Shown one piece after another: positions 1 to 64,000 of a stretch of 64,000 bases of DNA. The translations under genes and the position numbers were made by a program. The notes below the pieces were generated by a model. The model saw only the letters and a list, made by a program, of their open reading frames with translations, ran no database searches and was not told the DNA's origin. The stretch covers positions 1,178,001 to 1,242,000 of the forward strand of contig NZ_CP101943.1 in NCBI RefSeq assembly GCF_024508235.1. The letters are read 5' to 3'. This DNA is from Halococcus qingdaonensis. Its GTDB lineage: Archaea > Halobacteriota > Halobacteria > Halobacteriales > Halococcaceae. Positions within the stretch are counted from its first letter, which is position 1, and each line of letters begins with the position of its first letter.

Positions 1-81
1 TTCTGGATCGAGAACCCGGCCTACGACGCGACGCCGCTCTCGCTCGTCGATTCGGTCATCACCGACGAAGGCATGCGCTGA
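1..81 (+). CDS. eIF-2B-family protein (ribose-1,5-bisphosphate isomerase-like), C-terminal end only
   Basis: The window opens inside a reading frame that ends at a TGA at 79-81. The 26 visible residues include NPAYDATPLSLVDSVITDEG, which matches the C-terminal signature of the eIF-2B alpha/beta/delta superfamily (methylthioribose-1-phosphate isomerase and archaeal ribose-1,5-bisphosphate isomerase). In haloarchaea the usual member is the isomerase of the AMP/pentose-bisphosphate route. Only the tail is present, so the exact subfamily cannot be decided. It converges directly on the next gene, whose stop follows at once on the other strand. Confidence 0.7.
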   Translation, partial: FWIENPAYDATPLSLVDSVITDEGMR

Positions 82-282
82 CTACGCGTAGACGACTTCT
101 CGGGGGCGGTTCGCGATCGTCGCGCCACAGTCGGGACAGCGGTAGACGACCCGATCTGGGTCGTCCTCGGCGGGTTCGACCCGCCAGTCGCCGTCGATCG
201 GACTTGCGTGACCGCACGTGGGACAGAAGAGCGTGCCCTTTCGCGGTGCGCCGCTGGTTGTGGATTGTCGTGCTGTTCTCAT
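82..282 (-). CDS. small haloarchaeal zinc-ribbon protein, 66 aa
   Basis: A 66-residue acidic protein with two CxxC knuckles, CPTCG near residue 20 and CPDCG near residue 49, which form a likely zinc ribbon. Short double-knuckle proteins of this kind are common in haloarchaea and mostly uncharacterised. The visible features support zinc binding and possibly a nucleic-acid or protein contact, nothing more specific. It ends against the stop of the upstream eIF-2B-like gene on the opposite strand. Confidence 0.75.
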   Translation of the reverse strand: MRTARQSTTSGAPRKGTLFCPTCGHASPIDGDWRVEPAEDDPDRVVYRCPDCGATIANRPREVVYA

Positions 283-364
283 CGGTTTCGGCTACGGGCG
301 CGAGAGCAATAGTATTGGCGGCTGACGGTGTTTAATGGTGTTCGTTCCCGGTCGATAGTGGGAG

Positions 365-700
365 TCAGTACTGATAGCGGCGGACGTCGTCCTGGTTCTG
401 GGATTGACCCTGCATCTCCATCCCGCCAGTCATCTCGTCGAACGTCATCCCCGAGAGATACTCGTCGTAGGTCACGTCGTAGCCGCCACGGAGGTGGAAG
501 TCGAGCCGGCCGGTCTCGACGCTGGTCTGGAAGAGCATGTGGACCGCCCGTCGGAGCAGTTCGTCGGTCTCCTCGGGGCCGAGCGCGCAGGTGAGCAGCG
601 CGAGTTCGTTGCGCGTCTCGCGGTCGAGATCCATAGCTACCTCGTCGCCGAGATCGGTGTAGCGCGATTCGACGTCGGCGGAGAGATCGTCGAGACTCAT
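365..700 (-). CDS. conserved haloarchaeal hypothetical protein, 111 aa
   Basis: The start ATG at 700 gives a 111-residue acidic protein beginning MSLDDLSADVESRY; extending upstream would add a basic stretch unlike haloarchaeal proteins, so the longer frame was rejected. The N-terminal half looks helical and charged. The C-terminal part is rich in Met, Gly and Gln (TGGMEMQGQSQNQ). No recognised domain, signal or membrane segment is visible. It is divergent from mutY, with a 93-base gap between the two starts. Confidence 0.65.
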   Translation of the reverse strand: MSLDDLSADVESRYTDLGDEVAMDLDRETRNELALLTCALGPEETDELLRRAVHMLFQTSVETGRLDFHLRGGYDVTYDEYLSGMTFDEMTGGMEMQGQSQNQDDVRRYQY

Positions 701-793
701 GGCCGGTCTGGGTCTGCCGCCCGCAAACCGCTTTCGGGTCGATTCCCTGTCGAACCGCCACGCGTATGACGTCCACGGCCGAACGAACGACGA

Positions 794-1708
794 ATGAGCG
801 AGTCCGCGTTCTCGTTGCCGGACGACCCCGATACCGTCCGCCGTGCGCTCGTCGAGTGGTACGAGGCGGACCATCGCGGGTTCCCGTGGCGCGAGACGAC
901 CGATCCGTACGAGATCCTCGTCTCGGAGGTGATGAGCCAGCAGACTCAGCTCGAACGGGTCGTCGAGGCGTTCGACGGGTTCGTCGAGCGCTGGCCCGAC
1001 GCCGAGCGCCTCGCGGCCGCCGATCGCTCGGCCGTGGTCGGTTTCTGGAGCGATCACAGCCTCGGCTACAACAATCGGGCGCGCTATCTCCACGAGGCCG
1101 CCGGACAGGTGATGACCGAGTTCGACGGCGAGTTCCCCGAGACGCCCGGCGAACTCCAGGAGCTCCAGGGCGTCGGTCCCTACACCGCGAACGCGGTGGC
1201 GAGCTTCGCCTTCAACAACGGGAACGCGGTCGTCGACACGAACGTCAAGCGTGTGCTCCACCGGGCGTTCGACATCCCCGACGACGATGACGCCTTCGCG
1301 GATGCTGCCGGGGAACTGATGCCCGCTGGCGAGTCGCGAACCTGGAACAACGCGATCATGGAACTGGGTGGTGTGGCGTGTACGAAAACGCCCGCCTGCG
1401 ACGACGCATCCTGCCCCTGGCGCGCGTGGTGTGACGCCTACGCAACCGGCGATTTCAGCGCACCCGACGTACCCACGCAGTCGCCGTTCGAGGGGAGTCG
1501 TCGGCAGTTCCGCGGGCGCACCGTCCGGATTCTCGGCGAGTACGACGAGCTGGCGCTCTCGGAGCTCGGCCCGAGAGTCCGTGTCGACTACACGACTGAC
1601 GGCGAGCACGGCCGCGAATGGCTGCAGGAACTACTCGCCGATCTCGAAGACGACGGACTGGTCGCTGTCGATACCGACGGCGAGACGACCGTCAGACTAC
1701 AACGCTGA
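794..1708 (+). CDS. mutY: A/G-specific adenine DNA glycosylase MutY
   Basis: Removes adenine mispaired with 8-oxoguanine in base-excision repair. The HhH-GPD fold is clear: SEVMSQQT with catalytic Glu45, the helix-hairpin-helix LQGVGPYTANAVA around residues 124-135, and catalytic Asp148 in VVDTNV. A 4Fe-4S cluster is formed by Cys196, 202, 207 and 213; the spacing x5-x4-x5 differs from the common x6-x2-x5. The C-terminal ~75 residues do not show an evident MutT/Nudix-like domain; they look like a winged-helix module (RTVRILGEYDELALSELG then LLADLEDDGLVAV). Length 304 aa, somewhat shorter than bacterial MutY. Confidence 0.92.
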   Translation: MSESAFSLPDDPDTVRRALVEWYEADHRGFPWRETTDPYEILVSEVMSQQTQLERVVEAFDGFVERWPDAERLAAADRSAVVGFWSDHSLGYNNRARYLHEAAGQVMTEFDGEFPETPGELQELQGVGPYTANAVASFAFNNGNAVVDTNVKRVLHRAFDIPDDDDAFADAAGELMPAGESRTWNNAIMELGGVACTKTPACDDASCPWRAWCDAYATGDFSAPDVPTQSPFEGSRRQFRGRTVRILGEYDELALSELGPRVRVDYTTDGEHGREWLQELLADLEDDGLVAVDTDGETTVRLQR

Positions 1709-1739
1709 CGATCGCCGGAAACAGGTTCGCTCGCCCCGA

Positions 1740-1934
1740 TCAGAGGATGAGCGAGATGATGGCGAGAATGACGAAGATGATGATGAGAATGCGGGCGATT
1801 CCGGCCGACAGCCCTGCGATGCCCTGTGCACCGGCGAGGTAGGCGACGATCGCGAGGACGATGAAGACGACTGCCAGGTAGAGGAAGTCGCCGGAGAACT
1901 GCAGCGCCGCTCCGGTGAGGGCGAGCGGGTTCAT
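1740..1934 (-). CDS. DUF1328-type small membrane protein, 64 aa
   Basis: A 64-residue protein with two hydrophobic helices (residues ~16-34 and ~47-64) around a glycine/alanine loop AGAQGIAGLSAGIARI. This is the pattern of the DUF1328/UPF0391 family, small two-helix membrane proteins found in bacteria and haloarchaea with no defined role. It converges on mutY with a 31-base gap. Start ATG at 1934. Confidence 0.8.
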   Translation of the reverse strand: MNPLALTGAALQFSGDFLYLAVVFIVLAIVAYLAGAQGIAGLSAGIARILIIIFVILAIISLIL

Positions 1935-2056
1935 CGGAACGCTCCGACGGCCGCGGTCAGTCGGTGGCGATGACGATTGGAGGCTGTTTCGAACATCACG
2001 TCCAGTGATAGTCGGATCCGTCCCTCACGGTGTGGCTTGCAGAAGACGGGTCGTTA

Positions 2057-2157
2057 ATACTGTCGGACAGATCTGATCGAGAACCTGTGACGCGAAACTC
2101 AGTTCGTTGTAGTGGGTTCGCGGAATCGAATCTTCACGTACTTCTGTCCGACAGTAT
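2057..2157. repeat. palindrome-ended ~100-base element, copy A
   Basis: The ends are perfect inverted repeats of 15 bases: ATACTGTCGGACAGA at 2057-2071 and its complement at 2143-2157. The interior is non-coding. A second, diverged copy lies at 61539-61636 with the same left end, the same CTGATCG next to it and the same TCACGTACTT before the right end. The form fits a MITE-like non-autonomous element; no transposase is linked. It sits between the DUF1328 gene and rpl15e. A target duplication is not clear. Confidence 0.7.
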
Positions 2158-2349
2158 AAATCGTGGGCGGGGAGAGCGTTGGCAAGCAGGCGGTCCTGGC
2201 GGCGGGTTTCGAAGGCCTTAACAGCGATTGCCCGGAAGGATCGGTAACTCGCTGGTATCGGGCACCGGCGGGCACCTGCTCGCGTGAACCCACGCAGCGG
2301 GTCGGTATGTGGCCCTCACAGGCTGAACCCGCAACGCCCGCAGACAACC

Positions 2350-2940
2350 ATGGCACGAAGCTTCTACGCACACATCGGTGACGCGTGGCACGATGCGGAA
2401 AACGAGAAACACGCCGACCTCCAGTGGCGACGACTCCAGGAGTGGCGCGAACAGGGCGCGATCGAGCGCATCGAGCGCCCGACCCGCCTCGACCGGGCGC
2501 GCTCGCTCGGCTACAAGGCCAAACAGGGCGTCGTCCTCGCCCGCGTCGCGGTCCGGAAAGGTACCGCGCGCAAGGTGCGCCACAAGGCCGGACGACGGAC
2601 GAAACGCCAGGGCGTCAACCGCGTCACCCGGCGGAAATCCGTCCAGCGCATCGCCGAGGAGCGCTCCAGCCGGAAGTTCAAGAACCTCCGCGTGCTCAAC
2701 TCCTACCCCGTCGGCGAGGACGGCTCGCAGAAGTGGTTCGAAGTCATCCTCATCGATCCCGAGCATCCGGCCATCGAGAACGACGACGATCTGAACTGGA
2801 TCTGTGACGACACCCACCGCGGCCGGGCGTTCCGCGGGCTCACCAGCGCCGGCACGAGCGGGCGCGGGCTCGACGAGAAGGGCAAGGGTGCCGAGCACAC
2901 CCGCCCGAGCGTCCACAGCGATCGCGGCCGCGGGAAGTAA
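2350..2940 (+). CDS. rpl15e: 50S ribosomal protein L15e
   Basis: A 196-residue basic protein beginning MARSFYAHIGDAW, the expected length and start for archaeal L15e, a component of the large ribosomal subunit. Typical features are the LGYKAKQGVVLARVAVRKG core, the RRTKRQGVNR RNA-binding stretch and the conserved LNSYPVGEDGSQKWFEVIL. The next gene follows after about 40 bases. The nearest TATA-like stretch (CCTTAACAG near 2216) is far upstream, so the mRNA may carry a leader of around 100 bases, unusual in this organism type. Confidence 0.95.
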   Translation: MARSFYAHIGDAWHDAENEKHADLQWRRLQEWREQGAIERIERPTRLDRARSLGYKAKQGVVLARVAVRKGTARKVRHKAGRRTKRQGVNRVTRRKSVQRIAEERSSRKFKNLRVLNSYPVGEDGSQKWFEVILIDPEHPAIENDDDLNWICDDTHRGRAFRGLTSAGTSGRGLDEKGKGAEHTRPSVHSDRGRGK

Positions 2941-2979
2941 GCCCGACCTTTCTTGCGTCACGAGCGCTTCGGTTCTCCA

Positions 2980-3621
2980 ATGAGCCACGATGCTCAAACG
3001 GAAGCGGGATCGGAGACGCTCACGATGTACGCCGACTACGTCTGTCCGTTCTGTTATCTCGGCGAAGCCTCGTTGGAGCAGTACCAGGAAGGCCGGGACG
3101 AACCGCTTGCCGTCGAGTGGCATCCCTTCGACCTTCGCGGCGGCCAGCGCGGGCCCGACGGCGAGCTCGACTCGACCGCGGACGACGGCAAGGACGAGGA
3201 CTACTACGCGCAGGCCAAGGAGAACGTCGAGCGCCTCCAGGAGGAGTACGACGTCGAGATGTCGCTGTCGATCGCGACCGACGTGGACTCGAAAAACGCC
3301 CAACAGGCCGCGCTCTACGTCCGCGAGGCCTATCCCGAGACATTCGAAACGTTCCACGAAGCGGTGTTCGACGCGCTCTGGCAGGACGAACGCGACATCG
3401 GCGATCCCGACGTGCTCGTGGATATCGCGACGGATTTGGGGATCGACGCCGACGATCTCCGAGCAGCGATCGCCGACGACGAGCGCGAGGAAGCCCTCGA
3501 AGAGCGGTTTGCCGAGGCCAAGCAGACGGGCGTCACGGGCGTCCCGACGTTCGCCTACGAGGGCTACGCCGCCCGCGGTGCAGTGCCACCGGCACAGCTC
3601 GAACGGCTCGTCGAGGGCTGA
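2980..3621 (+). CDS. DsbA-family thioredoxin-fold oxidoreductase (FrnE-like)
   Basis: 213 aa from the ATG at 2980. The N-terminus has YADYVCPFCYLG, a CxxC redox site at residues 22 and 25 on a thioredoxin fold with a helical insertion, and a late TGVTGVPTF with the cis-proline typical of DsbA and 2-hydroxychromene-2-carboxylate isomerase relatives. No signal peptide is present, so it is cytoplasmic, like FrnE-type proteins. The role is probably thiol-disulfide exchange; the substrate is unknown. It follows rpl15e and converges on the channel gene. Confidence 0.85.
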   Translation: MSHDAQTEAGSETLTMYADYVCPFCYLGEASLEQYQEGRDEPLAVEWHPFDLRGGQRGPDGELDSTADDGKDEDYYAQAKENVERLQEEYDVEMSLSIATDVDSKNAQQAALYVREAYPETFETFHEAVFDALWQDERDIGDPDVLVDIATDLGIDADDLRAAIADDEREEALEERFAEAKQTGVTGVPTFAYEGYAARGAVPPAQLERLVEG

Positions 3622-3622
3622 G

Positions 3623-4660
3623 TCATCGAACTCGTCGGGTGAGCACGAACACCAGCAGGGCCATCAGGAGCGAGCCGAGCAGCGATTCGATCCCGGCGAG
3701 CGCGCGGGCGAGCGGCCCGATCGGCTGGATGTCACCGTAGCCGAGCGTGGCGAACGTGACGACGCTGAAGTAGAGCCCGTTGTAGAACACGCGGGCCAAC
3801 TGGAGCGGCGTGGCCGTGGCGACGTCGTGGATCGGGTGCTCGAACTCGTACGTGCCGGAGATCGTCTGCAGCCCGCCGGTCAACGGGTAGAGGATCGCCC
3901 ACGCGACCATCACCATCGCCGAACTCGTCACCACGCGAGTCGGGCTGGTTCCGTAGCGCATCAGCCACCGCGAGCCTTCGAGCTTGAGCGCGTGGAGGAA
4001 CTCGCCACGCGACCACGCGGCCCGCCGTCGCGTGCTCTTCTCGCCGAGATAACACTGCCGTGCGCGGCGCGGGAGGGCATCCCGCTCGAACAGTCGGCGC
4101 AGTTCGCGGTAGGTCCAGCTCGCGGCTTCGAGTCGCGCGATACGCGTCTTTCGTCCTTCGCCCCTCGTCCGCTTCTCGTAGACCACTCGATCGCCGAAGT
4201 CAGTGCCGCGATCGAGGCGCACGTCGGTGAAATCGACACGGTAGAGCTTCGTCCCGTCGAGGCTTCCCCCACGGAGATCGGCGTTGTCGAACAGCGCACC
4301 CTCGACGTCGGCATCGTCGAACCGTGCGCCGCGGGCATCGACCCGGTCGAACGTCGCTCGCCGACAGTCCGCACCGGTGAGATCCGCACCGCGGAGCGTC
4401 GCGCCTGTGAAGTCCGCCCCGACGAGGCTCCGATCGCACAGCCACGAGACGCCCGCGAGATCCGCTCCACGGAGGTCGGCACCGTCGAGGCGCTCGTCGG
4501 GGTTGGGTCGGTGTGCGTCGAGTTCTTTCCTGGATTTCGGTCCGGAGCGGTGCCAGAAGCAGTGCTCGTCGTTCTCGACCGGTCGCCAGCAGCACGCCGT
4601 CCCGCGGCCCGCGAGGAGCGCCACGTCCTCGACGTAGCCACATCGCGTCTCGACCATCAC
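3623..4660 (-). CDS. pentapeptide-repeat potassium channel (2-TM)
   Basis: 345 aa. The N-terminus has cysteine/histidine positions (CCWRP, HCFWH), followed by about 18 A(D/N)LxG-type pentapeptide repeats from about residue 57 to 150 (GADLRGADLAG, GADFTGATLRGADLTGAD). After a basic linker come two membrane segments around a pore loop with the K+ selectivity filter TLGYGD at 305-310. The combination suggests a cation channel gated or anchored by a beta-helical cytoplasmic domain. Such fusions are known in haloarchaea but the stimulus is not. A TATA element lies about 25 bases before the start. Confidence 0.85.
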   Translation of the reverse strand: MMVETRCGYVEDVALLAGRGTACCWRPVENDEHCFWHRSGPKSRKELDAHRPNPDERLDGADLRGADLAGVSWLCDRSLVGADFTGATLRGADLTGADCRRATFDRVDARGARFDDADVEGALFDNADLRGGSLDGTKLYRVDFTDVRLDRGTDFGDRVVYEKRTRGEGRKTRIARLEAASWTYRELRRLFERDALPRRARQCYLGEKSTRRRAAWSRGEFLHALKLEGSRWLMRYGTSPTRVVTSSAMVMVAWAILYPLTGGLQTISGTYEFEHPIHDVATATPLQLARVFYNGLYFSVVTFATLGYGDIQPIGPLARALAGIESLLGSLLMALLVFVLTRRVR

Positions 4661-4680
4661 TCGAAAAGCGATCGAGGGTT

Positions 4681-4687
4681 CTTATAG
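4681..4687 (-). promoter_or_regulatory. TATA-like element of the channel gene
   Basis: On the minus strand the sequence reads CCTATAAGAA, centred about 25 bases before the ATG at 4660, the spacing expected for a leaderless archaeal transcript. It supports the start at 4660 or the adjacent ATG at 4657. Confidence 0.6.
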
Positions 4688-4692
4688 GCCTT

Positions 4693-5364
4693 CTAGCCAC
4701 CGGTCGGCAAGCCGATATGCTCGGCCACGGCGTTGCGGACGAGCAGGGCGACGAACAGCACGAGGCCGAGGGCTGCGATCGCGAGAACGGGATTCGAGAG
4801 CGTCATCGCCGTCGCACGCCGAAATCCGGTCGTGAGCCACGCGAACAGCACCTGCGAGGGGAGCAGCTCGCGGCCGGTGAGGACGAGCCCCGCGACACCG
4901 GCCGCGAACAGCCCGCTGCCGCCCGCGGAGTAGACGGCGAACTTCCCGGCACCCATACCGGCGATGCCGGCGGGAATCGAGATGATCGAGCGGAGCACCG
5001 GCAGCAGCCGGCCCCAGAAGACGGAGGACTCGCCCCAGCGGCGGAACCAGCCGCTCGCACGCTCGACGTCGTCCGTCGAGACGCTGACGGAGCCTCCATA
5101 GCGGTCGATGACAGGTTGGTGGGCCGCGTCGAAGGCGAAATAGAGGAACAGACTGCCGACCGTCGCGCCGGCCGTCAGGGCGAGTACGAACGCGAGAAAG
5201 CTCGCCGGGCCGGTGACGAGCAGCGCGGCCGCCACGGGGACGACGAGCTCGCTCGGGACGAACGGGAAGAGCAACGAGGTTTCGAGGAAGGCGAAGACGA
5301 ACAGCGCGAGAAAGTCGTACTGTGTGAGCAGCGCCGTCGCCGTCCCCTCGATACCGGCGAACAT
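4693..5364 (-). CDS. DedA/VTT-domain membrane protein
   Basis: 223 aa from the ATG at 5364; a longer frame to 5415 adds a basic stretch and is less likely. The VTT (SNARE-associated/DedA) pattern is visible: an early FAFLETSLLFPFVPSE, a membrane re-entrant loop, then WGRLLPVLRSIISIPAGIAGM, corresponding to the conserved GR(F/L)xPxxR motif with its essential arginine, and several hydrophobic helices. DedA proteins act in lipid flipping and membrane homeostasis. It lies between the channel gene and divergent mutS. Confidence 0.88.
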   Translation of the reverse strand: MFAGIEGTATALLTQYDFLALFVFAFLETSLLFPFVPSELVVPVAAALLVTGPASFLAFVLALTAGATVGSLFLYFAFDAAHQPVIDRYGGSVSVSTDDVERASGWFRRWGESSVFWGRLLPVLRSIISIPAGIAGMGAGKFAVYSAGGSGLFAAGVAGLVLTGRELLPSQVLFAWLTTGFRRATAMTLSNPVLAIAALGLVLFVALLVRNAVAEHIGLPTGG

Positions 5365-5447
5365 CGTTCGGATCGTTCCGCCGTGGGGACTTCGGCGTTG
5401 CCTTTCGGAACCCACAGGTTTTAGCGCGGTGTGCCCCGAACGGAGCC

Positions 5448-8102
5448 ATGACCGAGGGAATCGTCGGGGAGTTCCTCGCCCTCAAAGACGAGACCGACGC
5501 CGACTTGCTGGCGATGCAGTGTGGCGATTTCTACGAGTTCTTCGCCGACGACGCCGAGTTCGTTGGCGAGGAGCTCGATCTCAAGGTATCGCAGAAGTCC
5601 TCACACGGCTCGTCCTATCCGATGGCCGGCGTGCCTCTCAGCGAACTGACGGCCTATCTGAAGGTGCTCGTCGAACGCGGCTATCGCGTTGCCGTCGCCG
5701 ATCAGTACGAGGTCGACGGCGGGCACAAGCGGGCCATCGAGCGCGTCGTCACGCCGGGCACGCTCCTCGAAAGCACCGACAGCGAGGCGCGCTATCTCGC
5801 GGCGATCGTCGCGGAGAGCGAGGGGTACGGGTTCGCCGTCGCCGACGTCACCACGGGTCGTTTTCACGCGACCGAGCTCGACGGCGACGAGCTACTCACC
5901 GAGCTGTATCGATTCGGTCCCGCCGAGATCCTGCCAGGGCCCGACGTGCGCGCGGACGACGACCTGCTCGCGGAGTTCCGCACGACCGACGCGACGCTCT
6001 CGCTGCACGCGACCGACGCGTTCGCACCGGGACGGGCGCGACACACAGTCGACGAGCAGTTCGGCGCGACGACGGTGTCGAGCGTGGGGCTCGACGATGC
6101 GCCTGGAGCGATCCGGGCGGCCGGCGGGCTGCTGTCGTACGTCGACGAGACGGGGCTGGGCGTGCTGGCGTCGATGACACGCCTGCAGCCGTACGACACG
6201 GGCGAGAGCGTCGCGCTCGACGCGACCACCCAGCGCAACCTCGAACTCGTCGAGACGATGGGCGATGGCGGGCGCTCGCTGGTCGACGTCGTCGACCACA
6301 CCGTGACGAGCGCCGGGGGACGCACCCTTCGCGAACGGCTCTGTCGGCCGATCCAGGACGAAGGCGAACTCACGCGGCGGGCGGACTGCGTGGACGCACT
6401 CGCGCGCGAGGCGCTCGCGCGCGAACGACTCCGCGAGACGCTCGGCGACGGCTACGACGTCGCACGGCTGGCGAGCAAGGCGGTCTCGGGCAGTGCCGAC
6501 GCGCGCGACCTGCTTCGGGTGCGCGACACACTTTCGGTGCTCGACGAGGTCGCCGGCGTGATCGAGGGTTCCGCGCTCGCCGACTCCCCACTCGCCGAGG
6601 CCGTCTCGCGTCCGGATCGAGCGGCTGCGTCGGAACTCGTGGACGAACTCGCCGACGCGCTCGCCGAGGAGCCGCCGGCGAGCACCCGCGAGGGCGGCCT
6701 CATCCGGCAGGGCTACCACGAGGAGCTGGACGAGCTGATCGAGAGTCACGAGGAAGCGCTCGACTGGATGGACGGGCTCGCGGAGCGTGAACAATCCCGA
6801 CTCGGTATCACGCATCTGAGCACCGGTCGCAACAAGACCGACGGCTACTACATCCAGGTCGGTAACTCAGAGACCGGCGAAGTCCCCGAGGAGTACGACG
6901 AGATCAAGTCGCTGAAGAACGCGAAGCGCTACACCACCGAGGAACTGAACGAGCGCGAACGCGAGATATTCCGGTTCGAGGAGCGCCGTGGCGAACTCGA
7001 ACACGAGCTGTTCGTCGCTCTCAGGGAGCGCGTCGCCGAGCGCGCCGAGCTCCTCCAGGACGTGGGTCGCGCGCTCGCCGACTGTGACTGTCTGTCGAGT
7101 CTCGCGGTCCACGCGGTCGAAAACGACTGGGTGCGCCCCGAACTGGTGGAGTCGGGCATCGACATCGAGGCGGGTCGGCATCCGGTCGTCGAACGCGAGG
7201 TCGAGTTCGTCCCGAACGATCTCGCCCTCTCCGACGAGCGCGGCTTCCTCGTCGTCACCGGGCCAAACATGAGCGGGAAATCCACCTACATGCGCCAGAG
7301 CGCGTTGATCACACTGCTCGCCCAGATCGGGAGTTTCGTGCCCGCCAGGAGCGCGCAGATCGATCCCGTCGATGGGATCTACACGCGCGTGGGCGCGCTC
7401 GACGAACTCGCGCAGGGGCGCTCGACGTTCATGGTCGAGATGAGCGAGCTCGCCAACATCCTCCACTCGGCGACCGAGGACTCGTTGGTGATCCTCGACG
7501 AGGTGGGGCGCGGAACGGCGACGTACGACGGGATCTCGATCGCGTGGGCTGCAACCGAATATCTCCACAACGAGGTGCGCGCGAAGACGCTGTTCGCGAC
7601 CCACTACCACGAACTCACGGGTCTCGCCGAGCATCTCGACCGGGTGGCGAACGTCCACGTCGCGGTCGAGGAACAGGGGGACGACGTGACCTTCCTCCGC
7701 ACGGTACGAGAGGGTGCAACCGATCGCTCCTACGGGGTCCACGTTGCCGATCTCGCCGGCGTTCCCGAGCCCGTCGTCGACCGATCGCGGGACGTTCTCG
7801 CGAAGCTCCGCGCCGAGAAGGCCATCGAGGCGCGCGGCTCATCTGGCGAATCGGTCCAGGCCGTCTTCGATCTCGACAGCGAGTCGTTCCGTGGCTCCGC
7901 CAGCGCCGACGGTGGACAGCAGCCCCGAGACAGCGATTCCGAAACCACGCCGGACGACGATCCCGACTCGTCGATCGACCCCGAAGCCGAGGCCGTGCTG
8001 GAGGCGGTCCGCGAGACGAACGTCGCGGAGACGTCGCCGGTCGAACTCATGGGTAGCGTCGAGGAGTGGCAGCAACGGCTGGCCAACGATTCCTCGGAAT
8101 AA
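5448..8102 (+). CDS. mutS: DNA mismatch repair protein MutS
   Basis: 884 aa, full length for MutS1. The N-terminal mismatch-binding domain carries GDFYEFF with Phe28 and Glu30, the residues that wedge and contact the mismatch. The ATPase has the Walker A GPNMSGKST at about 605-613, Walker B LVILDEVGRGT near 681 and the FATHYHELT signature near 713. An acidic, low-complexity linker (residues ~815-850) precedes a short C-terminal helix. mutL is not in this window, although haloarchaea often keep the two near each other. ATG at 5448 follows a TTTTAG TATA-like element about 27 bases upstream. Confidence 0.96.
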   Translation: MTEGIVGEFLALKDETDADLLAMQCGDFYEFFADDAEFVGEELDLKVSQKSSHGSSYPMAGVPLSELTAYLKVLVERGYRVAVADQYEVDGGHKRAIERVVTPGTLLESTDSEARYLAAIVAESEGYGFAVADVTTGRFHATELDGDELLTELYRFGPAEILPGPDVRADDDLLAEFRTTDATLSLHATDAFAPGRARHTVDEQFGATTVSSVGLDDAPGAIRAAGGLLSYVDETGLGVLASMTRLQPYDTGESVALDATTQRNLELVETMGDGGRSLVDVVDHTVTSAGGRTLRERLCRPIQDEGELTRRADCVDALAREALARERLRETLGDGYDVARLASKAVSGSADARDLLRVRDTLSVLDEVAGVIEGSALADSPLAEAVSRPDRAAASELVDELADALAEEPPASTREGGLIRQGYHEELDELIESHEEALDWMDGLAEREQSRLGITHLSTGRNKTDGYYIQVGNSETGEVPEEYDEIKSLKNAKRYTTEELNEREREIFRFEERRGELEHELFVALRERVAERAELLQDVGRALADCDCLSSLAVHAVENDWVRPELVESGIDIEAGRHPVVEREVEFVPNDLALSDERGFLVVTGPNMSGKSTYMRQSALITLLAQIGSFVPARSAQIDPVDGIYTRVGALDELAQGRSTFMVEMSELANILHSATEDSLVILDEVGRGTATYDGISIAWAATEYLHNEVRAKTLFATHYHELTGLAEHLDRVANVHVAVEEQGDDVTFLRTVREGATDRSYGVHVADLAGVPEPVVDRSRDVLAKLRAEKAIEARGSSGESVQAVFDLDSESFRGSASADGGQQPRDSDSETTPDDDPDSSIDPEAEAVLEAVRETNVAETSPVELMGSVEEWQQRLANDSSE

Positions 8103-8266
8103 CCAAATTTCCGATATTTGTGGAATCTCATCGACGGGGATGGAGAGTCCGACAGTCGATCGTCCAGCGCGGTCCTGGTTCAACGAGACGAACTGGGAAC
8201 GGTCTCTCGCGGGCCGACTAACGTAGAGTACGAAAACTTTTGAAAGTGAACCATGAAAGACGGTCA

Positions 8267-8830
8267 ATGGGAACACGTCGAACGGAGATCGAACGGCATC
8301 TGCCCGAAGAGGAAATCGACGAGCTGCTGCGGGCGACCGAGGACGATCATCGTCTCCGGCGGATCGGCTTCGTAAAAAATCTCTATCGAGGCGATACCAT
8401 CCCCGAGGCGGCCGATCGCGAGGGACGGTCGCCGGCGACCGGAACCCGGTGGGCAAGCGCCTGGAACGAGGGCGGATTCGAGGAGCTCATGCCGGATTTC
8501 GGGGGCGGACGGCCCGCGAAACTCGACGACGGAGAAAAAGAAGAGCTGCTCGATCTACTTCGCAAGAGCCAGCCCTGGCGAATCCAGGAGATCCGGCGTC
8601 TTCTCGCCAACGAGTTCGACGTCGAGTACCATCCGAACTATCTCTCGACGTTCCTTCGAAATCTCGGACTCTCCGTTACGGAGTCGTCAGCGAAGCCCGC
8701 AGATCGGCCGGGACAGCGAGCGACAGCGGGTGACGGAGACGATGAGGAAGTATCCGACGAGACAGAAACGTCGCATGGTCCCCACGAGCGAGAGACGGGA
8801 CGATGGTGGATCGTCGATGGGGATGATTGA
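8267..8830 (+). CDS. IS630-type helix-turn-helix domain protein without a transposase domain
   Basis: 187 aa from the ATG at 8267; a TTG at 8240 would add nine residues. Two helix-turn-helix modules follow in order: IGFVKNLYRGDTIPEAADRE with ATGTRWASAWNEGG, then a winged-helix domain (WRIQEIRRLLANEFDVEY through YLSTFLRNLGLS). This is the DNA-binding half of IS630-family transposases. No DDE catalytic domain follows; the C-terminus is a short acidic tail. It may be a domesticated DNA-binding protein or a truncated transposase. It is followed by the RdfA gene on the other strand. Confidence 0.75.
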   Translation: MGTRRTEIERHLPEEEIDELLRATEDDHRLRRIGFVKNLYRGDTIPEAADREGRSPATGTRWASAWNEGGFEELMPDFGGGRPAKLDDGEKEELLDLLRKSQPWRIQEIRRLLANEFDVEYHPNYLSTFLRNLGLSVTESSAKPADRPGQRATAGDGDDEEVSDETETSHGPHERETGRWWIVDGDD

Positions 8831-8910
8831 TCGATTGAGTTTTCAGAAGTTATCTTACTATGGCGGTCGTTCGGTCGGTCGCCAACGAAGGAAAGGGGGG
8901 TCGGGACGGA

Positions 8911-9543
8911 TCAGTCCGACGATGTCGTACAATCACAGCCACCGCGTTCGAGCAGTTCGTCGATGCCGTAGCGCTGCCCGCAGTCCTCGCAGAGTACGCT
9001 CACGTCGACGAACAGCATGAACTCGCCGAGATCGAACTCCGTATTCCGGCGGAGCCGGTCGAGTTTCTCCTCGGTGACGGTCTCGACACGCCCCCGGAGT
9101 CGCTGGACGTTCTCGGCCTCAACGACGGTTCGATCCCGATCGTCGGCACTGTATTCGGCTCCCCGGTGTTCGGTGAGGTAGCTCCGGATCGCCTGGTAGG
9201 TGACGAAATCCGACTGGAGTTCCTCGACCGGGACGCCGTCACGTTCGAGCTGTCGGCGGGTCTGGGTCCGATCGGCGCTGCTGGTCTCTTCGTCGGTGAG
9301 CAGTTGGTACGTGTTCTCGATCTCGCCAGCGAGTGGCTGCATGCCCGCCGTAGCCATCGCTGCCGCCAGCAGTCGCTGGTTGAAGTGGGTCGCGAGATCG
9401 CGCAGACTCGTCCGTTCGTCGTCGGGTGCGGTCCAGCGGCGTTCCATCTCCGCACCGATCCCGTCGAGGTCGTACTCGTCGATCAGCCGAGCGACCTTGT
9501 TCCGCCGCCCCGTCGACCCCGTGCTCTCGTCTGCGTCGGCCAT
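8911..9543 (-). CDS. rdfA: RdfA-family (rod-determining factor) protein
   Basis: 210 aa from the ATG at 9543. The sequence matches the haloarchaeal RdfA family as I remember it: an N-terminal KVARLIDEYDLDGIGAEMER, a central FVTYQAIRSYLTEHR, a coiled-coil-like middle (residues ~130-165) and a C-terminal cysteine knuckle, CEDCGQRYGIDELLERGGCDC. RdfA is needed for rod shape in Haloferax and acts opposite the disk-determining factor DdfA. Haloarchaea usually carry several paralogs, so a shape role for this copy is an inference. Confidence 0.75.
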   Translation of the reverse strand: MADADESTGSTGRRNKVARLIDEYDLDGIGAEMERRWTAPDDERTSLRDLATHFNQRLLAAAMATAGMQPLAGEIENTYQLLTDEETSSADRTQTRRQLERDGVPVEELQSDFVTYQAIRSYLTEHRGAEYSADDRDRTVVEAENVQRLRGRVETVTEEKLDRLRRNTEFDLGEFMLFVDVSVLCEDCGQRYGIDELLERGGCDCTTSSD

Positions 9544-10033
9544 GCCGTTCCTCCGCCGGCGGCTCCAATAGCTCTTGTGTGCTCGTCGTCCGGAGGGCGA
9601 AACGAGAACCGACGATCGTGGTTTCCCGACGGCCATATTCGCCACTCTCGAAGATCGATAGTTTGGAGCCTCGACCGACAGGCTCGTTATCAACGATCGC
9701 TCTCAGATACGACGGGAACAGTAGACGGTTGAGTTGGAACGCCGCCGTTAAAGCTACAGTATCGACCGTGGTAGTTCCGGACACGCGAGGAGAGAACCAG
9801 ATCCAGTGTCTCGATAGATCCGAATATATCGAACTACACCCGAGTTAATTCTATCTTTCGTCATATTCGTGTTGGAATATGTGCGAAACAACTATGTATA
9901 TTCAATTCCACGGTCTTTTGTGGCAGTAGTTACCGATCAACGGGCGGTGTGGTTGAACGAGAATCGGAAACACCGCGTCGAGCGGGATGGTGACGCGACA
10001 GATGTCTCCATCCCGGGGCCCAGGTGACGAGCG
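9544..10033. other. gene-free stretch upstream of the permease
   Basis: No convincing gene in 490 bases. The right half is AT-richer and holds a perfect palindrome CATATTC-GTGTTG-GAATATG at 9862-9881, about 150 bases before the permease start, plus ATCGAATATA-like repeats around 9823. It probably carries the promoter and control region of the permease-amidohydrolase pair. Confidence 0.5.
9862..9881. promoter_or_regulatory. palindrome CATATTC-n6-GAATATG, possible operator
   Basis: Seven-base perfect arms with a six-base spacer, in the AT-rich region upstream of the permease at 10034. The symmetry would suit a dimeric regulator. No regulator gene is adjacent and no second copy was found in the window, so the role is only suggested. 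Confidence 0.35.
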
Positions 10034-11431
10034 ATGGTCTCGGAGAACGCGAAGATCGGCTTCGTCGGCGGGGTCGCCATCGCCATCGGAAGTAGTGTCG
10101 GTGGCGGACTGTGGGCCACGCCGGTGATCGCGGGGGCGATGGGCGGCCCGATCACCGTGCTCATCATGCTGCTGGTGGCCGTGCCGACCTTCCTCGCGCT
10201 TCCGACGTATCTCACGCTGACGAAAGCGTGGCCGAAGACGGCCGGCAGCTACTACTACACGACGAGAATGTTGCTTCCGGAGCGCAAGAATCTGAGCAAG
10301 CTCGTCGGCTTCACGATCTCCTTTTCCGGACTCATGCTCGGCGGACTGATCTATCTCCGATACATGTTGCTCGGCGGTGCGTCCTTCCTCAACGCGATCG
10401 TGCCCACGATCTCGACCGAACTGTTCACCGTGCTCCTGTTGACGATCTCGTTCGCGGTTGTCTGGTTCGGCATCCGCGCGACCGGCGTGGCCGAGATCGT
10501 GCTCGATGCGGTCTTGCTGCTCTCGATCGGCGTGATCGTCGGCGGCGGGCTGCTCAACGTCGAGATGGCGAATCTGACGCCGGTCATGCCGGAAGGGTTC
10601 ATCGGCGCGCTCCCGGCGTACGCGGTCCTCCTCACCCTGGGTGGTGGTGCGATCAAGATCATCAACTTCGGCGAGGAGATCGAGGACGTCGAGAACACGA
10701 TCGGCGGCATCATCGTCACGAGCGCCATCGTGGATATCCTCGTCTCGGTGGTCGTGTTGTTCGTCGCCGTCGGCGTCGTCTCGTACGCACAGCTCGAAGG
10801 CCAGACGCTCGGGTTCGTCGTCGGCCAGTATCTCTCGGGCAATCTCGTCGTTGTGACCGGCATCGGCGCGCTCGTCGCGGGGTTCACGACGAACATCGCC
10901 TCGGTCGCCGTCTTCACCCGTATCTTCTCGGTGCTCGTCGACGACAACGTCTTCCCCGAGTGGGTCGGCCGCGAGAACGAACACGGCGAACCCGTCTACT
11001 TCCTCCTCGTTCTCTACGTGCTGTCGGTAGCACTCACGTTCGTCGACGTCTCCTTCGGCACGCTGGCGGCCAGTTTTTCCTTCCTGTTCGTCGTCCCGCT
11101 CATGATCCACTCGATCGTCGGCGTTCGACTCCCGTCGACGTTCCCCGACATCTTTGACGCCGAGAGCGTAGCGAGCACGCGCTGGCTCCGCCCACGCGTC
11201 GTCCGCTGGTCGGCGCTGGGGCTGTTCGTGATCCTGGCCATCATGACGGTTTTCCTCGTCGTCACGCAGCCACAGGCATTCGTCGCGTATCTCGGTCTCG
11301 TGGCGGTCAGCGTTCTCGTCTTCGGACTCCGGTGGTGGCAGGTCGGCGACAGCAGCCGGCTCATGAGCTCCGGCGTCGGCTTTCGTACCGTGCAAAGCGA
11401 CGGAGGCGAACAGCTAAATCGCTCCGACTGA
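10034..11431 (+). CDS. APC-superfamily amino acid/amine permease
   Basis: 465 aa with about 12 hydrophobic segments. The N-terminus, KIGFVGGVAIAIGSSVGGGLWATP, has the glycine-rich broken helix 1 that binds substrate in APC transporters. KTAGSYYYTTR corresponds to the conserved loop after helix 2. It is followed 11 bases later by an amidohydrolase gene in the same direction, so the two probably form an operon in which the imported compound is hydrolysed. The substrate is unknown. Confidence 0.85.
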   Translation: MVSENAKIGFVGGVAIAIGSSVGGGLWATPVIAGAMGGPITVLIMLLVAVPTFLALPTYLTLTKAWPKTAGSYYYTTRMLLPERKNLSKLVGFTISFSGLMLGGLIYLRYMLLGGASFLNAIVPTISTELFTVLLLTISFAVVWFGIRATGVAEIVLDAVLLLSIGVIVGGGLLNVEMANLTPVMPEGFIGALPAYAVLLTLGGGAIKIINFGEEIEDVENTIGGIIVTSAIVDILVSVVVLFVAVGVVSYAQLEGQTLGFVVGQYLSGNLVVVTGIGALVAGFTTNIASVAVFTRIFSVLVDDNVFPEWVGRENEHGEPVYFLLVLYVLSVALTFVDVSFGTLAASFSFLFVVPLMIHSIVGVRLPSTFPDIFDAESVASTRWLRPRVVRWSALGLFVILAIMTVFLVVTQPQAFVAYLGLVAVSVLVFGLRWWQVGDSSRLMSSGVGFRTVQSDGGEQLNRSD

Positions 11432-11442
11432 CAGACTGATTC

Positions 11443-13101
11443 ATGACTGAACAAACAACCATCTACGTCGCCGATCGAATCGTCACGATGAATCCAAGTC
11501 GGCCGGAAGCGAGCGCCGTCGCCGTCCGGGACGGTCGCGTGCTCGGTGTCGGCAGTGTCGCAGAGCTCGAGGACTGGGGAAACGAGACGGTCGACGAGCG
11601 CTTCGCGGACAACGTGTTGTTACCCGGCTTCGTCGAGGCACACGCACACTCGATGGCCGGCGCGCTCTGGTCGTACCCCTACCTCGGCTACTACGGCCGC
11701 GACAGCCCGGACGGGACGTACTGGCCGGGCTGTCGGAGCGTCGCCGACGTGCTCGACCGACTGAACGAGATCGACGACGAGCTCGCTCCCGACGAACCGC
11801 TGCTCGCGTGGGGTGTCGAACCGATCTACTTCGACGACGGTGAATCGTTGACCGCCGCCGAGCTCGACGAAGTCTCGGAGGAGCGCCCGATCTTCGTCCT
11901 CCATCTCAACGCGCACACGGCATCGGTCAACTCGGCGCTCGTCGAGCAGGACGGGATCGACGAACACGCCGATGTCGACGGTGTCGCCACGGACGCCGCT
12001 GGCGATCCCACCGGTGTACTCCGGGAGCCGACGGCACTGATGCTCGTCAGCGAGGAGCACATGCGCCTGCTCGCCGATCTCAGCGCCGAACCGGCGATAC
12101 GGAACTACGGGAAGGTGGCGCGCAACGCCGGCTGCACCACCATTGCCGAACTCGGCGGCCCACAGCTCACCGATCCCGACATCGTGGATCGCTGGCAGCG
12201 CGTCGTCAACGACGACGAATTTCCGGTGCGGGTCTCGATGTCCTACAGCGTCCGCCAGAGCGACAGGGATCACGCCGATCTCGCGGAGTATCTCGACGAA
12301 CTCTCCGAAGAGAGCACGGAGAAGCTCCGTCTCGGCGGCGTGAAACTGTTCATGGACGGCTCGATCCAGGGCTTCTCCGCCCGGCTGCGTTGGCCACACT
12401 ACTACGGCGGACAGTCGAACGGGTTCTGGTCGCTGTCGTCCGACCCCCGGGAGATCATGGAGACGATGCTCCCGTATCACGAGGCGGGGCTATCGATCGA
12501 CTGTCACTGCAACGGCGACGAGGCCAGCGAGCGGTTCGTCGATGCCGTCGAGTTACTCCAGCGCGAGTCGCCACGGTTCGACCACCGCCACACCGTCCAG
12601 CACTGTCAGCTGGCCACGGCCGACCAGTACCGCCGGATGGCGGCGCTCGGCCTCTGTGTCAACCTCTTCAGCAACCACCTCTACTACTACGGCGATCAAC
12701 ACTACGAGGTGACGGTCGGCCCGGAGCGTGCCGAACGGATGAACGCCTGTGCGACCGCCAAGCGCGCCGGCGTCCCCTTCAGCGTTCACTCGGACGCGCC
12801 AGTCACGCCGCTCGCGCCGCTACACACGGCGTGGAGCGCCGTCAACCGCGTCACCGCCAGCGATCGCGTGCTCGGTGACGACGAACGCATCTCCGTCGAC
12901 GAAGCGCTCAGAACCATCACCATCGACGCCGCCTACCTGCTCGGGATGGACGACGAGGTCGGTTCCATCGAGGCCGGCAAGCGGGCCGACTTCGCCGTGC
13001 TCGAAGAAGATCCGACCGTCGTCGATCCGGCGGCGCTCAAGGATGTCCCGGTTTGGGGGACGGTAATGGGTGGCGACCCGTTCCCCGCGGCGACCGAGTA
13101 G
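11443..13101 (+). CDS. metal-dependent amidohydrolase (amidohydrolase_3, YtcJ-like)
   Basis: 552 aa. A beta-sandwich start with VRDGRVLGVG leads to the metal motif PGFVEAHAHS (HxH). Further metal or catalytic positions are IDCHCNGDEAS, the HRHTVQHCQ histidines and VHSDAPVTPLAPL with the final Asp. The C-terminus, SIEAGKRADFAVLEEDP, is typical of the family. The enzyme hydrolyses a C-N bond in a cytoplasmic substrate; relatives act on N-substituted formamides and similar compounds. Its pairing with the APC permease suggests uptake and breakdown of an amide or amine. Confidence 0.87.
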   Translation: MTEQTTIYVADRIVTMNPSRPEASAVAVRDGRVLGVGSVAELEDWGNETVDERFADNVLLPGFVEAHAHSMAGALWSYPYLGYYGRDSPDGTYWPGCRSVADVLDRLNEIDDELAPDEPLLAWGVEPIYFDDGESLTAAELDEVSEERPIFVLHLNAHTASVNSALVEQDGIDEHADVDGVATDAAGDPTGVLREPTALMLVSEEHMRLLADLSAEPAIRNYGKVARNAGCTTIAELGGPQLTDPDIVDRWQRVVNDDEFPVRVSMSYSVRQSDRDHADLAEYLDELSEESTEKLRLGGVKLFMDGSIQGFSARLRWPHYYGGQSNGFWSLSSDPREIMETMLPYHEAGLSIDCHCNGDEASERFVDAVELLQRESPRFDHRHTVQHCQLATADQYRRMAALGLCVNLFSNHLYYYGDQHYEVTVGPERAERMNACATAKRAGVPFSVHSDAPVTPLAPLHTAWSAVNRVTASDRVLGDDERISVDEALRTITIDAAYLLGMDDEVGSIEAGKRADFAVLEEDPTVVDPAALKDVPVWGTVMGGDPFPAATE

Positions 13102-13176
13102 GAAACGTCTCGGTTCGCGTGAACTAACGACAGTTCTCCCTCCCGAAAACGAGATTGGTCCCCCGATGTGGGACGG

Positions 13177-14304
13177 CTACAGATCGTGGCTGTCGGCGAT
13201 GCGATCGAGATGCTCAGTCGGCGTGCCGAGGAACGTCTCCCACGCCTTCGCCTGCTTGAAGTAGATGTGGCCGTCGTGCTCCGAAGTGAAGCCCATCCCG
13301 CCGTGGTTGTGGATGTCGTCGGCGAAGACCTGTGTGAGCTGCTCCGAACAGAACAGTTTGGCCTCCGAGACCGCACGCGCAGCGTCCTCCTCGTCGTTTT
13401 CGAGCGCCCAGGCCGCGTAGTAGGTGAGCGATCGCGCGGCCTGTGTGGCCATCCACATATCGGCGATGCGGTGTTTGACGGCCTGGAACTGCCCGATCGG
13501 TTTGTCGAACTGCTCACGCTGGCTGCCGTACTCGGACGACATCTCCACCGCGCGGCTCGCGGCCCCGACGGTCATCGCACAGGTGGCGACGGTGTACCGA
13601 TCCATCGCTTCCTGGAGCACCGATCCGGCCTCGCCCTCCGTCCCGAGCAGCGCGCTCTCGTCGACGGTGAAGTCGTCGAAATGGAGTTTCGTTGTCGGGC
13701 GCGTCCGATCGAGGGTGTCCTGCGGTTCGCTATCGACGCGCTCGGCATCCACCAGGAAGAGACTGATGCCGTCCATCCCGGTGCCGGAGCCCGTTCGTGC
13801 GGCGACGACGATCGTATCGACCTGCTTGCCGAACGGCACGAGGGTCTTCGTCCCGTCGAGGCGGTACCCCTCGTCGGTCGGTGCGGCGGCGAGTTGGATA
13901 TCCCTGGGCAGCGATTCCTGGCCCGATTCGTAGAGTGCGAAGCTCAGCCGCTGCTCGCCGTCGGCGATCGCCGGCAGGAATTCCTCCTTCTGGTCGTCGG
14001 TGCCGAGTTCGTCGAGCACGAACGCACCGAACGCGAGCGTTTCGGGCAGCGGGGCCGGCAGCGCGACCCGGCCGGCCTCTTCGAGCAACAGCGAGAGGTA
14101 GAGCACGTCGTCGCCCAGCCCGTTGTATTCGAGCGGGATCGTCAGCGCCGGGTAGTCCATCTCGGATAGATCGGCCCAGAGGTCGTCGACCACCGCTTCG
14201 CCGTCGATCCGTTCCCGGGCGCGTTCGAGGACCTCCCGATCCTCGAAGAACTCCCGCGCCGTCTCGCGCATCTGTCGTTGTTCGTCGTTGATTCTGAAGT
14301 CCAT
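13177..14304 (-). CDS. acyl-CoA dehydrogenase, small (beta) subunit of pair 1
   Basis: 375 aa. The acyl-CoA dehydrogenase fold is clear and the FAD-contact motif REQFDKPIGQFQAVKHRIAD is present. However, the usual substrate/FAD loop (YSEP) and the C-terminal GGT-IQR motif are absent; the C-terminus instead reads HDGHIYFKQAKAW. The partner gene at 14306 has exactly the missing motifs. This is the arrangement of alpha2beta2 acyl-CoA dehydrogenases such as ChsE1-ChsE2 of steroid side-chain degradation. One base separates the two genes. It is 70-80 percent like the beta subunit at 19640 by eye. Confidence 0.88.
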   Translation of the reverse strand: MDFRINDEQRQMRETAREFFEDREVLERARERIDGEAVVDDLWADLSEMDYPALTIPLEYNGLGDDVLYLSLLLEEAGRVALPAPLPETLAFGAFVLDELGTDDQKEEFLPAIADGEQRLSFALYESGQESLPRDIQLAAAPTDEGYRLDGTKTLVPFGKQVDTIVVAARTGSGTGMDGISLFLVDAERVDSEPQDTLDRTRPTTKLHFDDFTVDESALLGTEGEAGSVLQEAMDRYTVATCAMTVGAASRAVEMSSEYGSQREQFDKPIGQFQAVKHRIADMWMATQAARSLTYYAAWALENDEEDAARAVSEAKLFCSEQLTQVFADDIHNHGGMGFTSEHDGHIYFKQAKAWETFLGTPTEHLDRIADSHDL

Positions 14305-14305
14305 A

Positions 14306-15484
14306 TCAGTCGTCCTTCGGCAGCCCGAGCACGCGCTCGGCGATGATGTTTCGCTGGACGTCCTTCGTCCCGCCGGCGATCATCTTCCCGTAGGGCATCA
14401 GCAGGTCCGTCACCCACTGGCCATCGTCCGGGCCATCCGTCCAGAGGGCGTTGTTCGCCCCGAGTAATCGCCGCGCGAAGTTCTCCAGCTTCTTCTCGGT
14501 CTGGTTGTTGAACACCTTGTCCATCGACCCCTCCGGGCCGGGAACTCCCGTTTCCATCTGCTTGCTCACGTTCCGGTAGTGAGTGAGTTTACCCGCCTGG
14601 ATGCGGGTGTGGAGCCGGGCGAGTTCGCGGCGCACGTGGGTGTGCTCGGCGAGCGGCTTGCCGTCGCGTTCGTGTTCCTCACAGAACTCGACGAGCGAGC
14701 GCCAACGCTGGTCGATCGAGAACACGTCCGACATGCTGTGCTCGAACGCCGAGAGCGTCATCGCGACCTCCCATCCCTCGTCGATCTCGCCGACGATGTG
14801 CTCTTCGCGCGCCACGGCGTCGTCGAAGAACACCTCGTTGAAATCCGTCTCGTCGGTGATCTGATGGATCGGTTCGGTCTGTATCTCTTCTTGATCCATA
14901 TCAACCAGGAAGACGGTGATGCCGTGGTGTTTCGGCCCCGATTCGTCCGTTCTCGTCAACAGGAAACACCAGTCGGCGACGTGCGCGTAGCTCGTCCAGA
15001 CCTTCTGCCCGTTGAGCAGGAACTCGTCACCGTTTCGATCGGCCGATAGCGAGAGACTCGCGAGGTCAGAACCGGCATCCGGTTCGGAGTAGCCCTGACA
15101 CCAGAGCTCCTCGCCACTCAGGATCTTCGGCAGGAACCGTTCTTTCTGCTCGTCGGTGCCGAGCTCCATCAGCGTCGGCCCGACGAAATCGATGCCGACG
15201 GCGTTGATGCGCGCCGGCGCGTCGACGCGCGCCGTCTCCTGGCTGTAGATGACCTGTTCGAGCAGCGAGGCGTCCGCACCCCCGTACTCTTCAGGCCAGT
15301 GGAGCCCCGCCCAACCACCCTCGTGGAGCGTTCGCTGCCAGTCGAGCAGGAACTCGACGCTTTCTTCGGGATCGTCCGTCCCCGGACGTTCGCCCGCTTG
15401 CCACCCATCCGGCAGGTTCTCGCGAAGCCACTCGCGAAGCTCCTGCCGGAACCGTTCTTGATCCTCGGTGTACTCGAAATCCAT
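14306..15484 (-). CDS. acyl-CoA dehydrogenase, large (alpha, catalytic) subunit of pair 1
   Basis: 392 aa from the ATG at 15484. It carries GYSEPDAGSDLAS at 131-143, the candidate catalytic base Glu248 in SAFEHS, and the C-terminal IAGGTKDVQRNIIAERVLGL FAD motif. It lacks the RxQFxxPIGxFQ motif supplied by the beta subunit encoded directly downstream. Together they would oxidise an acyl-CoA to the enoyl-CoA and pass electrons to ETF. The start is close in sequence to the second alpha subunit at 18455, so the pairs arose by duplication of a two-gene unit. Confidence 0.9.
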   Translation of the reverse strand: MDFEYTEDQERFRQELREWLRENLPDGWQAGERPGTDDPEESVEFLLDWQRTLHEGGWAGLHWPEEYGGADASLLEQVIYSQETARVDAPARINAVGIDFVGPTLMELGTDEQKERFLPKILSGEELWCQGYSEPDAGSDLASLSLSADRNGDEFLLNGQKVWTSYAHVADWCFLLTRTDESGPKHHGITVFLVDMDQEEIQTEPIHQITDETDFNEVFFDDAVAREEHIVGEIDEGWEVAMTLSAFEHSMSDVFSIDQRWRSLVEFCEEHERDGKPLAEHTHVRRELARLHTRIQAGKLTHYRNVSKQMETGVPGPEGSMDKVFNNQTEKKLENFARRLLGANNALWTDGPDDGQWVTDLLMPYGKMIAGGTKDVQRNIIAERVLGLPKDD

Positions 15485-15653
15485 TGTCTGTCTCGACGGG
15501 CTACCGGACGGGGCAATTCCACATATACCTTGTGCAGTGGGCGGAAAAGCGGTGGGACTCGCGGCCGCCGTCGGCGTGTGGAAGGGAAACACGGATTAGG
15601 GACGGGGGCGAACCCCCGGCGAACCAGCGCCGGAGTCGACGCTGGCACATCCC

Positions 15654-16454
15654 ATGAGCGAGCATACCTACACTTCGATCCGAGTCGAACGGGAATCCGA
15701 CACGCTCGGCCACATCGTGCTGGATCGGCCCGAGGAGATGAACACCTTCTCGCCCGCGATGGCCGAAGAGCTCACCGACGCGCTCTCGGAGCTCGAAGAC
15801 GACGACAGCACACGCGCTGTCGTCATCACGGGCGAGGGGCGGGCGTTCTCGGCCGGCGCGGACGTCGGCGACGGGATGGACGACGACAGTGACGATCCGA
15901 CGCGATCCGGCGTCGAATCGTCGCGCCACGGTCAGTCGGTGTTCGGCCAGTTCCGCGAGTCACCGCTGCCCGTCATCGCCGCCGTGGACGGCTTCGCCCT
16001 CGGGGCCGGCATGGAGCTCACCATGTGTGCCGATCTCCGCGTCGCGTCCGAGAGCGCGGAGTTCGGCCTGCCCGAGCACAACCTCGGACTCCTCCCCGGT
16101 TGGGGTGGCTCCGCCCGCCTCCAGCAGCTCGTCGGCGAGAGCACGGCGAAATACATCATCTTCACCGCCGACCGCTTTTCCGCCGAGCAGATGCAAGAAT
16201 GGCAGTACGTCCACGAAGTCTATCCCGACGACGAGTTCGACGAGCGGGCGATCGACTTCGCCCAGTCGATCGCCGAAGGGCCGCCGATCGCCCAGCGGTA
16301 CACGAAACGCGCGATCCACGCCGCTGCCGAGAGCATCGACGCCGGCCTGGAGGTCGAGGCGAGCAGCCTTGGCCATCTCCTCGACACCGACGATCTCGCC
16401 GAGGGGATGGCCGCCTTCTCCGAGCAACGCGAACCGGAGTTCGAAGGGAAGTAA
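15654..16454 (+). CDS. enoyl-CoA hydratase/isomerase (crotonase family)
   Basis: 266 aa. The crotonase oxyanion-hole segments are visible: AFSAGADV at 65-71 and DGFALGAGMEL near 112-122. Glu121 and Glu141 stand 20 residues apart, as the catalytic pair of classical hydratases does, and LPEHNLGLLPGWGGS is typical. It hydrates an enoyl-CoA to the 3-hydroxyacyl-CoA in beta-oxidation. It is divergent from acyl-CoA dehydrogenase pair 1, with a 169-base gap holding both promoters. Confidence 0.92.
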   Translation: MSEHTYTSIRVERESDTLGHIVLDRPEEMNTFSPAMAEELTDALSELEDDDSTRAVVITGEGRAFSAGADVGDGMDDDSDDPTRSGVESSRHGQSVFGQFRESPLPVIAAVDGFALGAGMELTMCADLRVASESAEFGLPEHNLGLLPGWGGSARLQQLVGESTAKYIIFTADRFSAEQMQEWQYVHEVYPDDEFDERAIDFAQSIAEGPPIAQRYTKRAIHAAAESIDAGLEVEASSLGHLLDTDDLAEGMAAFSEQREPEFEGK

Positions 16455-16619
16455 ATCGATTCGGCCGCGACGATACGATGCTGCGGAACGGTCGAACGTT
16501 CCGGGCGGATACGACCAATCGACGTCTTCTCGATAGTTGACGAGATCCTCAGCAGCGTGGGTGGTCGCCTCGCAGTGCACGTCAGCGTGGGAAAGAGAAA
16601 CGGAGACGACGCGTTCAGC

Positions 16620-18302
16620 TCAGAGCTTCTCGCTCGGTTCGAGCGTTCCGATCTCCGATTCGACACGCTCTTCGAGCTTGTACCGTTGGACCTTCTGAGT
16701 CGCGCTTTTGGGGAGTTCATCGACGAAGAACACTCGCCGTGGATGGGCGTACGCCGCGACGTTCTCCAGCGCGAACCGGCGGATTTCGTTCTCGGTGACG
16801 GTTGCACCCTCCTCGCTGACGACGTAGGCGACGGGTGCCTCGCCCTTCACCTCGTGATCGGCGGCGACGACCGCTGCTTCCTCGACGTCGGGATGGAAGA
16901 ACAGTTCGTCCTCGATCTCGGCGGGATAGACGTTCTCGCCGCCGACGACCAGCATGTCGTCGCTCCGATCGACCATCCAGAGGAATCGATCCTCGTCGAC
17001 GCGCGCGATGTCCTTGGTGTAGAACCAGCCCTCGTCGTCGAACACCTCCTCGTTCTTCTCGGGCAGGTTGTAGTAGCCCTCGAACACTGGTGGGCCGCGG
17101 ATCGCGATCTCGCCCGTGTAGCTCGCCTCGTCGTCAAAGTCGGGTTCGTAGCCAGTGAGACCGGCCGGCGCGGTCGGATCGAGATGTTCGGGCGGCACGC
17201 GCGTCTCGCGAGTCGTCGGGTCGACCAGCTTCATCTCGATACCCGGCATCGGCTGGCCGATACAGCCCGCGCCCTTCTGGACGCCCCTCGCGGATGCGGC
17301 CGTGCCCGCCGTGGTTTCGGTCATCCCCCAGCCCTCGACGAGTGCGACGCCGAAGGCATCCTCGATGCGGTTGCGGGTGTCGGCAGCCAGCGGTGCCGCA
17401 CCGATCCCTAGTGTCTTGATCGAGGAGACATCGTACTGCTCGGGGTTGGCTTCGACCTCCTGGAGCATGCTGATGTACAGCGCCGGGACGCCGGTGTGAT
17501 CGGTGATCCCGCGTCGGTCGATCGTTTCGAGCAGCACGTCCGGCCTGAGCTGATTCTGGAGCACGACCGACCGCCCGCTGTACAGCGTCAACAGCGTACT
17601 GCCGATCAGTCCGATGATGTGGTACATCGGCGTGATCAGGAGTATCGAGTCCCCTTCCGGGTCGATCGCCTGCGTTTCGGCGAACGCCTGCAACGTCGTG
17701 AGGATGTTGCGGTGGGTCATCGGGACTCCCTTCGGGTTGCCTGTGGTCCCGCTCGTATAGCCCTGGAAACAGGCGTCGGTCTCGTAATCGCGATCGACGG
17801 TCTCGAACTCCGTGGCGCGGTCCGCGATCAATTCGTCGTAATCCGTGACGCCCCCCGCTTCGCCGCCCGGAACGAACGCGTGTTCGAGATCGAGCGTCTC
17901 GTGGAGCCCGACGACCAGCTCTGCCAGCCGTTCGGAGCCGAACAGGACGTCGACGCCCGCGTCTTCCAGGACGTAGACGAGCCGGTCGTGTGCCAGTTGG
18001 ACATTGAGCGGTACGGCCACCGCCCCTACCTTACAGATACCGAACGCGACCGGCATGTACGTGAGGTTGTTCTCCATCGCAATGGCGACCCGATCGCCCG
18101 GTTCGACGCCCGCGTCGACGAGCCCGTTCGCGATCCTGTTGGCGGTGGCTTCGAGCTCCGCGTAGCTCAGTTCGTCTTCCTGGTGGTGCATCGCCGTCTT
18201 CTCCCCGTATCGCTCGGCTCCCATCGACGGGAGATCCCCGAGATGTCGGAGCGGTGTCCGTTGGTGAAACTTCATCCCTCGATCCGTCACGTTTGAAACC
18301 AT
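16620..18302 (-). CDS. AMP-forming acyl-CoA synthetase
   Basis: 560 aa from the ATG at 18302; an internal ATG at 18275 (MKFHQRTPL) is an alternative. The ANL-family motifs are complete: the P-loop GYTSGTTGNPKGVPMTH, EGWGMTETTAG, the hinge segment YTKDIARVDEDRFLWMVDR and a C-terminal lysine region (LPKSATQKVQR). It activates a carboxylic acid to its CoA thioester and is the likely entry point for the neighbouring acyl-CoA enzymes. The acid cannot be read from the sequence. Confidence 0.9.
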   Translation of the reverse strand: MVSNVTDRGMKFHQRTPLRHLGDLPSMGAERYGEKTAMHHQEDELSYAELEATANRIANGLVDAGVEPGDRVAIAMENNLTYMPVAFGICKVGAVAVPLNVQLAHDRLVYVLEDAGVDVLFGSERLAELVVGLHETLDLEHAFVPGGEAGGVTDYDELIADRATEFETVDRDYETDACFQGYTSGTTGNPKGVPMTHRNILTTLQAFAETQAIDPEGDSILLITPMYHIIGLIGSTLLTLYSGRSVVLQNQLRPDVLLETIDRRGITDHTGVPALYISMLQEVEANPEQYDVSSIKTLGIGAAPLAADTRNRIEDAFGVALVEGWGMTETTAGTAASARGVQKGAGCIGQPMPGIEMKLVDPTTRETRVPPEHLDPTAPAGLTGYEPDFDDEASYTGEIAIRGPPVFEGYYNLPEKNEEVFDDEGWFYTKDIARVDEDRFLWMVDRSDDMLVVGGENVYPAEIEDELFFHPDVEEAAVVAADHEVKGEAPVAYVVSEEGATVTENEIRRFALENVAAYAHPRRVFFVDELPKSATQKVQRYKLEERVESEIGTLEPSEKL

Positions 18303-18454
18303 ATGTCTTAGTTCTTTCCCATAGATTGTTATCGTTTTCCGCGGTCGGCGGCATTGGGGAGAGTGGCTCCACCCGAAATCGGAACGCGATGGTGATCGAG
18401 GGAAAACATTTATCAAAGATAACTGCGGACGTATCGACGGTTGCAAAACCACGC

Positions 18455-19636
18455 ATGAACTTCGACTACACTGACGAGCAGGAGGCGTTCCGTCGCGAGA
18501 TCCGGGAGTGGTACGAGGAGAACCTCCCCGACGGCTGGATCGATGGCGAGCGCGACCTGCCGGACGACGAGGACGAGCGCGAACAGTTCCTCCGGGAGTG
18601 GCAGCGGAAACTCCACGAGGGTGGCTGGGCGGCGATCCACTGGCCCGAGGAGTACGGCGGTCGCGACGCGAGCCTGATGCAGCAGTTGATCTACCAACAG
18701 GAGAAGGCCCGCGTGAACCCGCCGCCCGAGCGCAGCGAGATCGGGGTCGACCTCGTCGGCCCGGCGATCGAAGGGTTCGGCACCGAGGAACAGAAGGAGC
18801 GCTATCTGCCGAAGATCCTGAGCGGCGAGGAACTCTGGTGTATCGGCTACTCCGAACCGGACGTCGGCTCCGACCTCGCGAGCCTCCAGTGCAAAGCCGT
18901 CGACGAGGGCGACCACTTCCGCATCAACGGGCAGAAGATTTGGACGACGCACGCCCACAAAGCCGACTGGTGTTACATGTTCACTCGCACCGATAATTCG
19001 GGACCGAAACACCACGGCATCACGGCCCTCATCGTCGACATGGACCAGGAGGGTGTGACGACCGACCGTATCCGCCAGATCACCGACGAGCGCGAGTTCA
19101 ATCAGGTCTATTTCGACGACGCGACGACGCCGAAGGAGAACGTCCTCAACGAAGTCGATGAGGGCTGGGAGGTCGCCATGCGACAGCTCTCCTTCGAGCG
19201 GATCTCGCTCTCGCAGTCGCTCGATCTCGAACGGCGCTTCGACGAACTCGTCGAGTTCTGTAAGAACGAGACGCGCGGCGGCACGCCGCTGGTGGAGGAT
19301 CCACACGTCCGCGAGAAACTCGCCGAGTTCGACACCCGGATTCAGGCGGCGAAGCTGACCTACTTCCGCAACGTGAGCAAGCAGATGAACGGCGATCTCG
19401 GTGCCGAAGCTTCCTTCGGCAAACTGTACGACAGCGAGATCGCTGCCGACCTCCATCGGTTTAGAGTGAAACTCGGTGGGCCGAAGGCAGCGCTCTGGGG
19501 CGACGACTCGCCGAACGGGGCGGCGAAGGACTCGCTCGCGAACATCTCGATCCGGATCGGCGGCGGGACATCGGACATCCAGCGCAACATCATCGGCGAA
19601 CGCGTGCTCGGACTGCCGAAGGGAGACCAGGAGTAA
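18455..19636 (+). CDS. acyl-CoA dehydrogenase, large (alpha, catalytic) subunit of pair 2
   Basis: 393 aa from the ATG at 18455. GYSEPDVGSDLAS at 131-143, the candidate catalytic base Glu248 in LSFERIS, and the C-terminal RIGGGTSDIQRNIIGERVLG are present. The RxQFxxPIG motif is missing and is supplied by the gene three bases downstream. A TTTATC element lies about 45 bases before the ATG, so a short leader is possible. It is divergent from the acyl-CoA synthetase gene, with a 152-base shared control region. Confidence 0.9.
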   Translation: MNFDYTDEQEAFRREIREWYEENLPDGWIDGERDLPDDEDEREQFLREWQRKLHEGGWAAIHWPEEYGGRDASLMQQLIYQQEKARVNPPPERSEIGVDLVGPAIEGFGTEEQKERYLPKILSGEELWCIGYSEPDVGSDLASLQCKAVDEGDHFRINGQKIWTTHAHKADWCYMFTRTDNSGPKHHGITALIVDMDQEGVTTDRIRQITDEREFNQVYFDDATTPKENVLNEVDEGWEVAMRQLSFERISLSQSLDLERRFDELVEFCKNETRGGTPLVEDPHVREKLAEFDTRIQAAKLTYFRNVSKQMNGDLGAEASFGKLYDSEIAADLHRFRVKLGGPKAALWGDDSPNGAAKDSLANISIRIGGGTSDIQRNIIGERVLGLPKGDQE

Positions 19637-19639
19637 CCC

Positions 19640-20761
19640 ATGGATTTCACGCTCTCGGACGAACAGACACAGATGCAGGAATCGGTGCGTGACTACCTCG
19701 AATCGGAGGGCGGCATCGAACTCGCCCGCCGACAGATGGACGGCGAGGACGTCGTCGGCGAGGTCTGGGACGGTCTCGCGGAGATGGATTACCCCGCATT
19801 GAGCGTCCCGCTCGAATACGGTGGCTTGGGTGACGATCTGCTCTACCTCTCGCTACTGTTCGAGGAGGCCGGCCGGGTCGCACTCCCGGGACCGCTGCCC
19901 GAGACGCTCGGGTTCACCGTCCCGTTACTCGCGGAACTCGGCACCGACGAGCAGAAAGGGCAGTTCCTGCCGGCGATCGCCGACGGCGATCTCCGTGCGA
20001 GCGTCGCACTCTACGACGACGCCACCGAATCGCTCCCCGAAGCCATCCGGATGGAGGCCGAACCCACGGACGACGGCTATCGTCTCGATGGGACGAAGAC
20101 GCTCGTGCCCTACGCCGAAAGCGTCGATCGAGTGGTCGTGCCCGCTCGAACCCGCCAGGACACCGGCTACGGCGGCATCACGCTGTTCTTCGTCGATCCT
20201 GCGGCGGCGGAGGCGGAGCAGCTCGACACGCTCGACAAGACCCGACCGCTGTACGAACTCACCTTCGACGGGGTCGAGGTTTCCGGCGCGCGGCTCGGCC
20301 CGGTCGATGGCGGCGGGGACGCGCTCGAACGCGCCATCGATCGTCTCAACGTCTCGATGTGTGCGATGCTCGTCGGCGGGGCCGACGAGGCGGTCGACCG
20401 GTCGGTCGAGTACGGCAAGCAGCGCGAGCAGTTCGACAAGCCGATCGGACAGTTCCAGGCCGTCAAACACCGCATCGCCGATATGTGGCTCGACACGGAG
20501 GCCGCGCGATCGCTCACCTACTACGCGGCGTGGGCGATCGCGAACGACGAGGAGGACGCACGCCGGGCCGTCTCGGCGGCGACGGCGTACTGCACCGAGC
20601 ACTGTGGCGAGCTCTTCGAGGACGACATCTTCAACCACGGGGCGACGGGCTACACGTGGGACCACGACGGCCATATCTTCCTCAAACAGGCCAAAACGTG
20701 GGCGAACCTCCTCGGCTCGCCGACGGAACATCGCCGACGGATCGCCGACATCCGGCTGTAG
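19640..20761 (+). CDS. acyl-CoA dehydrogenase, small (beta) subunit of pair 2
   Basis: 373 aa, start three bases after the alpha subunit stop, so the two are almost certainly cotranslated. It has REQFDKPIGQFQAVKHRIAD, but no YSEP loop and no C-terminal GGT motif; the end reads HDGHIFLKQAKTW. Motifs are thus complementary to the alpha subunit, as in ChsE-type heterotetramers, where each FAD site is built from both chains. Confidence 0.88.
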   Translation: MDFTLSDEQTQMQESVRDYLESEGGIELARRQMDGEDVVGEVWDGLAEMDYPALSVPLEYGGLGDDLLYLSLLFEEAGRVALPGPLPETLGFTVPLLAELGTDEQKGQFLPAIADGDLRASVALYDDATESLPEAIRMEAEPTDDGYRLDGTKTLVPYAESVDRVVVPARTRQDTGYGGITLFFVDPAAAEAEQLDTLDKTRPLYELTFDGVEVSGARLGPVDGGGDALERAIDRLNVSMCAMLVGGADEAVDRSVEYGKQREQFDKPIGQFQAVKHRIADMWLDTEAARSLTYYAAWAIANDEEDARRAVSAATAYCTEHCGELFEDDIFNHGATGYTWDHDGHIFLKQAKTWANLLGSPTEHRRRIADIRL

Positions 20762-20867
20762 AACCGACCGCGACCCATCTCTTTTCGATCGAAATCGAGA
20801 ACTGGTTTTGCAGTTCTCTCTCTCGGACATCGATTCGCAGAAAAACGACAGTTCAGGCGGTATCGCG

Positions 20868-22025
20868 CTACACTCGTTCGATGATGGTGGCGACGCCCAT
20901 GCCGAGACCGATACACATCGTCGAGAGCCCGTAGCGCTGGCCAGTCTCTTGGAGCTGGTGGGCGAGTTTCGTCACGAGCATGCTCCCGGTCGCACCGAGC
21001 GGGTGGCCGTGGGCGATCGCCCCGCCCCAGACGTTGGTCCGGTCCCACTCGGCGTCGGTGTCCTGGAGCCACGCCGCGACGACCGACGCGAACGCCTCGT
21101 TGCACTCGAACAGGTCGATGTCCGCCCCGGTCATGTCGTTCGCCGCGAGGATCTCGTTGGTCGCCGGTAGCGGCCCAGTGAGGATCGTCTCTGGCGAGAC
21201 CCCGACGATGTGGGTATCGACGATACGGACCATCGGGTCCCAGCCGCGATCGTCGGCGACGTCAGGGTCCGCGACCAGCAGCGCTGCCGAGCCATCGACG
21301 ACGCCCGAGGAGTTCCCGGCGTGGATGACGCCGTCGCCCTCCTCCCTGGCAAGTACAGGAAGATTCGAGAGCGTCTCCATGTCGGTCTCCGGCCGGGGGT
21401 GTTCGTCGACCTCCACAGTAATGTCCTCGCCGTCGAGTTCGGTCTCGACGGGCGTCACCTGGCTGTCGTAGTGGCCGGCGTCCCAGGCTTCCTTCCAGCG
21501 GCGTTGGGAATCGAGGGCGATCGAGTCGACGTCTTCGCGGGTGATGTCCCAGCGATCGGCGATGAGCTCGGCCCCCTGGAACTGGTTGGTCTCGCTGCCG
21601 ACGGGGAACAGTTCGTGGTAGGTCTCGCTGCGCTCGCCCGCATCGTCTCCGATAGCGTGGTCGGTCATATGCTCGACGCCGCCGGCGACCATTACATCTC
21701 GATAGCCCGACTTCACGCTCGCAGCGGCGAGGTTGAGGGTCGTCTGGCCCGAGCCACACATCCGATTGAGCTGGAAGCCCGGGACGGCGTCGCCCCAGCC
21801 GGCGACCATCGTCGCGTGCCGACCGATGTTGCTCCCCTGCTTGTCGACGGCGGTGACACAGCCGATCGCGGCGTCGTCGACGGTGGTCGCGGGATCGAAC
21901 CCGACCCGTTCTTCGAGCGCGCGTAGCGGTGCGGCCGCGAGGTCCTGGGGGTGCGTGTCGCGGAACACGCCCCCGTCCGCCCCGAACGGCGTTCTGACGC
22001 AGTCGACGATAACAGGATCGTTCAT
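20868..22025 (-). CDS. acetyl-CoA C-acyltransferase (beta-ketothiolase)
   Basis: 385 aa from the ATG at 22025. All thiolase residues are present: nucleophile Cys90 in NRMCGSGQTT, NEAFAS, GHPLGATGS with the catalytic His, and a second Cys in STMCIGLGMG. It cleaves a 3-ketoacyl-CoA to acetyl-CoA in the last step of beta-oxidation, or condenses acetyl-CoA. It is the only one of the three thiolase-fold genes in the window that keeps the nucleophile. It converges on acyl-CoA dehydrogenase pair 2. Confidence 0.93.
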   Translation of the reverse strand: MNDPVIVDCVRTPFGADGGVFRDTHPQDLAAAPLRALEERVGFDPATTVDDAAIGCVTAVDKQGSNIGRHATMVAGWGDAVPGFQLNRMCGSGQTTLNLAAASVKSGYRDVMVAGGVEHMTDHAIGDDAGERSETYHELFPVGSETNQFQGAELIADRWDITREDVDSIALDSQRRWKEAWDAGHYDSQVTPVETELDGEDITVEVDEHPRPETDMETLSNLPVLAREEGDGVIHAGNSSGVVDGSAALLVADPDVADDRGWDPMVRIVDTHIVGVSPETILTGPLPATNEILAANDMTGADIDLFECNEAFASVVAAWLQDTDAEWDRTNVWGGAIAHGHPLGATGSMLVTKLAHQLQETGQRYGLSTMCIGLGMGVATIIERV

Positions 22026-22812
22026 TGGGAATTCTATTCCATCGAATGCTTCGAGAACGCTTGAATGTTTTGGCGACGCGGGTGAAACGATCACGATCGA
22101 TGCCGTTGCCGATCAACGGATTACTCTCGTTTTCCACACCTGAGATCCGACAGTATCGAAAATTGTCAGAGGGCACGTCACTGAGGGCGATTTTTCGGCA
22201 CTGGCGACGAGTAGTGTTCCGATATCGTCGTATTCGTCAGCAATTATCGACCATGCTCGATCGCACACCGTCACTCCCCGTTCGTTCTTTTCCCGAGTCG
22301 AATAGCCGGAGGCCACACGATGGGATGAGGAATTAGGAACAATCAATCGTCCCAAGAATAACAAAGTTACCGCTGTTATTCTATTTGTGATGACGACCCG
22401 GGTCGGTAGCGAGCTCGCGATCGAGTGGATCAAAAACGATGCTTCATTGCTAGTGGCGGTCCCAAACGCCTCGTGAGTGCGCTGAATATTGAAATTCGAT
22501 ATTGTCGAATATAGAACAGACGTATCGAAAGCGGACTGCAAGCCGGAACAATCCCGTTCGTGTCATCGCAGTCGTGGACGAAACGATCGAGGCCCGGTGT
22601 AGATTCGGATTACTTTGTCCGCAAAACGGGTCGGCAAGTCACTGAACTATATTTTCGATAATACCGGAACAATGTATGGCGTTTCGTCAGCATCGCGCTG
22701 GTTCCGTGCGATATCGTCTCGTGCGATGCTGTTCGGAAAATCATGAAGAAGCGTGCAGAACGGGACCGCGCCGTTCGTCGCGATCGACCCGTCCGGGATA
22801 CGTAGTCGTTTT
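22026..22812. other. AT-richer gene-free stretch
   Basis: 787 bases between the thiolase start and the SDR stop. Base composition is clearly lower in GC than the flanking genes. No frame shows haloarchaeal amino-acid usage or a recognised domain. It contains a perfect 9-base inverted repeat at 22355-22382. It may be degraded mobile DNA plus the thiolase promoter. Confidence 0.5.
22355..22382. repeat. inverted repeat AGAATAACA-n10-TGTTATTCT
   Basis: Nine-base perfect arms at 22355-22363 and 22374-22382 with a ten-base loop, in the gene-free AT-rich stretch. It could be an operator, a weak hairpin terminator or a remnant of an element end. No related sequence was found elsewhere in the window. 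Confidence 0.45.
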
Positions 22813-23589
22813 TCAGAACGCGAACAGGTCCGCACCGCCGGTGACGCCGACGAGCTGGCCGGTGATGTAGTTCGCCTGCTCGCTCGACAGGTAGGCGATG
22901 AGGTTCGCGATGTCCTCCTCGCGGCCGGCTCGGCGCATCGGGATCATCTCCACGATCCGGTGCATGTGCTCGTCCATCGCCTCGATCTCCTCCAACTCCA
23001 GGTCGGCGAGCTCGCTCGCCGCGAGACTCGGCGCGACGATGTTCGCCGTGACACCCGACTGTGCGCCCTCTAGCGCGAGCGTCTTGCCGAAGCCGATGAG
23101 CGCGGATTTCGTCGCCGAGTAGGAGGCTTGGCCGAATCCACCGAGCCAGCCCGCGATCGACGTCATGTTCATGACCCGGCCCCAGCCGCGCTCGCACATC
23201 GCGGGGAACACCTCGCGGGTGATGTTGTACGTCCCGGTGAGGTTGACCGCCACGTCGCGGTCCCAGAGATCGTCGTCGTAGTTCTCGAGCTTCGAGCGCG
23301 CGTCGACCGCCGCCGCGTTGTTGACGAGGATATCGACGCCGCCGCTCTCCTCGCGGATCGTCTCGATCGTCGAGGCGACGCCATCGCGATCGGTGAGATC
23401 ACACTCGACCGCCTCGACGCTGCCGGCGACGTCGTCGAGGTCGGCCGCGACCGATTCGGCACCCTCCAGATCGACATCGAGACAGTAGACGTCCGCGCCT
23501 TCGTCGGCGAGTATCTCACAGTCGGCGCTGCCGATCCGGCCACCGCCGCCGGTGACGACGGCGGTCTTGTCGCTGATTCCGAGATCCAT
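22813..23589 (-). CDS. short-chain dehydrogenase/reductase (FabG / 3-hydroxyacyl-CoA dehydrogenase-like)
   Basis: 258 aa from the ATG at 23589. The Rossmann motif is VVTGGGGRIGSADC at about residues 11-24, followed by LVNNAAAVD, the catalytic Ser in MTSIAGW and the YSATK active site (Tyr and Lys). It reduces or oxidises a hydroxyl/keto group with NAD(P). In this setting it probably oxidises a 3-hydroxyacyl-CoA or a related alcohol. It is divergent from the aldolase-type gene at 23679; the two share an 89-base control region with a TATA element for each. Confidence 0.9.
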   Translation of the reverse strand: MDLGISDKTAVVTGGGGRIGSADCEILADEGADVYCLDVDLEGAESVAADLDDVAGSVEAVECDLTDRDGVASTIETIREESGGVDILVNNAAAVDARSKLENYDDDLWDRDVAVNLTGTYNITREVFPAMCERGWGRVMNMTSIAGWLGGFGQASYSATKSALIGFGKTLALEGAQSGVTANIVAPSLAASELADLELEEIEAMDEHMHRIVEMIPMRRAGREEDIANLIAYLSSEQANYITGQLVGVTGGADLFAF

Positions 23590-23615
23590 TGCGAACAGCG
23601 ATTCCGAGGTCGGAG

Positions 23616-23622
23616 TATTAAA
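23616..23622 (-). promoter_or_regulatory. TATA-like element for the SDR gene
   Basis: The minus strand reads GTTTAATACT, centred about 30 bases before the ATG at 23589. It belongs to the divergent promoter pair between the SDR and the aldolase-type operon. Confidence 0.55.
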
Positions 23623-23649
23623 CCTACTGCTCCCGGCACGTCCGAGGGA

Positions 23650-23656
23650 TTTATTA
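23650..23656 (+). promoter_or_regulatory. TATA-like element for the aldolase/MaoC/DUF35 operon
   Basis: GATTTATTAG lies with its centre 26 bases before the ATG at 23679, the spacing of a leaderless haloarchaeal promoter. It supports that start. Confidence 0.6.
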
Positions 23657-23678
23657 GTCGGACCATGGATGAGTTCGT

Positions 23679-24860
23679 ATGCCGTGGAATTCAGACGCAT
23701 GTATCGTCGGACTCGGCGAGACGGAATATGTCAAACAGGGCGAGATGACCGACCGCAGCGAGTTCGAGCTCGCCTGTGAGGCGATCGAGAACGCCGCCGG
23801 GGACGCCGGCGTCGACATCGAGGACGTCGACGGCTTCTCGTCGTACGCGAACGATCGGAACAAGGGCTCGCTCGTCGCCGATGCGCTCGGCATCCCTGAA
23901 GTGAAGTTCTCGAACAAGGTCTGGGGCGGCGGTGGCTGTGGCGGCTCCGCCGCGGTGATGAACGCCGCGATGGCCATCGAGTCGGGCGCGGCGGAGTACG
24001 TCGTCGCCTACCGCGCGCTCTGTCAGGGCCAGTTCGGCCGTCGTGGCCAGACACAGGGTATCGATTACGCGGAGGGTACCGACGCGTTTGCCCACTCCCT
24101 TGGTCTCGAAACGCCGCCGCAGATGTACGCGCTGCCCGCACAGCGCTACATGCACGAATACGACATCCCACAGGAACATTTGGGCCACGTCGCGCTCACC
24201 TCGCGCGCCCACGCGAACCGCAACCCGCGGGCCGTAATGCACGACCGCGAGATGACGATGGAGGAGTACATGGATTCGCCGCCGATCACCGACCCGTACA
24301 AGCTCTACGACTGCTGTCTCGAAAGCGACGGGGCCTGTGCCGTGCTCGTTACCTCCGCCGAGAACGCTGCCGACCTGCCACAGCCGGCCGTCGAGATCAC
24401 GTCGGCCGCACAGGGCGGTGGCCCGGGCTGGGGCAGCGGGATCCTCTCCTCGCACAACATGCCGCTTGAGGACTACCCGACCTCGAACGCCGCGCGGGTC
24501 GCCGACCGGCTGTTCGAGAGCGCCGGGCTCACGCCCGACGACATCGACGTCGCACAGCTCTACGAGAACTTCACCGGGATGGTGTTGATGACCGCCGAGG
24601 ACTACGGGTTCGCACCTCGCGGCGAGGCCGGCGAGCTGTTCGTCGACGGCAACGCCATCGGGCCCGACGCCGATCTCCCGATCAACACTTCCGGTGGGAA
24701 TCTCTCGGAGGCGTACATCCACGGGTTCAACCTCGTCGTCGAAGCCGCCCGGCAAGTCAGAGGTACCTCACCGACGCAGGTCGACGACGTCGAGTACAGC
24801 CTCGTCGCCAGCGGGCCGGGCGTGACCCCCCACAGCGGGCTGATCCTCTCGCCCGCGTAG
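23679..24860 (+). CDS. thiolase-fold protein of the Ltp2 (retro-aldolase) type
   Basis: 393 aa. The thiolase fold is recognisable (CIVGLGETEY start), but the catalytic set is changed: the nucleophile Cys position is Gly85 in VWGGGGCGGS, and the usual GHPxGxSG histidine loop is replaced by TSGGNLSEAYIHG with Tyr346. LYENFTG carries Tyr295. Loss of Cys/His with a tyrosine in this loop is the hallmark of Ltp2-type steroid side-chain aldolases, which work with a DUF35 partner. A DUF35 gene is the third gene of this operon. Probable role: retro-aldol cleavage of a 3-hydroxyacyl-CoA with a tertiary alcohol. Confidence 0.82.
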   Translation: MPWNSDACIVGLGETEYVKQGEMTDRSEFELACEAIENAAGDAGVDIEDVDGFSSYANDRNKGSLVADALGIPEVKFSNKVWGGGGCGGSAAVMNAAMAIESGAAEYVVAYRALCQGQFGRRGQTQGIDYAEGTDAFAHSLGLETPPQMYALPAQRYMHEYDIPQEHLGHVALTSRAHANRNPRAVMHDREMTMEEYMDSPPITDPYKLYDCCLESDGACAVLVTSAENAADLPQPAVEITSAAQGGGPGWGSGILSSHNMPLEDYPTSNAARVADRLFESAGLTPDDIDVAQLYENFTGMVLMTAEDYGFAPRGEAGELFVDGNAIGPDADLPINTSGGNLSEAYIHGFNLVVEAARQVRGTSPTQVDDVEYSLVASGPGVTPHSGLILSPA

Positions 24861-24877
24861 TTACACATCACAGAAAA

Positions 24878-25939
24878 ATGAGTTCAGAAAACGACGACGT
24901 CACGGCGATCGACGTAGCGACGGGATCGTTCGAGGAAGCACAGGAGTGGGTCGGCCGGTCCGGAGACACGTTCTTTGCCGCAGAACCGGTCAACCGCTCG
25001 ATGATCCAGTTCTACGCCGCGCTGATCGAGGACGCGAACCCCTCCTTCTGGGACGAGCGCTTCGCGGCGAACCACTGGGGCGGGGTTCGGAGCCCGCCGG
25101 GTCTGTTCTGGACCTGGAAGATGGATCCGGAGTGGACACCCGGCCCGGAGACCGAGGGGGACGAGGGTGAGGACGTCTCGGTGACGGACGTGCCGTTGCC
25201 GGGCGGGAAGGACACCATCATCAACACGCAGTCGAAGACCACGATCTATCGACCGCTGCTGGTCGGCACGCAGCTGAACTGGCAGACCTCGATCGAGTCC
25301 GTGAGCGAGGAGAAGGAGACACGGGTCGGGACGGGCAACTTCGTCACCGAGAAGACGACCTACCGCGACGGCGGCGGCGAACTCGTCGCCGAGGAGTCGA
25401 ACGTGATGCTCCGTTACAGTGCCGCCGACGAGGAGGAGAACACGGAATCGTTCGATACGCCCTTCGCCGAGGGTCGTCGTGCGGTCGACGTGCCGGAGGG
25501 GCAGGGACCCGACGACCCGTACGCATCGATCGACGTCGGCGAGGTCTCGCCAGGCGACACGGTCGAGGGATACGAATTTCCGGTCACGTACACGAAGGTC
25601 GTCCACAACGCGGCCGCGACGCGGGACTTCTCGGGCCATCACCACGATCCGGAGTACACCCGCTCACGGGGTAACGAGACGATCTTCCTCAACACGATGG
25701 CGCTTCAAGGATTGGCCGACCGGGTGGCGGTGCAGTGGGCCGGCCCGGAGTGGCGGATCGCCGAGCGCGAGATCGCCATCCAGGGGACGGCCTATGCCGG
25801 CGACGAACTCTCGGTCGGAGCCGAGGTCACGGACGTCGACGAAACCGAGGGCCGGATCGAGCTCGCCGTGACGATGGACAACGACGGCCGGGACGTCTGT
25901 CCGTCGTCGGTCGCGCTCGTCAGGGACGGGGTGAAATAG
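24878..25939 (+). CDS. MaoC-type double hot-dog enoyl-CoA hydratase
   Basis: 353 aa made of two hot-dog domains. The N-terminal half (~20-180) resembles FAS1-like/ChsH dehydratase halves (MIQFYAALIEDANPSFWDE). The C-terminal half carries the hydratase-2 motif RDFSGHHHDPEY with Asp250 and His255. It would hydrate the enoyl-CoA made by an acyl-CoA dehydrogenase pair and hand the product to the adjacent aldolase, as ChsH1-ChsH2 do for Ltp2. It starts 17 bases after the aldolase gene. Confidence 0.85.
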   Translation: MSSENDDVTAIDVATGSFEEAQEWVGRSGDTFFAAEPVNRSMIQFYAALIEDANPSFWDERFAANHWGGVRSPPGLFWTWKMDPEWTPGPETEGDEGEDVSVTDVPLPGGKDTIINTQSKTTIYRPLLVGTQLNWQTSIESVSEEKETRVGTGNFVTEKTTYRDGGGELVAEESNVMLRYSAADEEENTESFDTPFAEGRRAVDVPEGQGPDDPYASIDVGEVSPGDTVEGYEFPVTYTKVVHNAAATRDFSGHHHDPEYTRSRGNETIFLNTMALQGLADRVAVQWAGPEWRIAEREIAIQGTAYAGDELSVGAEVTDVDETEGRIELAVTMDNDGRDVCPSSVALVRDGVK

Positions 25940-26043
25940 TCGATGAGGGGATGCGATAGTCGGATGGCGATGCCGTCGAACCACGGGCGGGCGAATGGAC
26001 GGAACGTTTATTCCACGGCGACCGGAAAGGGAGGACGAGGACA

Positions 26044-26469
26044 ATGAGAGGTACTACCAGAGAGGAGATCTTCCCGCTCCCGGAGAAGGGAATCGACACC
26101 GCCCCGTTCTGGGAGGCGTGCAACCGACACGAGCTCGTCGTCCAGGAGTGCGCGGACTGTGGCGAGCGCCGGCACCCGCCCACGCCGGTCTGTCCCGAAT
26201 GTCGCTCGTTCGAGGTCGACTGGGCTGATGTCCCCGGTACGGGCGAGGTCTACACGTACACGACGACCCACTACGCCGCCAGCCCCGCCCACGAGGACCA
26301 CACCCCCTACAACGTCTCGACCGTCCTGCTCGACGGAACCGAGGATATCCGCCTCATCACGCAGGTCGTCGATGTCGATCCCGAAGCGGTCGAGATCGGC
26401 ATGCCGGTCGAAGTGGTTTGGGAGGACGTCAACGAAGATACGACGGTCCCGCTGTTCCGTCCCTCCTGA
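26044..26469 (+). CDS. DUF35 zinc-ribbon/OB-fold protein, aldolase partner
   Basis: 141 aa. The rubredoxin-like zinc ribbon is CADCGERRHPPTPVCPEC near residues 37-54, followed by the OB fold with VPGTGEVYTYTTTHY. DUF35 proteins bind to thiolase-fold enzymes and help form their CoA channel; in steroid degradation the DUF35 domain is fused to the MaoC protein ChsH2, while here it is a separate gene about 100 bases downstream of the MaoC gene. Start ATG at 26044. Confidence 0.88.
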   Translation: MRGTTREEIFPLPEKGIDTAPFWEACNRHELVVQECADCGERRHPPTPVCPECRSFEVDWADVPGTGEVYTYTTTHYAASPAHEDHTPYNVSTVLLDGTEDIRLITQVVDVDPEAVEIGMPVEVVWEDVNEDTTVPLFRPS

Positions 26470-26478
26470 AACAGCTCC

Positions 26479-27447
26479 TCAGTCGGCGAGCACGCATTTT
26501 CTGACCCCGTCGGTTTCGTGCCAGTCGATTCGACCCTCGTCGTCGAGCAGGTCGAGATGGCCGACGACCTCGGAGATTCCCACGAATCCCTCGGTCGCGG
26601 GCAGTTCCGGAAACAGCTCGTTCATCAGTCGATAGGCCGTGGTTCCCGGTTCGGAGTCGGGAACCATCCCCGCGATGTGTTCCTTTCGCTCGTGATGGTG
26701 GGCGATCGTCTCGTCGATGCGTTCCTGGAGAGCCGTCATTCGCTCGCCGTGGCCACCGTAGCCGACCGCCTCGTCGACCGCACGAAGTTTTTCGAGCGAC
26801 GCGAGATACGTCGGGAGGCTCCGTGTTCGCTCGTCGCTTTTCCCGGGGAGTGTCGTGAGCGTCGGGTTCGGGGTGATGTCCGGGAGCACGTGATCGCCGG
26901 TGAAGACGGTGTTCTCGCTTCGGAGCCGATAACAGACCGAGCCGACGGCGTGGCCCGGCGTGTGAACGCAGTCGAGAGTGACGCCGACATCGAGTCGCTC
27001 GCCGTCGGCGACCGTCCGATCGGGTGAGACCGGACGCTGGAAATCCGTGTACGATTCGGGGAGCGTGAGGACAGTCCGGACGGTGTCGTCGGGCATCCCC
27101 ATCGAACGCAAGAATGCGTGGAAGAACGCCTGTTCGTCCTCGAACTGGCCGGTCGGGGCCGCGAGGCGCTCGACCGCGTCCTCGTGGGCGATGACGCGCG
27201 CATCCGCCTCGTTGGCGAGCCGCCGTGCGCCGCCAAAGTGGTCCATGTGTGGGTGCGTGATGAGAACGTTCGCGATGTCTTCGACGGAGTAATCACGCTC
27301 GTTCAGACCCGAGCGGAGTGCCGTCCGAGCGTCGGCTGTCTCCGGCCCGGGATCGATCACGGTGAGTTCAGCCGTCGGTAGCAGGTAACAGTTGACATCC
27401 CCGACGTTGAAGGGCGTCGGCAGCCGTATTCGATCGATGCTGGTCAC
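26479..27447 (-). CDS. MBL-fold metallo-hydrolase
   Basis: 322 aa. The metallo-beta-lactamase motif THPHMDHFGG (HxHxDH) is near residue 64, with the later histidine in DCVHTPGHAVGS, Asp in FTGDHVLPD and GGHGE. These bind two metals. C-terminal helices are like those of glyoxalase-II-like and LACTB2-like hydrolases. In this setting a thioesterase-like or lactonase role is possible but not shown. It converges on the DUF35 gene with a nine-base gap. Confidence 0.88.
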   Translation of the reverse strand: MTSIDRIRLPTPFNVGDVNCYLLPTAELTVIDPGPETADARTALRSGLNERDYSVEDIANVLITHPHMDHFGGARRLANEADARVIAHEDAVERLAAPTGQFEDEQAFFHAFLRSMGMPDDTVRTVLTLPESYTDFQRPVSPDRTVADGERLDVGVTLDCVHTPGHAVGSVCYRLRSENTVFTGDHVLPDITPNPTLTTLPGKSDERTRSLPTYLASLEKLRAVDEAVGYGGHGERMTALQERIDETIAHHHERKEHIAGMVPDSEPGTTAYRLMNELFPELPATEGFVGISEVVGHLDLLDDEGRIDWHETDGVRKCVLAD

Positions 27448-27554
27448 GATACGAGTTCGGAGTGCAATGGAATAACGTTACGGGGTCGATCGTGGCAGTG
27501 AGACAGACGGATTCCGATGCGCAGCCGTCGCCGCTGATCAGGGAATCTCTGCTC

Positions 27555-28337
27555 TCACTGAGTCGTACTGTACTGTGCGTACGTGAGGTTGAACTCCAAG
27601 ACGTTCTTGAGTCTGCGGAGCGCCTCGGGTAGTTCCTCGGTGAGGCGCTCGTCGGTGAACTCGCTCGCGGGGCCGTAGACGAGGATCGAGCCGATGTTGC
27701 GGGCGTCCTCGACGAGGATCGGGATCGCGATTTCGTGGATGCCGACGATGTCCTCCTCGCGCGAGACGGCGTAGCCGACCTCCCGGATCGTTTCGAGTTC
27801 CTCGAACAGCGTCTCCCGATCGGTGATCGTGTTCTCGGTGACGGCGTCGAGCCCGACGCGCTCGACGATCTCCACGACTCGTTCGTGCGGGAGACTTGCC
27901 AGAATGGCCTTGCCGCCCGCGTTGATGTGGAGATAGTTGCGATTGCCCGCCCGTGGCTGAATCCGTATCGAATCGTCGTTCTCGACGCTGTAGAGCGTGA
28001 CGCCATAGCCACTCTCCTCCTTCAACAGGGCGATGTTGTTGTCGGTCTCGGCGGCGAACTTGTCGATCTCCGGCTTCGCCGCCGCGTACAACGGGTCCTG
28101 GCTCCGTACCTCCGTGCCGATCGAGAGATGGAGCGAGCTGACGTAGTAGCCGTCGTCGCCACGGATGACGTAGCCGATTTCGGTCAACGTACTGAGATAT
28201 TCGTGAGTCGTGCTCAGCGGTCTGTCGATCCGTTCGGCGGTCTCGGTAACGCCTGCGCCGTCGTTCTCGACCAGGAAATCGATGATGTCCTTGGCGGTCC
28301 TGAGCGACTGTATCGGCACGGTGTCGGATGCATCCAT
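27555..28337 (-). CDS. IclR-family transcriptional regulator
   Basis: 260 aa from the ATG at 28337; the frame extends upstream but the extra residues are basic and hydrophobic. An N-terminal winged helix (SLRTAKDIIDFLVE, VTETAERIDRPLSTTHEYLSTL) is followed by the effector-binding GAF-like domain (LHINAGGKAILASLP, GYAVSREEDIVGIHEIAIPI). IclR proteins control catabolic operons for acids and aromatic compounds. It lies between the acyl-CoA block and etfBA, so it is the best local candidate for controlling them. Confidence 0.9.
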   Translation of the reverse strand: MDASDTVPIQSLRTAKDIIDFLVENDGAGVTETAERIDRPLSTTHEYLSTLTEIGYVIRGDDGYYVSSLHLSIGTEVRSQDPLYAAAKPEIDKFAAETDNNIALLKEESGYGVTLYSVENDDSIRIQPRAGNRNYLHINAGGKAILASLPHERVVEIVERVGLDAVTENTITDRETLFEELETIREVGYAVSREEDIVGIHEIAIPILVEDARNIGSILVYGPASEFTDERLTEELPEALRRLKNVLEFNLTYAQYSTTQ

Positions 28338-28521
28338 ACAGAAATGGGCCGGCGATTCAACATCAAGGTTTCGTGTATATCGAAAGCAGCGCAGCAGGGC
28401 AGCGATGGCCGAGGATCGGCAGTTCTGGTACAGCCACCACAACGGTTAGATCGGCGAATGATTGCTTCCGAGATATCGATCGCGAGCGCGCGGACTGCAA
28501 AGGTCGCACACACCGGTATCG

Positions 28522-28527
28522 TTAATA
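28522..28527 (+). promoter_or_regulatory. TATA-like element of etfBA
   Basis: GTTAATAGC centred about 25 bases before the etfB ATG at 28550. It supports a leaderless etfBA transcript. Confidence 0.55.
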
Positions 28528-28549
28528 GCAAGAGGAAACGAACGACTGT

Positions 28550-29341
28550 ATGAAGGTTCTGGTGGCAGTGGCGGAGGTGGCCGACGTCGAGGACGAGTTC
28601 GAAATCGACGGGCTGGCCATCGACGAGCAGTACCTGAACTACGATCTCAACGAGTGGGACGACTACGCCGTCGAGGCGGGCGTCCAGCTCCAAGAAGCGG
28701 GCGACGATGTCGAGGTCGTCTCGGTGACGATCGGACCTGAACGCGCCGACGAAACCATCCGCATGGCGCTCGCCAAGGGTGTCGATCGTGCCGTCCGTGT
28801 CTGGGACGAGAATCTGGAGGCGACGGAATACCTCGACAGCGAGACCAAAGCCGACGTTCTGGCGGCCGTCGTCGAGGACGAACAGCCCGATCTCGTTCTC
28901 GCTGGCGTCCAATCCGACGACACCGCCTTCGGCGCGACCGGAGTCTCCCTCGCCGAGGAAGTCGGCTTCGAGTGGGCCGCCGTCGTCAACGATCTGGAGT
29001 ACGAACCAGGAAGCGACATCGCATCGGTCCACCGCGAACTCGAAGGTGGTGTCGAGGAGTTCACTGACGTCGAACTACCCGCTGTGTTGACCATCCAGAC
29101 GGGGATCAACGAACCACGGTACGCCAGCCTGCGCGGGATTCGGCAGGCCCAGTCCAAGGAGATCGCGCCCAAAACCCTCGACGAACTGGGTCTTGAATCT
29201 GACGTCACCGACAGTGCGGTGTCACTCACCGAGCTCTACGAACCGGAGACCGAAAGCGACGCCACCCTCTTCGAGGGCAGCCCCGACGAGGAGGCCGACC
29301 AACTCGCCGAGCTCCTCCGCGACGAGGGGGTCGAAGCATGA
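28550..29341 (+). CDS. etfB: electron transfer flavoprotein beta subunit
   Basis: 263 aa. The ETF-beta pattern is visible: an early N-D-Y-A-V-E-A motif (LNEWDDYAVEAGVQL), VVSVTIGPERADETIRMALA, the LAGVQSDDTAFGATGVSLAE segment and the conserved IRQAQSKEI near residue 195. ETF takes electrons from acyl-CoA dehydrogenases and passes them to the membrane quinone pool. Its stop overlaps the etfA start by four bases. Placement next to four dehydrogenase genes fits. Confidence 0.93.
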   Translation: MKVLVAVAEVADVEDEFEIDGLAIDEQYLNYDLNEWDDYAVEAGVQLQEAGDDVEVVSVTIGPERADETIRMALAKGVDRAVRVWDENLEATEYLDSETKADVLAAVVEDEQPDLVLAGVQSDDTAFGATGVSLAEEVGFEWAAVVNDLEYEPGSDIASVHRELEGGVEEFTDVELPAVLTIQTGINEPRYASLRGIRQAQSKEIAPKTLDELGLESDVTDSAVSLTELYEPETESDATLFEGSPDEEADQLAELLRDEGVEA

Positions 29342-30309
29342 GCGATATTCTGGCCGTCGCCGAACACCGCCGCGGCGACCTCCGTGATGTGAGCTTCGAA
29401 CTCGTCACTGCCGGGCGCGACCTCGCCGACGCCGCCGGTGGCGACCTCCACGTGGCCGTCATCGGCGGCGACGTCGACGGGTTCGCCGAGGAACTGAACC
29501 GCGAGGGCGTCGATACGATTCACACGATTAGTGAGGGCGAGGAGTTCAATCACGACGTCTACACTCAAATCGTCGAAGCGCTCTTCGACGAACTGGCTCC
29601 GGAACTGCTCCTGCTACCCAACACGGTCAACGGGCTCGACTACGCACCAGCTGTTGCTAACAGTCTGTCGCTGCCACTCGTCACCGACGCCATCGACGTC
29701 GAGTACGGTGACGAACTGGCCGTCACTCGCGAGATGTACGGCTCGAAAGTCGAGACAGTGGTCGAGGTCGACGCCGATCGGGTAGCACTGACGATCCGCC
29801 CCGGCGAGTGGCCACCCGCCGAGGCCACTGGCGATGCCGAAATCAGCCAATTCGACGTCTCGATCGACGAATCGGCCGTCCGCTCGACCGTGACTGGGTT
29901 CCAAGAAGTCGGTGGTGGCGACGTCGACATCACCGACGCCGACGTTCTGGTGAGCGTCGGGCGCGGTATCGAGGAAGAAGAGAACATCGCGCTCGTCGAA
30001 GCGCTGGCCGACACGCTCGGTGCGACGCTCTCTTCATCGAGGCCGATCGTCGACAACGGCTGGCTGCCCAAAAACCGGCAGGTCGGCCAATCCGGGAAGG
30101 TCGTCACTCCTGATGTGTATATCGCCATCGGCATCTCGGGGGCCGTCCAGCACGTCGCCGGCATGAAGGGTGCCGACACCATCGTCGCCATCAACACCGA
30201 CGCGAGCGCCCCCATCTACGATCTCGCCGACTACGGCGTCGTCGACGACCTCTTCGACGTCGTTCCCGCCCTCATCGAAGCCTTCGGTGGCGAACCGCCC
30301 GCACTCTGA
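29338..30309 (+). CDS. etfA: electron transfer flavoprotein alpha subunit
   Basis: 323 aa, overlapping etfB by four bases. The C-terminal FAD-binding region is typical: ADVLVSVGRGIEEEEN, SRPIVDNGWLPKNRQVGQSG, YIAIGISGAVQHVAGMKGA and IVAINTDASAPIYDLADYGV. It holds the FAD of the ETF heterodimer. Nothing unusual. Confidence 0.95.
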   Translation: MSDILAVAEHRRGDLRDVSFELVTAGRDLADAAGGDLHVAVIGGDVDGFAEELNREGVDTIHTISEGEEFNHDVYTQIVEALFDELAPELLLLPNTVNGLDYAPAVANSLSLPLVTDAIDVEYGDELAVTREMYGSKVETVVEVDADRVALTIRPGEWPPAEATGDAEISQFDVSIDESAVRSTVTGFQEVGGGDVDITDADVLVSVGRGIEEEENIALVEALADTLGATLSSSRPIVDNGWLPKNRQVGQSGKVVTPDVYIAIGISGAVQHVAGMKGADTIVAINTDASAPIYDLADYGVVDDLFDVVPALIEAFGGEPPAL

Positions 30310-31026
30310 AACGACGGGAGGGGCAGCGCTGGTATCGGTATCAGCGAGAATCGATTACCGATTATACGAAGTCGTTTTTCAGGATTATCCGGATGGTGAT
30401 TTTGGCTTACTTCCTCCTATCTGTTCAGAATAGTACTATGATAGCAAAATGTCTTTTCCTGCTTTTGATCGGTTATACAGAATGTTTTTCGTGTGACATA
30501 TACAGTTTTAAGCAGCACGTGATGAGGAGTTGTTTCGTTGATTTGAGCGCGGAAAATTCCCGATAACCATCCCCGGAGAACAAGTCGTTGTCACGGTGTA
30601 CGATCCGATGGTGGATAGCATTCTATTCTGGAATACGTCCGAATAACGGTTAGATCAATCGCATATGAATGTAGTAAGAGGCGTATAGATAGCCTTTCCG
30701 AAATTATTTGCCAAACTGTTGGATTGTAGAGAAGCGTATATCGTGGTATGTCCGATGGCATAGAGACGGGACGATCGACGACCATCAGTCGAAGCGTCCG
30801 TGATGCTACTACCGGCGCAAAGAGAATAATCGTTGAGCGCTCATTGCACAACTGTGACCTCAGTGATAACAGTATTCTCATCATAATTGGAAGTGGCTAA
30901 TTTCAATTAGTATATGAATTCCTATCGTTGAATGGAGTATTCGTAGATAAGAGGAGGCGTACTAAAACAGTACGAAGGAGTTGCTGTCTCCGGGCGATCT
31001 CGTCGTGGTCGAATCGGTGCCGGGAG
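30310..31026. other. AT-richer gene-free stretch after etfA
   Basis: 717 bases with markedly lower GC than the flanks and no believable gene on either strand. It includes stretches such as TTATACAGAATG and an imperfect repeat AATTGGAA...TTTCAATT around 30888-30911. No terminator, RNA gene or element end could be recognised. Confidence 0.5.
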
Positions 31027-31458
31027 CTATCGGGTCGTGAGCACCGGAACGTCGCTCGTCCTGACCGTGCGAGCGGTCACGCTGCCCACGAACACGCGCT
31101 GGAGGCCCGTGCGCCCGTGTGTGCTCATCGCGACGAGATCGGCGTCGTGCTCGTCGGCATGATCGAGGATCGTCCGGTGGGGAATCCCGTGTTCGACGGA
31201 CGACTCGAACGGGATGGCGGCGTCGGTCGCGAGCGCTTCGAGCGATCGGAGGTTCTCGGCTGCACCCTCGTCGAGCGCGTCGCGTTGCTCGTCGGCGAGC
31301 GAATCGAGCCCAGCGAAACCGCTGCCCGGCGAGCGATCGTCGACGACGCTCAGGAAGCGCAGGTCGCTGTCGAACGCGTTCGCGAGCGTCAGTGCGTGTC
31401 GTGCAGCCGCTTCTGCTCCCTCACTGCCGTCGGTCGGGACCAAGATGGTGTCGTACAT
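31027..31458 (-). CDS. universal stress protein (UspA family)
   Basis: 143 aa. It starts YDTILVPTDGSEGAEAAARHAL and ends with the ATP-binding pattern MSTHGRTGLQRVFVGSVTART (G-x2-G-x9-G-S/T). Haloarchaea carry many such ATP-binding UspA proteins with stress-related roles. A TTTAAT element about 35 bases upstream may be its promoter. It stands alone downstream of the TetR gene. Confidence 0.92.
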   Translation of the reverse strand: MYDTILVPTDGSEGAEAAARHALTLANAFDSDLRFLSVVDDRSPGSGFAGLDSLADEQRDALDEGAAENLRSLEALATDAAIPFESSVEHGIPHRTILDHADEHDADLVAMSTHGRTGLQRVFVGSVTARTVRTSDVPVLTTR

Positions 31459-31571
31459 CGAACGTTCTCGGCGAGCAGTTCGCCTGCGGTGATTAAATCA
31501 CACGCGTCTCGCTGCTGTGTGGAAAATCGTGTCGTGAACGGTACTGACACCGTCATACGGGCGCACACTTC

Positions 31572-32219
31572 TCAATCGGACGGTCTTTGATCGGCGAACA
31601 GCGTCTCGTCGAGTCGGTCATCGATCGCTGCACGCGTGGTATCGAGGATCGTCTCGTCGCCGAGCACCACCAGCTGCAGGCGTGCGCCGTCGATCATCGT
31701 CAGCAGTAGCGTCGCGATGTAGTCGGGATCGACGGGAGCGAAGACGCTGTCGTCGATCCCACAGTCGATCACGCGCGCGGTCAGCCGGTGGACGTACGCA
31801 CGATTCCGGCGGAACTGATCGCGGTAGGCCTCGTTGAACGGGGCCTGCGAGCGGAGTTCGAGCATCGCGATCTGGAAGGACTCGTTGTCGTCGGGCCCGT
31901 ACAGCAGGCTGTCGATCAGCCCGTCGAGCTGCGTCACCGGATCCGTGATCTCGCTGGCCGCGACCCGGTTCTTGAAGTTCTCCAGGAGATAGGCGAGAAA
32001 CGACGAGAGGAGATCCTCGCGCGAGTCGTAGTGATAGAAGATCAGCGATTTGCTCTTGTCGAACTCGTCGGCGATCGCCTGTACAGAGAGATCGGCTGCC
32101 CCATGCGTACGGAGCGCCCGATAGGTCGCCTCCATGATCGCCTCGTTCGCCGTCCCCGAATCCGCCTGCTCCGCAGTGTCGTCCGCCGCATCGATGTCGT
32201 CCGCGTTCGTCTCGCTCAC
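31572..32219 (-). CDS. TetR/AcrR-family transcriptional regulator
   Basis: 215 aa. The N-terminal tail is acidic; the helix-turn-helix spans about residues 26-70 (ANEAIMEATYRALRTHG, LSVQAIADEFDKSKSLIFYHYDSREDLL). The C-terminal ligand domain has TetR_C-like helices. Its targets are unknown; it sits between a UspA gene and the sugar-utilisation block, all on the minus strand but separated by over 100 bases. Confidence 0.9.
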   Translation of the reverse strand: MSETNADDIDAADDTAEQADSGTANEAIMEATYRALRTHGAADLSVQAIADEFDKSKSLIFYHYDSREDLLSSFLAYLLENFKNRVAASEITDPVTQLDGLIDSLLYGPDDNESFQIAMLELRSQAPFNEAYRDQFRRNRAYVHRLTARVIDCGIDDSVFAPVDPDYIATLLLTMIDGARLQLVVLGDETILDTTRAAIDDRLDETLFADQRPSD

Positions 32220-32345
32220 TAACTATCTAGTTAACCAGTCGAGCGGTTATAGTTTGTGTCCCACGCATGGCACACGGCGAGAGGCAGAGAGCCGACCCAT
32301 TCGGATGCTGGCGAGGAGAACGGAGACCGACGCGTCGCGACCGGG

Positions 32346-33434
32346 TCAGTCGAGTTCGACCGTTGCGTCCTGCGTCCGATCGAGGCGCACGGCACGCCCG
32401 GCGTCGGCCGATCGGTAGATGGCGTCGATGACGCGCTGGACGGTCAGCCCCTCGGCGATCGTGTTCCGTTCGGGCGGCGTGCCGCTCTCGATGCCCTCGA
32501 TGAACGCGGCCTGTTCGGCCAGCATGTCGTCGTTCGGACGCGTCGTCACCGTCGTATCGGTGAGATGGTCGACACCGGCGTTGCTGCTCTCGTAGATCGT
32601 CAGACTGTTCTCATTGCGGTCGAACAGCGCGCCCGCCTCGGTCCCCCGGAGGAGGAACTCGTGGTTGGTCGGGCGGTTGGTCGCCCACGCAGCTTCGAGA
32701 CTCACCGTCGCTCCGTCGGCACAGCGGATGAACGCACTCACCGAGTCGTCGACGTTGAACTCCGAGGGGCCGAGATCCTCGCCGAGCATTTCGAGATAGG
32801 CATAGTCCTCGCGCGAGCCGAACGCCGAGCGCGTCGTCGCCGACACCTCGACGACCTCCGGGAAATCGAGGAAGAAGAGCGCGAGATCGATCGCGTGGAC
32901 GCCGATGTCGATCAGCGACCCGCCGCCCGAGGCCGACTGGCTGGTGAACCACGAGCCACGCCCCGGGATGCCGCGCCGGCGGATGTAGTTCGCCTCGACG
33001 TGGCGAGGGGTGCCGAAACGACCCTCCTCCTGAAAGCTCTTGAGCACCTCGACGGGGTTCGAGAAGCGGTTTTTGAATCCCGTCATGACGAAGCCCTCGT
33101 GCTCCTCGGCGGCGGCGGCGATCGCCTCGGCGCTTTCGAGCGAGTGGGCGACCGGCTTTTCGAGCAGGACGTCCAGCCCCGCGTCGAGCGCCGCGATGGC
33201 GTACTCCTCGTGGAAGCGATTCGGCGTCGCGACGATCACGCCGTCGGCGTCGTCGAACAGGTCGGTCACGTCCGCGTAGGCGGTGGTCGCGTACGAGTCG
33301 GCGAAGCGGCTGCGTGCGTCGGGGTCGATGTCGCTACCGACGATATCGGCGTCGTTGTCGACGAGTCGGTCGGCGTGGAATCGCCCGATGTTCCCGAGTC
33401 CGATGATTCCGATGGTCGGAGAAGAGGAGGGCAT
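32346..33434 (-). CDS. Gfo/Idh/MocA-family NAD(P)-dependent oxidoreductase
   Basis: 362 aa from the ATG at 33434; a GTG at 33440 would add two residues. The Rossmann motif is TIGIIGLGNIGRFHADRL, followed by ATPNRFHEEYAIAALDAGLDVL and the catalytic LEKPVAHSLE lysine. These enzymes oxidise or reduce sugars, inositols and related polyols. It follows the sugar ABC transporter operon on the same strand, so it probably acts on the imported sugar or a derivative. Confidence 0.9.
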   Translation of the reverse strand: MPSSSPTIGIIGLGNIGRFHADRLVDNDADIVGSDIDPDARSRFADSYATTAYADVTDLFDDADGVIVATPNRFHEEYAIAALDAGLDVLLEKPVAHSLESAEAIAAAAEEHEGFVMTGFKNRFSNPVEVLKSFQEEGRFGTPRHVEANYIRRRGIPGRGSWFTSQSASGGGSLIDIGVHAIDLALFFLDFPEVVEVSATTRSAFGSREDYAYLEMLGEDLGPSEFNVDDSVSAFIRCADGATVSLEAAWATNRPTNHEFLLRGTEAGALFDRNENSLTIYESSNAGVDHLTDTTVTTRPNDDMLAEQAAFIEGIESGTPPERNTIAEGLTVQRVIDAIYRSADAGRAVRLDRTQDATVELD

Positions 33435-33498
33435 ATCCACTAGCTATGGGGGCGCTCGTTGTAAGAATACCGCTCTCGCCTCGGTTCGGGGGATGCTC

Positions 33499-33702
33499 TC
33501 AGTACAACTGCTCCTCACGCTCCTCGCGTTCGGCCTCACGTTCCGCCTCCTCTTTCTCCCGCCGTCGCCCGCGGAGATACTGCCGGGTCAACGGGATGAA
33601 CTTGTTCTTCACGTCGAGGACGAACGACACCAGCCCGTAGGCCCAGAAGACGAACAGGAGCGACATCCCGCCGACGTAGAGCAGTCCGATATCGGTGACC
33701 AT
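33499..33702 (-). CDS. small membrane protein at the end of the sugar ABC operon, 67 aa
   Basis: 67 aa. One hydrophobic helix (residues ~5-30, GLLYVGGMSLLFVFWAYGLVSFVL) is followed by a long charged helix with EAEREAEREEREEQ, likely a coiled coil. It starts one base after the stop of the ATPase gene, so it is cotranscribed. It may be a transporter accessory protein. Function unknown. Confidence 0.7.
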   Translation of the reverse strand: MVTDIGLLYVGGMSLLFVFWAYGLVSFVLDVKNKFIPLTRQYLRGRRREKEEAEREAEREEREEQLY

Positions 33703-33703
33703 C

Positions 33704-34885
33704 TCAATCGTCCGTCTCGGCCCCCGTTCCGGTCGTTCCCTCGGCCTGCGTCGGCTGGACCAGCCCGTGTTCGAGCGCCTGGCCGGTGTCCGTATCGAAC
33801 AGGTGGACTTTCCCGCGGTCGAATACGACGGAGACGCTGTCGCCGGCTTCGATATCCGAAGCCGGATCGACGCTCATCTGGAGCTGATCGCCGGCTTCCG
33901 GGTCTTCGAGATCGCTTTCAGCGTCCTCGCTGAGCAGGAGATAGACGAAGATCTCGTCGCCCATCGGTTCGAGCACGTCGACGGTCGTCTCGATCTCGGC
34001 GGTGGAGTCGGAGACCGAGCCGGCCTCCCCGGCGGGATAGATGTCCTCCGGCCTGATGCCGAGCGTGACCGCATCACCTTCGCCGAGCGCCATCGGGCCG
34101 ACGTCGAACGCGACGTCGACGTACTCGGAATCGAAGCCGTCCGAATCCACCGTCCCCTCGACGAAGTTCATGCTCGGCGAGCCGATGAACCCCGCGACGA
34201 AGAGGTTGTCCGGTTCGTTGTAACAGACCAGCGGCGGATCGATCTGCTGGAGTCGGCCGCCATCGATGACCGCGATCCGATCGGACATCGTCATCGCTTC
34301 GGCCTGGTCGTGGGTGACGTAGATGACGGTCGTATCGAGTTCGCGGTGGATGCGCTGGAGCTCCGTGCGCATGTGCACTCTGAGCTTCGCATCCAGATTC
34401 GCCAGCGGTTCGTCCATGAGGAAGACGTCGGGCTCGCGCACCAGCGCGCGGGCGATGGCGACGCGTTGGCGCTGTCCCCCACTCATTTCGCTTGGCATCC
34501 GATCGAGCATCCCCTGCATCTGGACGGTCTCGGCGGCGTTCTCGACGCGGCGATCGGTCTCGTCCTGGTCGAAGTTTCGGAGCCGCAGCCCGAACGAGAT
34601 GTTGTCGTAGACGTCCATATGCGGGAACAGCGCGATGTTCTGGAACACCATCGCGATCCCGCGGTCCTTCGGCGGCAGATCCGTCACCTCCCGATCACCG
34701 ATGTATATCGTCCCCTCGGTGGGTTTCGTGAGACCGGCGACGGTCTCCATCGTCGTCGATTTCCCACAGCCGGAGGGGCCGACGAGCGTGACGAACTCGC
34801 CGTCGGGGATCTCGAGGTTCATGTCGTCGACCGCGACGACGTCGTCGTACCGTTTCGTGACTCCTTCGAGCGTGACGTTTGCCAT
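33704..34885 (-). CDS. sugar ABC transporter ATP-binding protein (MalK/UgpC-like)
   Basis: 393 aa. Walker A GPSGCGKST, signature SGGQRQRVAIARAL and Walker B VFLMDEPLANLD are in order. The C-terminal regulatory OB/TOBE domain with LGIRPEDIYPAG is typical of MalK/UgpC. It energises the permeases encoded just upstream. A GTG/ATG choice is not an issue; the ATG at 34885 gives MANVTLEGVTKRYDD. Confidence 0.93.
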   Translation of the reverse strand: MANVTLEGVTKRYDDVVAVDDMNLEIPDGEFVTLVGPSGCGKSTTMETVAGLTKPTEGTIYIGDREVTDLPPKDRGIAMVFQNIALFPHMDVYDNISFGLRLRNFDQDETDRRVENAAETVQMQGMLDRMPSEMSGGQRQRVAIARALVREPDVFLMDEPLANLDAKLRVHMRTELQRIHRELDTTVIYVTHDQAEAMTMSDRIAVIDGGRLQQIDPPLVCYNEPDNLFVAGFIGSPSMNFVEGTVDSDGFDSEYVDVAFDVGPMALGEGDAVTLGIRPEDIYPAGEAGSVSDSTAEIETTVDVLEPMGDEIFVYLLLSEDAESDLEDPEAGDQLQMSVDPASDIEAGDSVSVVFDRGKVHLFDTDTGQALEHGLVQPTQAEGTTGTGAETDD

Positions 34886-34891
34886 GGTTGA

Positions 34892-35827
34892 TCACTCCTT
34901 GAGTGCGCCGCTGGTGAGGCCGCTGACGATTCGTTCCTGGGCGATCACCACGAGGATCGCCACCGGCAACACGCCGATGATGCTCGCGGCCGCCATCAGG
35001 TTGTACGATGCCGCGTACTGGGTCTGATAGCCGAGAATGCCCCAGACGAGCGGGCCCCAGTTCTGTGCCTGGCCGTCGGTCATCAGATACGAGAAGAAGA
35101 ACTCGCTGTAGACGTTGATGAAGGTGAGCACGCCCGCGGTCGCCACGCCGGGTGCCGACAGCGGAATGATCACCCGGAACAGCGCCCCCAGCCGGGTCGT
35201 GCCCTCCACGCGCGCGGCGTCCTCCAACCCGTCGGGGATCTGCCCGTAGAAGGTGGTGAGGATGAAGATCGACAACGGCATGAACAGCGCGCTGAGCGGC
35301 AGGCCGATGCCGATCGGCGAGTTGAACACGAACGGACTGCTCAACCCCAAGATCTCGATGTTGCCCGTGAAGAGCCTGAACAGCGGCAGGAGGAACGCCG
35401 CCGGCGGGAAATAGGAGATGGCGAGCACGAGGATCATCAGGATACCCCGGCCGGGGAAATCCAGCCGGCCGAAGACGTAGCCGACGAGGCTCGCCAACAC
35501 GAGGACGACGACCGTGGTCCCGAGGGCAATGACGAAACTGTTGAACAGATAGACGTGGAACGGCAGCTGCTCGAAGATGGTGATGAACGCCTCGGGGTTG
35601 AACCCCGCCGGAAGCAGTCCTGCCTGATCGACGAGATCCGTCGGGGTGAGCGCGAGCACCAGCAGCCAGTAGAACGGGAACAGCGTCGTGATCAGGAAGA
35701 AGATCGTGACGACGTAGAACATCGCCCGGTAGGTCCGATCGGGGTTGCGAATCGACTTCTTGACCCAACGCGTGAACGGACCGGCGTCGTCCTCGTCGCT
35801 CGTCTCGCTCGCCTGTGCGCCCGCCAT
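34892..35827 (-). CDS. sugar ABC transporter permease (MalG-like)
   Basis: 311 aa with six predicted membrane helices. The EAA loop that docks the ATPase is EDAARVEGTTRLGALFRVII. N-terminal cytoplasmic tail followed by TMVTIFFLITTLFPFYWLL-like helix 1. It pairs with the permease at 35829. Confidence 0.9.
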   Translation of the reverse strand: MAGAQASETSDEDDAGPFTRWVKKSIRNPDRTYRAMFYVVTIFFLITTLFPFYWLLVLALTPTDLVDQAGLLPAGFNPEAFITIFEQLPFHVYLFNSFVIALGTTVVVLVLASLVGYVFGRLDFPGRGILMILVLAISYFPPAAFLLPLFRLFTGNIEILGLSSPFVFNSPIGIGLPLSALFMPLSIFILTTFYGQIPDGLEDAARVEGTTRLGALFRVIIPLSAPGVATAGVLTFINVYSEFFFSYLMTDGQAQNWGPLVWGILGYQTQYAASYNLMAAASIIGVLPVAILVVIAQERIVSGLTSGALKE

Positions 35828-35828
35828 C

Positions 35829-36809
35829 TCAGACGCCCCCCTCCGAACCCTGCCAGTATCTGACGATGTAGACCGAGACGACGATGCCGATGATCGCCGC
35901 CGTCACGAACGCCACCGCCGAGGCGGTCCCGTACCGTCGGGTGCTGAAGGTCGTGACGACGAGACAGGACAACGAGGGGACCGTCGTACAGCTCGCCGTC
36001 GTCTCGATCAGCCCGTAGATCCGCATCGCGGCGATGGTCCGGAACAACATCGCGACCAGCACCGTCGGCAACACCAGCGGGAACGTGATCGTCTTGAACT
36101 GCTGCCACTTCGTTGCGCCGGCGACCTTCGCCACGTCGTAGAGGCTGCGATCGACGCTCTGGAGCCCCGCGAGGATCAACAGCGCCATGAACGCGGTGGT
36201 CTTCCAGATATCGGCGAGGATGATGATCGGTAGCGCCTCGGCGCTGTTGACCAGCGGCGACGTCGATCCGCCGAGCGCCTCGACGACGGCGACGCCGGGG
36301 CCGATCCCCGATCGGAACAGCAGGTAGAACATCATCCCCTGAATGACGATCGGCACCGCCCACGGGATGATGATGGCGACGCGAACCCAGCGCCGGCCCC
36401 GGAACTTCTGATCGAGCACCAGCGCCTGGCCGAGCCCGATGATCGTTTCGAAGAAGACGCTGACGATGGTGAAAATGAACGTCACGATGAGCGCGCTCTG
36501 GAACGGCGCGCTCGGGTCGAAAAACGGCTGTGGCAGCGCCACAGTGTCGAGCTGTCCCGTGAGCAGGTTGATGTAGTTCTCCAGCCCGACGAACTCGCCG
36601 AGCTGGGCCGCGCCGCTGATGCTGTCGGCGAACAGCGACATCCGGAAGGTGCTCAACAGCGGCCAGAAGGCGATCACCACGAGCAGGAGGAAGGCCGGTG
36701 CCAGAAGCAAGTAGGCGAACGCCGTCTCGCTCAGGTTTTCGAGCCAGCGGACCGCGCGTGCATATACGCCGGAGCGTCGTCCGGCCTCGGTCGATGGTTC
36801 AGTTGCCAT
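35829..36809 (-). CDS. sugar ABC transporter permease (MalF-like)
   Basis: 326 aa with six or more membrane helices. The EAA loop reads YDVAKVAGATKWQQFKTITF. A short insertion with two cysteines (TASCTTVPSLSCLV) lies in the last external loop. Its ATG overlaps the stop of the binding protein gene (TAATG), so translation is coupled. Confidence 0.9.
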   Translation of the reverse strand: MATEPSTEAGRRSGVYARAVRWLENLSETAFAYLLLAPAFLLLVVIAFWPLLSTFRMSLFADSISGAAQLGEFVGLENYINLLTGQLDTVALPQPFFDPSAPFQSALIVTFIFTIVSVFFETIIGLGQALVLDQKFRGRRWVRVAIIIPWAVPIVIQGMMFYLLFRSGIGPGVAVVEALGGSTSPLVNSAEALPIIILADIWKTTAFMALLILAGLQSVDRSLYDVAKVAGATKWQQFKTITFPLVLPTVLVAMLFRTIAAMRIYGLIETTASCTTVPSLSCLVVTTFSTRRYGTASAVAFVTAAIIGIVVSVYIVRYWQGSEGGV

Positions 36810-38254
36810 TATCGGTTGTAGTTCTCGATCGCCGCGAGCTGGTCTTTCAGTTCGTTCATCGCCCGTTTCGGTGGCTTGTCGCCGGAGAGACCCGCGTGGA
36901 CCTGCTGGGCGATCTGGCCGGACTGTTGTGGCCAGACGACGCTTACCGGGCGCGGGATCGCGTTCTCGCCGGCGACGCGCAGCTGTTCGATGTAGTTGCC
37001 GACGATCGGCACCTGCTTCGCCTGCCGCGAGTCGAGCACTTTCTGGTTCGGCGGGAGCCAGCCGGTGAGTTCGAACAGTTTGAGCTGGAAGGACGGCTGG
37101 GTCATCGCCTCGATGACCTGGAGCGCCTTCCCACGCTGAGACGAGTTCGGGTTGACGGTCATATGCCAGCCGCCGAGAGCGGCCACCGGCCCGCCGATGT
37201 TCTTGTACTTCGATTTGTTCTCGGAAACGGCGTAGGGGATCGGCATCACGCCGAGTTTCTGTGTGCCGAGCGCGTCGTCGGCACCGGCGGTCGCGATCGC
37301 GTACGGCCAGTTGCGCAGCGCGACCGCGTTCCCGCCGGTGAACGGGCCCAACGAGGAGTCCTCGATCCAGCCGAGCACCGCGTTGGGCGAGATCTGCTCG
37401 TAGCCGTCCAGCGTGTTGGGCGCGTTCGACCCGAAGATGAACGTCCGCACCATCTTCACCGCATCGACGACCGGCTTCTCGCCCACCGTCACCGGGCGTT
37501 TGCCGATCGGGCCGAACAGGGTATCCCGACCGCCGAAGTACGCCCCGCCCCAGCTCGTCATGAACTCGTTGAAGTCACAGCAGGCGAGCCCTTCGTAGAG
37601 GTTGCCCTGGAAGGAGAAGCCGTACTGGAGGCCCGCCTGCTGCTTCGTGTCGGCGACGACCTTCGAGAACTTCTTCCAGCGCATCGACTCCGTCGCCCAG
37701 TTCTCCTGTTCGGGGTTGTAGCCCGCCTGTTTCACCAGATCCTTCCGGTAGAGCATCGTCGGGAAGTCAGGGAACAGCGGTACCGCATAGAGATCGCCAT
37801 CGTCGCCTCTGGCAGTCTCGACGCTGGCCTGGAAGTAGTCGTTGTTGACCTTCTTCAGGACGCGCTCGGGCAGGTTGTCGCTGAGGTTGAGCAGCTGGTC
37901 GCGGTTGATGAAGTTGAGCGCCCAGCCGTTGTCCATCATCAGGAGGTCGGGATCCTCGAGTCCGGCCGAGAGCCACCGGGTGTACTGCGACTGGCGCGTA
38001 CCCGTGTTCTGGGGCCCGGCGATGACGTCGAGATAGATGTCCTTCGACAGCCCCGCGTTCCAGAGCGCTTTCCGTATCGCGCCCGCGTTGTCCGCCCCGG
38101 TCGAATCGGTCACCCACCGGACGGTGTTCGCATCGGTTTGGCTGCCGCCGGCGATGCAGCCGGCGAGCGCGACCGCAGCTCCCGACGCGCCCGCGGTCCG
38201 CAGGAAGGTGCGACGGGAGCGATCACCACCCCCATGTGTGATGGACTCACGCAT
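36809..38254 (-). CDS. sugar ABC transporter solute-binding lipoprotein (Tat)
   Basis: 481 aa from the ATG at 38254; the frame begins slightly earlier. A twin-arginine signal RRTFLR at 14-19, a hydrophobic stretch and the lipobox ALAGC with Cys33 give a Tat-exported lipid-anchored protein. The mature part is an extracellular sugar-binding protein of family 1. It is the first gene of the transporter operon. A TATA element AGATATAAGTATAT lies about 30 bases upstream. The sugar is unknown. Confidence 0.92.
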   Translation of the reverse strand: MRESITHGGGDRSRRTFLRTAGASGAAVALAGCIAGGSQTDANTVRWVTDSTGADNAGAIRKALWNAGLSKDIYLDVIAGPQNTGTRQSQYTRWLSAGLEDPDLLMMDNGWALNFINRDQLLNLSDNLPERVLKKVNNDYFQASVETARGDDGDLYAVPLFPDFPTMLYRKDLVKQAGYNPEQENWATESMRWKKFSKVVADTKQQAGLQYGFSFQGNLYEGLACCDFNEFMTSWGGAYFGGRDTLFGPIGKRPVTVGEKPVVDAVKMVRTFIFGSNAPNTLDGYEQISPNAVLGWIEDSSLGPFTGGNAVALRNWPYAIATAGADDALGTQKLGVMPIPYAVSENKSKYKNIGGPVAALGGWHMTVNPNSSQRGKALQVIEAMTQPSFQLKLFELTGWLPPNQKVLDSRQAKQVPIVGNYIEQLRVAGENAIPRPVSVVWPQQSGQIAQQVHAGLSGDKPPKRAMNELKDQLAAIENYNR

Positions 38255-38281
38255 CGTCCTGAAATGAAATTGCACATATAC

Positions 38282-38287
38282 TTATAT
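38282..38287 (-). promoter_or_regulatory. TATA-like element of the sugar ABC operon
   Basis: The minus strand reads GATATAAGTATATG, centred about 30 bases before the ATG at 38254. It is the strongest promoter-like signal of the operon and supports the chosen start of the binding protein. Confidence 0.6.
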
Positions 38288-38338
38288 CTACTGGAGGCAC
38301 AGGCAAGCAATCGCCATCCGACGGGCGGATCGGCCCCA

Positions 38339-38797
38339 TCACGACGTATCCGCCCGGACGAACGTCACCGGGCAGGGTGCCGAGAGCATCACCGTCTGTG
38401 CCGTCGAGCCGAACACCGCCTTCCCGGCCGGCGAGCGCTGCCGCCCGCCGACGATGACCATGTCGGCTCCCGACTCCTCGGCTAACCCGACGATGCTCTC
38501 GCCGTGTTCGCCGATCGCGCCGCCGACGGCGACGGCGACGCCCGCCGCTTCGAGCCGCTCGGCGAGGTCGCGAACCGTCGCGTGGCGACCCGCCACCTCC
38601 TGTGGCGACACCTCGGTGGCCGTGGGATCAAACCCCAACCGGTCGATGGCGCGCTCGTACTCGGACTCGGTGAAGACGTGACCCAGAACGACCGTCGCCC
38701 CGGACGGACCAGCGATGTCGATCGTCTCCTCGGCCAATCTATCGACGCGCTCGGCGTCACCCGGTCCGAGTGCCAGGAGAACGGTTTCGAGTGCCAT
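38339..38797 (-). CDS. universal stress protein (UspA family)
   Basis: 152 aa from the ATG at 38797. Begins ALETVLLALGPGD; the ATP-binding end is VIVGGRQRSPAGKAVFGSTA. Compared with the copy at 31027 the first motif is less canonical (GPGD in place of TDGS), so nucleotide binding is less certain. It precedes the sugar ABC operon on the same strand. Confidence 0.88.
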   Translation of the reverse strand: MALETVLLALGPGDAERVDRLAEETIDIAGPSGATVVLGHVFTESEYERAIDRLGFDPTATEVSPQEVAGRHATVRDLAERLEAAGVAVAVGGAIGEHGESIVGLAEESGADMVIVGGRQRSPAGKAVFGSTAQTVMLSAPCPVTFVRADTS

Positions 38798-38853
38798 ACC
38801 CACACATTCACGAGCTCTTACATAGTTCTATGGGCGCGAGCGGCGGCTGGCCC

Positions 38854-39069
38854 TCACTCCTCCTGGGAGCGCTGGTTCGCAACGCCACCGAACGTCGGCC
38901 AGCATCGACGCAGATAGTTGAGCGCCGCAGCGACCGTGACGAGGGCGTACAGGCCAGCAGCGGCGATGACGAAGAAGCCGTACGGACTGCCGGGCCCGCC
39001 GATCGTCGCGTCGAGGTACGACGCCAGAGCGACTCCCCACTGGCCAGCGATCCCGACCCGTCTAACCGC
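38854..39069 (-). pseudogene. membrane-protein fragment in frame after dgcA, no start codon
   Basis: Directly after the dgcA stop (39070-39072) the same frame stays open for 71 codons to a TGA at 38854. The translation looks like protein: GIAGQWGVALASYLDATIGG, then a hydrophobic helix YGFFVIAAAGLYALVTVAAA and a basic end LNYLRRCWP. There is no ATG, GTG or TTG near its beginning. It resembles the last helix and tail of an MFS-type transporter. Most likely the remnant of a transporter gene, possibly an importer that once belonged with dgcAN; readthrough of the dgcA stop is a remote alternative. Confidence 0.45.
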
Positions 39070-40110
39070 TCAGTCGAGCGCCCGGGCAGCCGTCCCGGAT
39101 CGTTCGACACCACGGAGATCGATCTCGCCGCCCTTGATCGGCACCCCCTCATAGGGATCGTCGGCGAGCAGCAGCGAGCCGTCGAGATCGGCGTAGTCGA
39201 GCAGCGGCGCGAGCTGGCAGGCGGCGGCGATGGCGGCGTTCGACTCGATCATGCAGCCACACATCACCGCCAACCCGTGGGCGCGCGCCGCGTGGATCAT
39301 CCGTTTGGCCTCGCGCAGCCCGCCACATTTCATCAGTTTGATGTTGGCGATGTCGGCACGCTCAGCGACGTGAGGGATATCCGCGAGCGTCACGCAGGAC
39401 TCGTCGGCGGCGATGGGAAGCGGTGAGCGCTCGTGGACGTATTCGAGCCCCGATCCGTTCTCTGCCGGGACGGGCTGTTCGACGAACTCGACATCGAAAT
39501 CGGCGAGCGCATCGATGTTGTCGAGCGCTTCGTGGGGCGTCCAGGCCTCGTTGGCGTCGACGCGCAGGTGGACGTCGGGGGCGACGTCACGGATCGTGTC
39601 GACGATCTCGCGGTCGCGGTCGGTGCCGAGTTTCACTTTCAGCACCGAGTGACCCGCTTCGACCGCGCTCTCGGTCTTCTCGCGCATCCGTTCGGTGCTG
39701 TCGAGCCCGATCGTGAAGGAGGTCGCCGGCGTGGCTTCGGGATCGAGCCCCCAGTAGCGATGGAGCGGGACGTCGAGGCGTTTCGCCGCGAGGTCGTGTA
39801 GCGCTATCGAGACCGCCACGCGCGCGGCAGGGTTATCACGGACGCGCGCTTTCATCTCTCGTTCGATGCGGTCCAGCGCGTGCGGATCGCCGACCTCCTC
39901 AACGACGGCAAGCAGATCGGGAAGGACGGCCTCGACGGTCGTGGCGGTCTCGCCATAGTGTTCGGAGGGGGCAGCCGCGCCGATACCCTCGTGCTCGCCG
40001 TCCGAGATCCGCACGAGCACGTTTTCGGCGGTCTCCTGCGTGCCACGGGAGATCGTGAACGGGTCGGCGAGGTCGAGCGTCAGCCGCTCGAAGCTCGTCT
40101 CGAGACTCAC
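39070..40110 (-). CDS. dgcA: enolase-superfamily epimerase, DgcA-like (N-acetyl-D-glutamate / dipeptide epimerase type)
   Basis: 346 aa. The enolase-superfamily set is complete: KVKLGTD with the KxK base, metal ligands in LRVDANEAW, FVEQPV and IAADES, and the second base in IKLMKCGG. This is the dipeptide-epimerase / muconate-lactonising branch. It overlaps the DUF1611 gene by four bases. In marine bacteria and halophilic archaea this gene pair (DgcN-DgcA) has been described for D-glutamate breakdown, DgcA epimerising N-acetyl-D-glutamate to the L form. The assignment here rests on the pairing. Confidence 0.8.
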   Translation of the reverse strand: MSLETSFERLTLDLADPFTISRGTQETAENVLVRISDGEHEGIGAAAPSEHYGETATTVEAVLPDLLAVVEEVGDPHALDRIEREMKARVRDNPAARVAVSIALHDLAAKRLDVPLHRYWGLDPEATPATSFTIGLDSTERMREKTESAVEAGHSVLKVKLGTDRDREIVDTIRDVAPDVHLRVDANEAWTPHEALDNIDALADFDVEFVEQPVPAENGSGLEYVHERSPLPIAADESCVTLADIPHVAERADIANIKLMKCGGLREAKRMIHAARAHGLAVMCGCMIESNAAIAAACQLAPLLDYADLDGSLLLADDPYEGVPIKGGEIDLRGVERSGTAARALD

Positions 40111-41120
40111 AACAGCGCCTCCAGCAGCTCGTCGCTCCCGAAGCGGATCGGATCGCTCGCCGGCACCGAAAGCGTTTGTGAGTAGGCGTCGACGGCCGAG
40201 CGCGCGCCCTCGTCGGTGTCGAGCGATCGGGTGTTGAGCGCACCCGCGACGACGTCGGCGTCGTGGACCGGACCGGCGAGGTTCTCGTAGAGATCGACGT
40301 ACTCAGGCAGCGCCGGGAGTGGGGTATCCTCGTAGCCGTGGATCGCCTCGCGGCCCGCCTCGTGACAGAGCACGAGCTCGTCGGGCATCGCGCCGTGGAG
40401 GATGCCACAGGTCACCGCCGAGTAGGCCGGATGGATGATCGAGCCCTGCCCCTCGACGAAGAGGTAGTCGTGGTCGTTGCCCTTCTCCAGGATCATCTCC
40501 TCGACCGCGCCCGCGGTGAAGTCGCTCACGACGCGATCGATCGGGTTGCCCCAGCCCGCGATCATGATACCCGTCTGGCCCGTCGGGACGAACGCGGCGT
40601 CCGCGCCCCGTTCGCGGGCGGCCTCGTAGAGTTCGAGCGTCGCGGTCATCTTCCCGACCGAACAGTCCGTTCCGACAGTGAGAATCACCTCGGCGTCGAC
40701 TTCGTCGGCGACCCCCTCGCTCACCGTCAGATCGGGCGACGGCTCGCGAACGTCGTGGAGTTCGCAGTCGTTCGCCGCGGCGAGATCGGCGAACTCCTCG
40801 TCGTCGTTCAGGAAGTAGTGCAGTCCGGCGGTGACGTCACAGCCACGTTCCAGCGCGGCCCGGACATCGGGTCGCCACGAATCGTCGAAGCCGCCGCCGA
40901 TCGGCGCGATACCGATGAGCAGTTCGTCGCAGTCGTCGACATCGTCCATGCCGGCGACGATCGGTGCGTCCTGGACACCCGAGAGGTGATCGCTGACGCG
41001 CGTGCCGGCGCGGTCGCGATCGAGCACCGCGACGATCTCCTCGTCGGCGTATCGGAGCATGCTGACGGCGGTCTTCGCGTCCTCGGGGAACTTCTCGTGA
41101 GCGAGCAGTGCGACGGTCAT
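40107..41120 (-). CDS. dgcN: DUF1611 P-loop protein, DgcN-like (D-glutamate N-acetyltransferase)
   Basis: 337 aa from the ATG at 41120. N-terminal Rossmann-like DUF1611_N domain (LLAHEKFPEDAKTAVSMLRY) and a C-terminal P-loop domain with GTDCSVGKMT. DUF1611 proteins paired with an enolase-type epimerase were shown to be D-glutamate N-acetyltransferases (DgcN). The start of dgcA overlaps its stop by four bases, so the two are coupled. It provides the first step of a D-glutamate to L-glutamate route; the deacetylase is not in this block. Confidence 0.8.
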   Translation of the reverse strand: MTVALLAHEKFPEDAKTAVSMLRYADEEIVAVLDRDRAGTRVSDHLSGVQDAPIVAGMDDVDDCDELLIGIAPIGGGFDDSWRPDVRAALERGCDVTAGLHYFLNDDEEFADLAAANDCELHDVREPSPDLTVSEGVADEVDAEVILTVGTDCSVGKMTATLELYEAARERGADAAFVPTGQTGIMIAGWGNPIDRVVSDFTAGAVEEMILEKGNDHDYLFVEGQGSIIHPAYSAVTCGILHGAMPDELVLCHEAGREAIHGYEDTPLPALPEYVDLYENLAGPVHDADVVAGALNTRSLDTDEGARSAVDAYSQTLSVPASDPIRFGSDELLEALL

Positions 41121-41218
41121 GTCTCCCGGGAGGGCGAGCAAGGAGTTAAATGCCGACCATCTACGATGCGTCGGACGGCTTCGAAGCGGGTAAGGCGGCG
41201 ACGGCGGTAACGGGATGT

Positions 41219-41776
41219 ATGTGGCCGTGGGGACATCTCGCCGTCGGCTATCTCGTCTACACCGCGCTCTCGCGCTGGCGCTTCGGGAGAGCGCCGAGCG
41301 CTGGGGCGGCGGTCGCGGTCGCCGTCGGCACGCAGTTTCCCGATCTCGTCGACAAACCGCTCGCGTGGACGTTTCACGTGCTGCCGAGCGGGCGTTCGTT
41401 CGCCCACTCGCTGCTCACGGCGGCCATCGTCTGTACGCTGGTCTACGCGTACGCCCGCCGTCATGGGCTGACGCGGCCGGCGCTCGCCTTCGCCGTCGGC
41501 TACGTCACCCACCCGTTCGCCGACGCGCTGTCGCCGCTGCTCGCCGGCGAATACGCCTACGTCCGCTATCTCGGCTGGCCGGTGCTCGACCAGCCCGCCT
41601 ACGACACCAGCATGGGGTTCGCCATCCACTTGCTCGACTTCGAACTCACGCCGCTCGTGGCGTTCGAGTTCCTCCTCGTGGCGCTCGCGGTACTGGCCTG
41701 GCTGCGTGACGGTCGGCCGGGTCTCGGCGCACTTCGCGGCTGGTATCGTTCGCGACGGAGCGGGTCGGAGGGCTGA
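41219..41776 (+). CDS. DUF457/YdjM-type membrane-bound hydrolase-like protein
   Basis: 185 aa starting MWPWGHLAVGYLVY, the typical start of haloarchaeal DUF457 proteins; the frame extends upstream but is less likely there. The motifs GTQFPDLVDKPLAW, SGRSFAHSLL and GYVTHPFADAL hold the conserved His and Asp residues of the family. Four to five membrane helices. A paralog lies at 60938. Function unknown; the family is called metal-dependent hydrolase. Confidence 0.8.
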   Translation: MWPWGHLAVGYLVYTALSRWRFGRAPSAGAAVAVAVGTQFPDLVDKPLAWTFHVLPSGRSFAHSLLTAAIVCTLVYAYARRHGLTRPALAFAVGYVTHPFADALSPLLAGEYAYVRYLGWPVLDQPAYDTSMGFAIHLLDFELTPLVAFEFLLVALAVLAWLRDGRPGLGALRGWYRSRRSGSEG

Positions 41777-41779
41777 GGG

Positions 41780-42403
41780 TTACCGCCGACGCCGGACCAC
41801 GACCGCCGCGAGCACGATCAGCAGGACCACCACGAGCCCGGCGGCGACGATCGGAACGAGACCGATATCGAGCGCGCTGTCGGGGGTCGTCTCCTCGCGT
41901 TCGACCGAGACGACGGCGCTCTCGGTGATCGTCCCCGTCCCCGCGACGTACGGCCCGTCGACGCTCCCGTTCGATCGGACGAAGTCGAAACGGTCGTTCC
42001 CGTTCGAGTCGAAGTGTGCCATCGCGGTCAGCGAACCGTTCGTCCGCAGTCGCGACTGGTTGAACTCGCGCCCGTCGACCCCGTAGAGCCGCACCCGTAC
42101 GTCTTGGTGGGGGCCGGCACCGAGTTTCTCGGAGACACCGATGACGCTGCCGACGGTGTCGTTCGCGTCCGTGAGGTTCGCGTCGTGGATCGCCACGAAT
42201 CCGCCCTGCGAGAGGTTGACGGAGTTGAGTTGAACGGTCGTCCCGTTCGTGGTCTGGTCGGTGAAGACCATCGTCGCGTTCGGTGTCCGGACGCCGTCAC
42301 CCTGCTGTGGCTGGACCGGCTGGGATTGGGCCGCTGCCGGGGCGACGGCCGTTCCCAGGATACAGAACAGAACGAGACAGATGGCGGCGAGTGTCGATCG
42401 CAT
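41780..42403 (-). CDS. secreted surface protein with DUF7282-like domain and C-terminal anchor
   Basis: 207 aa from the ATG at 42403. A signal peptide (MRSTLAAICLVLFCILGTAVAPAAA) is cut near residue 25. The middle contains TTNGTTVQLNSVNLSQGGFVAIHD, the pattern of the haloarchaeal DUF7282 surface domain, with several N-glycosylation sites (NxT/S). A hydrophobic helix plus RRRR at the end anchors it. Converges on the DUF457 gene with a three-base gap. Probably a cell-surface component. Confidence 0.78.
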   Translation of the reverse strand: MRSTLAAICLVLFCILGTAVAPAAAQSQPVQPQQGDGVRTPNATMVFTDQTTNGTTVQLNSVNLSQGGFVAIHDANLTDANDTVGSVIGVSEKLGAGPHQDVRVRLYGVDGREFNQSRLRTNGSLTAMAHFDSNGNDRFDFVRSNGSVDGPYVAGTGTITESAVVSVEREETTPDSALDIGLVPIVAAGLVVVLLIVLAAVVVRRRR

Positions 42404-42512
42404 ACGTCTGCGGAGGTCGGCGGCGGGTAAAAACCGTCGGCCCGCGGCGATCGAGCGACGGCCACCACGATCGATGAGAAAAGTTTTGAAACGCACACGA
42501 AAACGCGTGACG

Positions 42513-43604
42513 ATGGTCGATCTCGCGACGGTTCTCCAACTCACCGTCGGTCTCGCGCTGTTGTTCTCGAACGCCTTCTTCGTCGTCACCGAGTTCGCCA
42601 TGACCCGCGTCCGCCAGTTCCCCGAGGCGGAGTTTCGGGGGCAGCGCGGCCTCGAACGCGCCTGGGAGATGACCGAACAGCTCGAGATCTACCTGTCGGG
42701 CTGTCAGCTCGGGATCACGATTTCGAGCGTCGGGCTGGGCGTCGTCGCCGAGCCGGCGCTCGCCTCGCTGCTCGATCCGGCGATACGGGCGACCGGGCTC
42801 GCGGGGCTGCTCGGCGGCGGCTCGGACGGTCACGCCGCCCTGTCGGTGCTGCTCGCACTCGTTCTCGTCAACCTCCTTCACGTCATCATCGGCGAGCAGG
42901 CACCCACTTACTTCGGGATCGAGCGGACGAAACTCGCCGCGCGCTACGGCGCGCCGGTGCTCTACTGGTGGACGACGACGCTCGGGCCGATCATCCGGTT
43001 CGCCGACTGGGTTGCGAAGGGGCTCCTCTCGCTGGTCGGCGTGACGATCACCCGGTCGTGGGCCGACGAAGAGATCGAAGAGGACGAGTCGCCGCCGGCC
43101 TCGCGGAGCGAACTCCGGAATCGGATGGGGTCGGTGTTGCATCAGGGATCGCTCACCGCGGAGCGCGAACGGGAGGTGATCAACGCGCTCGCGATCGGCG
43201 AGACGTCCGTCGCGGAGGTAATGGTCGAGCGCAGCGGCATCGTCGCGCTCTCGACGGCCGAACCGGTCGACACGAACCTGGAGCTCATGGCCAAGCGCCA
43301 GCACACCCGATTCCCGCTCGTGGACACCGATCTGGAGGCGTTCGTCGGCGTCGTCTACACGCCAGCGGTGCTCTCGAACGTCGACGCCCTCCGAAACGGC
43401 GAACGAGATCTCGAATCGCTCGCCACCAGTCCGCTGACCGTTCCGTCCGGCATCCCCGTCAGCGATCTCATCGATCGCTTTCAAGAGGAGAACCAGGAGC
43501 TCGCACTCGTCACCGACACGGACGACGAACGGGTGGTCGGTCTCGTGACCGCGACCGACGCCTTCGAGGCCATCGCCGGCGACATCGAGGATCCACTCGA
43601 CTGA
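42513..43604 (+). CDS. CNNM/CorC-family protein (DUF21 plus CBS pair)
   Basis: 363 aa. The DUF21 membrane domain covers residues ~1-190 (LFSNAFFVVTEFAMTRVRQ, LSGCQLGITISSVGLG, HVIIGEQAPTYF). It is followed by a CBS pair (VMVERSGIVALSTAEP, TRFPLVDTDLEAFVGVVYTPAVL). The family exports Mg2+ or other cations. The start at 42513 is preferred over an ATG at 42474 that would add a basic tail. It is divergent from the surface protein gene. Confidence 0.9.
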   Translation: MVDLATVLQLTVGLALLFSNAFFVVTEFAMTRVRQFPEAEFRGQRGLERAWEMTEQLEIYLSGCQLGITISSVGLGVVAEPALASLLDPAIRATGLAGLLGGGSDGHAALSVLLALVLVNLLHVIIGEQAPTYFGIERTKLAARYGAPVLYWWTTTLGPIIRFADWVAKGLLSLVGVTITRSWADEEIEEDESPPASRSELRNRMGSVLHQGSLTAEREREVINALAIGETSVAEVMVERSGIVALSTAEPVDTNLELMAKRQHTRFPLVDTDLEAFVGVVYTPAVLSNVDALRNGERDLESLATSPLTVPSGIPVSDLIDRFQEENQELALVTDTDDERVVGLVTATDAFEAIAGDIEDPLD

Positions 43605-43614
43605 GTCGTCGGAG

Positions 43615-44088
43615 CTACTCGGCCACGTCGATGGGGCGTGCGTCGGCGAGTTCGCGGAGGCGCTCGGGCGCGATCGGGAAGACGGCCTCGGGCGTGCCCG
43701 CGGCGGCCCAGACGGTGTCGAACGCCTGGAGCGTTTCGTCGAGATAGACCGGCAGGGACGTGTCGTGACAGAACGGCGGGACGCCGCCGATCGACCAGCC
43801 GACGGTCTCGCGCACCGTGTCGGCGTCGGCCATCGCGACCGTGTGTTCGTCGACGTCGCGAACGGTGGCGAGTTTGTCCTCGCTCACACGGTTGGCACCG
43901 CTCGTGACCACGACGACCGGCTCGGGAGTCACGAACACGAGCGAGCTCGCGATCTGGGCGACATCACAGTCGATGGCCGCGGCCGCGGCGCTCGCCGTCC
44001 TGGTCCCGTCGGGAAACTCGTGGACGTCGACCGCGACGCCGTACTCCTGCTCGGCTCGCTCGGCGAAGGCTGCTGCCCGTCGGTGCAT
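43615..44088 (-). CDS. YbaK/EbsC-type aminoacyl-tRNA deacylase
   Basis: 157 aa from the ATG at 44088. The family pattern is present: DVAQIASSLVFV, VVVTSGANRVSEDKLA with the conserved lysine, and VGWSIGGVPPFCH. These proteins hydrolyse mischarged Cys-tRNA(Pro) or Ala-tRNA(Pro). It converges on the CNNM gene with a ten-base gap. Confidence 0.9.
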   Translation of the reverse strand: MHRRAAAFAERAEQEYGVAVDVHEFPDGTRTASAAAAAIDCDVAQIASSLVFVTPEPVVVVTSGANRVSEDKLATVRDVDEHTVAMADADTVRETVGWSIGGVPPFCHDTSLPVYLDETLQAFDTVWAAAGTPEAVFPIAPERLRELADARPIDVAE

Positions 44089-44126
44089 GTCGTGCGTGAG
44101 AACGAGCGCGCTAAAAACGGTGATGG

Positions 44127-44300
44127 CTACCGTGCGTCGGCGATCGGAACCGCACCGCTCGACTGGAGCCACGCCGTGTGCTCGCGCTCGTCGTAGATGA
44201 CGACTGCGCCGTCCTCGCGCTCGAAGGCGACGAGGCGTTCTTCGCGTGCCGGTACGCTCGCCGAGGTGTCGGAGGGCGACTCCTGTGGGGACGTGCTCAT
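44127..44300 (-). CDS. small haloarchaeal protein of the DUF7331 type, 57 aa
   Basis: 57 aa from the ATG at 44300, ending EDGAVVIYDEREHTAWLQS and PIADAR. The short acidic pattern 'LVAFEREDGAVVIYDE...W' matches haloarchaeal DUF7331 proteins as I remember them. No function is known. It precedes the YbaK-type gene on the same strand with a 38-base gap. Confidence 0.65.
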   Translation of the reverse strand: MSTSPQESPSDTSASVPAREERLVAFEREDGAVVIYDEREHTAWLQSSGAVPIADAR

Positions 44301-44448
44301 TGGTTTTGGGTAGTGTCGGTTTTCGGTGCCGCTAGTTGCACCGAGGGGCCACATCGTGATAAACGTTGTCACCATATTCGAAATTCTGCCGGAGGTCGGG
44401 AACGATACGGGAACCCGACCTTTTCACGCTGGACCCCGAACTGCGAAT

Positions 44449-45066
44449 ATGAGCGACGCGCCACGCGACCCTGAACTCGAACGCCTCGCCGAGGACCTCT
44501 CGTCGACGCTCGCCGAGCTCCGTGACGAACTCGAAACGCGCGGGCCGCCACGAGAACCGCCCCGCGGACCACTGGGACTGCCTCGCCCACCGACGCCGGG
44601 CGAACTGCTCGATCTCGCCGACGAGTTCGCGATCCCCGCACTCATCGCGTTCCTCGAAGCGAACGTCCGGGCGCTCGAAGCGTTCCAGGCCGCCCTCCGA
44701 CTGGCACGCGCCGGCGAGGAGGTCAGCGAGCGCGGGCGCGAGACGCGACGGCAGGGCGAGCGTCTCGGTCGCGACGCGCTCGACCGTCTCGACGACGTGC
44801 TCGACGATCTCCAGGGCGCACTCGACGGGCGACCACAGAACCCGACCGCGCGCACGCTCGCCGATGAGGCCCGCGCGCTCCGCGACGAGATCGACGATCG
44901 CCTCGCCGAGGGTGATCGTCGTGTGAACCGCTCGACCCGCGACCGACGGTCGATCTCCGCCCGCGACGAACGCGACGAATCGGATGACGACGTCGCCATC
45001 GACGTCGACGCCGAGCTCGACTCGATCCGCGATGCGGTCGAGAACGACGAGGGGGACGCGGAGTAA
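44449..45066 (+). CDS. haloarchaeal hypothetical protein (possibly DUF7547), 205 aa
   Basis: 205 aa from the ATG at 44449. A proline-rich segment PPREPPRGPLGLPRPPTPGE (~33-52) is followed by a hydrophobic helix LADEFAIPALIAFLEANVRALEAFQ and a long charged, probably coiled helix (residues ~88-140). The end is acidic. Conserved in haloarchaea, function unknown; the helix arrangement suggests membrane association or oligomerisation. Confidence 0.68.
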   Translation: MSDAPRDPELERLAEDLSSTLAELRDELETRGPPREPPRGPLGLPRPPTPGELLDLADEFAIPALIAFLEANVRALEAFQAALRLARAGEEVSERGRETRRQGERLGRDALDRLDDVLDDLQGALDGRPQNPTARTLADEARALRDEIDDRLAEGDRRVNRSTRDRRSISARDERDESDDDVAIDVDAELDSIRDAVENDEGDAE

Positions 45067-45088
45067 ACGGTCACTGCGGCCACAAGAG

Positions 45089-45094
45089 TTTATA
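45089..45094 (+). promoter_or_regulatory. TATA-like element TTTATA
   Basis: TTTATA lies with its centre 29 bases before the ATG at 45121, a standard leaderless haloarchaeal promoter. It supports the ATG at 45121 over the GTG at 45118. Confidence 0.65.
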
Positions 45095-45120
45095 GTCTCG
45101 ATTACATCTCTCCGCATGTG

Positions 45121-45651
45121 ATGGAGGGGGCACGATCGCTGCCGGAGGGGAACGTACAGCTCGAACTGTTCGTGCGATCGTCGGTGCCGGCGGTCGCGCG
45201 CGATTCGCAGTCGGGGGTCCGCGAGCGGCTCCGACGGCTCGACGCCGACGGGGAGGTCGCTGGCGCGACGGTCCGAACGTGGGAGAAGCGGGTGCCGATC
45301 GACACCGGCTGCTCCGAACGCGAGACACACCACACGCACGCGTCGTTCGACGACTGGGCACGCAGACACGGCGTCAGCCTCGCCCCGTTTTTCGACACGC
45401 GCGAGTGTCACTCGTCGATCACCGGCGAGTCACACACCGCGCTCGTCCTGCCGGTGATGAGCCTCGCCGTCTACGAAGGTGACCGACTCAGCGCCGTCTT
45501 CCCGCACGCCGACGAGGACCGCTCGTACACCGTCAGTGAGGCGCTCGATGCGCTCGAAGGTGACGAAACGACGGCGGAACCGGAGGAATCGGAAGAATCC
45601 GAAGAGTCCGAAGAATCGACGCGCGAGGAACTACCGGTCGGCGCGCCCTAA
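45121..45651 (+). CDS. haloarchaeal HTH-type hypothetical protein with acidic repeat tail
   Basis: 176 aa from the ATG at 45121. The N-terminal QLELFVRSSVPAVARDSQ and RERLRRLDADGEVAGATVRTW match a conserved haloarchaeal family annotated only as HTH domain protein. Cysteines and histidines (ETHHTHASF, CHSS) may bind metal. The C-terminus has an ESEESEESEESEES repeat encoded by near-identical 9-base units at about 45586-45617. Its stop overlaps the convergent DUF35 gene by four bases. Confidence 0.65.
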   Translation: MEGARSLPEGNVQLELFVRSSVPAVARDSQSGVRERLRRLDADGEVAGATVRTWEKRVPIDTGCSERETHHTHASFDDWARRHGVSLAPFFDTRECHSSITGESHTALVLPVMSLAVYEGDRLSAVFPHADEDRSYTVSEALDALEGDETTAEPEESEESEESEESTREELPVGAP

Positions 45652-46043
45652 TCGGCGGGTTCGAACCGATAGCCATCCCACTGTTGACTCGCGGGTTCGC
45701 GGATACCGGCCTCGGGATCTCGCAGTTCCTCGATATAGACTGGTTTCACGTCGTCACCGATTTCGATATCGTCCGTCGTGAGCTGGCCGAGCGCGCGGAC
45801 GGACCCGTCCTCGATCTCGAATTCGACGATCGCGAGGTGGTTCGGCTCCCGCACTCCGGGCGGCGTGGCGGTGCTCGTCGTCCACGTGACGACCGTCGCA
45901 GTGTGATCGCTCAGATCCACCGTGCCGGTTCGTTCCGCGCCACCGGGACCGAGCGGGTGTGGCGGGTAGGTGATCGAGCCGTCCGCGTAGCGGGCCGCCT
46001 CCATCGATGGCTCGCCAGCGGCGAAATCGCTCTCAGGGCTCAT
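45648..46043 (-). CDS. DUF35 OB-fold protein without zinc ribbon
   Basis: 131 aa. The OB-fold part of DUF35 is recognisable (GTVDLSDHTATVVTWTTST, LAIVEFEIEDGSVRALGQL, EIGDDVKPVYIEEL), but there is no CxxC pair; the N-terminal zinc ribbon is missing. Its start overlaps the upstream thiolase-fold gene stop by four bases. This pairing is the same as Ltp2-DUF35 in aldolase systems. Confidence 0.85.
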   Translation of the reverse strand: MSPESDFAAGEPSMEAARYADGSITYPPHPLGPGGAERTGTVDLSDHTATVVTWTTSTATPPGVREPNHLAIVEFEIEDGSVRALGQLTTDDIEIGDDVKPVYIEELRDPEAGIREPASQQWDGYRFEPAD

Positions 46044-47197
46044 GCGCCCGCCTCCAGGATGGTGGTGATGACACAGTTGCCAAAGCCACCCACGTTACAC
46101 GCAAGCCCGACGTCGGCGTCGACCTGTCGCGGACCCGCCTCACCGAGCACCTGCTTGTAGATCTCGTAGCCCTGCGCGACGCCGCTCGCGCCGAGGGGAT
46201 GCCCCTTCGATTTCAGCCCACCAGAGGTGTTGATCGGTAGTTCACCGTCACGCTCGGTTTTGCCGTCCTCGACCGTCTCCCAAGCAGCGCCCTGCTCGGC
46301 GAACTCCAGCCCCTCCATCTGGAGGAATTCGAGGATCGTGAACATGTCGTGGAGTTCGGCCACGTCGATGTCCTCGGGGCCGTAGCCACTCATCTCGTAG
46401 GCCTCTTTCCCCGACTCGACCACGCCGCCCATCACCGTCGGTTCCGCGCGCTCGTGGACCACGTGAGTGTCGGTCGCGCCGCCAACGCCGCTCACGAGGG
46501 CGTACTCGTCGGTGTATTCTTTCGCGACCGACTCCGGACAGAACATCAGCGCCGCGCTCCCGTCGGTGATCGGACAGAAATCGTACAGTCTGAGCGGGTC
46601 GGCAACGATCGGGCTCTCTAACACTGTTTCGAGATCGACTTCCTTCTGAAACTGGGCGTGCGGGTTGTCGACGCCGTTCCTGTGGTTTTTGACGGCGACC
46701 TTCCCGAGACTCTCGCGCGGCGCGTCGTAGCGATCGAGATAGCGCCGCGCCGTCAGCCCCGCGAAACTCGGCAGCGTCACGCCGTGTTTGTACTCGACGG
46801 GATGGGTCAGCGAGGCGATCACGTCGGTGGCCTCGCCCGTCGAGCGATGCGTCATCTTCTCACCACCCACCAAGAGGGTCATCTCGCTCGCGCCCGAGGC
46901 GACCGACTGCCAAGCGGCGTACATACCTGCGCCCCCGCTCGAAGAAGTCTGATCGACGCGCTGTGTGTAGGCCGGCAGGCAGTCGAGATCGTGGGCGAGC
47001 GCGTTCGGGACACCGGTCTGGCCCTCGAACTCGCCGCTGGCCATGTTCGAGACGTAGAGATGCTCGACGGCGTCGGGCGCGACGCCGGCGTCGTCGAGAC
47101 AGACCGCGCCCGCTTCGGCGAGCAACCCTTGAATCCACGCTTCGCGCTGTCCGAACTGGGTCATCGATGCGCCGATGACGGCCACGTTCGTGCTCAT
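46040..47197 (-). CDS. thiolase-fold protein lacking the nucleophilic cysteine
   Basis: 385 aa from the ATG at 47197. The thiolase fold is clear: VAVIGASMTQFG start, HPLGASG near 345, and CNVGGFGNC near the end. The active-site cysteine is replaced: VDQTSSSGGAG has Ser85 where VEAACASGG-type thiolases have Cys. Unlike the gene at 23679 it keeps the GHPLG histidine. It is coupled to the DUF35 gene downstream and follows the pcc genes. A DUF35-dependent aldolase or acyl-transfer role is likely, ordinary thiolysis less so. Confidence 0.8.
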   Translation of the reverse strand: MSTNVAVIGASMTQFGQREAWIQGLLAEAGAVCLDDAGVAPDAVEHLYVSNMASGEFEGQTGVPNALAHDLDCLPAYTQRVDQTSSSGGAGMYAAWQSVASGASEMTLLVGGEKMTHRSTGEATDVIASLTHPVEYKHGVTLPSFAGLTARRYLDRYDAPRESLGKVAVKNHRNGVDNPHAQFQKEVDLETVLESPIVADPLRLYDFCPITDGSAALMFCPESVAKEYTDEYALVSGVGGATDTHVVHERAEPTVMGGVVESGKEAYEMSGYGPEDIDVAELHDMFTILEFLQMEGLEFAEQGAAWETVEDGKTERDGELPINTSGGLKSKGHPLGASGVAQGYEIYKQVLGEAGPRQVDADVGLACNVGGFGNCVITTILEAGA

Positions 47198-47240
47198 TTC
47201 GTCCGGGTCGTCTCCCGCCCCCGTTATGGATGTTTCGACG

Positions 47241-47549
47241 CTACCGACGGAGCCGCCCCGCCGTCTTCCACTCCTCGCCGCGAGCGACTCTCTGGGGTGG
47301 CGTCCGCCCGTCGAGACGGCCACAGAGCGACCAGCGATCGCAGTGCTCCGATTCTTCCTCGTCGGCGTTCGCGGCGGCCGCGGCGCGGTCGCGGAGATGC
47401 GCACCGATGGCGGCGGCGATGGCGGCCGCCTCGCCGCGGTCGGCGCTCGTGGGGACCGACAGATCGAGTTCGTCGAGAACGTCCTCGGTCGCGGCCGCTC
47501 GCGCGTCGTCCGGGTCGTCGGTTTCGGCCAGCAGTGATGTCGGTGTCAT
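47241..47549 (-). CDS. pccX: small acyl-CoA carboxylase subunit, PccX-like, 102 aa
   Basis: 102 aa, Ala- and Glu-rich, with an N-terminal helix region (EAAAIAAAIGAHLRDRAAA) and a C-terminal WSLCGRLDGRTPPQRV...WKTAGRLRR. The W-x-GR motif resembles epsilon-type and PccX subunits that join the biotin carboxylase and carboxyltransferase parts. PccX was described in Haloferax mediterranei beside pccB. Here it starts with a TGATG overlap of the pccB stop. Assignment by context and weak motif. Confidence 0.6.
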   Translation of the reverse strand: MTPTSLLAETDDPDDARAAATEDVLDELDLSVPTSADRGEAAAIAAAIGAHLRDRAAAAANADEEESEHCDRWSLCGRLDGRTPPQRVARGEEWKTAGRLRR

Positions 47550-49135
47550 CAGAGTTGGACGTTGCCGTGGTCCTTCGGCGGCCCGTCAGTTCGCTTGCGA
47601 TCGAGAACGTCGAGATCGCGGATGAGCCGTCGGCGGGTCTCGTTCGGCTCGATGACGTCGTCGACGTAGCCGCGCTCGGCCGCCGAGTAGGGGTTGGCGA
47701 ACTCCTCGCGGTACTCGTCCATCAGCGCCTGGCGGGTCGCCTCGGGATCGTCCGCGTCGGCGAGTTCGTCCCGATAAAGGACGTCCACCGCCCCGCGCGG
47801 GCCCATCACGGCGGTTTCAGCGCCGGGCCACGCGTAGTTCGTGTCCGCGCCCAGGAGTTTCGAGCCCATCACGATGTAGGCCCCTCCATACGCTTTCCGG
47901 AGAATCACCGTCGAGAGCGGGACCGTCGCCTCGGCGTAGGCGTAGATGAGTTTCGCGCCGTGACGGATGATCCCGTTGTGCTCCTGATCGGTGCCGGGCA
48001 TGAACCCGGGCACGTCGACGAAGGTCAACACTGGTATATTGAACGAATCACAGAAGCGGACGAACCGCGCGCCCTTCTGGCTCGATTCGATGTTGAGCGT
48101 GCCGGCGTTGACCGAGGGCTGGTTGGCGACGATTCCAACTGGTCGGCCGTCCATGCGCGCGAGCCCGGTCACGAGCGTGCGTGCGAACCCGCCGTGCGTC
48201 TCGAAGAAGGAGCCGTCGTCGACGATGTTCCCGATCACGTTCGTCACGTCGTAGGGTTTGCGCGGCGCGTCGGGCACGATATCACCGACCTCGCAGCGCC
48301 GGTCGGGATCGTCCCACGAGTCGACACGCGGCGGATCCTCGACGTTGTTCTGCGGGAGATACGAGAGTAGCCGCCTGATGTCGTCGAGCACCTCCTCCTC
48401 GCTCGGAGCGGTCCGGTGGGCGACGCCGCTCTCGTTGGCGTGGGCGCTCGCCCCTCCGAGTTCCTCCATCGTGATCTGCTCGCCGGTGACCGTCTCGATC
48501 ACGTCCGGCCCCGTGATCATCATCTGAGCGGTGTCTTCGACCATGAACGTGAAATCCGTCAGCGCCGGCGAGTAGGTCGCCCCGCCGGCACACGGCCCCA
48601 TGATCGCCGAGATCTGCGGGACGAGCCCGCTTGCCTTCGTGTTTCGTTGGAAGATCTTCGCGAACCCCGTGAGCGAGGCGATTCCCTCCTGGATGCGTGC
48701 GCCACCGGAATCGTTCAGCCCGATGATGGGCACGCCATTCTCGATCGCCTTGTCCATCACCTTACAGATCTTGTCGGCGACCGCTTCGCCGACCGATCCC
48801 CCGAGAACGGTGAAGTCGTGGGCGAAGACGAACACCGTCCGGCTGTCGACCTCGCCGTAGCCCGTGACGACGCCGTCGCCGGCGTACTTCTTCTCGGCCA
48901 TGCCGAAGTTCGTCGACTGGTGTTCGACGAACCGGTCGAACTCCTCGAAACTGTCCTCGTCGAGGAGGTAGTCGATGCGTTCGCGGGCGGTCAGTTTCCC
49001 GCGGTCGTGTTGGGCGTCGATGCGGGCCTGTCCCCCGCCCAGCGCCGCCTCGGTGCGGCGTCGCCGCAGTTCCTCGATCGCCGATTCGTCCAGTGCGTCG
49101 CTCTCGCCGGCGTTGGCGTCGTCTTCGGCCGCCAC
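47549..49135 (-). CDS. pccB: propionyl/acetyl-CoA carboxylase carboxyltransferase subunit
   Basis: 528 aa; GTG start at 49135 after a one-base gap from the micro-gene before it. Both carboxyltransferase halves are present: GYGEVDSRTVFVFAHDFTVL, INDSGGARIQEG-like GLNDSGGARIQEGI, and PGFMPGTDQEHNGIIRHGAK with AYGGAYIVMGSK. This transfers CO2 from biotin to propionyl-CoA or acetyl-CoA. The biotin carboxylase subunit (pccA) is not in the window. The product of propionyl-CoA carboxylation is methylmalonyl-CoA. Confidence 0.92.
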   Translation of the reverse strand: MAAEDDANAGESDALDESAIEELRRRRTEAALGGGQARIDAQHDRGKLTARERIDYLLDEDSFEEFDRFVEHQSTNFGMAEKKYAGDGVVTGYGEVDSRTVFVFAHDFTVLGGSVGEAVADKICKVMDKAIENGVPIIGLNDSGGARIQEGIASLTGFAKIFQRNTKASGLVPQISAIMGPCAGGATYSPALTDFTFMVEDTAQMMITGPDVIETVTGEQITMEELGGASAHANESGVAHRTAPSEEEVLDDIRRLLSYLPQNNVEDPPRVDSWDDPDRRCEVGDIVPDAPRKPYDVTNVIGNIVDDGSFFETHGGFARTLVTGLARMDGRPVGIVANQPSVNAGTLNIESSQKGARFVRFCDSFNIPVLTFVDVPGFMPGTDQEHNGIIRHGAKLIYAYAEATVPLSTVILRKAYGGAYIVMGSKLLGADTNYAWPGAETAVMGPRGAVDVLYRDELADADDPEATRQALMDEYREEFANPYSAAERGYVDDVIEPNETRRRLIRDLDVLDRKRTDGPPKDHGNVQL

Positions 49136-49136
49136 G

Positions 49137-49265
49137 CTACCACCCCATACCGCCGTTGCCGGCGAGAATGTGATCGGTCGAAGAGCCCGGTACGGGCCCG
49201 GCGACGGTGCGGCCGCTCCCGCGGAACGCGCCGGTGACCACGCAGGTCTGCGTGTCGAGCGTCAT
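49137..49265 (-). CDS. 42-aa SDR-type Rossmann fragment upstream of pccB (micro-gene or remnant)
   Basis: A complete 42-codon frame from ATG at 49265 to TAG at 49137, ending one base before the pccB start. It begins MTLDTQTCVVTGAFRGSGRT, in which VVTGAFRGSG fits the TGxxxGxG nucleotide motif of short-chain dehydrogenases, and ends with AGNGGMGW. No catalytic YxxxK region follows. It could be a remnant of an SDR gene replaced by the pcc genes, or a short translated leader coupled to pccB. Coupling by spacing is seen; function is unknown. Confidence 0.5.
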   Translation of the reverse strand: MTLDTQTCVVTGAFRGSGRTVAGPVPGSSTDHILAGNGGMGW

Positions 49266-49400
49266 GTCTCTGTGTCGTTGCTCTACGTGTAGCTACCTAA
49301 ATCTGTGCCACGATAGATCACCGTTGCGACTGTGAACGTACCTTCACCATTCGTTACCATTGAATGGTACTGGCGTTATCGGAGTGACAACGACAGATTC

Positions 49401-49416
49401 TTTAGGCCGTCCTAAA
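49401..49416. promoter_or_regulatory. DtxR/IdeR-like box 1 (TTTAGG-CCGT-CCTAAA)
   Basis: Perfect inverted arms TTTAGG and CCTAAA separated by four bases, ending 16 bases before the start of the GT75-like gene at 49433. The left arm overlaps the place where the TATA element would be. Three more copies lie at 50636, 51301 and 58130. The pattern resembles the TTAGG...CCTAA half-sites of DtxR/IdeR metal-dependent repressors, which haloarchaea use as Idr/SirR. Confidence 0.7.
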
Positions 49417-49432
49417 AACACGCGACATCGCA

Positions 49433-50599
49433 ATGACGGCCGACATCTGTGTGATCGTTCCGACGATACGCGAGTTCGAGTGCGTACGAGCCTACGCCGA
49501 AAACGCCCGCAAGCACGGCTTCGATACCGACCGCCTCCACGTCGTGCTCGTGACCGAGGATTTCTGTGACACCGAGGCGATGGCGACGATGCTCGACGAA
49601 CTCGATCTCGCCGGCGAGGTCTTCGACGGCGCTGCCCGCGAGGAGTGGTACGACGAACAGTCCGTCACGGAGTTTGCCCATCTCGTCCCCGCTGCGAGCC
49701 ACGCCCAGACGAGCTTCGGGCTGCTCTACTGCTGGGCGAACGGGTTTGACTACGGCGTCTTCATCGACGACGACACCCGCCCGCACATGGACGAGGACTT
49801 CTTCGGGACGCATCTCGCGAACTTGAACGGCGAACACGAGGTCGAGCGCGTCCGCTCGGACGAGCAGTGGGTGAACGTCCTCTACGAGAACGCCGACGAG
49901 CACGGTCTCTACCCGCGTGGCTACCCCTACTCAGCGATGGACGAGGAGATCGAGACCGATCGTACGCGCGTGACGAACGTCGTCGCCTCGCAGGGGCTCT
50001 GGACGAACGTGCCCGACCTCGACGCCGCCCGCATCCTCGCCGATGGCGATCTGCAGGGACAGGCCAAGACGCGGCTCTCGGCCGACGACTTCGGCGAGCC
50101 GTTCGTCGCCGCGGAGGGCCAGTATCTCACGGTCTGCTCGATGAATCTCGCCTTCCGGCGCGAGGTGATCCCCGCGTTCTACCAGCTCCCGATGGACGAC
50201 AACCCCTGGGACGTCGGCCGGTTCGACGACATCTGGAGCGGCGTCTTCCTCAAGCGCGCCTGCGACGTGCTCGGTACGGAGATCCTCACCGGCGGGCCGC
50301 TCTGTAAGCACAACAAGGCCGAGCGCTCGACGTTCGACGATCTCCGCTCGGAGCTGCCCGCGCTCGACGCCAACGAACGCCTCTGGCGGGCCGTCGACGA
50401 CGCGGCCGCGGACGCCGATTCGTACGCCGACGCCTTCGCCGCGATGGCCGACGCGCTCGTCGAACGCGACTGGAGCGACTGCGAGAACGGCGAGTTCCTC
50501 CCGTACGTCGGCGAGTACATGCACGACTGGTTGGCCTGTCTCGACGCGCTCGATCCGGGCTCGATCGCCGTGCCGGCCGCCGCCAGCGCCGACGACTGA
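49433..50599 (+). CDS. reversibly glycosylated polypeptide-like glycosyltransferase (GT75)
   Basis: 388 aa. The start ICVIVPTIREFECVRAYAENAR and FIDDDTRPH with the aspartates 112-114 match the GT75 / reversibly glycosylated polypeptide family, whose plant members are UDP-arabinopyranose mutases. Archaeal members are uncharacterised. No membrane segment or signal is visible, so it is cytoplasmic and likely acts on a nucleotide sugar. It is preceded by a DtxR-like box, suggesting metal control. It is the first gene of the iron-linked cluster. Confidence 0.85.
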   Translation: MTADICVIVPTIREFECVRAYAENARKHGFDTDRLHVVLVTEDFCDTEAMATMLDELDLAGEVFDGAAREEWYDEQSVTEFAHLVPAASHAQTSFGLLYCWANGFDYGVFIDDDTRPHMDEDFFGTHLANLNGEHEVERVRSDEQWVNVLYENADEHGLYPRGYPYSAMDEEIETDRTRVTNVVASQGLWTNVPDLDAARILADGDLQGQAKTRLSADDFGEPFVAAEGQYLTVCSMNLAFRREVIPAFYQLPMDDNPWDVGRFDDIWSGVFLKRACDVLGTEILTGGPLCKHNKAERSTFDDLRSELPALDANERLWRAVDDAAADADSYADAFAAMADALVERDWSDCENGEFLPYVGEYMHDWLACLDALDPGSIAVPAAASADD

Positions 50600-50635
50600 A
50601 CCGGCAGGTATAACGGTTACCACCCACCACCAATT

Positions 50636-50651
50636 TTTAGGCTGGCCAAAA
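50636..50651. promoter_or_regulatory. DtxR/IdeR-like box 2 (TTTAGG-CTGG-CCAAAA)
   Basis: One mismatch in the right arm against box 1. It ends 17 bases before the ATG of the cupredoxin gene at 50669, nearly the same spacing as box 1. The left side TTTTTAGG doubles as a TATA-like stretch. Confidence 0.6.
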
Positions 50652-50668
50652 TCGGCCAGTGGCAGACA

Positions 50669-51190
50669 ATGAAAGGACACGATTTCGACAGGCGGACAAT
50701 ACTGAAAGGTGGTATGGCAAGCCTCGCCGCAGCGGCCGGACTCGCCGGCTGTACCGGTGGTGCACAATCAGGGAACGACAGCGCCAACGGCAGCGGCGGC
50801 GCGAATGGGAGCGGCAACGGCAGCGGTGGTAACGGTAGCAACGCCAGCGGGACCCCGGGAGCCTCCGACGACCGGAAGGTGCGCGTCGTGCTCAACGAGT
50901 GGCAGGTGAAACCCGACGCGAAGTCGGTGCCATCGGGCCAGGTGACGTTCAACGCCGTCAACAAGGGCCACGAGGTCCACGAACTGGTCGTCAGAGAGCG
51001 CAGCGACGACGGTGCCTACGAGGAGCTCGACGAGGTCGACGACATCGGCAAGGGCACGAGCAAGAAGCTGCAGATGAAGCTCGAGCCCGGCACGTACGAG
51101 CTCGCCTGCCTCATCGTCGAGGAAGAGAACGGCGAGACCGAGGATCACTACAAACTCGGCATGCACGAGACGATCGAGGTCACGAACTAA
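50669..51190 (+). CDS. Tat-exported cupredoxin-like lipoprotein
   Basis: 173 aa. A Tat signal with RRTILK at 8-13 and the lipobox LAGC with Cys28 give a lipid-anchored protein. A Gly/Ser/Asn-rich linker (30-66) precedes a cupredoxin domain with likely ligands His104 (HEVHELVV), Cys147 (ELACLIV), His160 and Met165, the type-1 copper set. Iron-uptake-linked cupredoxins such as EfeO-type and P19-like proteins help handle Fe. Placement beside the Fe transporter and behind a DtxR-like box supports an iron or redox role. Confidence 0.82.
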   Translation: MKGHDFDRRTILKGGMASLAAAAGLAGCTGGAQSGNDSANGSGGANGSGNGSGGNGSNASGTPGASDDRKVRVVLNEWQVKPDAKSVPSGQVTFNAVNKGHEVHELVVRERSDDGAYEELDEVDDIGKGTSKKLQMKLEPGTYELACLIVEEENGETEDHYKLGMHETIEVTN

Positions 51191-51300
51191 CGACGACGAG
51201 CCACGGCATGGGCATCGCGGTTTCGTAACCGACACCACAAACGACATACTGCCGAGCGGCGTCACTAGATGGGATGGATCGACCGCGGAACGACAGGGTT

Positions 51301-51316
51301 TTTAGGCTGTCCTAAA
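51301..51316. promoter_or_regulatory. DtxR/IdeR-like box 3 (TTTAGG-CTGT-CCTAAA)
   Basis: Perfect arms with a four-base spacer. It ends 12 bases before the ATG of the iron-binding protein gene at 51329. The preceding GTTTTTAGG would serve as TATA, so a repressor bound here would block TBP/TFB. Confidence 0.72.
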
Positions 51317-51328
51317 TCATATGTGGCA

Positions 51329-52606
51329 ATGACGCGACGCGCTGGTGACGATCCAACGGCGAACGGCTCCGACGATCACGGTGATTCCGGGTTGGGACGG
51401 CGACGATTCCTCCGCACGTCGGCCGTCGTGGCCGGCGGCGCGCTGGTCGCCGGCTGTTCGTCGGGCGACAGTGGTGCCAACGCGAGCGGTGCGAACGGCT
51501 CCAACGCGTCGAGCAACGCCAGCAGCGGGGCGAACGGTACCGTCAGCAACACCTCCGGCAACGCGAGCGCGAACGGCTCGGTCGGCATCAAATCGTTCCG
51601 AGGGTCGGGCCCGCTCGTCGAGAGCCGCCCACCGCTGAAGGGACCCCGCATCGACGATCTCCCCGATCTCTCGGGCACGCTCAGTGTCTATCTCGGCGGC
51701 GGCGAGGGCGGACTCTACACCCAGTTCCTCGATCTGCTGCAGAAGATGTATCCGAAGTTCGACGTGAAGCTCCGGACGGCCTCCTCCTCACAGCTCGCGA
51801 ACACGCTCATCACCGAGGTGGAGAGCGGCTCGCCGAAGGCCGACGTGTTCTGGGCGGTCGACCTCGGCGCACTCGGCGTCGTCGCCAACAACGACGCGAC
51901 GGTGAAACTCCCGAAGAAGGTCGTCAAGCCCGTCCCCAAGTCGTTCCATCCGAACAACAAGTGGGTCGGCGTCGCCGGACGCGCGCGGAGCGTTCCCTAC
52001 AACACGAACGAGCTCTCGGCGAACCAGATCCCGAACAAGGTCCAGAAGTTCACCGATACGAAGCAGCTACAGGGATCGATGGGCTGGGCACCGACCTACG
52101 GGGCCTTCCAGTCGTTCATCACGGCGATGCGGCTGCTCCGCGGCAAGGAGCAGACCAAGCAGTGGCTGAAGGGGATGCAGGGACAGAACGTCTCCGAATA
52201 TCCCGACGAGTTCCTCGTCTCGAACGCCGTCGCCGACGGCGAGCTCGCGGCCGGCTTCGCCAACCACTACTACTCGCTGCGCGTGCGGGCCGCCCGCCCG
52301 AACGCGCCGATCGAGCTCGCGTTCACGAAGGGCGACGCGGGCGCACTCATCAACGCCGCCGGTGTCGAGGTGATCAAAGGGACCAAGCGCCGCCAGCTCG
52401 CCATGGACTTCATCAAACACCTCCTGACCGCCGAGGCCCAGGAGTTCTTCGCCACGCGGACGTTCGCCTACCCGATGATCCCGGGTGTCCCGCCCGTCGG
52501 CGGACTGCCGACGATCGACGAGCTCAACCCGCCGGAGCTGGATCTCGCGAAACTCTCGAACCTCGAACCCACCCTGAAACTCATGCGCGAGACCGGAGTG
52601 CTCTGA
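51329..52606 (+). CDS. ferric-iron ABC transporter substrate-binding lipoprotein
   Basis: 425 aa from the ATG at 51329; an upstream in-frame ATG at 51269 is not needed. Tat motif RRRFLR at 24-29 and lipobox VAGC with Cys43. The linker is rich in N-S-G. The periplasmic-binding fold (FbpA/FutA-like) shows LSVYLGGGEGGLYTQFLDLL, FANHYYSLRVRAARP with adjacent tyrosines that could bind ferric iron, and FAYPMIPGV near the end. It is the first gene of a three-gene transporter with the permease and ATPase directly following. Fe specificity is inferred from family and the DtxR-like box. Confidence 0.88.
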   Translation: MTRRAGDDPTANGSDDHGDSGLGRRRFLRTSAVVAGGALVAGCSSGDSGANASGANGSNASSNASSGANGTVSNTSGNASANGSVGIKSFRGSGPLVESRPPLKGPRIDDLPDLSGTLSVYLGGGEGGLYTQFLDLLQKMYPKFDVKLRTASSSQLANTLITEVESGSPKADVFWAVDLGALGVVANNDATVKLPKKVVKPVPKSFHPNNKWVGVAGRARSVPYNTNELSANQIPNKVQKFTDTKQLQGSMGWAPTYGAFQSFITAMRLLRGKEQTKQWLKGMQGQNVSEYPDEFLVSNAVADGELAAGFANHYYSLRVRAARPNAPIELAFTKGDAGALINAAGVEVIKGTKRRQLAMDFIKHLLTAEAQEFFATRTFAYPMIPGVPPVGGLPTIDELNPPELDLAKLSNLEPTLKLMRETGVL

Positions 52607-52607
52607 G

Positions 52608-54212
52608 ATGAGTACCCTCGGCGACGGTCGTATCGACATCGACCGCGGGACCGTCCTCAGAGGGGGATTGCTCGCGCTCGCCGGCGCGATCGCGCTCGCG
52701 GTCGTCGCCCCGATCGCGTGGCTCGTCGTCCGCGCGTTCGACATGGGCATCGAGAGCGCGCTCGCGCTGCTGTCGTCGCCCTCGACGGTCCAGATCACGG
52801 TCAACAGCGCGCTGCTCGTGACTGCGGTCACTGCCGGCTCGGTGCTGCTCGGCGTGCCGCTCGCGGTGTTGACCGCGCGCACGGACCTTCCGTTTCGGCG
52901 CTTCTGGACCGTCGTGCTGGCGCTCCCGCTCGTGGTGCCGAGCTACATCGGCGCGTTCGCGTTCGTCTCGGCGTTCGGCCCGCGGGGAACGCTCGCCGAC
53001 CTGCTCGCCCCGTTGGGTGTCGAATCCATTCCAACGATTTACGGGCTGCAGGGAACGGTGCTGGTCCTCACGCTGTTCGTCTACCCATACGTCTTCCTCA
53101 CCACGCGCGCGGCGCTGCTTTCCTTCGACGCCAGTCAGATCGAGGCCGCGCGCACCCTGAACCACTCCTATCTCGGTGCCTTTCGCCGCGTCGTCCTGCC
53201 ACAGATCGCGCCGGGGATCGCCGCCGGCGCGCTGCTGGTGGGGCTCTACACGCTCTCTGATTTCGGGACGCCGTCGATCATGCATTACGACGTGTTCACG
53301 CGCATGATCTTCGTCGAGTACAACGCCTTCGGCCGCGGCCGCGCAGCGCTGCTCTCAGTGCTCTTGCTGGGGCTCACCGTCGCCATCCTCGGCATCGAGT
53401 CGCGCCTCTCGGCCGACGACGGCAACGCCTACGCCGGCGGACGGCGTGGCTACACCATCTCGCTCGGGGCCTGGAAGTGGCCGGCGCTCGCCTTCTGTAC
53501 GCTGGTCGTCGCGCTCTGTCTGGTCGTCCCACTCGGCGTGCTGGCGATGTGGCTGTTCCGCGGCGGGCCGGGCTACTCGGCCGGCGGGTTCGCCTTCGAG
53601 TGGTCCTACGGTCTGAACTCCGTCGTCGTCGCAGCGCTCGCGGCGCTCGTCGCGACGGTCGCGGCGCTACCGGTCGGCTATCTCTCGGCGCGGACGGACG
53701 GCCCGCTCACGGATCTGTTCGACCGGATGACCTATCTCGGCTACGCCGCACCCGGCGTCGTCGTCGGTTTCGCGCTCGTCTACTTCGGCGTGCGCTATCT
53801 GCCGGGGCTCTATCAGACGCTTCCCCTGTTGATCTTCGGCTACGTCGTCCGCTTCATCCCGCAGGCGGTCGGCACCACCCAGTCGTCGGTGCTCCAGGTC
53901 GATCGGTCGCTGCTCGAAGCCGCGCGCACGCTCGGCCACTCGCCGCTCGCGAGCTTCCGGCGCGTGACGCTCCCGCTGATCGCGCCGGGCGTCGTCGCGG
54001 GCGCGGCGCTGGTCTTCCTGACGACGATGAAGGAACTGCCGGCGACGCTCCTCCTGCATCCCTCCGGGTTCAAGACGCTCGTCACCTACATCTGGCAGGT
54101 CCAAGACGCAGGATATTACGGGGCGGCCGCCGTACCGGCGCTCGTGCTCGTCGCCGTCTCCGGACTCTCGATGCTCGTCATCCTCACACAGGAGGGCGAC
54201 GATGTCCGGTAA
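52608..54212 (+). CDS. ferric-iron ABC transporter permease (fused two-domain)
   Basis: 534 aa with about 12 membrane helices in two repeated halves. Each half has an EAA-type loop: IEAARTLNHSYLGAFRRVVLP and LEAARTLGHSPLASFRRVTLP. This is the FbpB/ThiP-like fused permease. It starts one base after the binding-protein stop and overlaps the ATPase start by 11 bases. Confidence 0.92.
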   Translation: MSTLGDGRIDIDRGTVLRGGLLALAGAIALAVVAPIAWLVVRAFDMGIESALALLSSPSTVQITVNSALLVTAVTAGSVLLGVPLAVLTARTDLPFRRFWTVVLALPLVVPSYIGAFAFVSAFGPRGTLADLLAPLGVESIPTIYGLQGTVLVLTLFVYPYVFLTTRAALLSFDASQIEAARTLNHSYLGAFRRVVLPQIAPGIAAGALLVGLYTLSDFGTPSIMHYDVFTRMIFVEYNAFGRGRAALLSVLLLGLTVAILGIESRLSADDGNAYAGGRRGYTISLGAWKWPALAFCTLVVALCLVVPLGVLAMWLFRGGPGYSAGGFAFEWSYGLNSVVVAALAALVATVAALPVGYLSARTDGPLTDLFDRMTYLGYAAPGVVVGFALVYFGVRYLPGLYQTLPLLIFGYVVRFIPQAVGTTQSSVLQVDRSLLEAARTLGHSPLASFRRVTLPLIAPGVVAGAALVFLTTMKELPATLLLHPSGFKTLVTYIWQVQDAGYYGAAAVPALVLVAVSGLSMLVILTQEGDDVR

Positions 54213-55365
54213 ATCCACCCAGGAACCGTATCCCGAGGCCGCCACCGACCGCTCGCGTGGGGCTGACGCGCCCGACAGCGCGCCGGGAAGCGCCGACACC
54301 GCCGACGTGGTGCTCGAACTCACCGACGCGAGCAAGGAGTTCGGGGCCGAAACGGCAGTGAACGAACTCTCGCTGTCGGTCCGCGAGGGTGAGCTGCTGA
54401 CGCTGCTCGGCCCCTCGGGCTGTGGGAAGACGACGACGCTGCGGCTGATCGCGGGGCTCGAAACCCCGACGGCGGGAACGATCACTCTCGACGACGAGCG
54501 CGTCGCCGACGACACTCGTTCTGTGGACCCCGAGGACCGCGACGTCGGCATCGTCTTCCAGGACTTCGCGCTGTTCCCGCACATGACCGTCGAGGAGAAC
54601 ATCGCGTTCGGCCTCACCGACGCCGACGGCGATCGAACGGACGAGCGCGTGGCCGATCTGCTCGAACTCGTCGGTCTCGAATCGTTCGGCGAGCGCACGC
54701 CCGATCAGCTCTCGGGCGGCCAGCAACAGCGCGTCGCGCTCGCCCGCGCGCTCGCGCCCGAACCCGACCTCCTGCTGCTCGACGAGCCGTTCTCCAATCT
54801 CGACGTGCGCCTGCGCGTGCGGATGCGCGAGGAGGTCCGTCGCATTCTGGAGGCGGCGGGCGTCACCGCCGTCTCCGTCACCCACGACCAGGAGGAGGCG
54901 CTGTCGATCTCCGATCGCGTCGCCGTGCTCAACGACGGTCGCCTCGAACAGGTCGGCCGACCGGAGATCGTCTTCGAGCAACCTGAATCGCGCTTCGTCG
55001 CCGCCTTTCTCGGCCGCGCGGGCTTCCTGTCGGGCAGCGTCGACGAGGCGGGCGTCCACACCGGCATCGGGAGCTTCGAGACGGCGCGCATGCAGGGACT
55101 GACCGACGACTACGCCGGCACCGACATCGACGTGCTCGTGCGGCCGGACGATCTCCGGGCGAACCCCGTGGCGGACGAGGATGCGGGCAACGGACGGGTC
55201 GTCCACCGCCAGTACACCGGCTCGTCGTTCGTCTACCGCGTCGAACTCGATACGGGCGACGTGATCCACTGCGAGCACAACCACACGACCGACATCCACC
55301 TCGACCAGCGGGTCGCCGTCTCGTTCGTCGCCGATCACCGGCTCGCGTGGTATCCCGCCGAGTGA
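54202..55365 (+). CDS. ferric-iron ABC transporter ATP-binding protein
   Basis: 387 aa. Walker A GPSGCGKTT, signature LSGGQQQRVALARAL, Walker B LLLLDEPFSNLD and switch His in VSVTHDQEEAL are complete. The C-terminal TOBE part has VRPDDLRANPV. It powers the preceding permease. Its TGA overlaps the ATG of the next gene (TGATG), which couples the GT-C-type protein to the transporter. Confidence 0.93.
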   Translation: MSGKSTQEPYPEAATDRSRGADAPDSAPGSADTADVVLELTDASKEFGAETAVNELSLSVREGELLTLLGPSGCGKTTTLRLIAGLETPTAGTITLDDERVADDTRSVDPEDRDVGIVFQDFALFPHMTVEENIAFGLTDADGDRTDERVADLLELVGLESFGERTPDQLSGGQQQRVALARALAPEPDLLLLDEPFSNLDVRLRVRMREEVRRILEAAGVTAVSVTHDQEEALSISDRVAVLNDGRLEQVGRPEIVFEQPESRFVAAFLGRAGFLSGSVDEAGVHTGIGSFETARMQGLTDDYAGTDIDVLVRPDDLRANPVADEDAGNGRVVHRQYTGSSFVYRVELDTGDVIHCEHNHTTDIHLDQRVAVSFVADHRLAWYPAE

Positions 55366-57404
55366 TGGGACGGCTCGGCGAGCGACTCGACGGACGACGG
55401 TTCCGACTCGCGGTGCTCGCCCTCGCCCTGATCGGCGGACTGGCCGTCTGGATAGTCTCGACGAATCTCTTTCCGTATCTCTCGCTGAATCACGACGAGG
55501 GAGTGTATCTCCAGCAGGCCGGCATGCTGCTCGACGGAAAACTGTTCCTCCGGCCGCCGGTCCCCGAATCGTTCCGGCCGTGGTTCTTCGTCGGAAGCGA
55601 ACGGGGGTTCTATCCCAAATACGCGCCCATCGCCGCCGCGATGTTCGCGCTCGGCCGGCTCGCGGGCGACTACACGCTCACGCTCGTCGCCATCGCGGCG
55701 GCGAACGTCGCTCTTCTGGCGATCGTCGTCGCCGAAACCTTCCGTCACGAGGGTCGCCGGTTCGCGCGCGCGACCGGACTGCTCGCCGGCGGACTGCTCC
55801 TCTTCTCGCCGCTCTTTCTCATCAACTCGTCGACGTTCCTCTCGTACGCGCCGACGACGCTGTGGAACCTGCTGTTCGCCGCGGCGTATCTCCGCGCCGA
55901 CCACACCGGGAGCCGGTTGCTGGCGGCGGTCGCCGGACTCGCCATCGGCGTCGCCTTCTTCTCGCGACCCTACACCGCCGTGTTGTTCGCCACACCGTTC
56001 GTCGTCCACGCGCTCTGGACGCTGCGGGATGGCCGTGCCGCCCTGATCCGCAACGGTCTGACCGCCGCCGGCGGACTGCTCGGCGTGGCCGTCGCACTCG
56101 GCTACAACGCCTTTCTCACCGGCGACCCGTTCACCTTCCCGTACGCGGCGTTCGCACCGCTCGATGGCATCGGCTTCGGGAAGCGGGCGATCCTCGGTCA
56201 CGCCAAACAGTACACGCCGACGCTCGCGCTGACGGCGAACGCGAAGGTGCTCGCGACGTTCTTCGGCCGGTGGGGGATCGCCGGCGTGCTCGGGACGGCG
56301 CTCGCGGCCTGCGGGACGGTGCTCGCGATCGTCGTCCCGCGAAACCGGCTGCGCGCCCGGACCGCGGTGCTCGCCGGGCTGTTCGTGTCGATCCCCGTCG
56401 GCAACATTCTCTTCTGGGGCAACTTCAACATCCTCGGCGATCTCGAAGAGTCGGGGGCGGGTCTGATCGCCTTCCTGGGGCCGTACTACCACTTCGATCT
56501 GCTCGTCCCGACGGCGGCGTTCGCGGCGTACGCCGGCCTCCGGGGCGCGCTTCGACTCCACCGGCTGCTACAGCCCCGGTTCGATGCCCGACAGGCACGC
56601 GTCGCACTCGCGGTCTGTCTGCTCGTCGCGGGCGCGGCGCTGGCGGGTGTGACGGCAAGCGCAGCGAGCGAGCCGCTCGAACGCAATGGAAACGTCACCG
56701 CCGAGTACGAACAGGCCTACCAGCCCTTCGAGAATCGAAGTCTGGCGAACGCGCTCGTCTTCCTCCCGACGACGTACGGTCGCTGGCTCAGCCATCCGTT
56801 CCAGGCGCTGCGCAATGATCCCGGCTTCGGCGGCGACGCGGTCTACGCGCTCGCCGAACGCCAGTTCGCGGTCGTCGACGCCTACCCGAACCGGACGTAC
56901 TACCGCTACGTCTACGGCGGTTCGTGGAGCCCGACGACCGGCGACGCCTCCGAGGGTGCCCTCCGATCGATCACGGTCCGCTCGGGCGATCGACTCGCGG
57001 TCGACGGGCAGTTCGGGATCCCGAACTCGCCCGAGAGCGTCACGGTACGCCTCGCGAACGGCGACAATCAGAGCTACTACACGACGACGCGCGACAACGG
57101 AACGCTCGACCTCCGGCTCGTCACCGACGAGCGCGCTCGGGTTCGCGGGGAAGTCACACCGGTCAACGGGAGTTCGATACCGCTCACCGGAGACACGCTC
57201 ACGCTGTCGGTGTTCGTCGATCGGGGGCCGACCGGCGGGTTCGGCTACCGCGTCGAGCTTCCGTTCGACCGGTCGGGCGACACGATCCGCGCGCTCACGC
57301 CCACGAAAGAGGTCTGTCCGGCCTATCGCTGTGGCGGCGGGCGCGGGGTGGTCAACGGCACCAGCGACGGCGTGTCGATCGACGCGAACCTCACGACTGC
57401 CTGA
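55365..57404 (+). CDS. GT-C-type multipass membrane glycosyltransferase (PMT/ArnT-like)
   Basis: 679 aa from the ATG at 55365. The N-terminus has one helix followed by an external loop with LNHDEGVYLQQA; Asp44-Glu45 match the acidic motif of PMT/ArnT-type lipid-sugar glycosyltransferases. Some 10-12 helices reach residue ~440; the rest (~450-679) is an extracellular domain rich in NxS/T sites. Haloarchaeal relatives are only annotated as DUF7846-type proteins. Coupled by TGATG to the Fe transporter ATPase. It may transfer a sugar to a surface glycan or protein. Confidence 0.78.
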   Translation: MGRLGERLDGRRFRLAVLALALIGGLAVWIVSTNLFPYLSLNHDEGVYLQQAGMLLDGKLFLRPPVPESFRPWFFVGSERGFYPKYAPIAAAMFALGRLAGDYTLTLVAIAAANVALLAIVVAETFRHEGRRFARATGLLAGGLLLFSPLFLINSSTFLSYAPTTLWNLLFAAAYLRADHTGSRLLAAVAGLAIGVAFFSRPYTAVLFATPFVVHALWTLRDGRAALIRNGLTAAGGLLGVAVALGYNAFLTGDPFTFPYAAFAPLDGIGFGKRAILGHAKQYTPTLALTANAKVLATFFGRWGIAGVLGTALAACGTVLAIVVPRNRLRARTAVLAGLFVSIPVGNILFWGNFNILGDLEESGAGLIAFLGPYYHFDLLVPTAAFAAYAGLRGALRLHRLLQPRFDARQARVALAVCLLVAGAALAGVTASAASEPLERNGNVTAEYEQAYQPFENRSLANALVFLPTTYGRWLSHPFQALRNDPGFGGDAVYALAERQFAVVDAYPNRTYYRYVYGGSWSPTTGDASEGALRSITVRSGDRLAVDGQFGIPNSPESVTVRLANGDNQSYYTTTRDNGTLDLRLVTDERARVRGEVTPVNGSSIPLTGDTLTLSVFVDRGPTGGFGYRVELPFDRSGDTIRALTPTKEVCPAYRCGGGRGVVNGTSDGVSIDANLTTA

Positions 57405-58097
57405 TTACCGACGGCGCTCTTCGAGACCGACGGTGAGTATCGAGCGCGCGATGTCCTTCCCACCAGAGAGCGGGTCGAGCGTCGTCTCGCCGAGGCGCTC
57501 GCCGTATTCGATCGGTGTCTCGTGGACGTCGTAACCGCGCGCGAGCGGGCGGACGAGTAGTTCGGCGGAGAGACCGGTGTTCTCGGTCCACTCGATATCC
57601 TCGATGACCTCTTGGCGGTAGGCACGCATCCCGGTCGTCGTGTCGTGGACGCGCTCGCCGAGCAGGAGGCTCGCCAGTACGGCGAAGGCGTGGTTGCCGA
57701 GGCGGTTGAACGGCGGCATCGTCGCGGCCCCATGGTAGAGGCGGTCGCCGCTGACGACGTCCGCGCCGCCGTTGATCGCGTCGAGAAACTCAGGGAGGGC
57801 GTCCATCGGGTAGGTGCCGTCGCAGTCGGTCGTGACGATCACCGGACGGTCGGCCGCCCGGAGCGCGCGGGCAACGGCGACGCCGTAGCCCTGTGGTTCC
57901 TGTTCGATGACGCGCGCGCCGTGCTCGCGGGCGATCTCGGCAGTGCGGTCGCTCGAACCGTCGACACAGACCGTCTCGGCCGCGCCATCGGTCGCCTCGT
58001 CGATCGAATCGAGCACGCTCTCGATGGCGGCTTCTTCGTTGTACGTGCCCATCACGACGCTCACGTCGTCGAAATCATAGCTCTCGGATACACTCAT
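57405..58097 (-). CDS. dolichyl-phosphate mannose synthase-like GT2 glycosyltransferase
   Basis: 230 aa from the ATG at 58097. GT2 fold: SVVMGTYNEEAAIESVLDSI, VCVDGSSDRTAEIA, and the DxD-type TTDCDGTYP with Asp91 and Asp93; the end GGKDIARSILTV is typical of the polyprenyl-phosphate-sugar synthase branch. It would make a lipid-linked sugar donor for enzymes such as the GT-C protein, whose stop abuts this gene's stop. A DtxR-like box covers its promoter region. Confidence 0.88.
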   Translation of the reverse strand: MSVSESYDFDDVSVVMGTYNEEAAIESVLDSIDEATDGAAETVCVDGSSDRTAEIAREHGARVIEQEPQGYGVAVARALRAADRPVIVTTDCDGTYPMDALPEFLDAINGGADVVSGDRLYHGAATMPPFNRLGNHAFAVLASLLLGERVHDTTTGMRAYRQEVIEDIEWTENTGLSAELLVRPLARGYDVHETPIEYGERLGETTLDPLSGGKDIARSILTVGLEERRR

Positions 58098-58129
58098 CGA
58101 CGCGGCTTCGCCCCACCCCTACTTGAATT

Positions 58130-58145
58130 TTTAGGCTTGCCGAAA
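58130..58145. promoter_or_regulatory. DtxR/IdeR-like box 4 (TTTAGG-CTTG-CCGAAA)
   Basis: One mismatch in the right arm. It lies 33 bases before the minus-strand ATG of the GT2 gene at 58097, just after the stop of the surface protein gene. On the minus strand CTAAAAATTC next to the box is a TATA-like stretch. It shares TTTTTAGGC with boxes 2 and 3. Confidence 0.6.
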
Positions 58146-59240
58146 TCAACGTCGGCGAGCGAGCGCGACGCCCGCGAGCGCGAGGACGGCGAGCAGCGCG
58201 GCTCCCATGCCGAATCCGGGCCCGAACGCGTCGCTGCTGTCGGTCTGAGTTGGCGAACTCGTGCCGACCAGTCCGCCGCCGTCGGTTGCGGTGGCTCCGT
58301 CATCGCTCCCGTTGCCGGCGGTCGCGTCACCGTCGTCCTCGGCGGCCGTCGCCGTCGGCGTGTCGGTCGGGGTCTGCGTGTCGGTTGCGGTTGCCGTATC
58401 GGTCGCCGTCGGGCTGTCGGTCGCGGTTTGTGTATCGGCTGCGGTCGAGCCGTCGGTGGTCCCCGTCGTCGCGTTCGCGCCCGATCCGTTCGGCGTCGCC
58501 GTGAACGTGCTCACGCCGCCACTACAGCTGCCGGGACTGATCTCGACGGGACTGCTCATGTCGAGTTCGGTCGTCGAGCCGTCGCCCGAGCGGACGATCC
58601 AGTTGTCGATCTCGTTGTCGCTCGGTGAGCCGCTCCACTCCTCGAAGGGGTAGCGATCGACCTCGTCGTTGAACGCGATGTCCGCGGTGATCGTGCTGTA
58701 GTCCGAACTCCCCAGTCCGCGGAAGGCCGCACCGTCGGTGCGCTCGCCGTTCGAGTTCCACTGGATCCGTGCGCCCGTGTCGGTGTACTCGAAGGTGTCG
58801 TCGCGGTTGGTGTAGTTGTCGTCCTCGACGGCCCACTCGCCGTCGGCGGGCAGTCCCGAGATGTCACCCGTGGCGACGAACCCGTACGGCTCGTTGATCT
58901 TGTCGTGGAGGAAGACGAGGCTCAGCCCGTCGCTGCCGCGATAGACGAACAGCTGACTCACCTGGTTCTCCTGAATGTCGGTGGTGCCGAGCGAGCTGTA
59001 GTTCGCCCGATCGTCGAGCACCGTGTAGTCGTAGAACTGCTCGACCGTCCGACTACCGTCGCCGAGCGGCGTGACCTCCGTACACGTATCGCCCTGCTGG
59101 ACGATGAACGTCGTGTTCTCCTGGGCCGCCGCCGATCCCGGCACGACGGCGAGCGATCCGACGACCATCACCGCGAGCGCGACGGCAACGAGCCACGATC
59201 GCCCGTGCTCGCCCGCCCGCGCTCCCGAACGTTCGCTCAT
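58146..59240 (-). CDS. secreted surface protein with Thr-rich stalk and PGF-CTERM-like anchor
   Basis: 364 aa from the ATG at 59240. Signal peptide up to about residue 40 (VVPGSAAAQE). An uncharacterised globular part carries two cysteines. Residues ~255-310 are a low-complexity Thr/Asp/Ala/Pro stalk built of TATD/TPT units, likely O-glycosylated. The C-terminus FGPGFGMGAALLAVLALAGVALARRR's last part is PGF followed by a hydrophobic helix and RRR: the PGF-CTERM archaeosortase-sorting form. It is upstream of the GT2 gene on the same strand. Confidence 0.82.
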   Translation of the reverse strand: MSERSGARAGEHGRSWLVAVALAVMVVGSLAVVPGSAAAQENTTFIVQQGDTCTEVTPLGDGSRTVEQFYDYTVLDDRANYSSLGTTDIQENQVSQLFVYRGSDGLSLVFLHDKINEPYGFVATGDISGLPADGEWAVEDDNYTNRDDTFEYTDTGARIQWNSNGERTDGAAFRGLGSSDYSTITADIAFNDEVDRYPFEEWSGSPSDNEIDNWIVRSGDGSTTELDMSSPVEISPGSCSGGVSTFTATPNGSGANATTGTTDGSTAADTQTATDSPTATDTATATDTQTPTDTPTATAAEDDGDATAGNGSDDGATATDGGGLVGTSSPTQTDSSDAFGPGFGMGAALLAVLALAGVALARRR

Positions 59241-59361
59241 AGAACAGGGTGCTCCGTCCATCTATATAAATGGCGCTTGTCCGTCCCGAACGGGGCTCTG
59301 TCGGTGGGGGCGAACACCGTTCGATCGGCTTCGCTGCCGACGAGACGGACGATCGGCGGGC

Positions 59362-59643
59362 TCAGAGCATGTTCTCGGCTTCGAGGCGCTCCCAGACGGC
59401 TTCGCCCTTTTCGGTGATGCCGTAGACGCGGCCTTTCTTCTGATCCTCGGAGACGAGCAGCTCGACCATCCCGCGCTCGTCGTCGCGCAGTCCCGACAGT
59501 GCCCGCGAGACGTGCGCGATGGCGATACCCTCGTCGGTGGCGATGCGTGACGGCGTCGCCGGCCCCTCGACCAGCCGCGAGAGTACGTCCACGCGGTACT
59601 GCGAGCGAATCACGAAACTGATTGTATCCCAATCCTCTGTCAT
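59362..59643 (-). CDS. winged-helix transcriptional regulator, 93 aa
   Basis: 93 aa. One winged helix-turn-helix: SRLVEGPATPSRIATDEGIA as helices, AHVSRALSGL as recognition helix, and a beta wing with GRVYGITEKGEAV. This is the size of archaeal MarR/PadR-like single-domain regulators. It lies before the surface protein gene on the same strand, with a 121-base gap, and divergent from the DUF1616 gene. Confidence 0.85.
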   Translation of the reverse strand: MTEDWDTISFVIRSQYRVDVLSRLVEGPATPSRIATDEGIAIAHVSRALSGLRDDERGMVELLVSEDQKKGRVYGITEKGEAVWERLEAENML

Positions 59644-59820
59644 ACGACTCCCCTGTTCGTTCCCCTATACACTGGAGAACTATAACAAGTGTGTATCAGT
59701 TACCTACATTTACATACGTTTTGATCAGCGAAACACGACTCGCCGATGGAGGTCGCGCGACCGCCGGGCGATGGCGAACGAACACACTCAAGAACCCACC
59801 CACCCGAGAGGGCGGATACG

Positions 59821-60936
59821 GTGTCCCGTGATTCACTCTCGGAGAACACGACGGCCGACCGCTACGCCGAGAGCGCCTCGGCCCTCGGCGGGCTGCCGGG
59901 CGACCTCCTCCTCGTCGTCGCCTACGCGCTCGTCGGTGGCGGTCTCCTCGTCGTCGGTCTCCCCTCGACGCTGCAGTTCATCGTCGGGATCCCACTCCTG
60001 CTGTTCGTCCCTGGCTACACGGTACTGTCGGCGCTGTTCCCGGGTCGTCCCTCGCGGAACGCGGGCCAGGTGAGCTCGCTATCGGGTATGACGCGGACGT
60101 TTTCCAGTCTGCGGTCGATCCAACAGCGCGGCGTCCGCTGGGGCGAACGGGTGGCGCTCTCGTTCGGGCTCAGCCTGTTCCTCGTGCCGCTGCTCGCGCT
60201 CGTGCTCGATTTCTCCACGCTCCTGTTCGGCACTGACTCGCCCTACCATACGGGACCGATCGTCGCGGTGCTCGTCGGCTTTGCAGTGATCTGTGCCGCC
60301 ATCGGGTTCGTCCGCCGACTCGGGCTGCCGCGCGACGAGCGGTTCGGCGTGCCGGTCGGCTACTGGATCGACGACTTCGTCGGCGGCCTCACCGGCTCGT
60401 CGGTCGACGCACTTCTCAACGTCGTGCTGGTGCTCAGCGTACTCGTCGGCGCTGCGAGCATGACCTACGCGCTCGCGGTGCCACAGGACGGCTCGTCGAC
60501 GACGAACTTCGCCGTCGGCACGCAGGACGGCTCCGGGGAGTTCACGGTCGGCGAGTACCCGCGGAACATGACCGTCGATCAGCCCCAACAGCTCACCGTC
60601 CAGCTCCAGAACCACGAGGGCGGACCGGCGAACTACTCGGTGGTGGCCCAGCTCCAGCGCTACGACGGTGAGGAAGTGCTCACGCGGAACACACTCGAGC
60701 GGTTCTCGACCCAGACCGTCCCGGAGAACCGGACGTGGCAGCGCCAGCACACCGTCACGCCGACCATCGCCGAGAACGACCTGCAGCTCGTCTACCTGCT
60801 CTACCAGGGTGATCCCCCGCAGAACCCCACCGAAGAGAACGCCTATCGGTCGGTTCATCTCTCGGTGAACGTTTCGGGTGGCGGTGGAGCCGGTAGTGGC
60901 GGAACCGGTGCTGGTGGCGGCAACGGGAGCGCCTGA
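59821..60936 (+). CDS. DUF1616-family membrane protein
   Basis: 371 aa from the GTG at 59821; an ATG at 59746 would add an arginine-rich tail atypical of haloarchaea. Residues ~20-60 contain two helices with LPSTLQFIVGIPLLLFVPGY, the typical DUF1616 start, and further helices follow to ~210. The C-terminal part is an extracellular domain with PRNMTVDQPQQLTVQLQNHE, like a CARDB/Ig-type fold. It ends with a Gly/Ser tail. DUF1616 genes often lie in haloarchaeal glycosylation clusters. The next gene starts after one base. Confidence 0.85.
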   Translation: MSRDSLSENTTADRYAESASALGGLPGDLLLVVAYALVGGGLLVVGLPSTLQFIVGIPLLLFVPGYTVLSALFPGRPSRNAGQVSSLSGMTRTFSSLRSIQQRGVRWGERVALSFGLSLFLVPLLALVLDFSTLLFGTDSPYHTGPIVAVLVGFAVICAAIGFVRRLGLPRDERFGVPVGYWIDDFVGGLTGSSVDALLNVVLVLSVLVGAASMTYALAVPQDGSSTTNFAVGTQDGSGEFTVGEYPRNMTVDQPQQLTVQLQNHEGGPANYSVVAQLQRYDGEEVLTRNTLERFSTQTVPENRTWQRQHTVTPTIAENDLQLVYLLYQGDPPQNPTEENAYRSVHLSVNVSGGGGAGSGGTGAGGGNGSA

Positions 60937-60937
60937 C

Positions 60938-61534
60938 GTGTTCCCGTGGGGCCACGTCGCGGTCGGCTATCTCTGCTACTCGCTACTCAGCCATCTCCGC
61001 GGACGCACACCGACCAGCGCGGCGACGATCGCGCTGGTCGTCGGCACGCAGTTCGCCGACCTCGTCGACAAGCCGCTCTCCTGGTCGTTCGACCTCCTGC
61101 CGGCGGGCGTGCTCGCGCACTCGCTCTTTTTCGCACTCCCGTTCTCGGCGCTCGTCCTCGTCGTCGCCCGTCGCCTTTCGTACACACAACTCGCGAGTGC
61201 GTTCGTCGTGGGCTATCTCTCGCATCTCCCGGCCGACGTGCTGCCCTCGCTCGCGACCGGCGACCCATCCTACTGGCCGCTATTCTGGCCCGCGATGGCC
61301 CGCCCGGGCGTCGACGTCTCGGACCCGATCGTCGGCCCCGGGGCCGGTGCGGGACTGCTCGAAAACGCCGCCTACTACATGAGCGACTTCCTGCCGATGC
61401 TGTTCAGTCCCATCGGCGTGGCGTACGTCCTGTTCATGGTCGGCGTCGTCGCCCTCTGGCTTTACGACGGGCGTCCCGGCATCGGGATCATCGGGCGTGC
61501 CCTCGGCCGGGTGACGGGTCGGAGCTCGCACTAA
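60938..61534 (+). CDS. DUF457/YdjM-type membrane protein, second paralog
   Basis: 198 aa from the GTG at 60938 (first residues VFPWGHVAVGYLCY, parallel to MWPWGHLAVGYLVY at 41219). The motifs GTQFADLVDKPLSW, AHSLFF and GYLSHLPADVLPS are shared with the paralog. It starts one base after the DUF1616 stop, so both are cotranscribed. Function unknown. Confidence 0.8.
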   Translation: MFPWGHVAVGYLCYSLLSHLRGRTPTSAATIALVVGTQFADLVDKPLSWSFDLLPAGVLAHSLFFALPFSALVLVVARRLSYTQLASAFVVGYLSHLPADVLPSLATGDPSYWPLFWPAMARPGVDVSDPIVGPGAGAGLLENAAYYMSDFLPMLFSPIGVAYVLFMVGVVALWLYDGRPGIGIIGRALGRVTGRSSH

Positions 61535-61538
61535 GGAT

Positions 61539-61636
61539 TACTGTCGGACAGAACTGATCGGAAAATCGTGAGGCGACCTGTCGCTCGTTGCAGTGGATCT
61601 TCGCAATCTGACGTCACGTACTTCCGTCCGACAGAA
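61539..61636. repeat. palindrome-ended ~98-base element, copy B
   Basis: Same orientation as copy A at 2057. The left end TACTGTCGGACAGA is identical; the right end TCCGTCCGACAGA matches its complement with two changes. The interior aligns with copy A over its length with many substitutions and about two bases of gap. It lies directly after the stop of the DUF457 gene at 61534. Confidence 0.7.
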
Positions 61637-61687
61637 TAGTCAGCGACGGAGATAAGCAACGGCAGAACATTCTCAGCGACGACGCAA

Positions 61688-62692
61688 TCAGCGAAGGTTC
61701 GTATAGGCCGCTCGCGCGAGTCGCATGGCCGGACCGGCGCGCTCGGCCTCGTGATACGTTCTGAGGTCCGGGTCGAACTTCGCCTTGTACTTGTTGAGCC
61801 GGCGTGAGTCCGCACCGACGAGGTCGTACGAGTCGATGTCGCGCTCCATCGCGTCGCGCATGATCCACCAGTCGACGTGGTCGTTGACGGAGATTGCGGC
61901 GTCGTGTTTCGCGCCGCCCTGCCAGCGGTGGATGGTGCCCTCGTCTTCGAGCGTGATCATCCCGCCGGCGAACCGGCCGTCGATCCGACAGACGTACGCA
62001 CGCAGGCAGCCCTCCGGCAGGCGCTCGCGGAGATCCAGGACGAACCCCGGCGTGACGCCGTAGGACTTGTCCTGTGCCTCGTAGCGGCGATAGATCTGGG
62101 TGACGATGCGCCGGATCGCCCGCTCGCCGCCCTCCTCGATGGTGCAGTTCGCGGGCAGCCCGTCGCGAACGTTGCTCCGTGCGTCGCTGCTGAACCGTTT
62201 CAACAGTTCGTCCGCACCGATCGAGAGATCCACAGTATAGGTATGGCCGAGCGACGCCGCCAGTTCGTTCCATTCGAGCGGGCGGAGATCCGTGTACCGA
62301 TAATCGCTGCGGACGTGGGTGTAGCGCGGTCCGACATGCTCGTCGACCCACTCGATGCAGCCGTCGACGAATCGCTGATGACGGCGCTCGCGCTTTCGCT
62401 GTTTCAGCTTTCCCATGTTCAGGAGCGCCGGCCCGAGATACGGAACCAGGAGATCGGGCGGTGGCGAAAAGGCCATCGGCACTCCCAGTCGCTCGACGGC
62501 GAAGATCGGGAAGATCCCCACCGGCTCCTGCCCCTTGAATCCGATCAGGGGGTGCAGATCGGCGTCGGCGTGTGCCGCGAGCGTCGCGAGGCTCCCCCGA
62601 AGATGGAACGGGTTCGACTGCGGCGAGCGCTCTACGTAGCTGTTCCACTTGTCCAGGTCGTCGTCGGTCGCGCTGCGTATCTCGATGCTCAT
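61688..62692 (-). CDS. FemAB/BioF2-like GNAT-fold acyltransferase
   Basis: 334 aa. It matches the FemAB-like 'BioF2-like acetyltransferase' family: an N-terminal GNAT half with WNSYVERSPQSNPFHLRG, a central VDLSIGADELLKRFSSDARS, and a second GNAT half with GMITLEDEGTIHRWQGGAK and WWIMRDAMERDIDSYDLVGA. Relatives add amino acids or acyl groups to peptides and glycans on the cell surface. It overlaps the phosphatase-like gene by four bases. Start ATG at 62692. Confidence 0.85.
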   Translation of the reverse strand: MSIEIRSATDDDLDKWNSYVERSPQSNPFHLRGSLATLAAHADADLHPLIGFKGQEPVGIFPIFAVERLGVPMAFSPPPDLLVPYLGPALLNMGKLKQRKRERRHQRFVDGCIEWVDEHVGPRYTHVRSDYRYTDLRPLEWNELAASLGHTYTVDLSIGADELLKRFSSDARSNVRDGLPANCTIEEGGERAIRRIVTQIYRRYEAQDKSYGVTPGFVLDLRERLPEGCLRAYVCRIDGRFAGGMITLEDEGTIHRWQGGAKHDAAISVNDHVDWWIMRDAMERDIDSYDLVGADSRRLNKYKAKFDPDLRTYHEAERAGPAMRLARAAYTNLR

Positions 62693-64000
62693 TCCATATA
62701 CCCCAGATCCGAGAGTCGGTCCTCGACTGCCTGCTCGTTAGTCGTCTCGCGTGCCTGTCCGTCGTACTCCGGATAGGTCCGCTCGCCGGTCGATTCGACG
62801 ATATCCAGTACTTCGCCGTCCATGTGGTCGCCGCGCGGGAGCCCGAGCGACGCGAGCACGGTCGGCGCGACGTCGAACAGATGTGCGTCCGCGAGCGATC
62901 CGTCGCTATCGATGCCCGCACCCGTCGCGGCGACCATGCCGTCGCGTTTGTGGTTATAGGGCTCGGTCGGCGGGCCGAACGTCTCCCCGCGCAGCTGCGT
63001 CGATAGGAACTGGTCGAAATCACGGGGGACGAGCACGATATCGACCGCGCGATCCGCCTCCGAGCCATGGAAGTAGTCCTCGCGCGGGGCCACGTCGTCG
63101 AACGCCGGCTTTCCGTCGGGCGTTTCGAGAGCGGCAAAGAGATCGATAAGCGTCTCTCGAACCTCCTCGTACTCGTCGGCCGGAACGACGCCGTCGGGTT
63201 CGCGTTCGGCGACGTTGAGCCGAACGCCACACTCGATATGTGAGCGCGCGTACGCCGTCGAAGCGGGGAAATCGACTCTCTCGGTGCCCGCACGGACCAT
63301 CGCCTTGGGGGCGTGAGCGACGACGAACTCGGCGAGACCGAGGCGATCGAGCACGGCTTTGAGCCGCTGACTCGTGATACCCACGCGCGTCAGCCCGCTC
63401 ATCGCCTTTTCGAGCAGCGCGTCGGTGCCACTCTCGCTCCCCTCGTCGTCGAAGAACTGCTCGTCGCGGAGCACGTCCCACGAGGGCATCCCGCCGCCGC
63501 GGGCCGTCTCGACGTAGCCCTCGTCGCGCAGGAGCGAGTTCACGCGCACGTCGTAGCCGCTGTATTTGCCGATGCCGTGGTCGCTGGTGACGATAACGGT
63601 ATCGGGATCGCAGGCATCGAGGATCGCGCCGATCTGTTCGTCGACGGCCTCGTAGACCGCCTGGAGGGCGGCGAAATCGCCGGGACACTCGTGGAAGACG
63701 GTGTCCGTCGTCTGGAACTGAACAAAACCGAACTCCGGTGAGAAACGGTCGGCGAGATAGCGGAAGGCCTCGCCGCGCATCCGCGTCACCGTCCGATACT
63801 CGTCGGTCTTTTCTTCAGTAGTCGCCTCCTCGCCGCCGGTATGGCGCGGATAGACCCGATACGCGCCGAGTTCCTCGCGGACGTCGTCGAGCAGTCCGTC
63901 GGGATGACAGGTCGGCGAATCGGGCGCGACGTAGCCCGGGAGCAGCGCGCCATCGAATTCGTTGGGTGGATGGGTGACGGGCACGTTGACGACGACGGAC
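62689..64000 (-). CDS. alkaline-phosphatase-superfamily phosphodiesterase/transferase, 5' end missing
   Basis: 437 residues are visible; the gene starts beyond the window, since the frame stays open (SVVVNVPVTHPPNEF...) to base 64000. Conserved parts are FVQFQTTDTVFHECP, VIVTSDHGIGKYSGYD with the metal-binding Asp-His, and KRDGMVAATGAGI followed by DVAPTVLASLGLPRGDHMDG. The family includes nucleotide pyrophosphatases and phosphoglycerol or phosphoethanolamine transferases. In haloarchaea it is common in surface glycan clusters. It overlaps the GNAT-like gene by four bases. Confidence 0.88.
   Translation of the reverse strand, partial: SVVVNVPVTHPPNEFDGALLPGYVAPDSPTCHPDGLLDDVREELGAYRVYPRHTGGEEATTEEKTDEYRTVTRMRGEAFRYLADRFSPEFGFVQFQTTDTVFHECPGDFAALQAVYEAVDEQIGAILDACDPDTVIVTSDHGIGKYSGYDVRVNSLLRDEGYVETARGGGMPSWDVLRDEQFFDDEGSESGTDALLEKAMSGLTRVGITSQRLKAVLDRLGLAEFVVAHAPKAMVRAGTERVDFPASTAYARSHIECGVRLNVAEREPDGVVPADEYEEVRETLIDLFAALETPDGKPAFDDVAPREDYFHGSEADRAVDIVLVPRDFDQFLSTQLRGETFGPPTEPYNHKRDGMVAATGAGIDSDGSLADAHLFDVAPTVLASLGLPRGDHMDGEVLDIVESTGERTYPEYDGQARETTNEQAVEDRLSDLGYME

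Follow-up and report, generated by a model that had tools for sequence, protein, structure and literature searches.

A haloarchaeal gene cluster with two pairs of acyl-CoA dehydrogenase genes

We analysed a stretch of 64,000 nucleotides from Halococcus qingdaonensis (contig NZ_CP101943.1), hereafter called the window. Two neighbouring pairs of acyl-CoA dehydrogenase (ACAD) genes lie in it, with the coordinates, chain lengths (392/375 and 393/373 aa) and opposite orientation that an earlier note on this DNA had given. In pair 1, on the minus strand, the large (alpha-type) chain (14306..15484, 392 aa) and the small (beta-type) chain (13177..14304, 375 aa) are separated by 1 base, and in pair 2, on the plus strand, 3 bases lie between the large chain (18455..19636, 393 aa) and the small chain (19640..20761, 373 aa).

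The pairs are embedded in a cluster of genes for acyl-CoA metabolism. An enoyl-CoA hydratase of the crotonase type (15654..16454, plus strand, 266 aa; PF00378, E 3.1e-61), whose top NCBIfam model is EchA19 at a sub-cut-off 198 bits, and an AMP-forming acyl-CoA ligase (16620..18302, minus strand, 560 aa from its start codon; PF00501, E 4.7e-82) are located between them. These are followed on the minus strand by a thiolase (20868..22025, 385 aa; PF00108/PF02803) and an SDR dehydrogenase (22813..23589, 258 aa with an internal ATG as start codon; PF00106), which is likely a 3-hydroxyacyl-CoA dehydrogenase. The thiolase scored above the cut-off of the NCBIfam model AcCoA-C-Actrans and reached 298.6 bits, under the cut-off, with the steroid thiolase model PRK07850; a specifically FadA5-like identity was rejected, FadA5 (4ubv, 230.5 bits) being only rank 7 among its PDB matches. 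Next on the plus strand come an Ltp2-like aldolase of the SCP2-thiolase fold (23679..24860, 393 aa), a fused two-domain MaoC hydratase (24878..25939, 353 aa) and a stand-alone DUF35 protein (26044..26469; zf-ChsH2 and OB_ChsH2_C domains, PF01796 and PF12172), which is the predicted partner of the aldolase. The remaining genes encode a metallo-beta-lactamase-fold hydrolase (26479..27447, minus strand; PF00753, E 3.1e-27), an IclR-family protein (27555..28442, minus strand; PF01614, PF09339) that is a candidate regulator of the cluster, and two electron-transfer flavoprotein (ETF) subunits on the plus strand, one EtfB-like (28550..29341; PF01012) and one alpha (29338..30309; PF00766, PF01012). 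A search for a shared operator was negative: every 12-mer (up to 2 mismatches) was limited to at most 3 of the 7 promoter regions examined, and shuffled sequences gave values of 2-3 as well. A tRNA scan found none.

Catalytic motifs are divided between the two chains of each pair

The alpha2beta2 ACADs of steroid side-chain catabolism include ChsE1-ChsE2, ChsE4-ChsE5 and Tcur3481-Tcur3483 (4x28, 6wy8). The earlier note had claimed a similar division of motifs in the window, and this was borne out for both pairs: the large chains carry YSEP (position 132) as well as Glu248 and a C-terminal GGT (at 371 in pair 1 and 370 in pair 2), while REQFDKPIG was found in neither of them and begins at 263 in small 1 and at 262 in small 2. 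In the alignment, the small chains of both pairs have no YSEP, no GGT and no catalytic Glu at the aligned column. The QxxGG site is divided as well, with its Q lost in the large chains and HNHGG or FNHGA at this place in the small chains. The same alignment revealed an identical motif split in all nine haloarchaeal large/small pairs (2 in the window and 7 elsewhere), and also in the solved ChsE4 chain and the Tcur3483/Tcur3481 pair. As an internal control, we used the other ACADs of the same genome, and all 12 that were aligned, a thirteenth (L125) lying outside the alignment, keep [ST]E of the YSEP site together with RxxF of the RxQF site. The split therefore exceeds chance, since it recurs in 9/9 haloarchaeal pairs and in solved heteromers, and not in the ordinary ACADs of the same genome.

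The ACAD chains group with heteromeric families yet fall outside the ChsE1/ChsE4 branch

From 99 rows, the phylogeny took in the 96 with a length of 250 aa or more, leaving out three short N halves of Lentzea fusions; ChsE5 (4x28_D) was absent from it. The large chains grouped with the ChsE large chains in a 33-row clade and the small chains with ChsE1-E2-type small chains and Tcur3481 in a 26-row clade, each with support of 100/100, and the chains of both pairs were separate from the ordinary ACADs of the same genome. Given that both pairs are heteromeric by motif and tree, the result that the earlier note had named as refuting, a phylogeny unrelated to heteromeric families, did not arise. 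However, the nine haloarchaeal large chains fell outside a 100/99 clade of ChsE4, Tcur3483 and the Rhodococcus and Lentzea large chains, and in a smaller tree ChsE4 and Tcur3483 again came together (100/100) outside the haloarchaeal clade. Identity to the solved ChsE and Tcur chains is 31-33%. The top PDB matches were Tcur3483 for large 1 (6wy9_A, 184.9 bits, and 6wy8_B, 183.2 bits, followed by ChsE4 4x28_A with 171.4 bits) and ChsE4 4x28_A for large 2 (201.3 bits), while Tcur3481 (6wy8_A) was at rank 2 for small 1 (150 bits) and rank 3 for small 2 (116.1 bits). Of the earlier description as ChsE-like alpha2beta2 enzymes, the heteromeric family thus stands, whereas a specific ChsE1-E2 or ChsE4-E5 identity does not, with these positions in the tree and with PimC, PimD and acryloyl-CoA reductase as the top, sub-cut-off NCBIfam models. 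Judged from their sequences, the window ACADs are alpha2beta2-type enzymes lying outside the ChsE1/ChsE4 branch.

The two pairs are paralogous, with 57.3% identity between the large chains and 61.1% between the small chains, in agreement with the proposed duplication. In the 96-row tree, the other haloarchaeal chains were more closely related to large 1 and small 2, which are not partners, than to large 2 and small 1. Using groups chosen only after inspection of the tree, AU tests weakly rejected a sister grouping of the large chains (p 0.030) and did not reject one of the small chains (p 0.12). A partner swap between the pairs was also considered, and we make no such claim because the AU tests on it were indecisive (p 0.05 and 0.08).

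An Ltp2-like aldolase, an asymmetric MaoC hydratase and a DUF35 protein adjoin the ACAD genes

The aldolase matched 6ok1_A in the PDB with 275.2 bits and the NCBIfam model PRK07855 with 399 bits (cut-off 469), and the top PDB match of the DUF35 protein was 6ok1_B, ChsH2(DUF35), with 107.9 bits. Both catalytic tyrosines, Tyr294 and Tyr344 in TcLtp2 numbering, are kept as Tyr295 and Tyr346, a Tyr/Tyr pair of the Ltp2 type, whereas thiolase and Sal have a Cys. In contrast, the YDHF motif is not kept, as the window aldolase reads YENF with Asn replacing the oxyanion His296 of TcLtp2. In a quick tree, it lay outside the igr Ltp2 clade (SH-aLRT 100), which includes TcLtp2 and L009. Among the best 80 of at least 587 confirmed bacterial relatives, 78 loci had a DUF35 match nearby and 70 had no MaoC match nearby, so that members of this aldolase family also serve outside the pathway considered here.

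The MaoC hydratase shows the asymmetric pattern, with an Asp/His dyad in one half and the catalytic His missing in the other. In the N half, Phe57 occupies the position of the catalytic His, as in an inert ChsH2-like half, with Phe where ChsH2 has Tyr, while the C half aligns as ChsH1-like with an Asp250/His255 dyad. The sequence search against the PDB ranked ChsH1 (42.5 bits) and ChsH2 (36.6 bits) first, with weak similarity. An AlphaFold2 model was of moderate confidence (pLDDT 71, pTM 0.73), and the top Foldseek matches of this moderate-confidence model were general two-domain MaoC hydratases and dehydratases.

Like the igr module of M. tuberculosis and other actinobacteria (ChsE1E2-ChsH1H2-Ltp2), the window combines an ACAD pair, an asymmetric MaoC, a DUF35 protein and an Ltp2-type aldolase in one locus. 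Unlike igr, where the MaoC of ChsH2 is fused to DUF35 and ChsH1 is separate, the MaoC halves are fused here and DUF35 is a gene of its own; two ACAD pairs and a thiolase arm on both strands, a YENF in place of YDHF and a haloarchaeal host are further differences. Igr-like loci of Lentzea and Rhodococcus carry a ChsE1-E2-type pair, a fused two-half ACAD, MaoC, DUF35 and Ltp2. The fused ACADs beside the Rhodococcus locus (L105 and L106, about 720 aa) are of the small type in their N half and of the large type in their C half, unlike the separate chains of the window, and may correspond to the fused ACAD that PMC6678751 names ChsE3/FadE34. The proteobacterial bile-acid enzymes Sal and Shy also provide an SCP2-thiolase-fold aldolase with a DUF35 partner. 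However, Sal is described in PMC12329534 as having a YDCY motif with Gln at the second Tyr position, in contrast to the Tyr/Tyr pair of the window aldolase, and Shy in PMC11321319 as a homomeric MaoC, in contrast to the fused two-half protein.

The cluster was found in one haloarchaeal genus

Searches of 391 genomes found this igr-like kit in one haloarchaeal genus, in at least 3 genomes, while the ACAD large chain occurred in at least 8 and Ltp2 in at least 3; these counts are lower bounds because up to 4 candidates were scored per genome (an earlier 60-genome search scored all candidates). In all 3 carrier genomes, the gene set is kept and syntenic as a whole block. Of the window genes to the right of mutS, none was found (thresholds: E up to 1e-15 and more than 40% identity) in six other genomes of the genus within about 17 kb on that side of mutS, and the opposite side of mutS is conserved in G004, the one genome examined there. 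We defined no clean insertion boundary, and GC content does not flag the block as foreign. The amidohydrolase had no match in seven genomes of the genus, a set with no genome known to match.

A proposed two-round pathway and its alternatives

We propose that the locus probably enables this haloarchaeon to degrade a bulky or beta-branched carboxylic acid, itself probably not a steroid, through two rounds of beta-oxidation, one thiolytic and one retro-aldol. The ligase would convert the acid to its acyl-CoA. Each large/small pair would assemble as an alpha2beta2 enzyme. Its active site (YSEP, Glu248, GGT) would come from the large chain and the RxQF portion of its FAD site from the small chain, so that every pair would hold a single working site and the tetramer two. 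In one round, crotonase, SDR and thiolase may lead to thiolysis; in the other, the fused asymmetric MaoC hydratase would be followed by retro-aldol cleavage through the Ltp2-like aldolase and the DUF35 protein. Such cleavage is needed if a tertiary hydroxyl on the beta carbon precludes a ketoacyl-CoA. Electrons would pass to the ETF, the likely acceptor of the window ACADs. The sequences themselves show the genes, their motifs, phylogeny and catalytic residues and the lack of two key steroid-ring genes, from which we infer the assembly of the pairs, the order of the steps, the assignment of a pair to each round and the substrate. The two successive or parallel rounds on bulky acyl-CoAs suggested earlier fit the neighbouring genes, including the ChsH2-ChsH1-like fused hydratase and the Ltp2-like aldolase. 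A bolder and more tentative possibility is that the ChsE-ChsH-Ltp2 strategy is applied to a substrate other than a steroid, such as an isoprenoid or another beta-branched or cyclic acid, whose blocked beta carbon would be removed by retro-aldol cleavage to a ketone. If true, the "steroid side-chain" enzymes would represent a single branch within a broader set of tools for acyl-CoAs blocked at the beta carbon, a set that in this haloarchaeon has joined MaoC halves and an independent DUF35.

It is rather unlikely that the pairs are instead PimCD-like enzymes that oxidise dicarboxyl- or cycloaliphatic acyl-CoAs, with the aldolase and MaoC belonging to a separate pathway that is adjacent by chance. 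Among the NCBIfam models, PimC does rank first for each of the large chains (241.8 and 264.4 bits), as PimD does for small 2 (131.7 bits), PimD being third for small 1 (149.1 bits) after acryloyl-CoA reductase, itself far under its cut-off; moreover, the pairs occur without Ltp2 in other haloarchaea, as the genome counts given above indicate. However, the scores are far below the PimC and PimD cut-offs of 623.85 and 652.7, the large chains reaching no more than 42% and the small chains no more than 23% of these values, whereas a Delftia plasmid chain that reaches 449.6 bits lies outside the haloarchaeal clade, and chance adjacency is at odds with the synteny of the entire block in 3/3 carriers.

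A true steroid (bile-acid-like) side-chain pathway, in which one ACAD pair and the thiolase would shorten a C5 side chain by acetyl-CoA and the other pair, MaoC and aldolase would then take off propionyl-CoA, leaving a 17-ketosteroid to be excreted or degraded by another route, is quite improbable. The full parts list parallels the pathway outlined in PMC6678751 and PMC12502768, actinobacterial igr-like loci carry the same kit, and the ligase matches the CasG profile with 250 bits, albeit below the cut-off and below generic models. The genome also has P450 genes (4 matches), as do all five genomes, carriers and controls, so P450 counts are uninformative. However, KstD-like and KshA_C genes were found in 0/3 carriers and in 2/2 bacterial controls (the Lentzea query was named "KstD-like" from its sequence and its place in the locus and not by assignment to a family), against the cholesterol link drawn earlier, and the aldolase and ACADs lie outside the igr Ltp2 and ChsE1/ChsE4 clades. 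A steroid role is accordingly not supported in a host with no sign of steroid nucleus catabolism; since no steroid-ring-degrading genes were found, the machinery probably acts on another bulky or branched acid, a reading based on these two marker genes.

That each chain is an ordinary homomeric ACAD with some motifs lost or shifted is highly improbable: the loss is reciprocal in adjacent genes of all nine haloarchaeal pairs and in solved heteromers, the 12 aligned ordinary ACADs of the genome keep both sites, and the clades are separate at 100/100.

The trio made up of a heteromeric ACAD, an asymmetric hydratase and a DUF35-aldolase is known chiefly in bacteria that degrade steroids, M. tuberculosis among them, and a literature search of incomplete coverage found no paper on such a module in archaea. 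Salt-tolerant aldolases of the SCP2-thiolase fold could serve as catalysts. With its altered fusions and no detected steroid-ring genes, the haloarchaeal trio offers a testable case that this combination may be a general answer to bulky or beta-branched acyl-CoAs.

Motif division and phylogeny of the two ACAD pairs

The four acyl-CoA dehydrogenase (ACAD) genes form two pairs, pair 1 on the minus strand (large chain 14306-15484, small chain 13177-14304) and pair 2 on the plus strand (large chain 18455-19636, small chain 19640-20761). Rechecking on the sequence returned the positions, lengths and residues described in an earlier note, and the pairs are indeed inverted, running in opposite directions with crotonase and ligase genes in between. 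In a 99-row alignment, RxQF is missing from both large chains, which have YSEP, the catalytic Glu and the C-terminal GGT; both small chains carry RxQF and lack the other three. The same split was found in seven other haloarchaeal pairs, ChsE4 and the Tcur3483/Tcur3481 pair. It is not a haloarchaeal habit, since the 12 other ACADs of the window's genome that entered the alignment retain the [ST]E and RxxF sites together.

In a 96-row tree, one clade of 33 rows (support 100/100) groups the large chains with ChsE4, with Tcur3483, with the C halves of fused ACADs and with large chains from Rhodococcus and Lentzea; a second, of 26 rows (100/100), holds the small chains and Tcur3481. Within each, the haloarchaeal chains form their own clade (9 rows, 100/100 each), outside the ChsE1/ChsE4 group. 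The two large chains are 57.3% identical and the two small chains 61.1%, versus about 22% between partners; therefore the pairs are paralogous, perhaps through one duplication in this lineage. Motif split and tree together support the heteromeric reading well at the sequence level. The ChsE label suits the appearance of these proteins, which are 31-33% identical to solved heteromers, and they are probably ChsE-like in working; it does not extend to orthology or to steroid use.

Aldolase, hydratase and DUF35 genes

To the right of the ACAD pairs lie genes for a thiolase, an SDR, an Ltp2-like aldolase (23679-24860), a fused MaoC protein (24878-25939), a DUF35 protein (26044-26469), an MBL-fold hydrolase, an IclR regulator (27555-28442) and two ETF subunits (28550-30309). 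The Ltp2-like protein matched the T. curvata Ltp2 (TcLtp2) structure with 275 bits, and its Tyr295 and Tyr346 fall at the positions of TcLtp2 Tyr294 and Tyr344. PMC12329534 gives these as catalytic base and acid, and describes Sal as YDCY with Gln at the second Tyr position. In contrast to TcLtp2, the oxyanion His is replaced by Asn in the window protein (YENF). Across 87 Ltp2-like rows we found the classes YENF, YDHF, YDAF, YEHF and YDNF, with the second Tyr in nearly all; YENF occurs in 55, one of which (locus L037) is without the second Tyr. The YENF class is not known to have a characterised member.

The DUF35 protein has ChsH2(DUF35) as best match (107.9 bits). The first half of the fused MaoC protein aligns with ChsH2 and has Phe57 at the catalytic-His position, where ChsH2 has Tyr according to PMC11321319; Asp250/His255 lie in the second half, which aligns with ChsH1. 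Its structure model, of moderate confidence (pLDDT 71, pTM 0.73), is nearest in full-length fold to two-domain MaoC dehydratases.

Next to a small 131 aa protein lies another SCP2-type thiolase-like protein (minus strand, 46040-47404), 30-38% identical to the Ltp2-like region and to SCP2-type thiolases of other haloarchaea; this arrangement (45648-47404) is similar to the archaeal set of acetoacetyl-CoA thiolase, DUF35 and HMG-CoA synthase.

Bacterial parallels

Among 80 bacterial Ltp2-like loci, the best of 587 confirmed relatives, seven combine ACAD chains, MaoC, DUF35 and Ltp2 (Lentzea L092, L101 and L112; Rhodococcus L103-L106), and three more (L042, L047, L053) have MaoC with Ltp2 and DUF35; overall, 78 of these 80 loci had a DUF35 match and 10 a MaoC match. 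One ACAD of the igr-like loci is encoded as a fused single frame whose N half is of the small type and whose C half is of the large type. The FadE34-like Rhodococcus proteins (720 aa in L105, about 4132-6294; 713 aa in L106, about 4211-6352) are natural fusions of what the window has as two genes. On a Rhodococcus plasmid, two MaoC genes are accompanied by a separate OB-fold gene and by Ltp2, so the freed DUF35 is not unique to the window. The MaoC and DUF35 parts of Comamonas ORF40 still function when expressed separately, as stated in PMC12502768.

Distribution and setting

The window has 65% GC over 64 kb, in a single-contig genome of 2.70 Mb. Its near matches among named records are mostly haloarchaeal (Haloarcula, Haladaptatus, Halococcus, Haloferax and similar), and Halomarina gave an ACAD match at 55% identity. 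When every candidate was scored across the 60 genomes of the relatives set, three carried the Ltp2-like gene; a class-wide search of 391 genomes, scoring at most four candidates in each, detected it in at least three. All carriers belong to the window's genus, its own genome included, and the gene was absent from seven same-genus genomes in the 60-genome search. The cluster block is syntenic in both other carriers. In one of them (G001), an extra permease-like gene (L012:4721-5875), 28% identical to the permease at 10034, lies between the ligase and crotonase genes.

The ACAD large chain is more widespread (at least 8 of 391 genomes, five genera, E up to 1e-70). We examined seven pairs elsewhere, six from five genomes and one on a Halomarina plasmid. 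Their settings vary, including CoA-transferases, thiolases and, at several loci, luciferase-like monooxygenases and paired MBL proteins. Hydantoinase/oxoprolinase-type genes lie near the pair in two haloarchaeal loci (HyuA domain in L030:1-3045, relatives of it in L007:103-4505). These last three kinds of neighbour suggest further degradation routes using the same ACAD type.

Directly upstream of the cluster (10034-13101) lie genes for an APC-type permease and for a 552 aa Amidohydro_3 protein, which could have a role in substrate uptake and hydrolysis. Both also occur in the other two carriers, the amidohydrolase in two pieces in G001; none of seven further genomes of the genus, a set without a positive control, matched the amidohydrolase at E up to 1e-100. 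After the cluster (31027-38803), both other carriers keep a region with a TetR regulator, a Gfo/Idh/MocA dehydrogenase, an ABC transporter (ATPase by Pfam) and small, putatively UspA-like proteins.

Substrate and proposed route

A KstD-like query from a Lentzea locus found no match at E up to 1e-10 in any of the three carriers and matched both bacterial controls; KshA_C was likewise absent from 3/3 carriers and present in 2/2 controls. The window's genome is 95% complete, and on these results the known aerobic steroid-ring pathway is unlikely here, a conclusion that does not bear on other ring routes or on side-chain trimming alone. The ligase scored 250.6 with the CasG profile versus 435.3 with a generic ligase model, and FadA5 ranked seventh among thiolase matches; by these profile scores, steroid enzymes are not favoured for either gene.

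With this gene set, an acid could be activated first and then pass through two kinds of beta-oxidation round, one thiolytic (ACAD, crotonase, SDR, thiolase) and one aldolytic (ACAD, asymmetric MaoC hydratase, aldolase-DUF35 complex). The aldolytic round is chemically required only with a fully substituted beta carbon, and one ACAD pair for each round would be the simplest assignment. Steroid enzymes seat their bulky group through asymmetry, with one catalytic and one accommodating half. Because the ACADs and the hydratase here seem to share this asymmetry, a bulky or branched substrate is favoured by analogy over straight-chain fat. With steroid-ring genes not detected, what the cluster adds is an aldolase module in an archaeon, in a different domain arrangement.

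Follow-up and report, generated by a model that had tools for sequence, protein, structure and literature searches.

A predicted Ltp2-like retro-aldolase unit with a fused MaoC hydratase in Halococcus qingdaonensis

A complete set of three adjacent genes in Halococcus qingdaonensis encodes a predicted thiolase-fold retro-aldolase, a fused MaoC hydratase and a stand-alone DUF35 protein. We propose, with a probability of roughly 0.73, that these genes constitute a horizontally acquired hydratase and retro-aldolase unit for acyl-CoAs with a blocked β carbon, from which a two- or three-carbon unit would be cut. The unit is real and well conserved and its retro-aldolase mechanism is credible, and the module is probably the first archaeal case of this chemistry, with which bacteria cleave cholesterol side chains. 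The aldolase residue Tyr295, the ChsH2-like and ChsH1-like character of the two MaoC halves and two acyl-CoA dehydrogenase pairs at the locus go beyond what an earlier note on this DNA had recorded.

Organization and conservation of the locus

The window, i.e. the whole stretch of DNA analysed, comprises 64,000 nucleotides of contig NZ_CP101943.1. An earlier note had read thiolase-fold, MaoC and DUF35 genes, in that order, at positions 23679-26469 of the window, and all three open reading frames (ORFs) are intact there. They are co-directional and their codon usage and acidic signature are haloarchaeal. The gap between the aldolase and MaoC genes is 17 nt, while that between the MaoC and DUF35 genes is 104 nt. 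By eye, a TATA-like TTTATT can be seen inside the longer gap, ~35 nt before the DUF35 start. The gene order of the locus (Table 1) is kept in H. morrhuae and H. thailandensis, and comparison with these two species gives dN/dS values of 0.025-0.11 (dS 0.21-0.29) for the three unit genes, showing that all of them are coding sequences maintained by purifying selection.

Table 1. Features of the locus, with positions in the window.
Feature	Position	Strand	Remarks
Acyl-CoA dehydrogenase β, first pair	13177..14304	-	61% to 19640-20761
Acyl-CoA dehydrogenase α, first pair	14306..15490	-	57% to 18455-19636
Crotonase-type enoyl-CoA hydratase	15654..16454	+	Generic profile
Acyl-CoA ligase (AMP-binding)	16620..18305	-	Generic profile
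Acyl-CoA dehydrogenase α, second pair	18455..19636	+	ChsE4/PimC-like, catalytic Glu present
Acyl-CoA dehydrogenase β, second pair	19640..20761	+	Tcur3481/PimD-like, catalytic Glu absent
Ordinary 3-ketoacyl-CoA thiolase	20868..22025	-	Cys and GHP loop present
SDR-family dehydrogenase	22813..23586	-	Divergent from aldolase gene
Predicted Ltp2-like thiolase-fold retro-aldolase, 393 aa	23679..24860	+	Tyr295 (YENF), Asn297, Tyr346 (EAYIHG), Gly85/Gly86 at thiolase Cys site
Predicted fused double hot-dog MaoC hydratase, 353 aa	24878..25939	+	N half ChsH2-like, C half ChsH1-like
Stand-alone DUF35 protein, 141 aa	26044..26469	+	zf-ChsH2 zinc ribbon (four Cys) and OB_ChsH2_C
IclR-family regulator	27555..28442	-	
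Electron-transfer flavoprotein EtfB and EtfA	28550..30309	+	Probable electron acceptor of dehydrogenases
TetR-family regulator	31572..32219	-	

The thiolase-fold protein

The translated product of the first gene contains the Pfam domains Thiolase_N and Thiolase_C_1, and its best sequence match in the PDB is Ltp2 of Thermomonospora curvata (TcLtp2; 6ok1; identity: ~44%; e-value: 8e-81). A Foldseek search with its predicted structure (pLDDT 86.5; pTM 0.90) likewise retrieves 6ok1 first (TM 0.88-0.90), followed by 4u4e, an archaeal thiolase, SCP2 thiolases and Sal. In TcLtp2, Tyr294 of the YDHF motif serves as the base and Tyr344 as the acid, while His296 lies in the oxyanion hole (PMC12329534). 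Tyr295 and Tyr346 of the Halococcus protein align with Tyr294 and Tyr344, respectively, so that the active site contains the aldolase tyrosine pair, with Tyr346 exactly where the earlier note had placed it. A nucleophilic Cys is absent; it had been described as replaced by Gly85, and there is indeed a Gly at the Cys site, but the aligned nucleophile column corresponds to Gly86, one residue further, with Gly85 adjoining. Tyr346 and both of these glycines are invariant among 32 aligned relatives, and Tyr295 is nearly so.

The position of the TcLtp2 oxyanion residue His296 is occupied by Asn297 in the Halococcus protein and by H, N, D, A, C and other residues among its relatives. This residue survey shows that the mechanism-defining Tyr pair is conserved and that the His is no hallmark of the family. 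Furthermore, replacement of His296 in TcLtp2 costs about 14-fold in efficiency (PMC12329534), and an Asn at this position is hence not disabling. All traits of the broader Ltp2-like (EAYxHG) family are present, namely the Gly-rich loop at the Cys site, YxxF, EAYxHG and a DUF35 gene close by, which here comes after the MaoC gene and not directly after the aldolase gene. The sequence evidence thus supports the assignment of this protein as a putative Ltp2-type retro-aldolase that has a MaoC hydratase and a DUF35 protein as its partners. An ordinary acetyl-CoA acetyltransferase was rejected, as the protein is without the Cys and the GHP loop and, in the phylogeny, does not fall inside the ordinary thiolases.

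The MaoC and DUF35 proteins

The second gene product shows the Pfam domain FAS1_DH_region and a sub-threshold MaoC match. In a PDB search its N half matches ChsH2 and its C half ChsH1, both of 4wnb. The C half motif, ATRDFSGHHHD, corresponds to ATRDFQDVHHD of ChsH1 and carries the Asp250/His255 pair precisely as previously claimed, while the N half motif, D-x-N-P-x-F, has Phe57 where a hydratase has His. In the ChsH1-ChsH2 hydratase the dyad is found in ChsH1 only, and ChsH2 gives room for the bulky ring (PMC11321319). The pairing of a ChsH2-like half without His and a ChsH1-like half with Asp/His shows that ChsH2N and ChsH1 are fused in this protein. Other haloarchaeal fused MaoC proteins are 27-29% identical and contain the canonical SGDFNPIHYD motif. 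The predicted model of the Halococcus MaoC protein (pLDDT 51, from 8 sequences) is weak and supports the double hot-dog fold class only.

The DUF35 protein comprises the Pfam domains zf-ChsH2 and OB_ChsH2_C, and best matches the DUF35 domain of ChsH2 (6ok1 chain B; e-value: 3.6e-30), followed by the DUF35 of Shy (9myr) and then by those of the archaeal thiolase/HMG-CoA synthase. The earlier note had remarked that DUF35 is split off as its own gene. Its reading as an archaeal novelty was abandoned, as bacterial relatives commonly have DUF35 on a gene of its own: a DUF35 gene lies ≤600 nt from the aldolase gene in 53/59 related loci, mostly as a stand-alone ORF of 135-170 aa. The MaoC and DUF35 parts of ChsH2 from C. 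testosteroni function when separately expressed, and aldolase activity requires DUF35 (PMC12502768). Judged from the domain alignments, what has truly been rearranged in the Halococcus unit is the MaoC part, where a ChsH2-like and a ChsH1-like domain are joined in one chain.

Distribution, phylogeny and origin

At an e-value threshold of 1e-60, the aldolase is present in three of 391 Halobacteria genomes, all from closely related Halococcus; a separate phylum-wide sample was searched at a looser cut-off of 1e-45. The latter added only five genomes of another haloarchaeal family, with 36-38% homologues. These were discarded as further carriers, their proteins grouping with 4u4e of Sphaerobacter and being without Tyr344. 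A scan of ~85,000 species genomes with exact peptide patterns, which miss distant members, yielded 59 loci, all bacterial except those of Halococcus.

The closest relatives of the aldolase are encoded by Chloroflexi and proteobacterial MAGs (52-56%). Phylogenetically, the three sequences from Halococcus are nested in a clade of bacterial proteins (98/97 support) that is separate from the one with TcLtp2. The latter is the only clade with a characterised Ltp2, and forcing the Halococcus sequences and the TcLtp2 clade together is rejected by the AU test (p 2.2e-5). A strict Ltp2 ortholog was rejected on account of this separate clade, a PRK07855 profile score of 399, below the cut-off of 469, and the change of the oxyanion His to Asn. 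The earlier proposal of an Ltp2/ChsH-like hydratase-aldolase unit stands as regards the Ltp2-kind fold, the Tyr pair and the MaoC and DUF35 partners, although the aldolase is no Ltp2 ortholog. Transfer from bacteria is the simplest reading of the nested position, and the Halococcus aldolase unit was probably acquired horizontally from bacteria, a direction of transfer that we infer. The β dehydrogenases have 55-60% relatives in other haloarchaea, which gives the locus a mosaic appearance, and relatives of the acyl-CoA dehydrogenases (ACADs) sit in other catabolic loci. No insertion ends were readable, and no shared synteny was observed here with the other Halococcus species compared.

Dehydrogenase pairs and proposed reaction sequence

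In both dehydrogenase pairs, two paralogous subunits are encoded side by side and just one of them carries the catalytic Glu, as in the ChsE/PimCD type. The presumed catalytic base of ChsE4, Glu247, corresponds to Glu250 of the two α subunits, and the two β subunits have Leu or Tyr at this site. The catalytic Glu of α2β2 ACADs is likewise found in the α subunit only (PMC11153573). ChsE4 is also the best PDB match of the α dehydrogenase (34% identity), while the best NCBIfam profiles are PimC for the α subunits and PimD for the β subunit of the aldolytic round; with pimeloyl-CoA dehydrogenase profiles scoring best, the dehydrogenases alone do not prove a steroid substrate. The ligase and enoyl-CoA hydratase profiles are generic and were dropped as a clue to the substrate. 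Together, the genes of the locus plausibly provide for two rounds, the first thiolytic and the second aldolytic.

Pathway logic suggests that the β carbon of the substrate is blocked, as an aldolase is called for where no ketone can form. Following activation of the acid to an acyl-CoA by the ligase, one dehydrogenase pair, the crotonase, the SDR and the thiolase would perform a preceding, normal round of β-oxidation. The other α/β dehydrogenase pair would introduce an α,β double bond into a bulky or branched acyl-CoA, with EtfAB accepting the dehydrogenase electrons. This double bond would be hydrated by the fused MaoC protein, with the ChsH1-like half being catalytic and the ChsH2-like half accommodating the bulky portion. 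With the DUF35 protein holding it, the aldolase would then split the 3-hydroxyacyl-CoA, Tyr295 taking the hydroxyl proton and Tyr346 protonating the enolate, to give a ketone (or aldehyde) and acetyl- or propionyl-CoA. A Chloroflexi relative (locus L009) has a matching set of an ACAD pair, an aldolase, a DUF35 protein and MaoC proteins, which supports this reading. Genes, fold, residues, domain partition, locus content and phylogeny are computational results, while the reaction, the formation of a complex and the order of the steps are given here as we infer them.

Candidate substrates

As the substrate, we tentatively put forward a branched isoprenoid acid, such as one of the phytanic (3-methyl) type, or an alicyclic acid, such as a cycloalkane acid. 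Hydration would lead to a tertiary alcohol, from which the aldolase would release a ketone and acetyl-CoA. By pathway logic, 3-methyl and ring-attached chains have a β carbon unable to become a ketone, archaeal lipids are a possible source of phytanic-type acids, which could occur at hypersaline sites, and the archaeal relatives of the ACADs in other catabolic loci are consistent with such a role. The locus, however, contains no isoprenoid-indicating gene, and the gene set is limited to three close Halococcus genomes, although every haloarchaeon has access to archaeal lipids. It is conceivable, if somewhat speculative, that Halococcus represents the first archaeal case of a pathway that degrades the side chain of a polycyclic or branched isoprenoid acid in two rounds, combining an acquired aldolase of a new (YENF-type) clade, the ChsH2N-ChsH1 fusion and native paired dehydrogenases, with the ring ketone being released or channelled without KshA and KstD.

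Side-chain aldolases of the steroid type are known from actinobacteria and proteobacteria. A genuine steroid route, for sterols or bile acids, in which a C5 side chain would undergo a thiolytic and then an aldolytic round to give a 17-keto steroid and propionyl-CoA, is unlikely in Halococcus, even though the locus resembles the last two actinobacterial side-chain rounds in content (two paired ACADs, enoyl-CoA hydratase, SDR, thiolase, ChsH1/H2-like hydratase, Ltp2-like aldolase and DUF35) and the best PDB matches of the aldolase, MaoC, DUF35 and α dehydrogenase proteins are all steroid enzymes. Profile searches with KshA_C gave no match in this genome and none in any of 10 Halococcus genomes, and the top PF00890 (FAD_binding_2) proteins of this genome, searched in a copy with a completeness of 95% that possibly misses plasmids, are NadB, SdhA, GlpA and GlpB, with no KstD candidate among them. 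This makes full breakdown of steroids along the known aerobic pathway unlikely, while side-chain removal alone is possible. One P450 encoded in the genome was considered as a sterol-chain hydroxylase, but its best PDB matches belong to mixed P450 families and allow no assignment. Furthermore, a survey of >8,000 genomes did not find steroid-degrading archaea (PMC4810484), and among the papers that we searched none dealt with steroid or retro-aldol pathways in haloarchaea. The aldolase also falls outside the Ltp2 clade, though true Ltp2 proteins are close across phyla, those of TA441 and M. tuberculosis sharing 63% identity (PMC12502768).

The cleavage of an aryl-propenoyl (cinnamate-like) CoA to an aromatic aldehyde and acetyl-CoA is improbable. 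Relatives in the same aldolase clade do adjoin aldehyde-oxidising enzymes. The Chloroflexi locus L009 contains an ACAD pair, an aldolase, a DUF35 gene and two MaoC genes that are not fused, followed by a second aldolase/DUF35 pair and then by two aldehyde ferredoxin oxidoreductases, a warning that some relatives may form aldehydes. At the locus of a further relative (L020), an aldehyde dehydrogenase is located beside the aldolase. Feruloyl-CoA synthetase is, together with a fatty-acyl-CoA synthase, among the best PDB matches of the ligase. Among the genes annotated around the Halococcus unit there is, however, no aldehyde dehydrogenase, and one round would suffice for such a substrate, yet the locus has two paired ACADs and a thiolase. 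It is quite improbable that the thiolase-fold protein is an acyltransferase, a decarboxylase or an inactive scaffold. In favour of such a role, some thiolase-fold/DUF35 complexes form C-C bonds, such as PhlABC and the archaeal HMG-CoA synthase complex, and many have no assayed function. Those enzymes, however, use a Cys nucleophile, whereas here a Gly stands in an invariant Gly-rich loop and, in the family, the tyrosine pair is kept as described above.

As a hydratase and retro-aldolase unit for acyl-CoAs blocked at the β carbon, the complete and strongly conserved Halococcus module would extend side-chain aldolase chemistry to archaea, and its natural re-partition of the ChsH1, ChsH2 and DUF35 domains would probe the need for hydratase-aldolase tethering. 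It would also provide salt-stable aldolases of possible use in steroid or terpenoid synthesis, and would render the diet of these halophiles directly testable.

Comparison with known systems

The Halococcus aldolase shares the thiolase fold, the Tyr pair, the Gly in place of Cys and a DUF35 partner with the Ltp2-ChsH2(DUF35) complex of T. curvata (6ok1), but it has YENF for YDHF, belongs to a separate clade and has its DUF35 as a separate gene. Sal-Shy(DUF35) of Comamonas (9myr), a bile-acid aldolase, is similarly a thiolase-fold retro-aldolase with DUF35; Sal, however, is only 25% identical to the Halococcus protein and has a Tyr/Cys pair (YDCY), with Gln at the Tyr344 site (PMC12329534). An inert ChsH2-like half and a ChsH1-like half with the ATRDF..HHD motif are common to the Halococcus MaoC protein and ChsH1-ChsH2 of M. 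tuberculosis (4wnb, 4w78). In the latter these are separate subunits, with DUF35 on ChsH2, while in Halococcus the halves form one chain and DUF35 is unattached. Fused double-MaoC steroid hydratases do exist in bacteria, namely ChsH3, CasD and CasQ, and serve other steps (PMC11321319).

The dehydrogenases resemble ChsE4-ChsE5, ChsE1-ChsE2 and PimC-PimD in forming α/β pairs of which just one member holds the catalytic Glu, but differ in that two paralogous pairs are present in one archaeal locus, where the identity to ChsE4 is 34% and the PimCD profiles score best in NCBIfam. In its enzyme set, the locus is comparable to the igr-type cluster chsE1-chsE2-chsH1-chsH2-ltp2 (M. tuberculosis; ORF40-44 of C. 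testosteroni), to which it adds a thiolytic round, a different domain partition and an archaeal host in which no KshA or KstD candidate was found.

Related loci in other haloarchaea and bacteria

The Ltp2-like aldolases with a YDCF motif at the first catalytic tyrosine form a large proteobacterial clade (loci L024-L026, L030-L032, L036-L040, L045-L051 and L063), in which most loci have a crotonase gene directly upstream, DUF35 following the aldolase, and two further-downstream SDR genes; one member is hosted by Croceicoccus estronivorus. In a groundwater Chloroflexi MAG (L009), two aldehyde ferredoxin oxidoreductases adjoin an aldolase/DUF35 pair, suggesting an anaerobic, aldehyde-producing version. 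A further thiolase-fold protein, encoded after the aldolase and DUF35 genes in three loci, has a shorter Gly loop, lacks the tyrosine pair and is perhaps a pseudo-enzyme partner.

Coordinates of additional features
Feature	Locus	Position	Strand
Second thiolase-fold protein	L016	12157-13320	
Second thiolase-fold protein	L022	4461-5603	
Second thiolase-fold protein	L058	about 11480	
Aldolase/DUF35 with oxidoreductases	L009	11138-16397	
Second DUF35 region	window	45648-49135	-

The second DUF35 gene in the window adjoins genes for a carboxyl-transferase subunit and a thiolase of the ordinary type, with HDMF and the GHP loop. Alpha/beta dehydrogenase pairs of other haloarchaea (L079-L084) are 53-65% like the window pairs, and several have as neighbours phosphotransferases of the APH type, an amidohydrolase, proteins with a metallo-beta-lactamase fold, and genes of the DUF35 and thiolase-like kinds; these loci represent putative CoA pathways. 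Haloarchaeal homologues (L112-L116) of the Sphaerobacter protein 4u4e lack both the Cys and Tyr344; the YDSF and SYCHP motifs are conserved among them.
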